Below, piece by piece: positions 1 through 64,000 of a stretch of 64,000 bases of DNA (position 1 is the first letter of the stretch; the number at the start of each line of letters is the position of its first letter). A model generated the notes under the pieces. That model was not told the origin of the DNA. It did no database searches and was given only the letters and a program-made list of their open reading frames with translations. The position numbers and the translations under genes are program-made. Source of the DNA: Adineta ricciae (lineage: Eukaryota > Rotifera > Eurotatoria > Adinetida > Adinetidae); contig CAJNOJ010000175.1 in the NCBI GenBank assembly GCA_905250025.1, forward strand, positions 1 to 64,000, read 5' to 3'.

Positions 1-847
1 TCGGTGTCACTCCCAACTATTGAGAAACAACAAAAGATGTTGAATTGTAAGAATAATTTCGATCATTTACTTTTTCGATATCTTTCCTATCTTTGAACCG
101 ACTGTAGAGCAGAAGAATGACATAGGGAATGGATAAGTAGAACATTCAAGGGAACTGTTAATCAATTTACTGCTCTACATGAACTATTAAAATATGTTTT
201 ATGTGTTATTTAGACACAATGATACTTGGCTTTTATATTTGAGATAATTAAGAAACCTTTTGTGTTGTCAAAGCCTAATTTTGATGTATTTCTAAATATT
301 GTAGTGCACATCAATGATTCAATTTAGAGAATAGTGATGAGGCACAAAATACATGTTTGTGATAACAGTTAGGTTTCTCGTTTGGTTGTGTTGGTAAGAA
401 AAACAGTACAGTTGCTTCAAAATGCCATCGAAATTTATTAACTATGTCTTTCCAATTCTGAGCGTATTTTCTTCATTTTCAACACAAATGCTAAAGCCCT
501 GGAATCAATCATCACTAGTAATGTATGTTTTATATTAACTATAGCAAGCATTTTTGTGTCTTCCTGTTAAAGTTCTACTGAGGAAAATCCGATTGAAACG
601 ATGGGAGCTTGATAGGAAATACCCTCATGTTCAAAGATCATGGGTCCATAATATTTAATATATTCAACTGCTCAAAACTTGTTTCACGATTAATTGACGC
701 TTACATTCCGTCCATCTGTTACAGATTCCGATAGTTCGAGACACAGTTAATGTACACCTACAGAATATGCTGAACAAGATCTTTTTATTTCTGTGAAATG
801 CTTGGGTATATATCTTTTTCTCAGGGATAGGAAGGAACATGTGTTTG
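1..847. other. Left-edge non-coding stretch
   Basis: AT-rich sequence downstream of the minus-strand TMEM256-like gene. A short plus-strand reading frame from the ATG at 422 starts with a hydrophobic segment but closes after about 37 codons, and no convincing second exon follows. I see no supported gene, RNA or repeat here. Confidence 0.5.
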
Positions 848-1435
848 TTAAAGTATAAAAATAGACAACCATCCTGCTAGAAGAAGAAGTCCACCGTATG
901 GGGTAATACGACGGTATCGTGCATCGTTTTGAATAGCATGATAATACATAGGACCACAAAATAAAGTTATACCACTGATCAATAATGAACCAGTAATCAC
1001 CGGGCGACTGACTAATGGTAAACCAAGTAAAGCAACTGAATGAAGCAGGTGATAAGTTTGCGCCAATTGAAATAACTAAATAAATACTATAAAAAAAGAA
1101 TAATGAACCTTTTCCGAACATACGCGACGAAGTTCTTCAGATGTACTGTCCTTCATTGTATGAGCTCCGTACACACCTAAACATATCGCCACAGTACCAG
1201 ACAAGCCAGCGCAGCGAACAAAGTTCTTCGCTGTTGGTGATAGAAGTACGCCTGTTAATGAAACAGGTGTCACGGGAGGCGGTGGTGGTGGTGATGGTGT
1301 TGGTGGAAGTGGTTTGATTCTAAATGAAGTCATTTGGAAATCTCCATGAAAGTAACGAAACAAAAATGCTAACCCAATCGATTTTAGGAGGCCATCAGTC
1401 CATCGGCTGATATCTCGAATAATTGCTACGTCCAT
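848..1435 (-). CDS. TMEM256: TMEM256 (DUF423) family membrane protein
   Basis: Two exons, 1124-1435 and 848-1075, joined over a 48-bp intron whose donor reads GTATGT. The joined protein is 179 residues. The family hallmark GAH sits near residue 90, followed by a charged stretch and the YHLLHSVALLGLP block at the start of exon 2, then further hydrophobic helices to the stop. TMEM256 proteins are small four-helix membrane proteins of unclear function, about 113 residues in vertebrates. This one has an extra N-terminal 60 or so residues with a proline run (about residues 43-55). Met35 is a possible alternative start and would shorten the protein to about 145 residues. Family assignment is firm; the start is uncertain. 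Confidence 0.8.
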
Positions 1436-1589
1436 CGATGTATAGAAACGATCTATAAAACAGTTCGAACATAGTACACAAACATACACTTTCGATCGAT
1501 CGTTTATATTTTCATAAATAGAATCAAATAATGAATGAACAAAAAAAAAACAATACATATCATGTATAGATTCAAACGAGTGTTCATTA

Positions 1590-4500
1590 TTATTGTCGAC
1601 GTCGTGCTGCTTTCCATTGTTCGATGGTTTGTTTCAACTCTGGTTGAGGAATCACGTCTTGCATACGTAATGGATTTCGATTGAATGGATCGATTTGATC
1701 ACTCAGAAGATGCCGAGCAATCGTTGCGCGGTCAACAATTTGGCGCGAACTTGGTAACATCACTGGATCAGTCATAAGAGTGCTCGTAATCGGATCGAGA
1801 TATTCATCCGGTGCGTCGTCATACACAGCATCATCTTCTTTTTGTTGTGCGGCAACATCTTTGATGTGTTGACCAAGTTTGATAAAAGCTTCGACTCGTT
1901 CAGGTGGATGACGAATTTTTTCGAGTACTTCAACAGCTTGAGGAAACAATTGCTCGTTATACGACCTATGAAACGAAACAGATTTGTTTTCGAGTGTATG
2001 TTGATCTTTTTTTCTCTTACATTCCATCCACACAAACAGCTGCACAAAATTCTTCGCGTTCGGCAAAATTTAAGTAAATGTCCGTCACTTTGGCGACTAA
2101 TTTTTGTGGATCGAACTGATATTCATTGAAATCGCGTACTTTTAGATTTCGTCGTTTCGGTCCGACCTATGCAGATCAAATGTTTGAATAATTTCAAATG
2201 AGACGAAAAACAAAACTACGAACTAAATGCTGCAGAAAATAGTTCAACATCGAAGCCAGACGTTCACAAATTGCTGGATTGCAAAAGATTGACTGAATAT
2301 CACGTGTAATCATATCAAGAATAGTTAACTAAAGAGGCGAAATTATCAAAATTGGATACAGGTCGTTTTTTTTCTCTCGACTTACAGTTTTGATTCCCAT
2401 AAAGTTTGTATATCGAGCTATTTGACCTGTATGTCGAAATGTATTCTCGAGATCTTGTCTCTGTTGATCTGGAAGACTTGCCCATTCGCCACGATCCATC
2501 GCTTCTTGATTCTCCCTCAAACGAGCCATGTGCTGCAAACAAGAGACAACAGTTTTCCAAAGCAATTATATTTAACTTTACCGATAATGCTTCGTCTAGT
2601 AGGTAGTTAGCATCGTTCATTAATAAACTTATGAAACGAAGAAAGAGCGGAGCTTCTGCATCATCGATATGTTCCTCAGCATACTCTGCAAGTTTCTGAA
2701 GAAAAGGATCAAGTGAATAATCATCAATAATCAGTTTTGGACGAGAACATACTTTCACTTGTTCACGATGTTTATCGAATTTCCAAAGATATTCGAGGAT
2801 TTCGTACATAGGTCGACGATAATTGAATTTCTGTTCGAATGCAACTGCCTGTCCAGTTAATTCAATTGAAACAAAAACATCGAGAAGAACACGTGGCAAG
2901 TGTTCGATCAATGGATGATTCGTGAAAATTGATTCTGCAAAGGAACTAATCACCAAAGAACAAAAAATCTTCAGTTTCGCTAAATAACAAAACAAACCTG
3001 TTCAATGTTCGACCGCTACCGTGTTGCTTGTTAGGAAGAATAGCTTCGAATGCTTCGGCCAGTGCAGCACGTAAGTGTGGATTGTGTAGACGACTTGCAT
3101 CACCCATAAATACCAAGACCAAAGTAACATATTCATTAACATGTGCAAGTGACTTGAGAAAAACAAGAAATATTATTCAAAACTCAACGATTAACAACTA
3201 AAATGTTTACTTCGAACAATTGCACATTGAATCTGCTTAGAAATGTTAAGTAATTCGTGATGTTCTCCATAATAAATTCCGGAATAAAGCTCAGTTGTCG
3301 ATTGGGCTTTGATAGTAGCGGTAATTCTTTAATCGGACGTAATTCCTCCGCACTTTCCGGATGATCGCATGCTGCAAGATGAACAAGCCATGAACATGTC
3401 GCAGTAAACAACGCATTTGATAGTTCCAATAAGCGAGGTTCATTTAGTACAGTTTTTATGTTGAGAAAAGCCGTCATACCTGAAACAAATACATCAGTCA
3501 AATTATTTTGGTGTTCAAGTTAAAGAGATCTCATTACCTTTTTCCATTGCACTTTCTAATCTTTGTGCACCTTCATGGCTCGCTCCATGTAATCGAATTG
3601 CATTGTTGTACGCATGTTGAACACGTGATAACTCTTCATTGATCTGAGAAAACCAAATATCAACGAGGCTACAGCTGAAACGAAGTTTTTACCTTTAGTA
3701 AAGTCCGATGAAGTCTTTGAACTGAACATGAATAACTTAGATGAGACATGAAGAAGATTTCAGTAATGAAATTAAATGTAATTGGACTAGTTTTTTCCGG
3801 AAGATTATCTTCATCACGAACGATCAATGGTGTATCCTTATGAAGATCTAACGAACAGAAACGAAGTTTAGAAGAAAGTGATATTTGATTGCATACTATA
3901 CCTTTTAAATGTACATTGTCATTTTCACTAATTGCATAGATAGGATTGATCTTTAATAATTTCGGCGAATAAGGTTCACAAAACGGTCCAGCAAGATTTA
4001 ACAGCACAATATTCAAATTTAGTAGAAACCCATCACTAGCGTATACATAAGCAGTTAATGGATTATGTGATGCCCATTCTTTGTTTTTGCCTAAAAGAAA
4101 ACCAAGTTTCAGCTGTAGACTTGCAGGAAACAAAATACCTCGATTCTGAAATAAACAATCGCCAATCCATTTTAATACATCATTACGTGCATCGGCACTT
4201 TTGACAAATGCCCGAAACACTTGCGATAGATATTCTTGATATCTTCTCATTGGCTAAAATGGCTCGTAATGAAATCAACTAGAGAGTATATTGGATTCAA
4301 TCTTACCTCCCACATGGTTCCAGCAGTTAGTTCAACATCACGCTCAGTCATTACTTTCGGTTTTTCAAAGAATAAATAAGGTTTGTCAGGTGTTGATGGT
4401 AGACATGATTTGGAAACAAGAGTACCAACTATTGTATCTTCAAAAGCTCGACCGCTAGTATTTCCTGTTCCGAGCGGATTTCGAAATGGACGGTTCGATG

Positions 4501-5430
4501 ATGTTTTCGGATCAGATAATCGAAACAGAAGCTAAACAGAATCGAATGAATGTAAATCATTGTCAACAAATATCTCACTCACTCGAACAAGTATTCCCCA
4601 TTTTGCTAGATGAGTCAATATTCCAATGTATGAAAACAATTCCGTTGAGTAATAATAGAGCGGTTTAATCGCTATATACATATGACGAAAGACCGATTCA
4701 TAGAGATTTTCCATTTCATCAGTAGACGTCGATGATAATACATCATTGTTAATACAATCTGTATACTCGTGTATCGATGGATTTTCTAAATTGTTTCAAA
4801 TAGAGACAATAAAATAGCTGAGTTCGAGTCTTACCTTGGCCATCAAGTAACAAATCTAACCATTGTTTTGATAAATCTTGCCTATCGTAAAGATCCGGTA
4901 AAGAAATTGCTGTTTTACTATGATTGACAAATAATTGCTTAATCTCATCAAGGACTGATTGAAAACGCTCCTATTTTGTAAACAAAGTTCATATGCATGA
5001 CTATGTTGAAAAGACGAATGCTTACTCGTTGTCGAAGTAATCTTTGGTAACATGCAGATAAGTATATCAAACATCGCGTTTCTACGATTACACTTTCATC
5101 CGTTCGACTTGTTGACTTTTTTGTTGTTGCTGACGATGACGATGACGTTAACAATTGACTGACTGGATCGGTCATTCGTAAACGTTCGAACAGAGCTTGG
5201 TCTACTAGATTTTTGTCCCAGTGTTCGGGTTGTTCATTCGCTAATTCCGCAAGATAAATTAGTGTTGATGAGGGTTGTTCGTTGACTGTACAAAGAAGAA
5301 CATATTCAAGTACATCTTGATAGATATTCGATATTATTGAAGGATTGTCAGCAATTGAAGAAGGTTTTGAAGACGAAGTTGAATATGGGCTCGATGATGA
5401 GTCCGAGAGAATTAGAAAGGGATTCGACAT
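1590..5430 (-). CDS. UBE4A: Ubiquitin conjugation factor E4 (UBE4A/Ufd2 type)
   Basis: Fifteen exons splice in frame to 1,028 residues, close to the roughly 1,060 of animal UBE4A. Exons on the minus strand: 5026-5430, 4835-4970, 4583-4785, 4307-4531, 3902-4253, 3693-3847, 3538-3643, 3211-3479, 2998-3152, 2753-2945, 2582-2695, 2386-2532, 2224-2328, 2021-2166, 1590-1965. The C-terminal U-box (last 75 residues) carries [12 protein letters not shown] and DPFNRNPL, and the Ufd2 core ahead of it contains a recognisable LVGPK block. STLM and IARHLLSDQ in the U-box favour UBE4A over UBE4B. E4 enzymes extend ubiquitin chains on substrates handed over by p97/VCP, in cytosol and nucleus. One donor (exon ending 2224) is the weaker GTTCGT; all others are near consensus. 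Confidence 0.93.
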
Positions 5431-5736
5431 GATGAAAAATCAATAAATAATAATGCTAAGCGGACGAGACGTTGCGATGAATTGTAGGAAAAGGAGAAAA
5501 TAGAGTAAAACAGAACACGTTGTTTCATTTGTCCTTCTCAACTTTCTATCAGGCGACGAACACTCATGCAGTCATTTAGAATATAGATGTCACTGATTTA
5601 TTAGTATATCAATAATTGATTTCATGCGACAAGATACGCTTTATTATATTGTTTGCAAATAGAAATTTATTTTTACGAGACAACAAAGGAAAAAATATTT
5701 ATCATAGATGTGTTGAGCAGACGGGACAGTATAGTG
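5431..5736. other. Spacer between UBE4A start and ATAT1 end
   Basis: About 300 bp of AT-rich DNA holding the UBE4A 5' region and the ATAT1 3' region. On the minus strand an acceptor-like CGCTTAG lies 26 bp upstream of the UBE4A ATG. Nothing else seen. Confidence 0.5.
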
Positions 5737-7020
5737 TCACTGAGGTATACCGAAAATTCTCCAAGTAGATGAGGAAGAGTTCGTTGTTCGTTGTTGAGAT
5801 TGATTCGTAGTGGATTTCGTTAGTGATGTGTGTTGGTTCGAACTAAATAGAAATGAATAGATTGGTTGATTTTTGGAGAGAATACTCTTACTGGTTTTGG
5901 TTAAACACTTGAGAATATGAGCGAGGAGTGTATTTTGCTGATTGAGCTAGTATTTTAGAATAGTTGATTCGACAGAAAGACAACAGAGATATTTACCATT
6001 ATGTTTTATTTCTTGTACAGCTGCATTTTGATTGAAGTGCCGGTCATAGGATGTCGAATAGTATGATACTGGTTCACGTTTATCGAACAAGCGATTTTCA
6101 TCAACGAGTCTTTTCAAACGTTCATTTCTCTCTTGACTTGATGAGTGTTGTCTTTGTGAGGGTACTAACCAAGATGTAGATGATTGAACTGGCTCTTTGA
6201 GAGACGAGCTTTTCTCTTTGGAATTTGCATCGACTGATTGAGTGAAAAATCCTTGATAAACAACAAAGTTGTTAACCAGATGGATAGGTGAGGAGAGATT
6301 GTAATGTTTATGAAGAAATGCTAAACATTTGTTCGATGGACGATCCACCGGTAGTTCGTGTGGAACACATTTTTCAAACTAAATTCAGTCTCAAAGATTC
6401 GTCAACATCAAGAACAAACGTATTGTTGTTCACTTACACTGAGCATAGTGTCGAATAATTTTTTACCATATCCTAATCTCTGTTTGCTTTCATGAACATA
6501 AAAGTCTAGGACACACAATGGCGTTCGTTCGTATACTTGACCATTCGTGTCGTAAATATACAGATGTTTTGGGCCAACTTTTAAAATGCCAACAACTGAA
6601 CCCTTGTTGCTAGAAGATGAGAAACTATGATAACTTTGATTTTTGCAAGAGAGCTATACTTGTTATCGTCGGATTTCTTTATGATATATAAATGATGATC
6701 GGACATGCGTAATTTACGTGCTGTGGTTATCGGACCGTATAATCCCTGTGCCTATGTGGTTAAAATAACGAAAAAACTGTGTTGAAAATTAGTTTCAACT
6801 GGTTTTACTTTAAATGAAGCGTCACCCATTGCATCAATAATCGACGTAAGTTTTTCCAGAGCACTGCAAAACAATTCGATTGCGATGAAAGAAGTGAGGA
6901 CAACAATTGACGTACTCACAGTATTCGAATAGATTCACCTGGATTGAGAACTCGATAATCTCCATTGATTATTGTCAATTCAAGAGGTAAAACTTGATTT
7001 ATATCAAATGGAAATTCCAT
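5737..7020 (-). CDS. ATAT1: Alpha-tubulin N-acetyltransferase
   Basis: Seven exons splice to 320 residues: 6920-7020, 6809-6863, 6660-6751, 6438-6609, 5997-6378, 5842-5946 split by an intron at 5893-5945 (exons 5946-5997 side and 5892 side), and the last exon to the stop at 5737. More exactly the 3' exons are 5997-6378, 5892-5946 and 5737-5842. The MEC-17/ATAT1 GNAT fold is clear: GSVVGILKVG, LCVLDFYVHES, the acetyl-CoA loop QRLGYGKKLF, then VDRPSNKCLAFL and the FVVYQGFF block. ATAT1 acetylates Lys40 of alpha-tubulin inside the microtubule lumen and marks stable microtubules such as cilia. The tail after about residue 210 is low-complexity Ser/Gln-rich and ends in a short STWRIFG motif. The assignment is firm; the last two small exons are inferred from splice sites and frame. 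Confidence 0.92.
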
Positions 7021-8902
7021 CGTATTTCTTTACGAAACTTTACTACATTCTCATACTCTTGTAGCCATTACACTTGTCATTCTTCCGAACGACATCCTCT
7101 GTTATTGTTTCTTTCCAATGAAATTAAAGACTATTACAACGAAATCAGCACTCTATGTCGTGTTTCATTTGGTCTTATTGTATTGTACTCGGGGAAAATA
7201 TAAATAGTTCAGATATAATTTGTGGTTGAATCATTTTCCTTCAGTTTTGAATTTTGGCATCAACTGCATAGCAGTTGTCATGTTGTTAGGTATATCATTG
7301 ATTAGGTTGAAAAATAACTGATTGCATTTGAAAATTCATCATTGTACAGTATGTAGTGAATCTTATGAAATTTTACATAGATTGTGTGTCTAAATGTGAT
7401 ATCATTTTAGGGAATCACTGAATATACATGATCGACTACAATTTAAGATACTTTTAAAGCTCGTGGAAATGTCAATATTTTGTACACAGGTCTCATGTTG
7501 TTGAATGTTTGTTTCTGATAGCTTACATTAAAAACAAGATAGAGATTCATGATCCTTTTGATGTTTAAAAAGGAGAAATGCATTAAAACACGTGTTTCGA
7601 ATAATGTTTAAAATTTATAGGACTTTTATGAAGAGTTTTTGCATCAGTACTATGATGGAGAATGCAGAAGCTTTCCATTGCATTAAATTAACGAACAACT
7701 TGAAGTGATCGAGCTGTTACTATGAAACTAGGAATCGTTATCCATTAAATCTACTTACTAATAATTCTATTGAAGGACGACGAGGATACGCTTCACATTA
7801 TTGAAATTGTATATAAAGTGGATAAATTATAAAAATCATGAGATTTTTCCAGTGCATTTTGAAGTATTAGAATTATACTCATTCAGTAAACTATCTATGT
7901 AATAATTCTTTGAATGACATCCAAGACAAAGAGATTATTATTCGTAACATATCTTCGGATGTTTAACCTACCTTTCATTAATCTTTTCACTGTGAATACC
8001 TTTTTATAACAAATATTTATCGGATATATCAGTAAATTACACACGGTTTTTTATTCTATACAAACAAAATGTTACAATCAATAAGCGAATTTGATTCGTG
8101 GCTGTTGCCGTTGTATATTGGTTCTCGTTGCATTGGAGATACCGTTATTATTAAGTAGGTATATGACTTGTATTGTCTAAAAACAAAAAGACAGACGTCG
8201 AAATGAAGAAAGACCGAGTCATTCACTATGTGACTTCGTATTGAATCTACAGAAGATCGTGTCCCATTATCTGTGATCTAATTATTTTGAAGACTTAAAG
8301 TAGTAAGTATCTGTGGAAACATTTGTAAAACCTGTGTATTGTCCATTGATTGACAATATCTCATTGCTCCCGAAAGTTAAGTATACCCATGAGATGACAA
8401 AATAATTCTAATAGTGTTAAACCTTAATTCAAAAGGGTATTCCAGACACCGTACAAGTGTAACTATTCTATGTGAATTTTTATTAGACTTGTCATCATCT
8501 CAAATATGTTCTTGATCTGTTTATCTTTTTACAAAAAAAGATCGATCGTTTCTCTAACAGTTTTTATATAAAAAAGTTACCCTATGAATTGATCTTAACT
8601 CATCATATCCAACAGGAATGTGTTATTTCATTCAAACTTTGAATATTAAAAATAGAACAAGAATATGATGACTGGTGTAATCTTTCTCTTCGTGCTCTCA
8701 GATTTTATTAACTATTTAAATACAATATTCACTAATACGCTTCCCTTTTTACATCAAAATAAGTTTTGTTATTTAACTCTACTATAGAGTATTTACAGTC
8801 TGTTCTGCCTTGTGTGGTACTTTTTTTTTAAAACATTTTACTATTTTTAGACACAAAGAAATGATCGGATAAGGATCTCTTTTGTTGTATCTGAAAAGTT
8901 AG
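7021..8902. other. Non-coding AT-rich region
   Basis: Nearly 1.9 kb with no reading frame or splice pattern that I can support on either strand. It separates the ATAT1 start from the end of the TRIM-LRR gene. No clear inverted repeats or satellite. It could hold regulatory DNA or the 3' untranslated end of the TRIM-LRR transcript. Confidence 0.45.
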
Positions 8903-11900
8903 TTAAACAAAGTTGCTTACTCTGTTCTGCCCCAATGCGTTGCTCAACTGTTGTGCTCCGTCATTTCCAATCTGATTATTAGAAAGATACAACTCCTTGA
9001 GTCCCTGGATAAAAATACAGAAATGAATAAAAATCAAAGTAAAAGTGCTTTTCTCGAAAATTAACTTGTCGTGCGTTATTATATCAGAACTCATCGTAAA
9101 TAACACATTTTTGAAGTGAAGTAAAACGACGAAAGCTCAATCTTCACAATAGATACTTGTTTATTCAAACAAAATAAATCCTCTATATTTCTGATACACG
9201 ATATTCTGTTTCTTAAGGGAATATATTCTACAATTCGTAACGTTCATCAACACACTGGACACTCATCGACCGAATAGATAACTTACTTGATTCTGAGTCA
9301 GCATAGCAGCGAGGTGTCGTGCGCCCTCATCCTTGATTTGATTTTCATGTAGATATAGATGTGTTAATGTCTATACATACAATTGAAAAATATAACCAAA
9401 GATGTTCACTGTCATTGTTAAAGGACCCTGTCGGATAAGGTGACCTATCCAAAATCTAAATACCAAGCACAGCATCTTGTAGAGCACTCCAAGGCGCATC
9501 GAATGGTGTATGATAAGTTGAGTTTTCGTGTAGTTAAGGGAAAGTTATGATCAATTTACTGCTGGAAAACTGGGGTCAAATTGAACATAAGTAGTGAAGC
9601 AGTATAGTTCTAGAAAAACACCTTGAAATAGATTTCTTATATACAGTTGTGTAGAGCTTCTCCTAGGCTACAAGTTGATATAGTCCACATATCTAACCAT
9701 AATAAATTTCAAAAGAAAACAGGGGCCCTTCAGACATTTTTTCATATAAGGCGATGATGATCAGCTCATTATAATTGATATTATTAATCTCAACAGAACT
9801 ACCCACGGCTCATAATTTCTGCAAAACTGCGCGTTAGTCAGGGCTAGAAAATGTACTATTTGGATGTGTTCCAGGATATGCGCATTATGGCTAGAATTAA
9901 GTTGCACTGGAGCGCTTCAACCGATTTTTGCACAAATTCTCAGGTTTTAGCGATTTATGTATCCATTTTCATTACTAAAACTCAATCCAAATTAAAAACA
10001 AGTATGATATTCGTGTTCAGCTCGAAAAACTGTACTATAAAAGTCAAGTTTCAGTCAATTACTTTCTCCTTGGAAAAACTACCTGAGGGGGACCTCAATC
10101 CAGTTCTTGGCGATATTTTCGATGTACTCCCCCTCAGGTAGGGTGTCNNNNNNNNNNNNTTCTGTGAAATACAAAATTCATCCATATATCAAAACAGAAA
10201 AGCAAAAACTCGCATACGCACTAATGAAATATTCTCAACTAATCCTTCACGATCTTCTATTTATTATTCGCTAATAAGACTAATTATAACAAGAATAAAT
10301 CACAAATAATCATTGTTTATCGATGAAAAACATTCTTCCAGTGATACGAGATAATTTCTCTTCTTGATGATTGAATTAATCAATGATTTATATTTATCAT
10401 TATGTAGATCTGCATCAAACAAAGTAGAGCCCTTTATGAAGAGAATCGAAGAAATATCGTATTTCTTTTACACAAAACTGATACTCTGATCAATCTTCGA
10501 CAAAATTTATTGAAAAATCTCAGCGTATGTTTTTAGGATTAATTCTCAATACATCGTACAAACTGTCGATATGATCTCAATTTCAAGCAACATCCGTCGA
10601 TTAGTTTGATAGACTATGACAGATAGTTCTTGCGTAAACAGAAGAATACTTCAAATTATGGAGAGCAATTTACCTGGTTTCTTATCAATGCTTCGGCAAG
10701 ATGCTGTGCTCCAGTATCTTTAATTTGGTTTACTTCCAAACCAAGGTGAGTTAACGTCTACAATGAAACGGTAGTATGGAGAGGGACGCATAAATACTGA
10801 ATGAAAATGATTAATGTTATTTATTTTCGAGAAAGTTGTTCTATTTCGTACATACGAGATAAGAACACTCTTTTGATTGGTTTGATAATACTTTCAAGAG
10901 TCATGAATATCAAGTTTAATGAACTTGGTGGAGAAGTAAAAACAAAAGGAGACATAAAGGAAAGTGTAAAATTGGAGGAAAAAGACAATATAATCATTTG
11001 AACAAGTAAAGAATCACTTGTTTTGTTACAATAAGAAATAATTTCACAAATTCACAATTAATCTCCTGATAAATTACTTAATTATCTTATAAACAATGTG
11101 TTTTACATGAAATGGTTTAATTAAATTTTCGTTATCGATATAAATACGATACTATGATGAAATGAAGATGAAAATTCAAATTAAAAACTATCTTATTCGT
11201 TCTCAGCACTTTTCTAATACATTACGTATCGATATAAATAATTTTATGTTAGTTGTTGTACTGAAAAGTATAAAGAAACAATCGATGAAACAAAAAGGAA
11301 ATTGAAAATTAAACATTTGTTTAATCGATTATTTCTGAAGCGATGTTGTGACTTTACATTAATATACGCAAAGTCTCAATCTGAGAAAGATTTGTATTTT
11401 ATTTAAACTTATTAGATAATCTTTTTCTAAATTGAAAAATGTTCTTCACTTTCAATTGTCTTATTCGATACAGTTCAAGATATATTTATAATTCAAAAAC
11501 TGACTATCAAAGATAATTACCTGATTAGTTCGAAGAACATTAGCTAAGTATTGCGCACCTGTGTCAGTAATTCCATTTTTAGAAAGTCCCAATTGAGTAA
11601 GTATCTATTCGTCAGAAAGATATAAGAAATTAAGTCGAAATTTAGNTTCTAAATTGAAAAATGTTCTTCACTTTCAATTGTCTTATTCGATACAGTTCAA
11701 GATATATTTATAATTCAAAAACTGACTATCAAAGATAATTACCTGATTAGTTCGAAGAACATTAGCTAAGTATTGCGCACCTGTGTCAGTAATTCCATTT
11801 TTAGAAAGTCCCAATTGAGTAAGTATCTATTCGTCAGAAAGATATAAGAAATTAAGTCGAAATTTAGATAAAAAGTATTTAATTTATAAATGAACTAGTT

Positions 11901-14900
11901 AGTCTGATTATTTAACAATAAGATTTAAAATGTTATGAAAAAAGACGAGAATTTATTGAAGTATTTAGTAATAAGATACTTCTCATTTCGACATTAGATA
12001 TGAATTATCGATCATTGTATGTAAATTTAATGATGTTTTATTAATGAAATGAGATTTTGTAAAGAATTGAATTCTATTTAACTAAGGAAAATATTTATTC
12101 GATAAAAATTTCCTATTTTGATAATATCTCACACAATGACACACGAATACGTGTTCATAAAATACTATTCAAATGTAAAACTATGTCGAATGCGATATTT
12201 TCTTCGAACACTCAAAATTGATTCACTTAGATGTCATAAAAAGATCTCAAGGTTTGTATTTTTACAAATTTCAACAGTTTTTCAAGAAATAAATCCAAAA
12301 TAAAACTCACTGTGTTGTGTTCTAGTGATCGGGCAAGATGTTGGACTCCATCATCTCCGATTCTATTCGAGTTAAGGACCAAAATAGTCAGAGTCTACAC
12401 GAAAAGATATCGATTGAGTGTGTTAAAGTCGTGTTTTTCATTCGATTCATTATTAACTGTCAATAAGTGTGAACAATATAAACTTCTCATTTCAAATATT
12501 CTTATCTCATCAAAAATATCCGTGAAAAAACAATCGCAAATAAGTCCGATGGACAAAACTGAATTAAATCATAGAATAGAAATGATTACAGAAAGTGTGT
12601 AGAAGAACAAAAGAAATATCTTCAATAAAATTCATATCTCTCACTACGAAACTTGTTCGCTTATACATATATCGATCAAAAGAGTTAATTTCAATGGAAA
12701 AACTTCTTACTCGATTATTCTCTAACATATTTGCGAAGTGTTGTGCTCCAACATCTGTGATTGCATTAGCACCGAGATAAACTTCTTTAAGAGTCTACGG
12801 ATAGAAAACGAAGAAATGAATAAGAATTCAAATCGAATTTATAATCTATTCGATTATTAATAACAGTGAACTAATTCTTTGTTTAACTACGAAAAAATAT
12901 TCTCTACTCGAATAAGAATTATTTCATCNTACTCGATTATTCTCTAACATATTTGCGAAGTGTTGTGCTCCAACATCTGTGATTGCATTAGCACCGAGAT
13001 AAACTTCTTTAAGAGTCTACGGATAGAAAACGAAGAAATGAATAAGAATTCAAATCGAATTTATAATCTATTCGATTATTAATAACAGTGAACTAATTCT
13101 TTGTTTAACTACGAAAAAATATTCTCTACTCGAATAAGAATTATTTCATCAGAATTTTTGTAATGATTCGAATCTTGTCGGAATTTATCAAATAAAGTCA
13201 CAAAACGATCAATATGAATACGAACATTTACTTTTTAATATTATTCTTCATAGTGAAAACAAAACACTTTGAAAATGGTACGTATAACCTAATACCTCTG
13301 AAATTCATCATTGAGACAATGTACTTTGTTATTTATCATTTGATGTTTATCAAAAGTTAACAAATTTAATATTTATAATCAACATCGAGATGATAAATGA
13401 AATTTGAAATCAAAATCAGCAACTGATATTTTAATTCTTCTGAGTTAAATATATTCATTCGATTGCTCATCTAATACAAGAAAATGATTTGAAACAACAT
13501 AAATCATTCTAATGAATTCACAAGTAGATCTACTATGAAAATAACATTAATCATAAATATTATTTCTGAAAAAGAAAGCGAAATAGAAGATTTTGTAAAA
13601 GTCGGTTGTGTATGTAAAGGGCAAGATGAAGACGTTCGATATATTTGTTTTCAAACTGAGAAAAAGTGTTTCAACTCGTTTCTCATATATTTAACCAATG
13701 TGAGAAATTCTTTTAGGAAAATGACGCGAGGAGTTTTTGAATGAGTTAAATAGAGATTTTAAGGTAATAATGAAAGTGATTTTTTACGAATAACTACTTG
13801 AATTCGGCACATTTCTACTGTTTCATAACATAAAATTGAGAAAAATCGATATTCAGTCACTGGGAATTCAATCTTCAGCTCTCAGTCATTGACACTCAAA
13901 TGTGGTTGTAAAGTATTCAAAAGTTGATAGAAAGAACGCGTGTTATAGAATATAGTTCTCCACATTCAAACAATTACTGATAAATTCAACTCACTTGGTT
14001 AGTTGTTAACGCATTTGCGATGTGCTGAGCTCCTCCATCTCCGATCTGATTATCATATAACCAAAGCTGCTGCAGTGTCTGTAATACAAACACCAGACAT
14101 GTTTAGAAATAGTAATGATCATACAGTAAATATTTTCTCAAGAAGAAATTAACTTCATTTTATGGATTTTCCTCAAATATCGTTTCAAATTTCAATGTAT
14201 CGTATTTATCAAAGTTTCCGAGTTAATATTAAATGATATCTATTCTCTGCTTTTGTCATTGTTTCTTCTATTTTATCATTAACGAAATGAGATCATCTCT
14301 TCAAATGTTTTATTCATATAAACCTAAAGTTTAGTAATCTGATCGGAAACTTTCTCATTCTGAATATCTTTGAACTGCTTTTATGATTTACAAGATATCA
14401 GCACTAATTAATCTAATTTCTGAAACTAACTTACTTGATTTGTTCGTAACATTTCGGCTAATTTTTCTGCTCCATTATCTCCGATTTGATTCCGACCCAA
14501 CTCGATGTAAGTCAAACTCTATATTGAATGAAATTCAAAAGTCATATGTTATCTATGGTACGCGTTTGAATAAATCAATTAAACAAGATATCGAAAGCTC
14601 TATCACTATCTCACTGAAATCTGAACTGACTTAGTTAACTGAATCTGAATTCAAAACACAATTACTATACTCAAAATATAAACATAAAAATAACTCAAAA
14701 GAAATATGACAGAATGGAGTAAATGTTTATGTCATGATTGATGTCACATCTATGTTCATCGTTACTGTTAATGAAAATAAATACTCACTCTATTAACCGT
14801 TAAAGCATTTGCTAGATGCTGAGCTCCATTTTCACCAATCTGATTATTTTCAAGAACCAAAACATTAAGTGTCTATATTTATCGATTTAGATGAGATTAT

Positions 14901-17900
14901 ATTAGAGAGTATATGAACAGTCTGAACTATGGATCACTCTATTCACTATTCAAGTCTTATTTCTTCGATAAGTATATCTCTTAATCTAGTAATTCTCACA
15001 CTTATCTTCTCAAAATTACTCTATGTTGTAATCGAACTCAACTTTCCATTTCTAACAGTTTCATAAAGCTTTTTAAAATGTAATCGACATCTTTATTTGA
15101 AGAAAATACAAAACAAATAAACTCACTTGATTTCTCTCTAACGCGTCGGCTAAATGTCTTGCTCCGATGTCTCCAATCTGATTATTATATAAATTTAACT
15201 CCTTCAATACCTGCAGAAAAAAGAAGAAGATGATAACATTGAGTAATTGTCTGTGAAATATTCAATGTAATCGATTGACACTATGCTTGACATAAAATTT
15301 AAAGAACGCAACTCTTTCACGGTTAGTCATAATTCGAATAATTATTTTAAAAACTCACTCACGCTGTGGATATAATAAAGTAATCTATTTTCTCGATGAT
15401 TCTATTCTTATTTCGGAAATCAACTCACTGTATTAACTTTCAATGCTTCTGCCAGATGTCCAGCTCCGATAGGTCCGATTTGGTTGGTGTAAATATCCAA
15501 GCGAGTTAATGTCTACAGGCATTTAAAGTTTACATATCTTAAATTAAACAACTGAAACTAACTAATGTACTTCGAAGAAATCGAGAATTTGCTGCTCAAT
15601 AGAAATAATCTGTATTTCAGTGGAGTACTCAAAAATTCCAGAGATAGTATAAATATAGACGAACACACTTGTAACTAGAAAATTCTTGAACTTTACACTG
15701 AAATATCCATCAAATAGTTTCACATTCATTTGTCAAGTGAAATAGATTAATTTTGGCGGAAGAAAACTCACTCGATTAGTTTCCAATGCTTTACCAATAT
15801 GTTGTGCCCCGACATCTTTAATTTGATTCTGATGTAGATATAGCTCCTTTAGTATCTAGAGAGAAAGATAATGACAAACTTAAATAGTTCACTATGCTCT
15901 TTATTATTACTCTCAAAAACGAATAAACGAAATCGATCGATAATGTTGATAGATGTGTCAACGAAGATGTTTTATTTACTTCAAACTCGAACTCATCTCA
16001 ATCACAAAACTGCAAAGTTGTTCAACGTGTGTCATAGAAAATTTCACATTGGACACTTCTTGTTGCACTTTCTATGATGATTCGAATCGATCGAGAAAAG
16101 TTTTGACATGGAAGGAGCAGCTATTTGGGATAGTTACGGTGCTAATCTGTAAAAACATCTGCTTACTCTATTTGATTGTAAAGCATCGGCTAGGTATTGT
16201 GCTCCAATATGTCCGATTTGATTGTCATTCAAAAATAATTTAGTGACCACCTATATCGAAAAAAAATTCTACGAATAATGTAAACTGACAAATTTTGTTT
16301 TTAATGACAATATCGAGTGTGACAGTCAACTGATAAACGATGATCAATGGTAATCAACTTATGATTCGCATTTTCGTTATAAAATCTTCTCGGATAAATG
16401 GATTGATCTCTAACTTAACATAATTCTATTTTCGGAAAACGTGTTTTAATAGTAGTTGGCATGAATCTTTACAATAGGTCCTGTTGTCATACTCAAAATT
16501 CATAAATTAAAATCAAGAATATCTCACCGTATTCGTTTTCAACGCCTCAGCTACAATTTCCATATCTTGATCAGTTAGTCTGGAAGAATATAAATCTAAT
16601 CTGGCGTTATTTCCGTTGTTAGCAATCTTTTGTGACAGTTGTGGATTTTCATATCTTGGTACAGGTACATTGTTAACATTTCGAATCTGAGTTTCCATTC
16701 CCTATAATTATAAAGGAATTACTATTTATTCGAAGACAAGAAACCGAAAGATTATCACATATACGATGTAAATGGGTACCCTCTGCTCATTCCTTTATCT
16801 TGAGCAAAGGGGTGAGGCTTTCAGATGGATAAATCAGAGAATCTCAATGTCGAAACTTACTTTATTAGTTTTAAGTCCATCCGCAACACATTGTGCTACT
16901 TCATTCTTGATATTATTCTGATACAAAGTCAATGTCTTTAGTGTCTACAATTAAAAATGAATAGATATTCAACTATGTGAATCATGAACTGCCAAAGCTT
17001 ACTTTGTTCGTTCGTAGTGCATCAGCCAGGTGTTCCAATCCTTCAGTTCCGATTTGGTTGTTATGCAATTCCAGATTAGTGAGTGTCTACATCATTGAGA
17101 ACACATGATTATAGATGTTTACGAGATAACTTAATATTAAATTAATGACTAAAGCAACATTCTTACTTGATTTGTTCGGAGAACATCAGCTAAATACTGT
17201 GCTCCCAGATCACTAATTTGATTGGCATACAATTTCAATGTTGTAAGGGTCTACATTCCAAGAAAAAATTCAGAATGATGCTTTCGAGAGCGAAATCTTC
17301 GATTATACTCTTCTGATTTCTAATTCCTTGGCCACGAGTTCCATTTCTAGATCAGTGAGCTGCGATGAGTTTAGGTCGAGCGTTGCACTGTTCGCGCTAT
17401 TAGTGATCTTTTGCTCAACTACTTGATGCCTGTGTCTTGATACCGGTTCCAGTTTCATATTTTCAATTTGATTTCGTAGATTAGTCAAATCTACGACACC
17501 TGCGATATGATTTTTGATCCGCGATAGTGGTTTCAATTCTAACAGCCTCGCGTCTGTCCTTCTTATAAAATCTTGAAACGGTTGTCTCGCATCCAAAAGT
17601 CTTTGTGGACGTTTATCTTTGGAAACAACAGCAAAATTTAACACTTGTTCAATTAAATTCTGTTGTTCGCCTTGAAGCGAACGTTTATGTTCTTCAATCC
17701 TTCTTTTATCGCTCGTCTCTACTTGATGAATTTCACCCAGCAAAGTCTCTTCTCGTCGATCGATCAGGTGGCGAAGATTTTGCATGGTTTCACGGACCTG
17801 AGTTTCATTGAATTCCCTTTCCTTTTCCACTTCGATAATCATTTTATCCGCTCGATCCGACCGATAGTTCAAAGACGCCTGAATTCCTTCCAAATTACTT

Positions 17901-18583
17901 TCACACTAAAACACATTGACATAAATTACAGTCGCAGTTCTTTCGATATAGTACTCACCTGCTCTTCTATTGTCTTCACATACGCAGTAATTTCAACCGG
18001 CGAATGCTCCCTATGTTGTGTTTGTTGACACTCACTACAAATCTCTCTCGCACATTGTTCGCACCAAAATTGTATGGAATGATCACCATGACCTTGACAT
18101 TGAGGTACTTCACGAGGTCTATCTCCAACGTGAAGTTTCCTATGATTGCGGTATTGATCCACTCCATGAATGGTATCCCAACAGTTAGAGCAGAAGCAAT
18201 GCTTGCAATCACTATCACACCAATATTCAGCTTCATTGGTAGTACATCCATGGCACGGAACTGAAGCTGGCTCGGGATGATCTAGAAGGAAAGAATGAGG
18301 CAAGACAATGATGGAAATGAAAATTATTAAATGTCTCACTAAACAGTTGAATAAGATCCCGGACCGTTTGATTTGGAGGTAATGCATTAATATTATTACC
18401 TTCGACCTTTGTTCCATCCTTTTTCGGACATTCCAACAGACCGTTGTTTTTCGAGGTCATTTGTTGAATGCATTCGAAACAGAACGTATGCTTGCAGGGC
18501 AACATACGTGGTTCATCAAAATGTCTCAAACATACGGGACAGGTGATGACATTCTCAACCAAAGCAGTAAAACTAGTCGTCAT
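8903..18583 (-). CDS. RING/B-box/coiled-coil protein with 16 exon-encoded LRRs
   Basis: Start ATG at 18583. RING exon 18340-18583 (CPVC...CKHTFCFEC...CPKKDG), B-box exon 17959-18281 with two zinc modules (CHGC..., CQGHGDHSIQFWCEQC), coiled-coil exon 17309-17905. LRR exons of exactly 84 bp, all phase 0, follow: 17167-17250, 17003-17086, 16861-16944, then a 174-bp linker/LRR exon 16528-16701, then 16167-16250, 15772-15855, 15429-15512, 15127-15210, 14789-14872, 14435-14518, 13995-14078, 12933-13016, 12311-12394, 11743-11826, 10674-10757, 9287-9370, 8921-9004 with stop at 8903. Collapsing the two assembly duplicates gives about 899 residues and 16 LRRs of the 28-residue ribonuclease-inhibitor type (L..L.L..N.IGD.GA..LA.AL..N). 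The module order suggests a TRIM-type E3 ligase with an LRR recognition surface; the target is unknown. The last RING zinc ligand appears to be Asp rather than Cys. The very end is uncertain, because a donor-like GTAAGC follows the last LRR. Confidence 0.8.
9425..10147. mobile_element. Possible insertion in an LRR-gene intron, cut by an assembly gap
   Basis: This stretch of an intron of the TRIM-LRR gene is richer in GC and differs in texture from its AT-rich surroundings. Near its right edge it has a perfect 14-bp inverted repeat (10079-10092 and 10128-10141, arms CTACCTGAGGGGGA / TCCCCCTCAGGTAG, 35-bp loop), and it runs into the N gap at 10148. That fits the end of a DNA transposon or MITE, but the left end has no matching arm and no target duplication can be checked. 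Treat as a candidate only. Confidence 0.35.
10148..10159. other. Assembly gap (12 N)
   Basis: Twelve N bases inside an intron of the TRIM-LRR gene, directly after the inverted repeat described at 10079-10141. True gap length is unknown, so one or more LRR exons could be missing here. Confidence 0.95.
11425..11645. repeat. 221-bp direct duplication, copy 1
   Basis: Identical as read to 11647-11867 and separated from it by one N at 11646. Each copy carries a whole LRR exon (11521-11604 here, 11743-11826 in the other). Identity through both intron and exon plus the single N points to a scaffolding artefact in which overlapping contig ends were not merged. Confidence 0.85.
11647..11867. repeat. 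221-bp direct duplication, copy 2
   Basis: Second copy of 11425-11645. Only one of the two LRR exons should be counted as real unless raw reads span both copies. Confidence 0.85.
12708..12928. repeat. 221-bp direct duplication, copy 1
   Basis: Identical as read to 12930-13150, split by one N at 12929. Carries LRR exon 12711-12794. The length is again exactly 221 bp, the same as the duplication at 11.4-11.9 kb, which is hard to explain biologically and fits an assembler overlap length. Confidence 0.85.
12930..13150. repeat. 221-bp direct duplication, copy 2
   Basis: Second copy of 12708-12928, carrying LRR exon 12933-13016. Probably an unmerged contig overlap. Confidence 0.85.
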
Positions 18584-19493
18584 ACTGATCAATAGAAAAT
18601 AATCGTAGTAAGCGAATTGAAAATCTAAAAAACAGAAACGACATTGTGAAAACGATGAGGAGAAGACGCCGACATGAATTTTTGTAATTTGTATGCGACA
18701 AGTGAAAAAGAGCAACTTTTTATTTGAGTTCTGAAGTCAAACAAAGTTTTGCTTCGTCTCTTGAAGAGAATGAAAAGGAGAAAGTGTAAATATTTTTACG
18801 AACAAAACCACATCGAAGTTGTTTTTTGTAAAATAAATATTGACTGAGAACATCAAACTTTCGTCTGTCTATTGTGTTTCTTCAAGATAAAATAAATTTC
18901 AACGCGCAATAAGAAAAAGCGGTGAGAATGTCAGCAAGATTGTAAGTATAGACGTAAATTAGTCTCGAATCTCCGAAAGTATTTGTTAGCGATCATGTGA
19001 TCATCGCTACTCCTTTCTCTCTCTCTCTCTAGTTCTGTATGCTTGAAAGAATGTTATTGTAGATAACATTTTTTCTGCTTCTCTTTTTGTTCTGAGCGAG
19101 TATTCTCGTCGAGTATTTCTCATTGATAAGAAAGGTATATTTACTGAAATTTTACCTAGAATAGTCTTTGCTTGTCTCCATACGTTTACTTAAGAAAGAT
19201 TTCATGAGTGATTCATGATCTCCTTCTGGCATATTTTCATGGGAATAAACCCGTCCGTCTCATTTAAAAGACTCTCTTATCGTTGATAGGTGTTGTTTTT
19301 ATTTTTAAAATTAAACGTTCTCCGCACCGTTTTGCAAGAAAAGTAACGCACAAACTTTATGTTTTATCTTGTGAAATCTTCCAAGTAGAATGTGTGTTTG
19401 AATAAGATAAACACGAACGAGAGTTTTTACGAATTTCGGCTCTGTCTCAATTTCAGAACTACATTGTTAAATTTATTCAGATTTTCTATAACA
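18584..19493. other. Divergent intergenic region with CT microsatellite
   Basis: About 0.9 kb between the start of the minus-strand TRIM-LRR gene and the start of the plus-strand ubiquitin-like/NHL gene, so it probably holds both promoters. A (CT)n tract lies at about 19016-19032. No gene seen. Confidence 0.5.
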
Positions 19494-20617
19494 ATGAGAA
19501 TAAATGTTCGTACACTCGAAGGAGAATCAGTCACGTTAGATGTCCAGCCCAATGATACAATCCGAAATGTGAAGAAAAAAATACAAAGCGCAAAACGTAT
19601 TCGAGCACAATGTCAAAGACTGGTGTTTGGAGAAGTACAGTTGAAAAATAGCAAATTATTATCGAATTATGGAATTCAAGATGACGCCACGATTTCCCTT
19701 ATTCTACGTAAGTGTCTAAAAGAAGATTAGTTGATCTGGAACGATTTTGAGTATCCATAGGAGTTGTTCAAGACGATAAAACTATTGCTGGTGGATATGG
19801 TGAGGGTGATGCTGCTGATCAACTCTCCTATCCTTATGGTCTTGTTATTGACGACGACCAAACAATGATTATTGCAGATTGGGGAAACCATCGAATTGTT
19901 CAATGGAAAATAGACGAAAGAAACGGTAAAGTCATTGCCGGTGGACATGGAGAAGGAAGCGAACCAAATCAATTGAGTTATCCAACCGATGTTGTTATTG
20001 ATCGTCAAAACAATAATATTATTATTTGCGATCGAGGAAATCGACGAGTGGTCCAATGGTCACGTGCAGAAGGCACTACTCAGGGTCAAGTACTAATTGA
20101 TCACATTGACTGCTGGGGACTAGCAATCGATCATGAACGAAATCTTTATGTCTCGGATATCGAAAAACATGATGTTAAACGATATGTCATCGGAAATCCC
20201 AATGGAACTGTGGTTGCTGGTGGCAATGGACGAGGAATTGGGCTTAATCAACTCAGTCAACCATCATACCTGTTCGTTACCCCACAACAGACTCTCTATA
20301 TATCAGACACATGGAACCATCGCGTGATGAAATGGGAGAGAGATGCCAGGGAAGGCACTATCTTCGGTCGTGGCTTTTCACGAGGGATAGCGATCGATGC
20401 GACTGGTAATATCTATGTTGCAGACTATGGAAATCATCAACTCATACGTATGCCTGTAGGAGCGAACGAAAGCACGATTATTGCAATCGGAAATAAAGAG
20501 AAGGAAGAAGAAGAAAATCAATTATACTACCCATGGGGTTTAACTTTAGATCAACAAGGCCGCATTTATGTTACCGATCATTTAAACCATCGTATACAAC
20601 GTTTTCCCACTACATAA
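19494..20617 (+). CDS. Ubiquitin-like domain fused to six-bladed NHL propeller
   Basis: Exon 1 (19494-19707) encodes a ubiquitin fold that starts MRINVRTLEGESVTLDV and runs to about residue 71 without a terminal Gly-Gly. A 53-bp intron (GTAAGT...CATAG) joins it in frame to exon 2 (19761-20617). Total 356 residues. Exon 2 gives six NHL-type repeats, each with a GL.ID....IYVAD..NHRIV pattern, enough for one closed beta-propeller. Without Gly-Gly the ubiquitin-like part cannot be conjugated and probably serves as an interaction domain, for example for the proteasome or ubiquitin receptors. NHL propellers bind protein or RNA. I do not recognise a named orthologue. Its neighbours are the TRIM-LRR gene (divergent) and the ART/TPR gene (same strand, 208 bp on). 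Confidence 0.85.
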
Positions 20618-20825
20618 ACTCATACTGACTTGTTTTTCGTCATTCAATTTTATCTTTATACGTGAATAAAACAAGAGACACCGAACTGTTGGTAACACGA
20701 AGTTTCCAACACAAACGGTTCGAGATAAAGCTTTTCGAAACTATTTATTGTTTTACGACTATTTTATATCTTTTATAACAATAAATTCGACATATAATAA
20801 GCATAGGTAGTTCTATTCAATCTAC

Positions 20826-22559
20826 ATGTACGTGACAACAGTTGACATGGATCCCGACGGAACTATTCAGTCTGATAATACACCCTCACCCACACCCGCA
20901 CCCACGCTTAAGATGGTTGGTATCTATACAAAAATTTCTTCCTTAAACAATGCTCTCAGAGACGCAACCTGTCTGTATGAGCGAGATTCCACATCGATTA
21001 GTTTGATAATGCCAAATTGCCAATTGAATCAATTAGATCCAACGTATATGTATACACAAATTTTCAAAGAAATATTGTTGAACACACAATTTGGACGAAA
21101 GCATATAAACGCCTTTTGGGCATATTCTCGTCGCATATTTTGCAAAGCTCCTCAGAATTTGAGTGTCGTTCACGAATTACAGCAATCCTATCATAAAAAA
21201 TCACCGATTTGGTGGTACACGTATAATTCTTTTCTCTACTCAATGCTCAATCATTCACTACGATTGATGGACGGTGATATGATCATTCGTATGGGCTTTT
21301 TCATCAATGATCTTCATCACCAGATCGACCAGTTGCACAGAAGTCAACCACCTGTTTCTAATTTCACAGTCTACCGTGGACAAGGTTTATCCAAGATTGA
21401 TTTCAATACCATGCAGAAAAGCAAAGGTGGATTGATATCATTCAACAGCTTCTTGTCAACAAGTAAAACTCGTCGATTAGCTGTAGAATTTGCACAACGA
21501 GCGATCACCGATCCTGAAGCAGTAGGAATCATTTTCGTTATGCGAGTTGATCCGGCTCAATCACGAATACCTTTTGCTTCCGTGGAGGATGTGGGCTGCT
21601 TTGCTGCTGAGAATGAAGTTTTATTCTCCATGCATACTATCTTTCTTATTGATGACATTAACCCAACGGATGGAAGTGATCGAATTCACGAAGTTAATTT
21701 AACATTGACAAATAGTGAAGATAACGATTTAAATGCTTTAACTGATCAGATTCGACAGGAAACGGATCCACAAGCGGACGAATGGTATAGGTTAGGTTTA
21801 TTGCTACTTAAACTAGGCCAACTGAATAGAATTGAAAAGGTTTTCAAAACAGCACGAACTCGTAGTCATCCAGGCTTGATTTATTATCAACTTGGACGAG
21901 TCAAAGATGCTCGAGGAGAATATCAGAAAGCGATTCGCTTGTACAAGAAAGCAATAAAGATTTTTCAAAAGAATTCTTCTATCCATGAACGTCATTTGGC
22001 CGATGCATATAATGAACTCAGTAAAACTTACTGTAGTATGAATCTCTATTCCAAGGCACTTTTATTCGCTCAAAGAGCTTTACAAATTGGACAAAAGTTC
22101 TGTGTTCCCAATCATGCTAATCTCGCCATATGTTATAATAGTATTGGTAATATTTATTATACTCAACATATTTACGATCAAGCACTCTTGTTGTATGTGA
22201 AAGCGCTCAAGATTTATCAACAATCAAACGTCTATAATCATCCTGATCTTGCCTTGATGCACATGAGCATTGGGAATAGCTATTATAGCTTGCATTCTTA
22301 TGAGGAAGCACTTGTCTCTCATACAGAAGCTCTTGAGATCAGACAAAAATCACTTCCTCCGAAACATCGTGATTTAGTTGCTTCGTACAATAATATTGGG
22401 TTGGTCTATGAAGCTATGAAAGATTATAACAATGCACGGATATCCTTTGAGAAGGCTGTCGATATTGGACGACAATCGCTACCATCCGATCATCGAAATC
22501 TTCAAATATGTAGAAAGAATCTTGAACGTATCAAACAGGCAGATCATGCATTTATTTAA
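20826..22559 (+). CDS. Arginine ADP-ribosyltransferase with C-terminal TPRs
   Basis: Single exon, 577 residues. The N-terminal half has the R-S-E signature of arginine-specific mono-ADP-ribosyltransferases: YRGQG with Arg184, SFNSFLSTS at 205-213, and an E-x-E pair at 262-264 (AENEVLF). Such enzymes move ADP-ribose from NAD+ to arginine in target proteins. From about residue 325 on there are about six tetratricopeptide repeats of kinesin-light-chain style, likely a substrate or partner platform. No signal peptide is visible, so a cytosolic role is likely. The residue 15-30 segment is Pro/Thr-rich. ART/TPR proteins are an expanded family in bdelloid rotifers. All catalytic motif residues are present, so it is probably active; its target is unknown. 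Confidence 0.88.
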   Translation: MYVTTVDMDPDGTIQSDNTPSPTPAPTLKMVGIYTKISSLNNALRDATCLYERDSTSISLIMPNCQLNQLDPTYMYTQIFKEILLNTQFGRKHINAFWAYSRRIFCKAPQNLSVVHELQQSYHKKSPIWWYTYNSFLYSMLNHSLRLMDGDMIIRMGFFINDLHHQIDQLHRSQPPVSNFTVYRGQGLSKIDFNTMQKSKGGLISFNSFLSTSKTRRLAVEFAQRAITDPEAVGIIFVMRVDPAQSRIPFASVEDVGCFAAENEVLFSMHTIFLIDDINPTDGSDRIHEVNLTLTNSEDNDLNALTDQIRQETDPQADEWYRLGLLLLKLGQLNRIEKVFKTARTRSHPGLIYYQLGRVKDARGEYQKAIRLYKKAIKIFQKNSSIHERHLADAYNELSKTYCSMNLYSKALLFAQRALQIGQKFCVPNHANLAICYNSIGNIYYTQHIYDQALLLYVKALKIYQQSNVYNHPDLALMHMSIGNSYYSLHSYEEALVSHTEALEIRQKSLPPKHRDLVASYNNIGLVYEAMKDYNNARISFEKAVDIGRQSLPSDHRNLQICRKNLERIKQADHAFI

Positions 22560-22650
22560 TTAAGAGAGAGAAAGAGAAAAAAAAACAGAATAAATCTTTT
22601 ATCAGATCATTGTCAATTTACAATTTGTAGATGAGAAGCATTTCGTCTGT

Positions 22651-23819
22651 TTAACATGTATTCAATGGAGATAAGAATTGTTTTGCAGCTGTTTGAAATC
22701 GCTCACATGTATCGTATTCGTTCAGTGGATCATTGGTCACTTTGAGCAGATCGAAGATGAACGTATCCGAAAAATACTAAAATAGATGAAAATGAGATGG
22801 ATTGAGACAAAACAGTCAACTACCGGCATCAATTCATGATCATTTCGACTGTCATTCATGATTGTTGTTGACATTGTTTCATTGACTAGAGTTGAATCCT
22901 GAAATCGAAATGTAAAGTGACTTGATGATATTGATATTCGTCTTACATTTGTTGACTGTTTACATTGACTTTTCGACGAAATATCTTTGATAGATACAAA
23001 TCCAAGTTCTATTGCTTGTGTCAGCAGATATTCTTTCCCAGTTTTCTTCTCTTGAATAAAACCCTGGGAAGTTAATTCACATTGATCACTGATATGAATC
23101 GCGTTTCGAAATTCACTCAAACAATTGATGATATTTGTCAATGATGAAAATACGTTGTCATACTCAACATCACTCTTGTCATTGACATGAATGATCGGTT
23201 TCGACTCAGTTACTTTGGTCGACAATTCACCGGTGATCAATCCTCGATAAAATGCATCATGGATTGTCATGGACAAATATGAAAATGTTTGAAGCTTAAC
23301 ATAACCCTTCTCGATTGCTTGCCGACACGGAATCATACATTGACGAGTACTATCATAAACTTCATGGATAGTAAGAATAGTCTGAATCGGTGATTGTCTC
23401 GAATGATATTCAATTTGGATTTTATCATCAGTAGTGAATTGAACAAGACCTTTGTTGGCAGCGATATTCTACAAGTGCAAGAATAGAAGCGAACTGAAGA
23501 ATACGCTTGACTTACTAATGGAATCAATCCACCATAACTAAACAGAAAGAAGATTTCTATTTGTTAGGAATCAGAGCGACTCTTCCTACCCATTTCGATA
23601 GTAACCATTGAAAATAATTCCTAAATCTCTCGCTTGTTGTTCACTGATAAAAACTTCGTTCGCTGGATTTAACACACTTTGAATCTGTGGTGCGTCGCAT
23701 TGTTTTCGATTGTATTTCACGAATTTCTCAGTGTTATCAAAGAGATTATTCATTGTTGATATGGTAAGGAAAATCGTTTTTTTGTGACGAGATTCTATTG
23801 GTTTACTGGCCAGCGACAT
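22651..23819 (-). CDS. Plakin-repeat-like protein
   Basis: Five exons (23590-23819, 23516-23537, 22947-23468, 22824-22898, 22651-22776) splice in frame to 324 residues. One exon is only 22 bp. The protein contains several loosely repeated blocks of the kind seen in plakin/plectin repeats, such as AANKGLVQF, QAIEKGYVKL, DAFYRGLITG and TGKEYLLTQAIELGFV. Plakin repeats bind intermediate filaments, but the match here is by pattern only and I do not recognise a specific orthologue. No signal peptide or membrane segment. It is divergent from the helicase gene, with start codons 85 bp apart, so the two may share a promoter. Confidence 0.65.
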
Positions 23820-23904
23820 CTAAAGATACGGAATATTCGAGTGTAAACGAACAAGCAGTTCACGTCATTCCCGCCATTTGTTTCAATAATATATTTATTT
23901 AATC

Positions 23905-26184
<2,280 letters not shown>

Positions 26185-26560
26185 CTCTAGTTGATTTTCT
26201 TTCGAAACAGTGAATGGTGAAAAAACAAGCATTGGTAGATCAAAGAAAGTCACATGTAGAAATAGAACAATCAAAAGCAGATGTAGCTCTCCTTTCTTTT
26301 CTTGTTTATCTATTTAATGATTTTTTTTGTATTTGTTTATGCGAGTTTTTTCTTTTCATTCTCTGAATTACACTTATTCGAGCTTTACTAGCCTACATAT
26401 ACACGTGTGTGTGTGGAAATAGAATAGAAATGGAAAATAACCATTGAGCTATGTTTTTCTCTCTATAGTTAGGATACATGAATATGTTTATTAAGTTAGG
26501 AGTAAGAGAACACGTACAACTAAAAATGAAGATTAACTATTTGATATGCCAAAGTCGTCA
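26185..26560. other. Convergent 3' spacer
   Basis: About 375 bp between the stops of the helicase gene (plus) and the carbonic anhydrase-related gene (minus). It contains a short GT run near 26405. Likely 3' untranslated sequence of both genes. Confidence 0.5.
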
Positions 26561-27844
26561 TTAACTAAAAGAAATAAAGTACTGTTTTTTTTTTGTTGTT
26601 GAAGAAATGAATTTCAGTTTACTTTGATATTGAAGGACATTATTCATCGGTTGGCAGGTTGATGATGACGAAGGAGTTGTTGAGCGAAACCATTGGTGAA
26701 GGCCGATGTTTGTTCGAACGTTCCTATGTACACTTGTTCCAACTACCAACGACCGACGATTTGTCACGAATCGAAGGATATTCGGGAAGAGTGTTTGTAA
26801 ATAAGTACTTAGAATTTGTTGGTATTCATTAAATATGATCCATGTAACGCTTTCAAAGCATCCAGGCCATGTTAAACTACCTTCGTATGTCATATATTCT
26901 GGTGAAAAAGCCATTAATTTTTTTATATCAAGATTATGCAATTCAATATCTGATGGTCGCTGTGTGTTATTCAATAGTTCAGCTTGATGTAAGACGTATC
27001 GTAACTGTTCAGAAGCATCGCCGCCCAACTGAAAAGCAAATGAGAACGTTCTTTTCATTGTATCGAATTGATTGTTGACGATACATACCATGAGCATACT
27101 TGAGACGATGGCAATTCCTTTGGGAGATGTTTGAGCTTGAATGTAACTCTTGTAAAGATCGATATTGTATGCGACAAGTTGAATCTAAACAAAAGATAGG
27201 CAATGTATGGAGTTATGCGAAAGAATTCATACTTCGCCATGAAAAGATCGATTATCTATCTGATGTTCGCTTCCTCGTGGCATGTCGTCGCCTAATAAAG
27301 GTGGTGTTAAACGAATGTAAATTTCAACTGGTCGATATCTGTATTGAAGTGGTCCTCCACCAATCTCAATCTTGCGACTGGAATCCAATGCAATGGTTAT
27401 GTATAAATTACGTCCATCGTTATGAAGAATACCATGTGCCTAGAGACAAACGGATCAAAAGACAAATGAGTTCTCTCCTTTTGTTTGTGAATGAGGAAAA
27501 ACAAACATTTTCACTGTTATTCATATAGATAGGTGTTAATTCATGATCAAAACTTAAATAACGACTTTCAATATTAATCGGTGATTGAAAACGGCCTGCG
27601 TCGCAAAGTGGAAAGTACACTCCCCATAATGCCGGACCACTAACACCATCCGAATAATCCCACCAATTCCATATTTCCGGACGAACTAATGAATTAGCTG
27701 GTTCATTATCGATATTATCTAAACATTTAACGGTCAATGTACATCAATATTTAATCTTTTTTCTCTCTTCAAATCTTTACCTTCACTGATAACTGTTGGG
27801 TAACATTGAGTAAGAATTAATATGCACAAGTATGTGAACATCAT
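26561..27844 (-). CDS. Carbonic anhydrase-related protein (CA10/CA11-like), secreted
   Basis: Five exons (27781-27844, 27507-27718, 27233-27439, 27089-27184, 26561-27028) splice to 348 residues. The first 19 or so residues form a signal peptide. The alpha-carbonic anhydrase fold is clear: WNWWDYSDG, GRFQSPINIES, GGPLQYRYRPVEIYI, RGSEHQIDNRSFHGE, YEGSLTWPGCFESVTWII. At the zinc-ligand positions (His94, His96, His119 of CAII) I read Tyr, Arg and Gln, so the site cannot bind zinc in the usual way and the protein should lack CO2 hydratase activity. Loss of ligands and a WPGCFE loop match the CARP X/XI group, which act as secreted binding partners (for neurexin in vertebrates). The C-terminal 70 residues are poorly conserved, and an unrecognised intron there is possible. 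Confidence 0.85.
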
Positions 27845-28382
27845 GTCTTGCCACTATGTTTAATCAAATCAAACTGATCTCTGATCGTGTTGTTCACACA
27901 TCTTTATTTCAATTAGCATAGGCAATGAGCAGGACCGTGCCGTTGCCATCTTCCTATCATATTCTATTCTCTTATCATGCCTCATGTTTTTCTTCCTATG
28001 CGAGAATTCTAACAATATGAATTTCTCGTCAATTTCTGAATTGTCTCTCACTCTCTCGTAGAAATTGTTGTAAACTGACATTTTATGCCTTTCGGCTATT
28101 CTAATTGAATCCATGACCGAGACGATGATGCTTATAGTGTATTGACACGACTGATTGATACAGTTGTGTTTGACGTGCATGCTTTGATCTCCTATCAACT
28201 TTTCTTCTTTTTTTTTCTCTTTCTGTCAATGATAATTAGTTCAATAAACTTGTCGAAAGAAGAAGCGCTACAATTTTCAACTTGCTCATTCTTTCGTGAG
28301 CATCAAATTACCATACGATTTCTTTATTGCCTTCGGATATGTAATCAATAAGACGAAAAACGGTTCATGCTAATATGAAGTA
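27845..28382. other. Spacer between CARP and B-box/LRR genes
   Basis: About 540 bp of AT-rich sequence upstream of the CARP start and downstream of the B-box/LRR stop. No supported reading frame. Confidence 0.5.
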
Positions 28383-30386
28383 TTAGGAAGAAATTATAAT
28401 ACGTTGACTGAGTCGTGAAGATTGATGGACAAAATCTTGTATTAGGTTACCGATTGGATTATGATGGAGACTGAGTCTCATCAGTGTCTATTAAAGAACA
28501 TACCTCAACTGGAAAGAAAAAATCGCATGTCTTTACCGTATTTTGCTGTAGTGCATCGATCAGTTGCTGAGCACCATGGCTACCAATTTGATTGTAGGCG
28601 AGGTAGAGCGTACTCAATGTCTATTTGAAAATAGAATATATTTAGCAGACTTTGGACAAGAGAAATTGCTGGTTACTCTGTTATGCATGAGAGCATTTGC
28701 GAAGCTTTGAGCGCTCTGATCACCGAGTTTGTTCGAACAAAGATTTAGTATGGTCAACGCCTATGAAGATACAGTATCGCCCAAAACATGCGTACAAGAT
28801 CAGGAAGAGTACCGTATTATGAACAAGGACATTAGCCAAATGTTGAGCTCCTTGATCCCCGATGTTGGCTTCAGACAGATGGATGATTGATAATTTCTAC
28901 AGAAGTAAAGTGGAGAAAAGACAAGATTAGACATACTATGACGATAACCTTGTTTTGTGCGAGAGCATCAGCAAGATATTGTGCACCTTGATCACCGACT
29001 CGATTTCCCGAAAGATGAAGGATTTCCAGTGTCTGTTCAATAGTATAAATGGATAATGATGATGAAATTAATCGATTGTATCTAATACTTGATTTCTAGT
29101 AAGCACATCAGCAAGTTGTTGAATACCTTGATCAGTAATTCGGTTACAACTGAGATCGAGTGTTCTTAAAGTCTACACACAAAGGAAGTGTTTTTGAATG
29201 TTGTTACTTTGATTTTATGTACTTTATTTTGATTAAGAGTGTCAACCAGATGTTGCAATCCATCGTCGCTTATTCGATTTTTGTGTAAGGAAAGTTCTAC
29301 TATTGTCTGCAAGTTAGACGAAGAGAAAATGAATAAGAACATAGTAAAAAAAACACCTTGGATTGTTACCGGATTTTGTGCAAGGATGATGGAAAGACTT
29401 TCTGCTCCTTGATCGTCGATTCGATTCTCTATCAGACGAAGTTCCATCAATTTCTATGTACATATCAACAGAATGATTCACGAAGGACAAAACATCATTA
29501 TATTCACATTATTGTTTTGCAATGCTTCATTTATGAGTTGTACATCTCGATCCGTCAATAGTCCCATACTGATTGTCCATTGCCGCGCATCCTGGTGATC
29601 GGCAATGAAATTTTCCAATTCAGGATGATGATAAACGATCTTATCTTTTGTGTGATGTGAAGTTACAGTCACTCGTGCATAATGTCGAATTAATTCTCTT
29701 ATTTGTGCGATATTTTCAAGACTTATTCCTTCAGTGTTATATTGGTGCGTGATCGGCTTTCGTAACCTTCCTAAGATTTCATTCACTCGTTTGATATGAA
29801 TAAGAAAACGTTGTTTTGCACGTAACGAGTTCATCTGATCATCGCATGTCCGACGAGTATGAAACAGTTGCTTTTGAGTGTGTAAACCTTCGGCTTCATT
29901 TTGTATTCGAGTTCGATATTTGTCCACGTCTTTCGTTTCGATTATTTCAGTCTTTTCAATTTCCTCCATGATCTGCCGTTCATATTCTTCAATAATCTTT
30001 TTTAAAGTGGTCATTGCTCCACTGACTTCTTCCTTTATCGTTTTATGACTAATGTCACTACTTTTAGACAATTCATCACTTTCACTGGTTTTTATATTCA
30101 AGGATGCTTCAGCATCGATTAAACCTTCGTCAATCTGAACAATGAACACAACAATACTTGCTGAGAATGAAAAAGAACTGAACTTTACCTTCGTTTGTAA
30201 TCTTGTTGCCAGTCTGTCAATGGCATCAGTGGGATGATTTCGATGTTTATCGAGCATACAATCCTTGCAAACAAACGTATCACAATAATAACACCACTTG
30301 TGCAATTTTTCATCAGGATGTTCTTCACAATCGATCAATTCATCAAGTTTTCCTTCTACACGACACTTAATTGCATCTTCTGACAT
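28383..30386 (-). CDS. B-box/coiled-coil protein with exon-encoded LRRs
   Basis: Start exon 30189-30386 carries one B-box zinc finger (CEEHPDEKLHKWCYYCD, CKDCMLDKHRNHP). Exon 29508-30134 gives a long coiled coil of about 209 residues. Seven LRR exons of exactly 84 bp, phase 0, follow: 29370-29453, 29223-29306, 29089-29172, 28949-29032, 28813-28896, 28677-28760, 28537-28620. A last exon 28383-28487 starts with half an LRR (TLMRLSLHHNPIGN) and ends the protein. Total 505 residues. There is no RING, unlike the paralogous gene at 8.9-18.6 kb, so it may not be a ligase on its own; it could pair with RING-bearing paralogues through the coiled coil. The end was chosen because a 49-bp intron after 28537 recovers a further LRR, whereas read-through gives unrelated sequence. 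Confidence 0.8.
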
Positions 30387-30724
30387 CTTAAGTGAATCGA
30401 TCTAAATTTGAGAAATGTTTTGATTTAAAATGCATTCAACGACAATATGCACATTTCGGGGAAAAATGTTCGGTATGAAGCCACAGAAAAAGATTTTAAA
30501 CAACAGATAAATTTTCTTATCACCTACAACAACAAAAGACCGCTAAGATAATGTGCCTGTCGCTCTTATCAGCTCACCAACTAGATCCAAAATAACCATC
30601 TTGCACCAATTTTAATAAAAGAATTTTGTCTTATAAAAAATATTCATTCTTGCCTGATATCGGAAAGATATATTAATAAAAGGCAAAAAAATGACACATA
30701 GATTTCAATCTGACACAGAAACAG
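30387..30724. other. Short spacer, no gene seen
   Basis: About 340 bp between the B-box/LRR start and the galactosyltransferase stop. AT-rich; no supported reading frame. Confidence 0.5.
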
Positions 30725-32292
30725 TTAGGTACCGTTCCGAGATGCTGTACTTGCTTCACTTCCTGCAGATATCCTTTCATCACTTTCATTCAACGAAGAC
30801 AGTCGACGTTCACTTCCTGCAGATATCCTTTCATCACTTTCATTCAACGAAGACAGTCGACGTTCACTTCCTTCGACATCAACATTCACTTTTAGATGAA
30901 TAACACTCGATCGTTGTTTCACATCAACAATCTCTACCAGCGAATCGATCTGCTTATACCCATCACCATCCATTCGAACAGTTGACCATGCTAACAGGTT
31001 GAAACGAGCATCATTCCGATGACCATGTGGATGAGGAAGAGCTAAATCATACACAACTAAACAAAAATGATCAACTAACATTCTCTACTTACCAGCATAC
31101 ACAGTAACAGCATCGACAGGTCGTACGACACACACACGTCGTTGGATCATTCTTAGCGATAGATCATCATCTTCACCACCCCAACCCCAGTACAAGTTCG
31201 AAAATCCATTCACCTGTCGGTACATGTCTGGTGTTAACAACAACACTCCACCAATCAAAAACTCGTAGTAACGTGAATAGCCACGCTTGCTACCGATTTG
31301 ACGAACACGTACAGTTGTGTGCTTTGGATGAGTAGGCTCACAGACATAGTAGTTGCCATCATTCTCTGGAATCAAGTCCACATCATGTAAAATGAGACAG
31401 GTGATGTTCAACGATTTCTGATTTTCGATGTAGCGAACACCAGCATTGAGTAAACGACCCTTGTTGAATCGATCACTTCGTGGATGTATCTAGACGAGAA
31501 ACGCAAAAGTGAAAAAAAAACACACAGGTTATTCATTCGGAATTGACTCAATGCATACAAATACGACTACTACCATGAAATCTATCAAGTGCAGGTATTT
31601 CTTGTCAACTAATGGTAAACATATACTTTGCAATCACACCAACAAATACAAACCTGTTCGGCGAGAAGAACTGTGTATGTGAGAAGCTGTCGCCGAGCGA
31701 ATGCGTGGATGTTGAAGATGAATGCCTTGGCATTGAAGTCGCGTCCTTGCAATGGAATCAGTATGGCAGTTCGTTGAGCTGAGATCACTCCGACAGGATG
31801 CCACAGTCCGTTTTTGTATTCATAGGGGATGTTCTCAAATGTCACATTCGTAGCGAATGGTGTTTGCAGAGGTTTTGTTTTGTTGTTAGTGTTCATAGGA
31901 AGAGTCTTTTGATAGAAATTGTCGATATCATCGAAAGTGATATTAGAATATGGAGTGACTAATACAAACGACCCTCGAAGGTGTTGAGAATGTCGAGGAT
32001 GGAACTTCGAAAGATCCTTTTTCGGTTCAGCGAGTTTATATGATCGACATGAGATCGATGTTCGCATTGCAAACTCGTGATATGGAACCAACAAATAGTA
32101 TGGTGGAATGGTTGATAACTGAGCTGAAGCGTTGCTGTTCGATTGATCACAATCGGGTGATGAATGATAGATGAATGAGATCATACTTTCTTGTCTCATG
32201 TGAAACGCGATTGTGAAGGTGACGAAGCATATCAGGGCGATGGAAATAGCCAAAGATGATCGAGGAGCTCGGCGCCAATGGATTTTACGCAT
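30725..32292 (-). CDS. Beta-1,4-galactosyltransferase family protein
   Basis: Three exons (31654-32292, 31093-31489, 30725-31056) splice to 455 residues. Residues 10-30 form a signal-anchor helix, giving the type II Golgi topology of the family. The catalytic domain shows GRDFNAKAF and the LLAEQ edge, RFNKGRLLNAG, the metal-binding LHDVDLIPENDGNYY, and the acceptor/donor motif WGWGGEDDDL. These enzymes transfer galactose (or GalNAc) from the UDP sugar to terminal GlcNAc on glycoproteins or glycolipids in a Mn2+-dependent reaction. A C-terminal tail of about 55 residues beyond the catalytic domain is Ser/Glu/Arg-rich and contains two perfect 18-residue repeats encoded by a 54-bp tandem duplication. 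Which B4GALT subtype it represents is not clear. Confidence 0.88.
30757..30864. repeat. 54-bp tandem repeat, two copies, in coding DNA
   Basis: Two adjacent identical 54-bp units (30757-30810 and 30811-30864) inside the last exon of the galactosyltransferase gene, keeping frame and adding 18 residues (SERRLSSLNESDERISAG). A few further bases of a third unit follow. Recent slippage or unequal exchange is likely. Confidence 0.9.
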
Positions 32293-35200
32293 GTCTGAAA
32301 GAAGAAAAAGCTAGAGACATGTTCATGATACTGTATGATTTGTAACTGCAACACTGTATATTGCCTGAAGTAAAGAAGTTGACATTCTCCTTTCATTTCA
32401 ATGCAAAAAAAGAATGCACCTGAGACTCGAGTTCAGATGAAAGGAAAGGAAAGAAAAGAAAAGTACACTTTTCGAGTATGAGTAAGAAAGAACGAATCCT
32501 TTGAAACGAAAATGAAAACAGTTGGACGAAAGAGACCAACTCTTCTCTCCTTTTTATTTTTTTTCGTCGTTTGTCCGCTCCACAAACGAATGCAGAAGTT
32601 TTAATCGAAAAAGACAAATCATTCAGAATATAATTGTATGAGTTATGTATTCGTCTCATAGAGTGAATGCGATCGTCGAACACCATGAAATGATTGACGA
32701 TGCATGAGGTCCTGTTGGGGCAGAACAGATTGACATTTGTTCTTTGATTTTGAACCTTGAAGAGAATCTGTGTATTTTAAGTATAAGTGAATATTCTGGT
32801 GTCTTTCGTTTGTGATAATTGAAAAAAAAATCGAATTGATACTCTTAGGAGTTTGTTCCGATGAAGTGGTTTAATGTGAATACTGAGATGTTGATCCATT
32901 AGTTGTGATTGAAATTAGCCTACTGTGAATTATGTCGAAATTGAAAATTTCACACACTCTTAACCCTTAAAAGCCGAAGAGGGTTTTTGTGAAATGGAGA
33001 AAGAATTAATCACATAAATAGAGAGTTTAGACCCCCAATATGCACAAGCCGTGGTTGGAAGTGCTGGGTGGGACTAAAAAATTTTTCCACCCAGACGACC
33101 TGGGTGAAGTATGATCGTTATAAATTTTTGCTTGGGTGATCCTGTTATATGGATCAGGATCACTGTAAGTTCATGCTGATGAAATTTTAAGATATCTCTA
33201 ATTATCTATAGAGCGAAAATTTGCGAATAACCCTGAGGATTATGCCGAAAAGTTCCCATAAAATGGCACTTTTTTATACCTTCAAAACACCTTAGTAGAA
33301 GAGTTTTATATTATAGTTTAGAATTATTTCTAGTGATATTACTCGAAATCCACGTTGCATATATCATCAAACAGAAATATCCAAGTAACCAATTATGGTT
33401 GAAAAGTCACACACTTTAAAAGCTACACTTTCGTGTCTGACCACTATTTTGATACGATTTTTTTCTTATGATACTATCACTCGGGCTGTTCTCATTCGAC
33501 AAAATAGTTGCTCTTGTGGATACGACTTAATTTCTTCGTTCTATAGCCATTAATGCAATGTCCCTTGGAAGGGACGTTTCGGCTTTTAAGGGTTAAGTTC
33601 TCTCTTATAGCTCAGAGACATCTGAGAAAGCTTTGGTCATCACTCATAAAGACATGTAGTGAAAAATAATAGAAATTTCTCAACTCTGTATACTATATTG
33701 ATAACATACTGGTTGTCGATCACATCAAATCTCGGTCTATCATAGACTATAACACTAAGCATCTCAGTTTTAGTTTTCTTTCGCTTAGAAGAATGCTGCT
33801 ATTTGAATTCATCTATCTGACGTTCAAATTAACCACTGACCACATGACGAACACTTACTGACTATGAATTATAAAACTTCGATCCTTTGTTATAGTTTTG
33901 AGATGTTTCATGATGAGTATTTTCTCTCTGGTATTCATAAAACTCTTCTGATGAAAATATCATCGGTGTGAAGCTAGTGCTAGAAAACCATGAAGAGAAT
34001 TTTACCTGGATTTTTCTTTTTATTCGTCGTGTGTTCGCTGTATAAATGAATGTTCTCTTTAATCTCGAATCATGAGAAGAATTTATGCTTAGTTATGAGT
34101 GAATGAATATTCTATTGTCTTTTGTTTATAATAATTGGAAGAAATGGAAATAATATTCTTGATAATATATAATTTATTAAGATGAATCGATGTAACCGCT
34201 GAGATTTTGATGTTTACAATTCTATCATGTAATTTCTAGTGATCCTCGAATACCTGGGTAGTATCTGTGATGCTTCTGTAGGAATTTATAAACCGTATAT
34301 TCGCAATAGTTAAAATATAACTTTGACTATCGTGACTGGTATTTTTGCTGAAAAAAAAATTCTGCTTACTGTACGATGATTCTTGGATGATAAATATCCA
34401 CTCTCGATGTTGAAGTTAGAAATCATTTTGTTTTAAAGTCAAACTTTTGTACCAATTTTAGTCAATATTCGTCGTCAAAAAAAGGATGCTCGTTGTATTT
34501 CTAAACGGATGTTGCGTCATCATATTAGAAGAGTGGTGATATGTTTTTTTTTGTCACAGATTGATGCACATATAACGCATCAGTACAGAGTAGTTTGATA
34601 TTTAATCATAGTGGTAATAAAATCGATGGACAGTCATGCTACTTCTTTCGATGAGGGTTATGCATATCATTGCCCAGTAAAAGTATTCATGATGCAAATC
34701 TGTAGTCATCAAATAAAGAAAAGATTTAGGTCAATCCATTTTAAAGGTTAATTTTATTTTTGTTGCGATTGAGTGCAAGATGAAGAATCTAAAGCCCACG
34801 CTTACAGAATGTAGGGTAGTCATCATGCTAGCCACTCTATGATCATTCTTTGCGTCGGACTTTTCCTTATTGAATATTACTTCTATCCTATTCATCAAGT
34901 GAATTTCGTCCTTTGTGATTGAAAACTATCCAAATCCTTTATTGATATTCCATTCATTATAGTCCTCGATTTTCATTTAACCAAACGTTAAAATCAATTG
35001 TCATATTAAATATTCCTTCAGCCATCTTTTTTTTAACGTACATATCAAATGAGTTATTCCCGATCGATAGAATATATATATTCTCCTTCAACAACAATGT
35101 CCTTTGCTGATTCGTCACTAATATCTACATGCAATTGTTATCAATCGATATTTACTCTCGTTAAAGATCATATTTCGCATTCTGTTAAAAATACGAACAG

Positions 35201-35817
35201 AATGAATATAAATTATAACGTGCTTTCAGTTAGATTATGATTGTTGATTGCAACTCAACACCTATCACGCGTGAATCTCCAGCAACTTGAATTGTCTTTA
35301 CAAAAGAGATGTCTTTTCCCTCCGCGTTCTGTACCATTAAGTAAATTAGAAACCAGAAAGTTTAGCTTCAACCAATATGATGAATTGTCGTACGCATTTT
35401 GATGATTGTTTTTACATATTAAGAGCGAGGGTAACGTTTTTTCTCTTTTTTTTTCCTTCTATAACACATCCAGTGATCAATGAGTGTAAGCGTTTTTTCA
35501 CTAGTAACTCGTGTACATACGCCAAGGGCGATGACAAAAAGAAAAGGATGAAAAAGTTTTTTCTCTTCAGATTCCTAATCGAATGTTTGCTCTAGTTTTG
35601 GTAAAAAGCAGACGACAAGTATTGACAGTTTGTTTTTGTTGAGCGTTGGTTATTAGACTAGAAAGATAGATTTTTTTTTCTATCAGTCGTTTGAACGTCG
35701 ATGCATTGTTGTTTTGTAAGGCATTTGTGTTGCTTTTGCTACGAAAGGATGATTAATCGTGCAAAACATTTTCTTTTCTCTATTTTAAAGATACGAATCG
35801 ATCTTCATTGATTTATT
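32293..35817. other. Large AT-rich intergenic region
   Basis: About 3.5 kb between the divergent galactosyltransferase and MFSD8-like genes. Apart from the MITE at 32964-33592 I see no gene or repeat. Short open frames here are AT-rich and lack any recognisable protein pattern. Confidence 0.5.
32964..33592. mobile_element. piggyBac-type MITE
   Basis: A 629-bp element with perfect 15-bp terminal inverted repeats (CCCTTAAAAGCCGAA at 32964-32978 and its complement at 33578-33592), flanked on both sides by TTAA (32960-32963 and 33593-33596). A TTAA target duplication and termini starting CCC are the hallmarks of piggyBac transposition. There is no transposase reading frame, so the element is non-autonomous. 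A further palindrome (GTCCCTT/AAGGGAC) lies just inside the right end, and CACCCAG/CTGGGTG arms occur inside. Confidence 0.85.
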
Positions 35818-37542
35818 ATGGCTATAAATAATCCACAAGCAACGTTAGAAAAAGAGGCCGATGCTCTTCAAGATTCTCGTCCAGTTCGAGTAAATTCTTC
35901 TAGAATAAATCAGCTATCAAATGACACTACAGATCTGTTAACACCTGATCAACAACGCGAACGAATTCTAACCTTATTTGTCATTGCGTTGATCTCCCTT
36001 TTAACAGGTAAACAAATTTGTGTTCGAACTACTGCTTCAATCAAAACTCATTTCGATTAGGAATTGATTATGCGATTATTCTACCCACGGCCTGGAATTA
36101 TGTTCGACAATTCATACAGCATCATTATGCCGGTTTTACTATTGGCATTCTTCTGTCCGTCTTTGCTTTATCGGGTGCAATAGCTGGAATCATCTTTGGT
36201 TATCTGGACGATATCGGTGTATCGTTAAAACGATTAATTTTAGTTGGAATATCATGTTTAATTATTGGCAATATATTCTATTTTATTGGTTTTAATATAT
36301 ATGTTGTGATTCTTTCGCGATTAATAGCCGGTATTGGCATGGGTTTAGTCGTAAGAACAAAACTATTAGAAATGATGTCAATCGATTAACATGTGTTTGG
36401 TCTTTTTTTTTTCTTTTATTAGCCGCCACTGTTAGCAGAAATATCGAGAAGATCAACACCAGAGACACGAACACAACTATTTGCAAAAATACTCGGTAAA
36501 AACATAAGATCTGAAAAGTATATTCAATACTTTTGATATTCTAGGTTGTCGTCAGATTGGTCTGTTTCTCGGACCTTGTTTCACTGTTCTTCTCAAACAA
36601 TTCGATTTCAAATTATTCGGTCTACCCGTAACAATGCACAATGCCCCTGGTTTACTCATGGCTACATTATGGTTCATTGTGATTCTGCTCACAATGTGTT
36701 TCTTCTATGATGCACCGATAAGAGTTGTAAGTTCAAATAAATTTCTTACAAAAAATAACACAATTATTTCTGTCTAAGCATGATGCACAATCGTTGTCAA
36801 ATATAATCAAAAACAATTCATTCTGTCAAGCATGTCAACAGTGTGGCAAACTTTGCAAAAATCCTGTCATTCTGGTATTGAATGTCATGCAGATCGTAAT
36901 TTTCCTCCATGTTTCCGTCTTTCTTTTGAAAAAAAGGTACTTCTCATCACTTCGTTCATCGCTTATTTTAATCAAACAGCACTTGAAACTGCCTTAACTC
37001 CATTCACCAATCAGCAGTTCAATTGGGGCGAACTCGAAATCTCATTTTTATTTGCCGTCGCCGGTGTTGAAATAGTCATTGTTTATATTGGCCTGCACTA
37101 TATCTCAAAAAAAGTGCGCGATCAGACTATTCTCGCCTTCGCTTACGTAACTCTAACCTTTGCTTGTCTTATCGCTGTGGTTATCCTACCATTCTCCAAA
37201 GTTGGTTCAACAAAATTCCTGCCGATCTTTCTGTTATTCGTCGCATTGGACATTTTCTCGTTGCCGTTGATTGCTGTCACGACTACGACTTTGTACACTC
37301 GAGAAGTCGACAAAGAACAACAAGGTATCGGCCAAGGCATTCAACGTTCCGTTGTGAACATTGGCACTATTGTTGGTCCATTATACGCAGGCGCTTTATT
37401 GAAAACAACGTGGATAATGCTTGTGGTTATGCTTGCTATCATTCTAATTGCAACAGTTTTAGTTTTGTGCACCTATCGATCGTTTCGTTCGAGAACGAAC
37501 GATGAATTCGAAGCATTAATTCCATCTGTAGATGAGAATTGA
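35818..37542 (+). CDS. Major facilitator superfamily transporter, MFSD8 (CLN7)-like
   Basis: Six exons (35818-36007, 36061-36350, 36423-36495, 36545-36726, 36779-36895, 36937-37542) splice to 485 residues with about 12 hydrophobic helices. The first helix pair reads IDYAIILPTAWNYVRQF, followed by GFTIGILLSVFALSGAIAG and the MFS loop region, LSRLIAGIGMGLV and GLFLGPCF. The second half (FNQTALETALTPF, GVEIVIVYIGLHYISKK) resembles MFSD8, a lysosomal membrane protein mutated in human CLN7 disease and reported to act as a chloride channel/transporter. The cytosolic N-terminus is about 50 residues. A central loop carries a cluster of Cys residues (FCQACQQCGKLC). Subfamily assignment is by pattern and moderately sure. 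Confidence 0.78.
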
Positions 37543-37639
37543 GATGAAGAGAACAAAAAAAAAATGTTTATTGTTGTTCGTATATAAGAAAAAAAAAATT
37601 TTAAGAAACAAAGAAGATGCGAAGAAAGAGAAAAGGAGT

Positions 37640-38653
37640 TCAAATTGAGTCTTCCTCATCGGTGGAAATCGTATCGGAGAGATTTTTACGCTTGTTATCG
37701 CGTAAGGATAGATTTAGAATACCTTCGATTTCGAATGATTTTCGTGAAGAAGGCTTATTCAACTGTTTCTCTTCATGAATCGGCGCATTCGAAGAATTGG
37801 TCATTGATGATAAACGTATTGCATTCATCATGGCTGGAATATACGCTGGGTGATAAAGATTGAATGGCCAGAGAGCAGCAGGTGTCGGAGAAAGAAATGG
37901 AAATGTTGGTGGTGAGATTGAAGCTGGAAGAAGATTTGTGTCACTACGAAAACGTTTTGGTTTGGTAATGTTTATGTTCGAATTTGGATGTGCTGTGTTC
38001 TTGGTCGTTGTTGTCATTGTTTGTGTATATTTTAATGTTCCGTTATTTTCAACAATTAGCGATTGCCGTTGTTTACATTGAGTTTGTTGTTCCACAAATT
38101 TTGCTGGATCGAAATCAACGGCATTGAATTCATCGGGCTCAGGAACAGCTTGAGAATTGTAATTATACCTAAAATAACAAAACTAGATTCTCAAAATCGA
38201 ACATTATGATCTATCTTACCCTGGTTCGATGCTGGTATGGGGTTTATCAGGATGATTTTTGGTTAGATGATCTTTGATTGACGAATGATGCATACAATCA
38301 TATTCACAATATTTACATGTATAAGGTTTAACACGAATGTGCGTACGAAAGTGCACTTTCAAATTGGATTTCGACGAGCAAATCTTTACGAAGTAAAGTT
38401 AAACGATTGAACAAAGAAAGACGAGTTTTCTTACCTTTCCACATTTACTGCAATCCCATTTACTTTCTTTTAGATGAACAATTTGAATATGATGTCGTAA
38501 ATTTGAGTAATTAGCAAACGATTTGCGACAATAATTACATAAAGGAATGTTTTCCTTCTCTTCGTTGTTCTCTGAGACCATCGATGAGGATAGCAATGTT
38601 TCATCGCCGGGTGATTTTGTTTCCATATTTGTATGTTGATAACTAAGCATCAT
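37640..38653 (-). CDS. C2H2 zinc-finger protein with three fingers
   Basis: Three exons (38435-38653, 38220-38383, 37640-38168) splice to 303 residues. Three C2H2 fingers lie between about residues 36 and 110: CNYCRKSFANYSNLRHHIQIVH, then CSKCGKICSSKSNLKVHFRTH spanning the first intron, then CKYCEYDCMHHSSIKDHLTKNH. The rest is Thr/Asn/Pro-rich, including PPTFPFLSPTPAALWPF, and ends in an acidic Ser/Glu tail. It is probably a sequence-specific DNA-binding protein; I cannot name an orthologue. The start at 38653 follows an acceptor-like TATCACTAG, so an untranslated or extra coding exon upstream (candidate around 38808-38870, poly-Ala/Glu) cannot be excluded. Confidence 0.72.
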
Positions 38654-40539
38654 TTGGTTCTAGTGATAAAAAAGAAAACATGGTGCATAACAATCTACAT
38701 ATATATATATGTTTATCAACCGATACTAATGCATTAGTTTTCTTATTCAATTGAGTCAATTAGTGATGCAACATTTTCAAAAAAAATGGCACATGGATAA
38801 TCGTACCTGTTCGTCGATGTCTTCTTCTTCTTTTGCTGCTGCTGCTACTGCTTGATTATTAACGAATGTCCTCGATGTGTTCAATTATGAAAGTGATGTG
38901 TCTGATAGTGCATATCGGAGAAATCGCAGCAAGAGACATTTTCTCTCCTTCTCTTTCTCTCTCTCTCTCTCTCTCTTCCTGTTTTGTCGATGCCAATTGG
39001 TGGTGTCATCTGTATGTCTCTCTCCCATCCCTGATTACGAAGAGAAAGAGAAATGAATATCGTTCCTCTCGTGTTTTCTTTCCGTTAATATTACCTATCT
39101 CTGTCTCGCATCAATGAACCATAACCTCTTAAATTTAATAGGATTTCTTTACGATCGTAATAGAATAATAGTGATCGATAGGTGAATCGAATGTATACGT
39201 TCAAATGCAGATCGAGAATTAATGAATAAAAAAAAATTGCTGAAGACGTGAATCTGTGATAAGAATGAATGGTCGTCAGTATAAATTGAGTGTGAATGTA
39301 ATGTTGCTAAGTGCTCGAATTTTCTATATCGTGAAAAGCTATATGATAGGTTCGAAAAGCATATTTTAATCGAAGCTGTTCATATTCCAGTGATTAGTTT
39401 TCTCGTTCCTTGAATTCGCAGGTAATTTTTGTATCTTTATGACGTTAGTGGTTGAGAGAATCTTAATCATTGTTTGGTGATAGTTGACGCATCTTCCAAA
39501 TGTGCACATAAGCCATAAGTATCAAGACAATTGGAATATAGCTAACAACTTCGTTAGGTGTGATGAGACGATGCACCTTAACAAGTCTTATTTAGGTGTT
39601 GCGATCTATTTCTTTCTCTGGAAAACATATACACATATCTCATTGTAGTGTGATCAGAATATAGCTCACTGAATTCATTAAACTCATGCTAATAAGATCA
39701 TAACACACGTCGATATACCGATTTCTTGTTGGGTAAGGATGGTGTCAACGAGAGAGAAATTCGATTTCTTCGTTTTGTGACCAATATCGATTAGCTTCTT
39801 TCCTGCTGATAATAGTCAATGCGGTTAAGATAAAAGAAGAAAGAAGAAGAGGACGCTTATGAACAACAAGCTAAACACTTGACAGCATACGAGTATGCCA
39901 CGCGCGAGCACAAACAAACAAATAAATAAATAAAAAGAAGATGAAGATAACTAAGCTAGTAGTGTATAAGATGTTGTGTTGTGTTATTTAATCTTTGATT
40001 ATCAACGTATCTATTATCTTTGTTCGATGAGTTCTATCTACGTTGAAATAGAACGAGAAAATAATTCACGAATACGATGACATCATTTTGCACAGCAGTT
40101 TTATGATTGCTTTCACCACCCACGTCTATTAATTTCATATCCCATTTACATTATACTCCGCCCATCTTTTCCCCTCTTGTTATTGTCAAGTGGAGAAGAT
40201 ATATGATGAGATTGACTTTGTTTGGTTTTCACAAGCATTTATTCGTTGTCTATCTGTTTATACAAGTTCATAAAAGATCCGTTTACAATAGAAAAAGAAA
40301 AGAAAAGAACATATATGGCAAGAGAGTAGGAAGAACAGATGCAAAATACCATAAATAGAAAAATAAGTGATGGTGATGTGAACATTTCAAGAGAATTTCA
40401 ATGTGGGGATTGATAGTCATCAGAATTTTCCATGGGCCCTAGTGGAAAAGTTTTACAAGTCGAAAACATCATCTGACTTGTTATTCGATTGATCTTTTCC
40501 AATCGATCCTAAATCATGAAAAGCGCTTGGTATTGAAAA
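38654..40539. other. Intergenic region with CT and AT microsatellites
   Basis: About 1.9 kb between the zinc-finger gene start and the end of the next minus-strand gene. It holds an (AT)n run near 38699, a trinucleotide CTG/CTT-rich stretch near 38821-38852 and a long CT tract at about 38947-38975. A possible 5' exon of the zinc-finger gene lies here. Nothing else supported. Confidence 0.45.
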
Positions 40540-43419
40540 TTAAAAAGATAAGACTAATTCTTTTACTCGAATAGTATGAATATCACTTTGAATCAGTTCA
40601 TTGTCCATACAGAATTGATTGATCCATTGATTAACTCCATTCATATGGGAAAATATTAGATCCACATATGGTGGTAATGGTGGTTCGGTCGTTTCTGGCT
40701 TTTCTTCGATCGGTGGCATGACAACAACAGGTGGTGGAGGTGGAGTTGGAGATCGTATAAATGTTTGTACGTCAACATCACGACTTTTAATTGATGGTGG
40801 AGTGGCAAATAAAGTTGAATCAAGAGCCTAAATAAACCTTATGATTATGAGTGATGCAAATTTAGTTTGAGTCAAACCTCGGAAGGTTTTCGTTCTTCTT
40901 TTTCTACTATGACTGGGCTCAGAACCGCTGAAATATTGATATCTAATAGAAATAAACGAAGATTCTCATTGTGATAAGATGCAATTTCGTTTCGAGGGAA
41001 AACCTTTTTGTTGTTCTTTCGTTGGACTAGATGTTCTTGGTGGTTCCGGTTGAGGCATTGGTTTAGGTTCCGATTCCGGTAATAACTACATGAAATATGT
41101 AAAGTATGATTACAATTAAAAAGGAAACTTTACTTTTAATTCATCACATTGTTGAGTAAATTTTTCGCATTGTTCAATCAATTGTTCTCGATATTTCAGA
41201 TCGTGATTTAAAGTTTTTTGCGAATAGAAGAAGAATAATTTATCCGGTTTGTTTCCTTTAGTTTGTAAATCTGATGATGGCCCTCTAAATAGAAACTAAT
41301 CGTTTGCATTTGAACTCATATGAAGCGTCATGACGAACTGAGTGTTTTTATCTTGTTTAGCGACTTGGAGATAATGTAAAGCGTATTGTTCATACGATTC
41401 TGCTGCACGTTTTGCATGGTGTTCATAGAGACTTTTTGCCTTTGAAAGAGAGAATAAAATAAACAGTCGATGATGAAAACTAAACATACCGATTTGAATA
41501 GTATCCGTGCAGTTTCTAAGAGAATAATTTTCGGTGGATGTTGTTGAACTTGATCATTATCAAGACGAATCGTTGCTAGATGATCATTAAATTCATTCCA
41601 TGGTCTACAAGAGATTGAATACGAAATCCTTTAGCTGCAATCTCAGTCGAAAGAGTCGCTTACGTCTGTTCAATTGCTGTTTGCCACCAATTCTTTTGTT
41701 GTTGGGTACATAAATGAGATGCTGAGAAGAGTAAATATGGATGAAGTATGGATTCGGCATCATGTACATGGATATTTTGTTGTGCACAGAGAAGAAGAAA
41801 AACCTAGAAGAAACTATGAAAACCAAAAGCGTTGAAGAGGACTGTGCACTTACCGTCACATCACGTTCATTCAGGGAATCGACTGTAATTGGTTTTCGTT
41901 CGAAATCAATAGGTACCAATGAAAAATGTTCACGTAATGTATTAGCGTTGATAACTAAGATAAGAATCGATGGTGAAAAGGTACAGTATTCAATCACTGC
42001 TTACCTCCGAGTGAGATTCGGTCGGATTCAATCATACAAGACAACGTCCAGATACAACAGATTAGTTTGCGTGTACTATCATTATTGACTAAAACGTTAT
42101 ATATCGTAGCAAATGAAATGTTAGACGAATAGATTAAATGAACTAAATGTTAACAGTTTTCACTGACTGGCTACAGAAGATTTGGCATGAAAGTGAACAG
42201 GGATAAGACGTGAAATTGTTTTACTGTATATACCTGTCGATATACGATCATTAGTCAAAACAGTTGAACAATAACTAAAAGTTTTCAATAATATAACGAC
42301 AAGAAACGAAGTCACTAGTAGTCACTGCCTCTGTCTTATCAACATCTGAAGATATAGTGAGCTCTTTTCGATTGACTTACATTGATTTAAAGCACTTGTA
42401 AGTCCCATGTTCATTAGATCAGTGTATTTCTCGATCAGTTTATCGTTATATTCAGGAAAGCGTCGAATGAACACAAATCCACTTGAAGTAGCATCGTCAT
42501 CGTTTGCATTACTTGTGAATAAATGATTATCAATAAAATGATTGATTTTATCTCGTAAAGACACTGCAGGATACAATTGTTCGAGAATTAAGGCAATCTA
42601 AAGCAGCAGAATATGAAAACAACCATCGAAATCTTTCGTTTGAACATACATAACGTTCGTGATTAGTTTGTAAATCCTTCAATTGTGCTTTTGATAATGT
42701 TGGTAACCATTGAACTAAAGGAAAACCGATCGGTTTGTTTCCGTGTATTCAGATGATTCAATAATAGCTTTACCAATGATGAAGATACGTTTCAAATAGC
42801 GATTACGCATCGATCGAAGACAAGCGCTATATTCATTTGTTGTCGTTGGATTTTCATAAGTCCGATTTTGTTGTAATAATAGTAAACACATTGTTGCGCA
42901 CGCTAGCTTAGCATCGTGGATCGATTTTCGTCTCTAAAAACTTTACAGTAAATTCAAACAAAATAATCACAAACATTCATTACAATAGTATTCATTTTGA
43001 TGATTGCAATTGCTGAGTACATTAATAACTGACATTTAGCTTCGTAAGAATAATCGTCCAATTCATCATTTCCAAAGAGATATTGAGATAGGCTAAAGAT
43101 GAAATTACAAATGGGCTTGTCGTATATGAAAATCAGTTTACTCATTCAGTGCATCAGCTGTTACATCCCAATAGGTTTCGTAGAGACTGTTTTCGAGTCG
43201 CTGTAGGCCTACATTAATTGCGTAATGGAAAACGGTCTTGGCTGGTAAGTTTGATGTCTAAAAGCGAAAGGAAATCTTCAAGGATAGATGAAGTTCGAAT
43301 GAGTTCACCAGCAGAGTTTGAAAAGCATTCTTATTCCAGTCTAGATCATTCGAAAAGGTGCCTTGATCAATTTGATTTAGTAAAGGAAAAGTTTTATTAT
43401 TGAAATTTTTGTTAGCCAT
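40540..43419 (-). CDS. Unrecognised multi-exon protein with Pro-rich C-terminal region
   Basis: At least 14 exons with about 50-bp introns can be joined in frame, from the ATG at 43419 to the stop at 40540, for about 630 residues. Well-supported exons include 43309-43419, 43142-43257, 42984-43092, 42774-42933, 42650-42714, 42381-42597, 42005-42088 and 41854-41954. The N-terminal two thirds are largely helical, with segments such as QWLPTLSKAQLKDLQ and ARILFKSAKSLYEHHAKRA. The C-terminal third has Pro/Glu-rich stretches (PQPEPPRTSSPTK, SPTPPPPPVVVMPP). No signal peptide, membrane segment or catalytic motif is evident. A helical-repeat scaffold, perhaps ciliary or cytoskeletal, is a guess only. 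One intron (42089-42380) is longer than the rest and its acceptor is uncertain. Confidence 0.6.
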
Positions 43420-43584
43420 TATCAATCACGTGTAGTTGGATGATGATGATGAAGATGAAGAAGAAGAAAGATGAAAAGATGACCAGACTTGAGAATGATT
43501 GGCCCGTTGAAAGAACCAATCGGATTAAAGCAATATTCGACATTTGTTTCCTCAGTTTAGTTCAAATTAAGACAGGCCAAGACA

Positions 43585-44674
43585 ATGGACGATGAAGCTG
43601 AAACTTACAAATTATGGAGAATTAGAAAAACTGTTCTTCAGGTAAATGATATCCATTATATCAATGCATTCTCTCATTTAGTATAGGAGGAGATAGCGGA
43701 TCGAGTTAAATCCGAATGGTAAATAATAGCCGCTTTGCTTTAAAAAAACACTTTGAGGTGAGATACCTATCACGAATGCAAAGTTAATGTGAACTAACTA
43801 TAAAGTCTTTTTTTGCTATCGAATTGAATCGTTTGTTCTCCTAGATGTGTCATGACCGTGGCTACTTAGTCAGTCAAGATGAACTGGATCAAACTCTCGA
43901 TCAATTCAAGGCGGTTTTTGGTGATAAACCAAGGTACCATCCCTTATCTCCTTTGCTTTCATTTTCATATTGTTTTTTTTTTACTCTAGTGAAAATAAAC
44001 CAGCACGATCGCAATTGATTGTAATGGTTGCACATAATGACGATCCAACTGACACAATGATTGTGCAATTTCCTGATCAGCCGAAAATCGGTGTCGATCG
44101 AATCAAAGACTATTTCAAGAAAATGCAAGAAGAAAGTATTCCACACTCGATTCTTGTTGTTCAAATTGGTTTAACACCATCAGCACGTGATGTATGCAAT
44201 CACCATCTTTTGCTTATAATCAACAATTTTCTTCTAGTTAATCAATGAATTACAAAACAAAAGTTTCTCCTTTCAAGTGTTTCTAGAAAGTGAACTATTA
44301 ATCAATATTACTGAACATAATGTAAGTAGCGATTGTTGGAACGTATTCTAATCAGTTATGTGTTGTAGCTTGTTCCAAAACATGTCATCTTGACACCAGA
44401 AGAAAAACAAGAACTCTTGGCACGATAGTAAGTAGAATAATCTTCCTTTTAGACTTCGAATCCGTTTGTGTTTAGTCGTTTGAAGGAAAGTCAATTACCA
44501 CGTATTCAATACGGTGATCCAGTTGCACGATACTTTGGTCTGAAACGTGGCCAAGTCAGTTTTTATCCATGAAAATTTACTCTGTCAAACGTCATGTTTA
44601 TCTTTTAGGTCGTACGAATTACTCGAACATCGGAAACGGCTGGTCGTTACATCACCTATCGATTGGTTACTTAA
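43585..44674 (+). CDS. POLR2E: RNA polymerase I/II/III shared subunit RPABC1 (RPB5)
   Basis: Seven exons (43585-43641, 43845-43933, 43990-44191, 44238-44321, 44369-44427, 44476-44554, 44609-44674) splice to 211 residues, matching the 210 of the human protein. The N-terminal jaw domain reads [10 protein letters not shown] and [18 protein letters not shown]; the C-terminal assembly domain has the near-invariant [26 protein letters not shown] (split by introns) and [15 protein letters not shown] ending. RPB5 is common to all three nuclear RNA polymerases and sits at the downstream DNA jaw. First intron is about 200 bp, longer than usual here. The gene is divergent from the unrecognised minus-strand gene, with starts 165 bp apart. 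Confidence 0.96.
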
Positions 44675-44818
44675 CTGAACAAAAAATGCTGTGTTTTGTT
44701 ATTGTTGTTGTTGTTACTGTTCTAGGAAATAAATAAAAACATGAGAAGATTTCTACAATCGCGGGTTTTCATATGTTGCTAACAGTTTAACCGAAAGATC
44801 TTGTACGTTTTAGATAGG

Positions 44819-46636
44819 ATGAGCCTCACGAAGTTTGAATGGATACCAAATGAGGTTCTACTTGAAATTTTCGAATTTCTCTCACCAGTTGACATTTTCC
44901 AAGGATTTTATTATTTAAATAAACGTTACAATGAATTTCTTCAGTCGCTTCATATACGTGCAGATCTGGTGAATCTTCGCAAGCGAACGTATGATTACTA
45001 TAACTATTTTCTGTTTCCGCTAATGTCGCAAAGAATTATCGCCTTACGTTGCGAAGATATATTTGATCGTTTGATGTATCAAATTCATTTATCGGAATTC
45101 CCTGCATTGAAATACTTGACTATTGATAAATTACAATTTCAAACACTTCAAAAGATTCTACCGCAGATAAATCTTTTACAAAAATTGGTCTATTTAAATC
45201 TCCAGATCCAAAGTGATCATATAAGAGGGGAAATGATCACCTTTCATGGACAATTACCATTGCTTCAAACGTGTATTTTCAATTTGAATACCCAACTGTC
45301 AATCGAAAACGATCAACCCTATTCTCACCTGACAAATCTGACCCTCAATCGTTGTGATATTGAACAGTTATGTCCATTCGTTCATTTCTACACTCCACAA
45401 CTGCAGCAGTTAACTGTTACACTTGTCAATGGCAAAATTCCCGAATCATGCTATGATATTCCTCATCTCAAATCACTTGTTGTCGATACCAATGGGGTGT
45501 CGTTTGCCAATTTGGTCAAATCAATTTTATCTTCGGTTCCCAGTTTACAACAATTAACTATCGATGCAACTGACATTGATTACACAAACGGTACGCGTTC
45601 TTTTCATACAAACCTTCTTGTTTTTTTCATATTGTCCTACTTCAGGTAAATCCTGGGAATCGGTTTTATCGACACATTTACGGAAGTTAATTAATTTGCG
45701 ATTGAATGTTAGATTTTCTGAAGATGATCTTCCAACTGCTAATGATCGAAAGGAACGACTTCAAACATTCGATACATCGTATTTCCGCTCTCGATATTGG
45801 TCTTTTGCATTACATCATTGTCGTACAGAGAGAACACTGGAGTTGTTTTCCACTCCAATGGTTAAGAAATCAATTCAATTTAATCTTTACAATACAAACG
45901 TTGAGAAGACGGTGACAGATGCTGACGATCTGTTTGAAAACATTGAAAACCTCACATTATTTTTAAGAAATCTTGATGAAAGTTTACTTAGAGAAAGATT
46001 TCATTTTTCGAATGTGAAAAGCTTGAAACTTGTCTCTCATTTTCAACAATATCAAGCGTTTCCAAAAACCTTGCTAGCTGATATTGCACGTTTGATCAAA
46101 CTTTCAAATGTGGAATCCATTGAATTCATTGGCAACTATTTCCCAACATCAATTCTTATCTTACTTGACTACACACCAAAACTGCATTCTCTTTCAGTTC
46201 GACTGAGGAATCTAATGAATATGACGAAAATGTTAACCGATCAAAATATTTGTCAATGTTTAACAAAACTAATCAGACATTTAACCATTATGTAAGTCAA
46301 TTATTTCTCTACAAACTTCACTGCTTTTTTTTGGGATTTAGGGCGATCAATAATCTAAAAGATTTATCTTTCTACGAACGATTACCAGTTGTATTCGCGC
46401 ATCTTGATTCCTTAACATTATCATACGAGAACGTGAATGATTTGTATCTTCCCATCACGCTTCTCCTATTGAAAATAGCTTCAAAATTGCGAACAATGAA
46501 ATTGTGTATTAGCCCATATTATGATAAGAAGAATCTCGATCAATTTATGTCATGGCTTATTGATTACATGTATCAGCGTGATCTGTCTCATGTTGATGTA
46601 CAATTAAGCAATAATCAAATATCCTTTTGTTTTTAG
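44819..46636 (+). CDS. F-box protein with degenerate LRR-like C-terminus
   Basis: Three exons (44819-45590, 45646-46291, 46342-46636) splice to 570 residues. The N-terminus has an F-box: WIPNEVLLEIFEFLSPVDIF with a following FYYLNKRYNEFL. The rest is built of irregular leucine-rich segments (LKYLTIDKLQF, LVYLNLQIQ, LTNLTLNRCDI, LKSLVVDTNGV) typical of large rotifer F-box families. F-box proteins link substrates to SCF ubiquitin ligases through SKP1. The target is unknown. The start at 44819 follows an acceptor-like TACGTTTTAG. Its stop lies 36 bp from the stop of the next, convergent F-box gene, but the two differ in LRR type and exon structure. Confidence 0.8.
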
Positions 46637-46671
46637 TTTTTTTTTAATATAAACACGAATAATTGAGTTTC

Positions 46672-47827
46672 TTAAAGTTTTATTCTTGATGGAGTTTTTG
46701 CCAGTTCGTTTTGGAAATAATTTGAGCCAATTGCTTCAAGACCATTGTATTTGATATTCAATACTGTTAGTGTCTGGATAGAAATATCAAAGTGTGGATA
46801 AGTTCAGCAGATTAAAAATAATTTTACTGTGTTATATTTGAGCCCAGTTGCCAAGTGTTCGGCACCTTCAGGACCGAGATGATTCAACGAAAGATCTAAC
46901 ATAATGAGGTGCTGGAAGAAGCCGATCAATTCATTAATTCATGAATAAATTCTCACTTGGTTACTCTTCAAGGTATCTGCAAGATATTTAGCTCCTTTGA
47001 AATTGATATTATTCACCGATAAATCGAGAGTTTTTAACGTCTACAACAACTGGCCTTGACGTTGAGTGAATTCAGATCTAATCTTACTTTGTTGCGTTTC
47101 AATGCATTGGCGATGAATTTCGTTCCTTTCGAACTGATTGAATTCGACGAAAGATTCAAGGTAGTAAGCATCTATATTGAGTAATAGAAATGAATATGAA
47201 ATAGTTCGACCTACTTTATTATACTGTAGTGTAATTGCGAAAAATTCTGCACCTAGATCACCGATTCGATTGTTGTACAGATTGAGAGTGGTCAGTGCCT
47301 AATGAAGTTTCGAGTAAATTAAACAAATATTCAGCTTATTCTTACTGTTTCATAGTACAATGCTTTCGCTAAATGCTGTGCACCTTCACTATCGATTTCT
47401 TGGTAATTGATCGTCAATGTAGTGAGTGTCTATAGTTGAGTATATTAATAGAAATACCATCGATAAAAACGACACGATATTTACTGTGTTATGTCGCAAT
47501 GCGTTGGATAATTTTTGTATACCGTCGCAATTGAGAGTACAGAAGGATAGATTTAATTCATCGAGCATCTATTTCGAAGAATTCCCAATCGATTTTCGCG
47601 TATGTGACATAATTTACCTTATATCGAGGATAAGTATTTACAATAGCGTTGATACGTTTACATACATTTTGCATGGATATAAGAATATCTACTACTTGGA
47701 GATAGTCGAGTATTTGATACACAATCTCCACGGGTAACGTTAATAGTAGTGATTGAAATTTGACATCATTTAACAAAATTTCTTCAGCGGATGTTCCTGA
47801 CTTACTTTTACGTTTAAACAGATTCAT
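46672..47827 (-). CDS. F-box protein with exon-encoded RI-type LRRs
   Basis: Eight exons. Exon 47618-47827 encodes an F-box (LLLTLPVEIVYQILDYLQVVDIL). Six LRR exons of exactly 84 bp, all phase 0, follow: 47485-47568, 47346-47429, 47215-47298, 47088-47171, 46957-47040, 46828-46911. The final exon 46672-46773 starts with an LRR half and ends the protein. Total 271 residues. The LRRs are 28-residue ribonuclease-inhibitor-type repeats, the same module as in the RING/B-box and B-box genes in this window. It probably acts as an SCF substrate receptor. An in-frame ATG 45 bp upstream (47872) is possible, but an acceptor-like TACGCAG between the two favours 47827. Confidence 0.82.
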
Positions 47828-48138
47828 AGTTGTTGCCTGCGTACGAAAAAAAACCGTCTCGTGATTGTGCAATGATACACCAAAGCATAAGAAAGATGTC
47901 TACCAACTGGTATGACACATACACGTTGAGTCATCATCAATTTTGCGTCAAAAAAGGTACTTTTCATCTCATTTTACCAACTTTCTTAATATTTTCAACA
48001 GAAACGGTAAGATTTTCTTATCAAAGATACCGCTAGTTAACAGTAAAATTGTATACTTTCTTTATTATAAACAAAAAAGGCTAACTTGAATATACTAACG
48101 AGAAAAAGAGTTCCTTTCCACATACAAATGAATTGTCA
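47828..48138. other. Spacer, no gene seen
   Basis: About 310 bp upstream of the F-box/LRR gene and downstream of the next minus-strand gene. AT-rich, nothing supported. Confidence 0.5.
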
Positions 48139-48678
48139 TCAGTGAAAAACAACTATCAACAAAGCCACAATTATCGTAAAGAATATTGATGCAGATAAGC
48201 GATGTCTAGTACCATTAGTATTGGTCAATGCACTCTTTAAATCGTTCGATGTATAGATAGTAATTCGACCGCCCATACCCGGATGCTTGCTCGAGCCATA
48301 GTAATAGATACCAGGTGTACGAAATGTCACTGAAATAGCATTGCCGGTAAGAGTGATCGGAAGACTGAATTGATCACTCTGAGTGGTTTCAGAACAAAAA
48401 TTAGGTTCAGAACTGCGCTGACAAACTGTGAAAGGGTCGTCTGGTGCGTTTGTATCTAACACAAATCTCAGTTGTTCATTGATAGATGCCGTTAAATTTT
48501 GATTTAATGTTCCATTCAAAGCAAATGTATGACCGATAGCGGGTGGATTTCCTTGTGGACAAGTTGAAGATGAATTGCATGGAACGAATGTAACCGAATA
48601 TATTACATTACTGGTCAAAACGTGAAAAACTCTGGTTAGAACCAATAGGAAGAATGACAATTTCAATAAATGAGCCAT
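48139..48678 (-). CDS. Small secreted, probably GPI-anchored protein with cupredoxin-like region
   Basis: Single exon, 179 residues from the ATG at 48678 (an upstream in-frame ATG at 48738 would add 20). Residues 1-24 are a signal peptide (KLSFFLLVLTRVF). The C-terminal 20 residues are hydrophobic after an Asn/Ser/Gly-rich stretch, consistent with a GPI-anchor signal or a tail anchor. The middle contains four Cys, several N-glycosylation sequons, and a YYYGSSKHPGMGGRITIYT block like the copper loop of cupredoxins. The loop has His and Met, but the usual Cys ligand is missing, so blue-copper function is doubtful. No orthologue recognised. Confidence 0.65.
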   Translation of the reverse strand: MAHLLKLSFFLLVLTRVFHVLTSNVIYSVTFVPCNSSSTCPQGNPPAIGHTFALNGTLNQNLTASINEQLRFVLDTNAPDDPFTVCQRSSEPNFCSETTQSDQFSLPITLTGNAISVTFRTPGIYYYGSSKHPGMGGRITIYTSNDLKSALTNTNGTRHRLSASIFFTIIVALLIVVFH

Positions 48679-48985
48679 GTATTCTATATGCGAACTTATC
48701 GTCGATACGAATAATAATGATATAGATGTTCTGAACACTTCTATTTAAAGAAGGTGAACACACGGGCAATAAGTACTTATTGAGATGATATTCATTCATG
48801 CGTGTCATTGATGAATACATCAAGTGAGACATTTCATTTAATTACAAGTGTCTTCTACAGATAAGAAAAGAATACAATCATCGCATGATCTAATTGAAAA
48901 CTTTCAACTTCTAATGAACGTATGAGTCATGTCGAGAATATTTCTTTACGCGCGATTGTGTTTTTTTCTCTTTTCTTGAATTCGA
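48679..48985. other. Spacer between divergent small genes
   Basis: About 300 bp between the starts of the minus-strand secreted-protein gene and the plus-strand small basic ORF. No feature seen. Confidence 0.45.
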
Positions 48986-49411
48986 ATGGATCCATTCGTT
49001 CTGTCACGAAATGCCTTCAATATGTATTGTTCGCGGTATGTTCAATGTGGTCAGAATAATAATAGCAATCAATCAAATCTAAACATTTCATGTTTGAAAA
49101 AAACCACAGCTCATCGAAATCAAGAGTATAGGAAAGCAATCGAGCGACTCAATCAACGATACGAATACTTTTTACAAACACTTGACCGATTGAAAATGTC
49201 AGTGGAATGTACAGCACAGAATTATAATGTGAATTCAAGCAATAGACAACACATCGATACATCGACATTGTCATCAAATGCAAGTAAACGGAGTAAGAAA
49301 AAGCGATTTGGGAAGAAACGGAGTCAACGGCAATTACCAAAAGTACACATTAGGATTTCATGTGCTGAACATTGTATTGAAAAACAGCAACCGCATATCA
49401 AAATTAGATGA
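48986..49411 (+). CDS. Small basic hypothetical protein
   Basis: Single open frame of 141 residues. The middle (about 45-75) is a helical, possibly coiled segment (YRKAIERLNQRYEYFLQTLDRL), followed by a Ser/Asn-rich stretch and a strongly basic run KRSKKKRFGKKRSQRQ that could be a nuclear localisation signal. No family recognised. Codon use is like that of nearby genes, but there is no independent support from splicing or motifs, so it may be non-coding. Confidence 0.4.
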   Translation: MDPFVLSRNAFNMYCSRYVQCGQNNNSNQSNLNISCLKKTTAHRNQEYRKAIERLNQRYEYFLQTLDRLKMSVECTAQNYNVNSSNRQHIDTSTLSSNASKRSKKKRFGKKRSQRQLPKVHIRISCAEHCIEKQQPHIKIR

Positions 49412-49784
49412 CGCATTTACTGTGATATTTTTCAAATATTACAATTATTTCTGTATAACATACGAAGCATGTCACGTCTATAAACAATCCAGTGAGATTC
49501 GAAATAGTTTTCATTGGAGAATTCTCTCATCCGAATCTGAAAAGAAGTTGTTTGGTCTAGTTTTTAGCGAAGAGCTACATTCAGAGCATATTGTCATCGA
49601 TGAAAAGTAGCGATGTGGGATGACACGACTTTCTTTCAGTTACGCTTCATCGACGACAAAATACAATTTACGAAAACGAATGAAAAAATAGAAAAGGAGA
49701 AGAAAAATATATGATATTGCTTGTTTGATTCGGCTGCATTATCCGATAGTAGCGGAGAGAAACGTCATTCGGATTGAAAATAGT
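49412..49784. other. Upstream region of LITAF gene 1
   Basis: About 370 bp. The last 150 or so bases resemble the sequence upstream of the second LITAF gene at about 50935-51115, so promoter and 5' leader were duplicated together with the gene. Confidence 0.55.
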
Positions 49785-50412
49785 ATGGCAGACACGAAAA
49801 AATACGAAAGACTTCACGAATATCCTCTTCGCGATGTCGTGGAAATACCAGCCACTTATGGTAAGATCAGATTCTTCTTTACATTTCTTCTTAGTATACA
49901 AATAACTCTAAGGTGATTGTTTCTAACCGATCACCATTTTACTACACGATTACTGTCAACTAGAATAGAGTATGAGGGTTACAGAATGGATGCTAAGAAA
50001 CAAGAATAACGAGTTAATTCAGTTCTTACATATTGCATTCACTAATTAGGCGCTGTCCAGTCACAACCGTCAGCGGTAGGTGGTGAAAATAAACCACCAC
50101 CAAAACAAACTCTACTTCTTAGTGCTCTTCAACAATTCGAACATATTCCTATTGAATGCGTATGTTCATCTTGTCAACAGCATATTATCACTCGTACTGT
50201 AAAGAAAAATGGTGCTCTGAACTGGTTGACTTGCGGTGGAACCTTCATACTGGGCTGTGTTGCAGGATGCTGCTTAATTCCATTTTGTATTGATGCTCTT
50301 AAAGTACGGTTCAAACTTCCTATATGCACGATTCCTTATTTCTTTTATTTAGAATACATTGCATTATTGCCCGAATTGTGGCAAACTACTGGCAGAAGTC
50401 AAACGTATTTAA
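49785..50412 (+). CDS. LITAF-domain protein, tandem copy 1
   Basis: Three exons (49785-49860, 50050-50303, 50353-50412) splice to 129 residues. The LITAF/SIMPLE domain has its two zinc half-knuckles, CSSCQQHI and HYCPNCGKLL, around a hydrophobic Cys-rich insert (GCVAGCCLIPFCID) that inserts into the cytosolic leaflet. LITAF proteins are monotopic membrane proteins of late endosomes/lysosomes acting in endosomal sorting. The N-terminal 60 residues are unordered and Pro/Glu-rich. It lies 0.7 kb upstream of a paralogue with the same exon pattern. Confidence 0.88.
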
Positions 50413-51115
50413 TACATATATTTTCAAACAAATAAGGATTGGCCTATTTCTTTTTAACTCTTATCAATAATATCATCTTGATTTTTCTTCTTTTCTATTT
50501 TCATACAGTACCTCGACCGATCCAGTAAAATCTTCATAGAGTTACCATACACTTTCATTCTTTAATTTTATTTGAAAATTCAATAAAATATATATAAATC
50601 AACATTTTAATAATATGTGTCTATAAACCTGAAATGAAAATGATATTTTAAATAAATATTAGTTATAAAATTCTTGCATTACCAAGCAACTAATGGCATA
50701 ATGTCAATGTTTGACTCATTGACATACTTTTAATCGATTGACCGTAAAAAAGAGATGGTCATCGTGATCGTATCATTATTTTACAAAAAAAGCTCGGCGA
50801 AATCCTGTATCCATACGTTTTTTTGGAAAAGAAAAATCCATTAGATGAACTAGTAACACTGTTGTCATCGATGTTTTCGTGTTTCATAACACTTGATTCG
50901 CTCTGTTCCAATCATTTTGACGCCATTGAAAAGCGAAGACGTGGGATGCAGCGCTTGTCGTTTGGTTACGCTTCGTCGGAGAAGACATATCACCGATAAA
51001 AATGAATCTGAAAGAAAAAATAGAAAACGAGAAGAAAAAAAATCACATTGCTTATTTGACTCGATTGCATTATCCGATAGTAACTGAGTGAAACACTACT
51101 CGGGTCGAAAACAAT
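50413..51115. other. Spacer between the two LITAF genes
   Basis: About 700 bp. The part from about 50935 matches the upstream region of LITAF gene 1 (shared GATGTGGGATG-like, GTTACGCTTC and GCATTATCCGATAGTA blocks) and should contain the copied promoter. The remainder is AT-rich 3' sequence of copy 1. Confidence 0.5.
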
Positions 51116-51785
51116 ATGACAGACACAAAAGAAGCCGAAGCCAATGCTTCGCTCACCCTTCTCGAGATCAAGGAAAATACGGCTGCTCAACAACCGCCAA
51201 CGTATGGTAAGACGCTGTTTCAAACAATTTTCATTTCACTTCGTTTCAAGCTACAGGACTTCCGTGGATAGAGATAAAACTGGATCACACGAATTTCTTT
51301 AGAACTATTGTATACCATTGACAATAGTGGAGGAATGTCTCTCGAACAGGGATTAGTACATTGAATGACGGGAGAGGGCAAATACGATCAGAATTGCTTT
51401 CCATTCATCTGTTGTGTTATTCTGTTAGGCACCGTGACGTCACAAGCATCGTCATCGAGCGCTCCAAAATCACCTTCGGATTCAATCGTTATCAGTGTTC
51501 CAGAAGTGTTCGATCATGACCCCACGAGCTGTTTATGTTGGAATTGTCATCAACGTATAGTTACGCGTACTGAGAAAAAAATTGGCTATTTACCGTGGAT
51601 TATCTGTATGGCCATCGGATGCCTTTGCTGTTGGTTAGGATGCTGTTTGATTCCATTCTGCATTAGAGATTTGAAGGTGTGATAATAATATCCGATTTTT
51701 TTTCTCAGCATTCCTTTCTGTTTAGGATACCGAACATTATTGTCCAAACTGTGGAACATTTTTGGCACAGAAGCGACGAGTATAA
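51116..51785 (+). CDS. LITAF-domain protein, tandem copy 2
   Basis: Three exons (51116-51206, 51429-51676, 51726-51785) splice to 132 residues. Same layout as copy 1: a disordered N-terminus, zinc half-knuckles CLCWNCHQRI and HYCPNCGTFL, and a membrane insert (GCLCCWLGCCLIPFCI). The last exon is 60 bp in both copies. The N-termini have diverged strongly while the zinc/membrane core is kept, so the copies may differ in binding partners. Endosomal location is inferred from the family. Confidence 0.88.
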
Positions 51786-52351
51786 TATCAATACTGATAA
51801 TCACTTGAAGTTAACTTACCTAATGCGTATCCAATAACATCATCATCATCATCTCTTTTATTTTATTTTAATTTTACGTCTTTTGATTAAATGTTTTGCC
51901 CGTTTGTCATCAGAGTGTGTGAATATAAACATGGCATACTTCTTTTGTCTTAAACATTCCTAATATTTCTCGATTCAAAATACAATATTTCAGTAGCCTA
52001 CATATTTTCATTTTTTAATACAGCTCGCATCCATATAGTCAGATTTGATTCCTTGGAACAAAACACTGCGAGGATGTATTGGACGTTAGCGTCCTCTACA
52101 CAAAAACATTTAATATTCATCGAATACTCTCAACCGATTGAGATATATGATTCACGCAAATCCTTTTCCTATCATTAAGAAAATTGTTATTCCATAAACA
52201 AAGTCAAATTTGCAAACAATACATCATCGATCAAAATCCAACATACGATGATTCATAAAAAAATTTCTCAATATCCCTTCAGCGTTAGCAACATGTACTC
52301 TTATATAACTGATTATTTTAATTACAAAAGATTACTCCGTTTGATTTCATC
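51786..52351. other. Spacer upstream of deoxyhypusine synthase
   Basis: About 570 bp of AT-rich DNA with a short CAT repeat near 51839-51851. No gene seen. Confidence 0.5.
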
Positions 52352-53572
<1,221 letters not shown>

Positions 53573-53656
53573 TTGAAACAACTTTTTTCCAATATGTTCT
53601 CACACGCAAAGCAAATCAACCATCAATATTTTGTTTTGTTCTAGATATAAACAAAT

Positions 53657-54163
53657 ATGTATTCAATTCGTCCACATAGTTCAGGAAATCTCGAATTGAA
53701 CTTACCCACGTCGATGTATTCGGTTAGACCAATCATTGAACAAACCAATCCTAGTGAATCAGCGTTGAAGGATATTAAAAAACGGCAAGATGCTTTATTA
53801 GAAAAGATCGAGCATTTGTATAATCAGATTCGTCAATATCAAGAGAAAGCATCAACTCCACCTAGTCACGAAGAATTTGTCGTGCATCTTTCGGCGAAAA
53901 ATCCATCGACAAAGATTCTCGATACGATTCGACAATTTCATGACAAGTTATGCATTCGAACATTTCGTCATTCGTCATTGAAAGACAATTTGGTTTTTAG
54001 TCAGCTGCCAAATTTATCGTCATCAAACAATGCAAATCGATCACTAAGTATCATCTGGACTGATGAGAATGACCTTTCTTCGATGTTTCATTCACATATG
54101 AAAATCAACGACGAGCAACAAATTATTAATTTACTTTCTCACCACTTAACAAATATGAATTGA
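53657..54163 (+). CDS. AIMP2: AIMP2-like tRNA synthetase complex scaffold, short form
   Basis: Single exon, 168 residues. The N-terminal MYSIRP, ELNLPTSMYSVRPI and the following helix (RQDALLEKIEHLYNQIRQ) match AIMP2/p38, which holds lysyl-tRNA synthetase by its N-terminal peptide and forms a leucine-zipper core of the multi-tRNA-synthetase complex. Vertebrate AIMP2 is about 320 residues with a C-terminal GST-like domain. Here only the start of that region is visible (SLSIIWTDEN) before the stop, so the GST domain is mostly missing. The gene follows DHPS closely and has an acceptor-like TTTTGTTCTAG 12 bp before its ATG. Confidence 0.72.
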   Translation: MYSIRPHSSGNLELNLPTSMYSVRPIIEQTNPSESALKDIKKRQDALLEKIEHLYNQIRQYQEKASTPPSHEEFVVHLSAKNPSTKILDTIRQFHDKLCIRTFRHSSLKDNLVFSQLPNLSSSNNANRSLSIIWTDENDLSSMFHSHMKINDEQQIINLLSHHLTNMN

Positions 54164-54489
54164 TCACATAGCTCTCTTTTCTACTCACACATAAATAAAT
54201 AATAAAGAATGTATTAGTCGATATGTTTTTTTCTTCTCTGTCTCTCTCTCCCATTCTATGCTTCTGATAAACATACGATTACGAGTGGATTGCTTCACAA
54301 TCAGAGAGGATGAAAAAAAAGAGCGAGAGAGAGAAAATATAAAAAAGTAACTCATTTTTATACGTAAGACGCACAAATATGCACGTAAATGCAATATGTC
54401 TGGTTTTATTGACTCTGATACGACGTCAGAGTGCCGACGTGTGAAATATGTAGTAACGAAAACGTTTATCTTGTTAACCTTATTTTTAG
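54164..54489. other. Spacer upstream of ADSL
   Basis: About 325 bp. Contains a CT-rich run near 54236-54252 and ends in the acceptor-like CCTTATTTTTAG directly in front of the ADSL ATG. Confidence 0.5.
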
Positions 54490-56740
54490 ATGTCAGAATA
54501 TACAGGAACAACTCATGATAGTCGACGACCATCTCAATCGGAATCAGTATCGATTAGCCAGCAAGACCAGCAATCATTGAAAGCAAGTCGTCATCCGAGT
54601 ATATCAAATAGTAGCAGTGGAAAAGATCAAACTGTTGCTGCAACATCGATATCGTACGATGACCGATCCAAATATCGTTCGCCACTGGTTTCGCGTTATG
54701 CATCAGCGGAAATGAGTTTTAATTTCAGTGAAGTGAAGAAATTTTCGACATGGAGACGTCTTTGGTTTTGGTTAGCGAAATGTCAAAAGGTAAGAGAGTG
54801 GATTGATTGACCGAGAAGAAGAACGATGACTGATTGTGGTACTTGTAGCAATTAGGCTTGGATATTACTGACGAGCAATTAGATGAAATGGAAAAGAATT
54901 TAACAAATATTGATTTTGATACAGCTGAAGCGGAAGAACGCCGTCGTCGACATGATGTCATGGCTCATGTGCACACATTCGCACGTTGTTGCCCGAAAGC
55001 TTCGTCAATTATTCATCTCGGTGCAACATCAGCCTATGTGGGCGACAATGCTGTACGTAAATTCAGAAAAAAATTGCTTTGATCATGAAATGATTTTGTT
55101 CCCGATTAGGATTTGATCGTTATGAGAGATGGATTTGAAATTTTGATTAGTAAAGTAAGAAAACGGATTTTATCTCGAATGAATAGATCTATCGAATGTT
55201 TAGCTCGTTCGATGTATTCAACGATTAACTCAATTTGCACAAGACTATGCTTGTCTACCAACGTTGGGTTATACGCATATGCAGTATGTCGAGTAGCCTA
55301 CGTCGAGATGATATCGTTCTATATCTTCTTAGACCGGCTCAGTTGACGACAGTCGGAAAACGCGCATGTGTTTGGATTCAAGATTTATTGATGGACTTGA
55401 AAAATTTTGAACGAGTAAAACGCCAATTGAAATTCCGTGGTGTCAAGGGTACGACCGGCACCCAAGCGTCATTTCTACAATTGTTCAACGGTGATCATTC
55501 GAAAGTAGGATGAAGAAAGAAACGATTTTTGATAATCTTTTTTTTCGGAATAGGTTGAGGAATTGGATCGAATGGTAACGGAAATGGCCGGATTTTCCAA
55601 GTAAACTACTTACATGAACAGAAATACAAACTCATTTCCATCATCTAGAGCTTTTATCATTTGCGGTCAAACATATACGCGTAAACTTGATGTTGAAGTC
55701 ATGACTGTTCTTGCCAGTTTCGGTGCTACAATTCATAAAGTAATAGACATTCTACACGTGTTCATCTATTGGAAGTTCGAGTTTCTTTTTACAATTGTAG
55801 ATGTGCACTGACATCCGTTTATTAGCAAGTTTGAAAGAAATTGAAGAGCCATTCGAAATCGAACAAATTGGTAGGAGTAGCTATTTATTTGAAAATTCAT
55901 ATTCTTTACAAAAATCCACCACAGGCTCGAGTGCAATGCCTTACAAACGTAATCCAATGAGATGTGAACGATGCTGTGCCATGGCACGTCATTTAATGAC
56001 CTTAATTAATGATCCACTCGGAACACACTCCGTTCAATGGATGGAACGAACATTAGATGATAGTGCGAACAAGTAATCAGTTCACCAAATGATTCTTATT
56101 TTCGTTCAATACTTTATTTCATAAACTTAGACGTATTTGTATCCCGGAAGCCTTTTTAACTACTGATATTATCCTTTTTACTTTGCTGAACATTACTGAA
56201 GGTCTCGTCGTTTATCCAAAAGTACGTTAAAAGTTCACATGAGCATCCAGCTAACACTCATTCATCCATGTAGGTTATTGATAAACATATCAAGCAGGAA
56301 TTACCTTTTATGGCAACAGAAAATATTATTATGGCTATGGTAAAATCGTTGAAACAGATAATCACTCTCGAATGAAATCATTTCAGGTGTCGGCTGGTGG
56401 TAATCGTCAAGAATGTCATGAAAAGATTCGTACATTATCTCAAAAAGCTGCTGAACGAGTGAAAATGGATGGTTTAGATAATGATCTTGTCGAACGTGTC
56501 AAAGCAGATCCTTACTTTGCGCCCATTGTCGGCAAATTGGATGTTCTTCTAGATGCAAAAACATTTATCGGACGAGCACCTGAACAAGTAAATCGAGGTT
56601 GACTAACTGGCTGCCTGATCCCTTTTGTTTTTATTTTCTAGGTCTACGAATTTATTTCCCGTGAAGTCGAACCGGTACTGAATAACTTCGCATTGGTCAT
56701 TGCATCGAATTCGTCGAAACTGGCTGAATTAGCTGTCTAA
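54490..56740 (+). CDS. ADSL: Adenylosuccinate lyase
   Basis: About ten exons with introns near 50 bp. The fold is unambiguous: [102 protein letters not shown], the fumarase/lyase signature [28 protein letters not shown] and TENIIMAMV. The enzyme cleaves SAICAR to AICAR and adenylosuccinate to AMP, releasing fumarate, in purine synthesis. The active-site Ser is in the SSAMP loop. The N-terminus is about 50 residues longer than in vertebrates, rich in Ser/Gln/Thr with RRPSQS and SRHPSIS, which look like kinase sites. The intron before the signature splits the codon of its first Gly. Confidence 0.95.
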
Positions 56741-56890
56741 CTTGATGACAGTTCTTTTTTTACAATTATCTCCGTTTCTTTACTGAATAAAACCGTAGTT
56801 ATAGAACAAAAATAGATTCCTGGGCAAACTAAGGAGCTCACGGCAGTCTATCCCTCGCACTAAAGATAAAGCCGACAGTAATTGTCTCGT

Positions 56891-56913
56891 GTTAGAGATA
56901 CTCCTTCTCTAAC
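56891..56913. repeat. Short hairpin upstream of POLR1D
   Basis: Perfect 8-bp inverted repeat GTTAGAGA / TCTCTAAC with a 7-base loop, 30 bp before the POLR1D ATG, with partial extension on both sides (CTCGT / ACGAG). Could be a 5' leader structure or nothing. Confidence 0.4.
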
Positions 56914-56943
56914 GAGCACGCGAGTAACTCTTCTATCTTTCAG

Positions 56944-57309
56944 ATGCAATCGAATGACTATATAAAACTACAAGTTTGTCCAGTTGATGATAGCACCAGT
57001 TCGAAATCAACTGTCGGTGCAGCGAACCTTTCGTTTATCATCCGCGATGAAGACCATACGTTAGGCAATTCACTCCGATATGTGATCATGAAAAATCCAG
57101 CGGTCGACTTTTGTGGATACACTATACCTCACCCATCGGAATCGAAAATTAACTTTCGAATTCAGTCCAAAGTGAACGAAGATTCAACAGCTGTACCCGC
57201 TCTTGACATATTTCGACAAGGCTTAGTGGATTTGAAACAAATGTGTTCGATTGTGTTAGAAAAATATGAAGAAAATGTCAAGAATTTCAAAGAGATGGAA
57301 ACGAATTAA
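56944..57309 (+). CDS. POLR1D: RNA polymerase I/III subunit RPAC2 (AC19)
   Basis: Single exon, 121 residues. The alpha-like domain signature EDHTLGNSLRYVIMKNPAV is followed by FCGYTIPHPSESKINFRIQ and a C-terminal helix, as in animal POLR1D. RPAC2 pairs with RPAC1 to form the alpha-like heterodimer on which RNA polymerases I and III assemble. The ATG directly abuts CTATCTTTCAG, an ideal acceptor, suggesting trans-splicing. Located 203 bp after the ADSL stop on the same strand. Confidence 0.95.
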   Translation: MQSNDYIKLQVCPVDDSTSSKSTVGAANLSFIIRDEDHTLGNSLRYVIMKNPAVDFCGYTIPHPSESKINFRIQSKVNEDSTAVPALDIFRQGLVDLKQMCSIVLEKYEENVKNFKEMETN

Positions 57310-57696
57310 CGTTCATTGCTTTTTTTTTTTGTTATGAAAAATAAATATGAACATTTGAAAGGAATAACAAGATATTTTTTTCTATCAATAACGTTCTCTT
57401 GATTAGTAGAGCTTTATGTAAACTAAGAATGTAAAGAATTTTGCGTGCGATTGCATAAAAAATGTAAAAAAAAAGGAAATAATCGTTCTCTCACGTCGTG
57501 TGAGCTAATCCTAACGAAGAAAGTAGAGGGCGTTGTAGCAGAGCGCTACATATCATCGCTGAAGTCAGATCGATCGTAGCGTTATCTCTACTTCTATCTC
57601 TCTTACTATGACTATTCTTCCAACATCTGTTTGTTACATATCTATTTATTCAATATTGAACTAAAATATGAGCATAGATTAACAGTGAACATTAGT
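57310..57696. other. Spacer upstream of ZDHHC gene
   Basis: About 390 bp, AT-rich at its start, with a more mixed part near 57490-57600. No supported gene or tRNA fold. Confidence 0.45.
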
Positions 57697-59355
57697 ATGA
57701 GTAGAATGTCTCAGGTTTGTTGTTTGAAATGAAGTCAATGTTACGATTTGTTCATATTTAGTACGTTGAAAGTCGACATCGGGTGTTTTGCTACGGACGT
57801 TGCATTACCGGTCAAAACCATAGCATATTTTGTCTTGCACTTCTATTAATTACGGTTACATCTAGTCTTTTCTTTGTTTTTGAGTACGAAAATCATCGAG
57901 ATCCTTCTGCCCATCATCTACCATTGATTTTCATTTTAGTTGTCCTTATTTAACCAAAGAACTCAGCCCATTGATACCAGTTTTTGCTGCTATTCTATTT
58001 CTCTCTGTTATTTGTTGTATTTTACGAACTGCTTGTACAGATCCAGGCATTCTTCCTCGTGCAACACCCGACGAACTACTTTACTTAGAAAGGACAGGTA
58101 AAATATTTCTCTTGCCATCTATGAAATCTCATGTATTATTATCACTTGCGACAGATAATACACAAACAGTTGCGCTCTCTGGTCGAATCATGGAGCTTCA
58201 AATGCGTAGTGGTCATGTTCTACAATTGAAATTTTGTCAAACATGTCGACTCTTCCGACCGCCGCGAGTATCACACTGTTCATTGTGTAACGCATGTATA
58301 GGTAAGACGAAAAGATAAAAAAACGATGAGAAGATAACTGTGTCTCTTTCTTTTTTTAGCAAATTTCGATCATCATTGGTTTGTATTCATGTTTTTGCAC
58401 ATTTCAAAGTTGTTATTGCATGTATATTTTAGTCCATGGGTTGGAAATTGTGTTGGTTTAAGAAATTATCGATATTTTTATTTATTTTTGTTCTCATTAT
58501 CGCTGCTTTGCACTTATATTTTCGTTTTTAATATCGTTAACATTGTTCTACGTAAGTAATCAAATCGACATTTTCGATTTGCGTTGAGTATCTCACTTGA
58601 ACTATCGTCTTCTACTACTTCATAAATTCGCTCTCCTTCGGACAAACGATTTACAGCAATAACGCTTTGGGGAATGCATTGAATTGAATTATCCTTATTG
58701 GAATAGAATCAGTCGAGCGATTCTGCTATTCTATCGAATTAATGAGAGGAGAAACTGACTAGACATGTTTTTAGGTTCGCAGAACAACTCGACAGTTGCA
58801 GATGCCATACGTGAAACACCAGCGACCATGGCCGAAGCACTCATCTGCTTCTTTTCAATTTGGTCCATTATTGGTCTTTGGAGTTATCATACATATTTAA
58901 TTTGCCGTAGTGTAACAACAAACGAAGATGTATGTTTGAGAAATTAACCTAAAACACATTTCCTATTGCTTGTTTACAGATTAAAGATACATGGGCTACA
59001 CCGCATCGTGGAGGAAATCAAATCAATCCATTCTCTCGAGGCAATGGATTAGTAAATTGTTTTGCTACTTTATGTGGACCATTACCACCGAGCTTTCTCA
59101 ATCTACGAGCGATCGTCAAACAAGAGAATAGCATACCGATGACAGTAACTGGTACGAATAATAATAATAATAACACTTCGGACGGAATCGTAAGATACTT
59201 TCCTGAAGAAAATGGGAACTACTCTAATCAGGTGGTAAGTGATTTTCTCGTTAGAATACACTGATTCTATTTGAATATTTTCACTTTTGTAGGGAAACAC
59301 TTCTGGAATACATTCTACTCAGCAACAACGTTATCTACCACGTGATTACGCATGA
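57697..59355 (+). CDS. Palmitoyltransferase, ZDHHC9/14/18 type
   Basis: Multi-exon gene. First exon is tiny (MSRMSQ), then [17 protein letters not shown] as in the ZDHHC9/14/18 group, two hydrophobic helices, the [16 protein letters not shown] motif, and the cysteine-rich domain [30 protein letters not shown] 53-bp intron splits the catalytic DHHC motif after the first bases of its Cys codon; splicing restores [19 protein letters not shown]. Two more helices and a TTxE-like end (SVTTNED) follow. The enzyme attaches palmitate to cysteines of membrane proteins at Golgi or plasma membrane; the ZDHHC9 group acts on Ras-type targets. The tail is Asn/Thr/Gln-rich. DTD1 starts 170 bp further on. Confidence 0.9.
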
Positions 59356-59525
59356 AATGTCAGATTTATTTTCATTTTTTTGTTGTTGTTTTGTTCTGTC
59401 ATGCATTTATTTTGAGAATTTCTTTTTTCTATGTAAGCGAATGTCGTTGGATGTGTTTCAGCTTAATGTGTTAATCAATCAAAAAAAATATATATACAGA
59501 GAATTCTTCTTAAATTCAGATTCTA

Positions 59526-60087
59526 ATGCGTGCTGTGATTCAACGCGTTCTTCGAGCTAGTGTTCGAGTAGGTGATGATCTGATCAGCTCCATTGATCGC
59601 GGCCTCTGCGTTCTCATTGGTATTACTCATGATGATGATCCAAGTGATGTTGATTACATCGTGAAAAAGTTACTCTCTATTCGACTATGGCCGTCGGCTG
59701 ACGGTAGTAAAAATTGGACTCGAAACGTTGTTGAGATCGATGGAAGTCTTTTGTGCGTTAGTCAATTTACTCTACATGCAACATTGAAAGGAACAAAACC
59801 AGATTTTCATTTGTCAATGTCCGGTGAACAATCTAGGGTTGTCTATGAAAAATTGTTAAGTCAATTGAAACTAAGTTACAAATCGGAGAAAATTTTCGAT
59901 GGACAATTCGGAGCAATGATGAATGTAAATATCGGTACGTATTTTTGAAGATTTGAATTAAGTTAAAATATCATCTCATCGATGTATTCTAGAAAATGAG
60001 GGCCCTGTGACCATTATTCTCGATAGTCGCTCGAAGAAACCTATGACAACAACACCAGCAGCAGAAGCGAACGCCGACGAAGATTAA
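59526..60087 (+). CDS. DTD1: D-aminoacyl-tRNA deacylase
   Basis: Two exons (59526-59934, 59993-60087) splice to 167 residues. The start MRAVIQRVLRASV, the catalytic SQFTL motif (VSQFTLHATLKGTKPDFH) and the Gly-cisPro motif ENEGPVTI define DTD. The enzyme hydrolyses D-amino acids from mischarged tRNA and rejects L-amino acids through the cisPro loop. The short C-terminal tail is Thr/Ala/Glu-rich and unordered. An acceptor-like AAATTCAG lies 6 bases before the ATG. Confidence 0.95.
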
Positions 60088-61497
60088 AACAAACTTTCGA
60101 TCGACACAATAATGCAACGTCAAACATAGGACATCGGAGCATGTCTACTCGCTTTATATTGTTCTCGAAAATCTCATTTATTGCGATGAACTCAGAAAGT
60201 ATCAATAAACTCTCTTGGTACAACGGAATATTCTATTAATTATTTATTTCCCACGCATTTGTCATTCTGCCTACAACAACATTAGTCTGCTGACTATAGT
60301 GTCACAATCAGAGACATTTCAGCTTCCATGATATTTCCGATCCAAAAGTAATGTGTGTTACCAGATATGCTCAGTTATTGTAGAATATCGAACTGAGTTT
60401 GTAAGCGATTGAAAGAAATAAGAAAATCCGTAGATCGTTAGATTTTAACGGTTTGAACTCAGAAGTCACACGATGATGAAGTTGATGAAATCATCTCAAA
60501 ATATCTAAAGAACTCTTTGGAGAGTTTTTGAGAGGTACAATTTATTTATAGTAACAATTCTTATTAATTTCCAATTTGAACAGAATCATTGTTTATTTTT
60601 CAAAGAAATCGTAGGCGTACGTAACGATGTGTACATTTATTCCATTCGGAATGAATAAACCATTTCTATCACTCATTTTACCGGAGAGAACACACTTTTA
60701 AGATATTCATAGGACGTGTTGGTGAACTAAGAAACTAGAAGAACCTTTGGCAGAATGTTTCGTAGTAGTGCTAAATATGGATGGAAGGATGTGTGCAAAG
60801 TCAACATGTGATTATTGAATTATTCATGATGAGTAAGACATTGTCGGAAGTGTATTTCAAAATGAACAGTGACCCAGGCTGTTTCTTCCGTCAACGATCG
60901 TTAACTTGCCAAACTTCTTTCGATTATTATGTATAATTACGACTACTAGGTGAAATAGGACTACCCAAAGGACATGGGTGTAGCAAAGTGCTCTATGAAG
61001 GTCAGTTCTTTGTTTATGGTTATTTGAGAATAAATATTAACGCCATGCTAAGACAGATCGTATAGAGCTTTTTAATTAATCAAGTCAATCAGACGCAAAC
61101 TTATTCTAGTCTCAATATGATTAGATTTCGATGTAATTCGAGTGTCTTATTGTCGTCATTAAGAATATGATGTTTCAATGATGCCGGTGATGCAGTCCAT
61201 ATCAGTAGATATCGATTGGAAATTTCAAATTTGATCGATTGATCATGTTTATAAACGATCTGAGAATGAATACCATTGACAATCAATCGATTGATTAAAC
61301 AGAAGATAATCGACAGACTTCATTGTAATCAACTAAATTACGTAGGAATGAAATCCGATCTGTGGAAGTTTAGGTTTCTAATGAACAATCATACTCGTAT
61401 GTCTCAATGAATTCTCAGAGCATAAATAAAAAGAAACAAACGCTCATTTCAACTACATTTGCAATTGTTGTCATCTAGTGGATATACACATCAAATC
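60088..61497. other. AT-rich intergenic region
   Basis: About 1.4 kb between DTD1 and the candidate peptide precursor. Reading frames here are short and without recognisable features. No inverted repeats of note. Confidence 0.5.
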
Positions 61498-61752
61498 ATG
61501 ATTGCATTTACAGTACCAATACTTGTCGTCTTATTAATAACCAGTCAATGTATGGATGCTTATCCATCAGCATCGTCAATTGGTTTGAAAGATAATCATC
61601 GCTCACTGAATTTTCGGTTGAAACGTGACTTTGGCTATTTACAACGACATGAATTGGCAAATCTATACAACGATGAAATCCCGGAAGAAAGTTTACAGTA
61701 TGGTTATGCATTTGTTCCACATCAAACGCGTAAACGTTTAATTGACTTTTAA
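61498..61752 (+). CDS. Candidate secreted peptide precursor
   Basis: 84-residue single-exon frame. Residues 1-20 form a strong signal peptide (MIAFTVPILVVLLITSQC). Two dibasic sites follow, a furin-like RLKR at about 42-45 and RKR near the end, and would release a 35-residue peptide starting DFGYLQRHEL plus the tetrapeptide LIDF. The layout fits a neuropeptide or peptide hormone, but I do not recognise a family and there is no amidation Gly. An acceptor-like CATCTAG precedes the ATG by 20 bases. Non-coding remains possible for so short a frame, though the signal-peptide/dibasic pattern is specific. Confidence 0.55.
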   Translation: MIAFTVPILVVLLITSQCMDAYPSASSIGLKDNHRSLNFRLKRDFGYLQRHELANLYNDEIPEESLQYGYAFVPHQTRKRLIDF

Positions 61753-62731
61753 GTAGAAGCCGCTTGAAATGAAGTTTTCTTTCTTTGTCAACCTTCATCC
61801 AAAGAATATGAAATAAAGGAAAAAGAAAAAGTTTCAAACGTTTCATCTCTTCTTCGTTGCTGTTGTCACTCGCCGACTAGGAAAGAAGGTTAATCTTCTT
61901 AGTCCGACTTAATATAGTACGAATCTTTCCGGAAATACGGATATGATATTTTTTTTTAGAAGATGAAAAAGAAATGAACAGGAAATTGTTTTCTTTTCTG
62001 TCTTTGTCGAAGTTAATATAAATTAAGATTTCTATGAAATTATCATAAAATTAAAAAAGCTCTTATCCTTCATGTTGACAAAAAAAAGAATATTTCCATC
62101 AACTGACATTAATTAACTATCAAAAAGAAGAAATAAGACTTTTTTGCGTCTACTATGACAGCCTTGTGCAGTAGTTGAAGTCAACTGATTTGTATACAAG
62201 CAAAATCAACGCATTTGTTGATCAACTAGATCTGCTCTACTTGTATTAATATGGATTACACTTTAACAAAATAGATTAATGTTAGAAGTAAGGAGAAAAA
62301 GTGAATGCAAACATCATCAACAACAACAACAACAAATATTCTAAAGGAACGCTTTTTCTTTCTTTTCACTAAAGTGTTCTCCTTATCGGACACATAAATG
62401 ATGAGGCGAGAAGTGTCGAACATTTTCATCAAGACATACGAGGCAAGTGAACGCATTTTCAGCTGCCAAAGAACTAGGAAAAGTTATAATGACAACCTTC
62501 TAATCTTTACAGGTAGAAGTTGTTTTGGACTCTTCAATTTCTATAAATATGCGCTTGAATGAATATTCACACTTCTTTCCCTTGGTGTTGGTTAATGCCT
62601 TATTCCGCCTTTTCCTTCCCCTGGTAGAATCTTTTTGATAATAAAGATGTATTTCTACATGAAGGTATAATAGTCTAAACATCTTTTCCTTTTTTTCTGT
62701 TCTATGCACGAGCATTTGTAATCAGTCATTG
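61753..62731. other. AT-rich intergenic region
   Basis: About 1 kb. Contains a short CAA repeat near 62317-62335. No supported gene. Confidence 0.5.
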
Positions 62732-63780
62732 ATGGATCGTAACGAAAGTAATGATCTGACTGGAACAAGTGTAATGCTACCTTTGGCAACAATCGAAGAA
62801 GATATCGACGAGATTGATACTATTACTGATGATAATGAGAATCACTTATTGGAATGTAATTTCATGACAATTACGAGCAATGATGGTAAGAAGTTTTCCA
62901 TGATCGTGTTATCGAAAAATGAAAGATTAGTTTTTTCACGCGTATATATCGAGAAAATCATTCAATCTGTCATACATGAAACAAGTGGAAATTATCCTTA
63001 AGCTATTCATGACGAATAAGAAATTATCATTAGTAGAGAAATATATCCTAGAGACAAAATGATCTAGCACCGATTGACAATATAGTGGGCCTCTCGACTA
63101 AAGAAATTTCCCAATTCACTTGCAAGATACTCCGATGATGGTATAGACGATATTCGTCAGTTCTCTCTTTCTTTGTCAAAAACAAAACTATTGTCGACTA
63201 GGACTCAGTTGTGCGCTTTTCTTTGTCAAGAGAAGAACGGCAGGATGAGAAATCGTAGGTTGGACTTTTTTTTCCCTTAATTTCATTCCTAAATTTCGCG
63301 TGTGTTTCATTCGACTTCCTGTTATTTAGCCAATCCATTACATATACACCAATCAAATAATGAAATATCAACCGAGCCTGTTGCTTCAACTATCCAACAT
63401 TATCCTCCAAACGAGTAAGTGAATTGAAAGGAAATGATGAATTTAGAAAATGAAACCTATCTGAAAAGATTTTTCAATAGAGAATGACACGTTCTTTCTT
63501 TTTTTCTTTCTCTTTCTCTTTCTTTTTCTCCACTTCTCTCAATATATATATATATATAATGATATAAATAAAAAATACGTTGTCAATAGCTTGGATCCAT
63601 AGGAAAGTATTTCCGAATGAATGAATTGTCATTATCTAGTTGAGGTATGAGTGCTATCTTACGTTCATTTTCTTTCCTTTCCGTAGGATTTGCGCATGTA
63701 TTCAACGTGTATGTATAGACGAAGGTGAACGCTTCTGTCATCTAACATTTAATTGCATTTTTCTCCTCAGATATGAATGA
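62732..63780 (+). CDS. Small acidic protein, gene model tentative
   Basis: Exon 62732-62885 gives an acidic N-terminus (MDRNESNDLTG, EEDIDEIDTITDDNENH). A good donor (GATG|GTAAG) and an acceptor at 63329 join it to 63330-63414, and a further acceptor at 63686 gives a last exon to the stop at 63780, for 110 residues. An unspliced alternative is a 90-residue frame that stops at 63001. No family or motif recognised. The gene may also continue differently near the window edge. The splice sites are plausible but unproven. Confidence 0.4.
63496..63560. repeat. CT-rich tract and (AT)n microsatellite
   Basis: A pyrimidine run of TTTC/CT units (about 63496-63530) followed by an (AT)n tract at about 63541-63558, within a predicted intron of the last gene. 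Confidence 0.8.
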
Positions 63781-64000
63781 TGAGAAAAGAAGAATACTTA
63801 AATACACTTCTTCATCTTTATTTGTCTAGTTAGACAGAAGAAAAAGCAATCGCTGTGCATTCGAAAGATGTCCACATGACAACAAAACGTATGTGATGAT
63901 TATGATTACATACATACTAACGCTAAAGTGTCTCGTATTTCCTTTATACTCCTTTCAAAAGAAATAATTAAATAGGGAAAGCTAGAAAGTCTAATCAACA

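Follow-up and report, generated by a model that had tools for sequence, protein, structure and literature searches.

The window (the whole 64,000-nt stretch of Adineta ricciae DNA that was analysed, from contig CAJNOJ010000175.1) carries on its minus strand, from position 18583 to 8903, a predicted gene in which a RING finger is followed by two B-boxes, a coiled coil and a series of 84-nt phase-0 exons encoding leucine-rich repeats (LRRs). Exons 1-3 splice in frame to give 388 aa, and every 84-nt LRR exon is bounded by AG and GT in phase 0. The same gene was found at two more loci, here termed C203 and C238, with 17 LRR exons each in one-to-one order; the window copy is termed C175. For exon 1, identity to the window copy is 94% at C203 and 87% at C238. 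The features of the window copy are as follows:

18340-18583, minus: exon 1, which holds the start codon and encodes the RING finger (Pfam PF13445, 41.1 bits; PF00097, 33.9 bits)
17959-18281, minus: exon 2, two B-boxes, the first weak (PF00643 above cut-off at residues 139-175; residues 90-131 sub-threshold)
17309-17905, minus: exon 3, with the coiled coil and, at its end, a cap-like LRR (SATLDLNSSQLTDLEMELVAKEL); the donor GTATAA is kept in three copies
17167-17250, minus: LRR1 exon
17003-17086, minus: LRR2 exon
16861-16944, minus: LRR3 exon
16528-16701, minus: 174-nt linker exon, which repeats the tail of exon 3 in degenerate form (45% identity to residues 328-385) and holds a second cap-like LRR
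16167-16250, minus: LRR4 exon
7894-15991, no strand: tract common to the window and C238 (95-97% identity; 82-83% at 18652-16032)
15772-15855, minus: LRR5 exon, first exon within the putatively exchanged tract
15429-15512, minus: LRR6 exon
15127-15210, minus: LRR7 exon
14789-14872, minus: LRR8 exon, concave codons hypervariable
14435-14518, minus: LRR9 exon, concave codons hypervariable
13995-14078, minus: LRR10 exon
12933-13016, minus: LRR11 exon, assembly duplicate (221-bp exact duplication around the N at 12929)
12711-12794, minus: LRR11 exon, one copy of the assembly duplication
12311-12394, minus: LRR12 exon
11743-11826, minus: LRR13 exon, assembly duplicate (221-bp exact duplication around the N at 11646)
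11521-11604, minus: LRR13 exon, one copy of the assembly duplication
10674-10757, minus: LRR14 exon
9423-10159, no strand: non-homologous stretch and N gap at the place of LRR15 of C203 and C238
9287-9370, minus: LRR16 exon
8903-9004, minus: LRR17 exon, reads to a stop after VSNFV, taken as the last exon

The earlier note had described 16 repeats in a ladder of 84-bp phase-0 exons. Sixteen distinct LRR exons do lie in the window, but 18 are present there and both other copies have 17; length and phase are as described, yet the 174-nt linker between LRR3 and LRR4 makes the ladder uneven. The conserved boundaries then proposed (ACx CTx at the start, CAA AAY xxx at the end) turned out looser, with ends of the form xxx AAY xxx and starts that include GTG GTC, GTA TTG and GGA CTC. 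A strict scan for such exons over the whole window, both strands and all ladders pooled, returned 29; the same scan of 20 Markov-simulated windows returned none in 19 of them and a single exon in one. The terminal reading of LRR17, compared by eye, is VSYFV and stop in C203 and VSDFV and stop in C238, and in all three copies AATAAA follows about 200 bp downstream of the stop.

The two surplus exons lie inside exact duplications that flank single Ns, and we read them as assembly artefacts because LRR11 and LRR13 are single in both C203 and C238. LRR15 is missing from the window; the approximately 740 bp found in its place, beside the N run at 10148-10159, are not homologous to C203 or C238. For 9423-10147, considered as a possible repeat or transposon, other contigs gave only short, weak matches, the best being 72% over about 240 bp.

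In Pfam searches the RING scored above the cut-off for five families (PF13445, with a cut-off of 25.2 bits, PF15227, PF00097, PF13923 and PF13639), as did the type 2 B-box adjoining the coiled coil (PF00643, 30.4 bits against 24.1). The region of the preceding, putatively type 1 B-box (residues 90-131) is Cys/His-rich and gave a sub-threshold zinc-domain match (PF16366, 26.6 of 29.8 bits). The front end proposed earlier therefore stands overall, except that its first B-box has no Pfam B-box match above cut-off. TRIM3 and TRIM2 are the nearest relatives of the front end in the PDB by sequence, and TRIM3 chain 8amr_A aligns to residues 136-272, extending into the coiled-coil region, an assignment based on alignment. 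As had been claimed, the usual PRY/SPRY or NHL end was not found at the C-terminus by Pfam, which returned LRR families and one sub-threshold unrelated match there. The structural relatives of the ladder are ribonuclease inhibitor (1.5e-52), 5irm (3.9e-32; listed as uncharacterized, presumably NOD2) and NLRPs, and the C-terminal part is a ribonuclease-inhibitor (RI)-type LRR domain in which, as with the NODs, each 28-aa LRR has its own exon. The absence of a NACHT domain stated earlier was likewise borne out, the spliced parts of the gene giving no Pfam NACHT match, against 40 NACHT matches at E <= 0.001 elsewhere in the genome.

Concave codons were defined as the x of LxxLxLxx, a standard position set; clustering of changes at these codons had been noticed by eye before the counting, and the ladder was divided between LRR4 and LRR5 at the C238 breakpoint described below. 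In LRR5-17, nonsynonymous (N) concave changes exceeded the expectation from introns in each of three pairs, 19 against 5.3 in C175-C238 (P 3.5e-6), 35 against 12.9 in C203-C238 (P 2.8e-7) and 27 against 13.3 in C175-C203 (P 6.4e-4), in Poisson tests that assume independent changes, while certain codons carry two or three base differences. The pairs, drawn from three copies in one genome, share branches and are non-independent. Among 98280 five-position sets, those matching the concave excess numbered 53, 5 and 5 for the pairs in this order. The corresponding N:S counts were 19:1, 35:5 and 27:5 at concave codons, and 6.5:9.5, 16:27 and 14:25 at the other LRR codons. Omega was 0.16-0.20 for the LRR5-17 scaffold, indicating constraint, and 0.36-0.39 for the front end from RING to coiled coil, indicating purifying selection.

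Over LRR1-17 the concave N:S counts were 26:2 in C175-C238 (omega 3.31), 42:6 in C203-C238 (1.85) and 27:7 in C175-C203 (0.90); in LRR1-4 the last pair had 0 N and 2 S concave changes, and thus no excess. Bootstrapping over repeats gave ratios of concave dN to LRR dS of 3.02 (1.14-8.88), 1.89 (1.14-3.21) and 1.48 (0.78-2.33), respectively; the C175-C203 pair alone is not decisive, since its interval includes 1. The comparison of dN/dS on the LRR surface across copies, proposed in the earlier note as a check, points to an excess on the concave face of LRR5-17, which lends the recognition role suggested there some indirect backing. Two control ladders showed no excess: in a second B-box LRR gene, compared in the same contig pair, N:S was 4:1 at concave and 22:17 at other codons (Fisher test of the main gene against it, P 7e-4), and in a C73 pair it was 4:3 and 18.5:22.5, the power of both controls being low because they hold few concave changes (5 and 7). 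The excess over introns suggests a fast-evolving recognition receptor.

C238 is a mosaic, with its RING half from one lineage and its LRR5-17 half from another. Up to LRR4, 15.6% of sites set it apart from both other copies, but from about window position 15991 on, where the changepoint was placed (2dlnL 531.8; about C238:92030 on the C238 side), the share is 1.6%; below window 7894 there is no C238 match. The C238 ladder is not that of C175 itself, as their introns differ by 3.7%. A genome search found no fourth copy as a separate locus, so that a collapsed fourth copy is conceivable. Contig C59 was examined as its home and rejected, C59:142001-147000 having no LRR ladder; seven pieces of C59 are 67-79% similar to window 860-7020.

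As claimed in the earlier note, a single gene holding both the RING/B-box and the LRR exons is more probable than two separate ones: all three copies preserve the order, the reading phase and the splice sites. The arrangement RING-B-box-coiled-coil-LRR is also seen in diverged paralogues, of which the one on C559 has ten 84-nt LRR exons and the one at a C73 locus has 12. We regard as unlikely a pair of transcription units, in which a RING/B-box/coiled-coil protein would end after exon 3 (17303) or LRR3 and an LRR-only protein would start at an ATG in the linker. This arrangement would account for the in-frame ATG three bases into the linker (16698) in all three copies, for the non-consensus exon 3 donor with its in-frame TAA, also in all three, and for a read-through stop after LRR3 whose position C175 and C203 share. 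In C238, however, that stop comes 13 codons later (by eye); the exon 3 donor sequence is conserved and non-GTRAGT donors also occur in the C73 ladder, the linker keeps its acceptor and phase in three copies, and a cap-like LRR at the end of exon 3 makes little sense without a ladder. An LRR-less form of the protein is possible, given that without splicing exon 3 runs into a stop (V, then TAA) whose position the three copies share. Given one gene, its surface might be retuned by repeat exons gained or lost in unequal exchange, or skipped in splicing, as the earlier note envisaged. Since the LRR exons are in phase 0, loss or skipping would preserve the frame, and ladder length does vary among diverged family members (a second C73 locus, seen only from the coiled coil onward, has the coiled coil and 12 LRR exons). 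Among the three close copies exon gain or loss is not visible, for C203 and C238 are identical in LRR number, the seeming surplus in the window comes from assembly duplication, and the window is short by one repeat beside an N gap; we consider retuning through repeat exons the least probable of the alternatives.

Two other explanations bear on the signal within the one gene. Concave x positions are naturally variable in LRRs, and they might merely be tolerant of change in a gene that is drifting or whose copies are becoming pseudogenes; the possible lack of LRR15 in the window copy and the whole-ladder concave omega of 0.90 in C175-C203 are in keeping with this. Relaxation should not, however, raise the amino-acid rate above that of introns, and it sits poorly with the 50 LRR exons (16, 17 and 17) that are open in the three copies, with the constrained scaffold and with the two comparable ladders that show no excess, though on few changes. 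Relaxed constraint appears improbable to us, and only a shade less so the possibility that no ladder exchange took place and that C238 is instead a chimera which the assembly put together from two unphased loci. The local errors of the assembly (the N-flanked duplications) and the failure to find a separate fourth copy favour such a chimera, whereas no N lies at the breakpoint, the C238 ladder departs from C175 in its introns, and its match to the window has an end of its own at 7894.

The reading we prefer, with a probability of roughly 0.58, is a TRIM-type E3 that uses a 17-LRR ladder of RI/NOD type for recognition and is retuned by point changes and ladder exchange. The RING/B-box/coiled-coil part would be a TRIM-type ubiquitin ligase front, and the 17-repeat horseshoe its C-terminal substrate-binding domain. 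Its concave face may bind ever-changing targets, most likely pathogen or rival molecules, which the RING/coiled-coil part would ubiquitinate or cluster. Point substitutions in the concave codons would refresh its specificity, as would gene conversion that carries an entire ladder to a different RING/B-box platform. More tentatively, and with considerable doubt, the gene could represent a new E3-linked receptor with an antigen-facing LRR ladder and a strongly diversifying concave face, in which a ladder cassette of about 8 kb (LRR5 to stop) is moved between RING/B-box platforms by gene conversion. Were this so, NLR-like recognition would be coupled directly to ubiquitination; should the animal be a bdelloid, this recognition would be renewed without ordinary sex. 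A telomere-type repeat scanned for as a marker of the taxon had 7 forward and 21 reverse matches, against 8 and 22 for its reversed control, and so carries no taxonomic signal. For invertebrates, which lack antibodies, variable receptors are a necessity, and the locus bears on how few receptor gene copies can suffice to keep an animal's recognition surface in flux. It combines in one gene, with internal controls, a ligase front, a ladder, a measurable selection signal concentrated on ligand-facing residues and an apparent ladder transfer between paralogues. If confirmed, this TRIM-LRR would join TRIM5alpha, the finTRIMs and fish NLR-B30.2 as receptors in which the half devoted to recognition evolves, and moves, separately from the effector half.

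The B30.2 domain of TRIM5alpha is positively selected. finTRIMs and TRIM5alpha resemble the present gene in combining a RING-B-box-coiled-coil front with a diversifying C-terminal recognition surface; they differ in that this surface is B30.2, in contrast to the many-exon RI-type LRR ladder found here behind a front nearest to TRIM3/TRIM2 in the PDB. According to the available text of the finTRIM report, their C-terminal B30.2 is under diversifying selection, with a few selected sites also near the RING (PMC2657112). For zebrafish NLR-B30.2 genes, the available part of the report describes a positively selected recognition module, gene conversion acting differently on effector and recognition parts, and LRRs and other small domains each on single exons (PMC4852459). 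As far as that text goes, the likeness lies in the selected module, the uneven gene conversion and the single-exon LRRs, and the difference in that B30.2 is there taken as the selected part and NACHT is present, whereas here the LRRs appear selected and NACHT was not found. The available portion of a further report assigns the concave strand to the aaLXLaa residues and one LRR per exon to NOD genes (PMC2747839). Like the LRR domain of NOD-type NLRs and like ribonuclease inhibitor, the present ladder consists of 28-residue RI-type repeats, with the one-per-exon layout of the NODs; the protein encoded here differs in having an E3-type front and no NACHT match.

Among the matches listed, in a search that left most subscription papers outside its scope, no title or abstract opening names a RING-B-box-LRR protein, and the available text on the Aplysia immunome gives 22 B-box plus RING genes with no mention there of LRRs on them (PMC9334734); the architecture may well be in protein databases already. 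TRIM-NHL proteins (TRIM2, TRIM3 and TRIM32) share the RING, B-box and coiled coil, TRIM3 and TRIM2 being the closest by sequence, and differ in having an NHL propeller where this protein has LRRs. As a separate observation, a ubiquitin-like/NHL stretch adjoins the gene on the opposite strand.

The TRIM-LRR gene (main gene) lies on the minus strand at window 18583-8903, and its front end is built from three exons:

18583-18340, minus strand: exon 1, RING (Pfam, above cut-off)
18281-17959, minus strand: exon 2, two B-box-like zinc modules (Pfam above cut-off for the second B-box)
17905-17309, minus strand: exon 3, coiled coil, with a degenerate cap-like LRR at its end

When joined, these exons are free of stops over 388 codons. 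Of the RING, two B-boxes and coiled coil described in the earlier note, the RING and the second B-box were confirmed by Pfam, whereas the first B-box remains a suggestion. Sequence comparison places the front end nearest to TRIM3 and TRIM2. Two other contigs of the same genome carry further copies of the gene, on the minus strand of C203 and the plus strand of C238; among these and the window copy (contig C175), exons 1-3 show constraint (omega 0.36-0.39).

The LRR exons were each found to be exactly 84 nt long and in phase 0, as the earlier note had proposed; AG lies upstream of them and GT downstream. The ladder as we joined it (506 aa) is recognized by Pfam as LRR_6 (208.7 bits), and is closest by sequence to ribonuclease inhibitor proteins, to 5irm (listed as uncharacterized; we take it to be NOD2) and to NLRPs. 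Across every ladder of the window, a strict scan for 84-nt LRR exons returned a total of 29; of 20 windows simulated with matching third-order composition, 19 returned none and the remaining one a single exon. The 16 repeats first claimed for the gene stand as distinct exons, but 18 are present in this stretch of the window and 17 in each of the C203 and C238 copies, which correspond one-to-one in order. Two LRR-exon pairs are exact copies, located within duplications flanking single Ns at 12929 and 11646:

11425-11867: exact 221-bp duplication either side of a single N
12708-13150: exact 221-bp duplication either side of a single N

The exons concerned are single in both C203 and C238. The duplications probably reflect contig ends that overlap and were entered twice in the assembly, inflating the LRR exon counts of the window. 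LRR15 (repeats are numbered LRR1-LRR17 in order) is missing from the window, its place in C203 and C238 being represented there by an N run and ~740 bp of unrelated sequence. LRR3 and LRR4 are separated by a 174-nt linker exon that is a repeat of the last part of exon 3 (45% identity), so the ladder consists of two capped segments, LRR1-3 and LRR4-17. We take the gene to end where LRR17 reads through into a stop at 8903; the tail after LRR17 is open in all three copies (VSNFV, VSYFV and VSDFV; C203 and C238 translated by eye).

Conservation among the three copies, together with the order seen in paralogues, favors a single RING/B-box/coiled-coil/LRR gene. Order, phase and splice sites are kept in all three, and over the front half C238 is distinct from the other two at 15.6% of sites. 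The RING, B-box, coiled-coil, LRR order is also kept in diverged paralogues on contigs C559 (ten LRR exons of 84 nt, of which one has a GC donor) and C73 (12 LRR exons). The latter contig carries two loci ~11 kb apart, the LRR exons of which are ~95% identical:

C73:174501-179700: 12 LRR exons, viewed only from the coiled coil on
C73:185001-192933: 12 LRR exons, the only one of the pair at which RING and B-boxes were observed

At the main gene, a shorter product lacking the LRRs, or a promoter within the gene, may also exist: in all three copies an in-frame stop directly follows the unusual donor of exon 3, and an in-frame ATG is conserved in the linker exon.

Differences between the copies were spotted by eye, before any counting, to fall mostly on the LRR strand. 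Changes were then counted by the Nei-Gojobori method, with positions 3, 4, 6, 8 and 9 of each repeat (aaLXLaa), which face the solvent on the strand, as the concave set; these residues are described as the concave surface of LRRs in the available excerpt of PMC2747839. Intron divergence within the tract (window 7894..15991, shared closely with C238) served as the neutral rate. As the three comparisons share history, they are to be taken as one body of evidence for an excess of concave changes over the intron rate in LRR5-17.

Amino-acid (N) and silent (S) changes in the main-gene ladder; values in the order C175-C238, C175-C203, C203-C238
Concave N:S, LRR5-17: 19:1; 27:5; 35:5
Other 23 positions N:S, LRR5-17: 6.5:9.5; 14:25; 16:27
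Concave N:S, whole ladder: 26:2; 27:7; 42:6
Concave omega, whole ladder: 3.31; 0.90; 1.85
Tract intron divergence: 3.67%; 9.15%; 8.26%
Expected concave changes, LRR5-17: 5.3; 13.3; 12.9
Poisson P, excess over intron rate: 3.5e-6; 6.4e-4; 2.8e-7
Five-of-28 position sets matching observed numbers, of 98280: 53; 5; 5
Concave dN/LRR dS: 3.02; 1.48; 1.89
Bootstrap of this ratio over repeats: 1.14-8.88; 0.78-2.33; 1.14-3.21

The excess was absent from LRR1-4 between C175 and C203 (0 N, 2 S). Two other ladders served as controls, one of them from a similarly built second gene in the window:

30386-28383, minus strand: B-box, coiled coil and eight LRR exons, without a RING, with short introns

The last of these eight LRR exons, a degenerate one, runs into a stop; the counterpart of the gene lies on C203, the same contig pair as for the main gene. 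Concave enrichment was absent between these counterparts (concave N:S 4:1, other 22:17) and between the two C73 loci (4:3, other 18.5:22.5), both ladders having few concave changes; the concave rate of the main gene exceeds that of the RING-less gene (Fisher P 7e-4). With neither control enriched, the excess looks, from sequence comparison, like a property of the main gene and not of LRR exons generally.

The C238 copy is a mosaic. In sliding comparisons (300-bp steps; the C203 alignment extends only to ~8.7 kb of the window), C175 and C203 are ~87-96% identical outside a gap stretch (window 9423..10159), and over exon 1 to LRR4 C238 shares ~69-88% identity with either one. From window ~16.0 kb towards the 3' end of the gene, with the gap stretch again set aside, its identity is 92-99% with C175 and 87-96% with C203. 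A one-changepoint fit (window 10300-18590, 7450 sites) placed the switch at 15991 (2dlnL 531.8), where the share of sites setting C238 apart from the other two copies drops from 15.6% to 1.6%. Window 1-9000 continues on C203 at 93%, and the C238 match ends at 7894; the tract therefore comprises LRR5-17 and ~1 kb past the stop, the very part of the gene in which the concave excess lies. A transfer from the C175 lineage is the simplest reading of the C238 ladder, because the C203-C238 intron divergence in the tract is close to that of C175-C203. A chimera of the assembly is another possible source of the mosaic.

By analogy with known TRIM proteins, the main-gene protein would dimerise through its coiled coil, choose its target with the C-terminal domain and bring in an E2 through the RING. 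The selection pattern points to a target side in continual change. Such patterns usually stem from a pathogen target, but other conflicts, for instance with selfish elements, would look the same. None of the components is new in itself; TRIM front ends, RI-type LRRs, single-LRR exons, and selection and conversion of these kinds have all been described. In the available excerpts, NODs are stated to have one LRR per exon (PMC2747839), as the main gene does; positive selection acts on the recognition domain of finTRIM proteins (PMC2657112); and in zebrafish NLR-B30.2 genes conversion differs between effector and recognition parts, the latter being under positive selection (PMC4852459). For the bdelloid Adineta vaga, an expansion of LRR and NHL families is reported, again in excerpt (PMC3846280). 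No entry among the literature matches listed paired a TRIM front end with a selected LRR ladder.

Searched against the genome, the 388-aa front end matched 51 times and the B-box family 44 times. Strict-type LRR exons were present in 12 of 30 overlapping front-end loci, all from C175, C203, C238, C559 and C73; the loci were fetched with ~1.5 kb of flank, so that ladders farther downstream could escape this count. RI-type LRRs are very common in the genome (at least 150 matches, with 150 of 1804 candidates scored; 182 in another search), and NACHT domains gave 40 matches elsewhere.

Two further stretches of the window also place such domains side by side:

46828-47899, minus strand: F-box reading frame (PF12937, 28.1 bits; PF00646, 26.6 bits), then four 84-nt LRR exons
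19494-20617, plus strand: ubiquitin-like domain (PF00240, 70.7 bits), then NHL propeller (PF01436, 121.5 bits)

The former is a third ligase-type front end in the window that adjoins the same kind of ladder, the two being candidate parts of one gene. The latter, a divergent neighbor, is a candidate single protein with two domains; short collinear matches to it also adjoin the C238 copy. At C59:142491-144750, on a further contig, a flank similar to window 860-7020 is followed within ~1 kb by frames resembling (by eye) those at window 30725-32310, presumably galactosyltransferase-like. A ~23.7-kb block (window 7020-30725), containing the TRIM-LRR, ubiquitin-like/NHL and B-box/LRR genes, seems to be absent there. 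At eight other loci (L001-L008; contigs C9, C7, C322, C52 and C152) many LRR matches are spaced at 141 bp (84 nt of exon and a further 57 bp), and L003 holds as many as 16 strict-type LRR exons within 3 kb; amplification at these loci may have proceeded in units of one exon with its intron.
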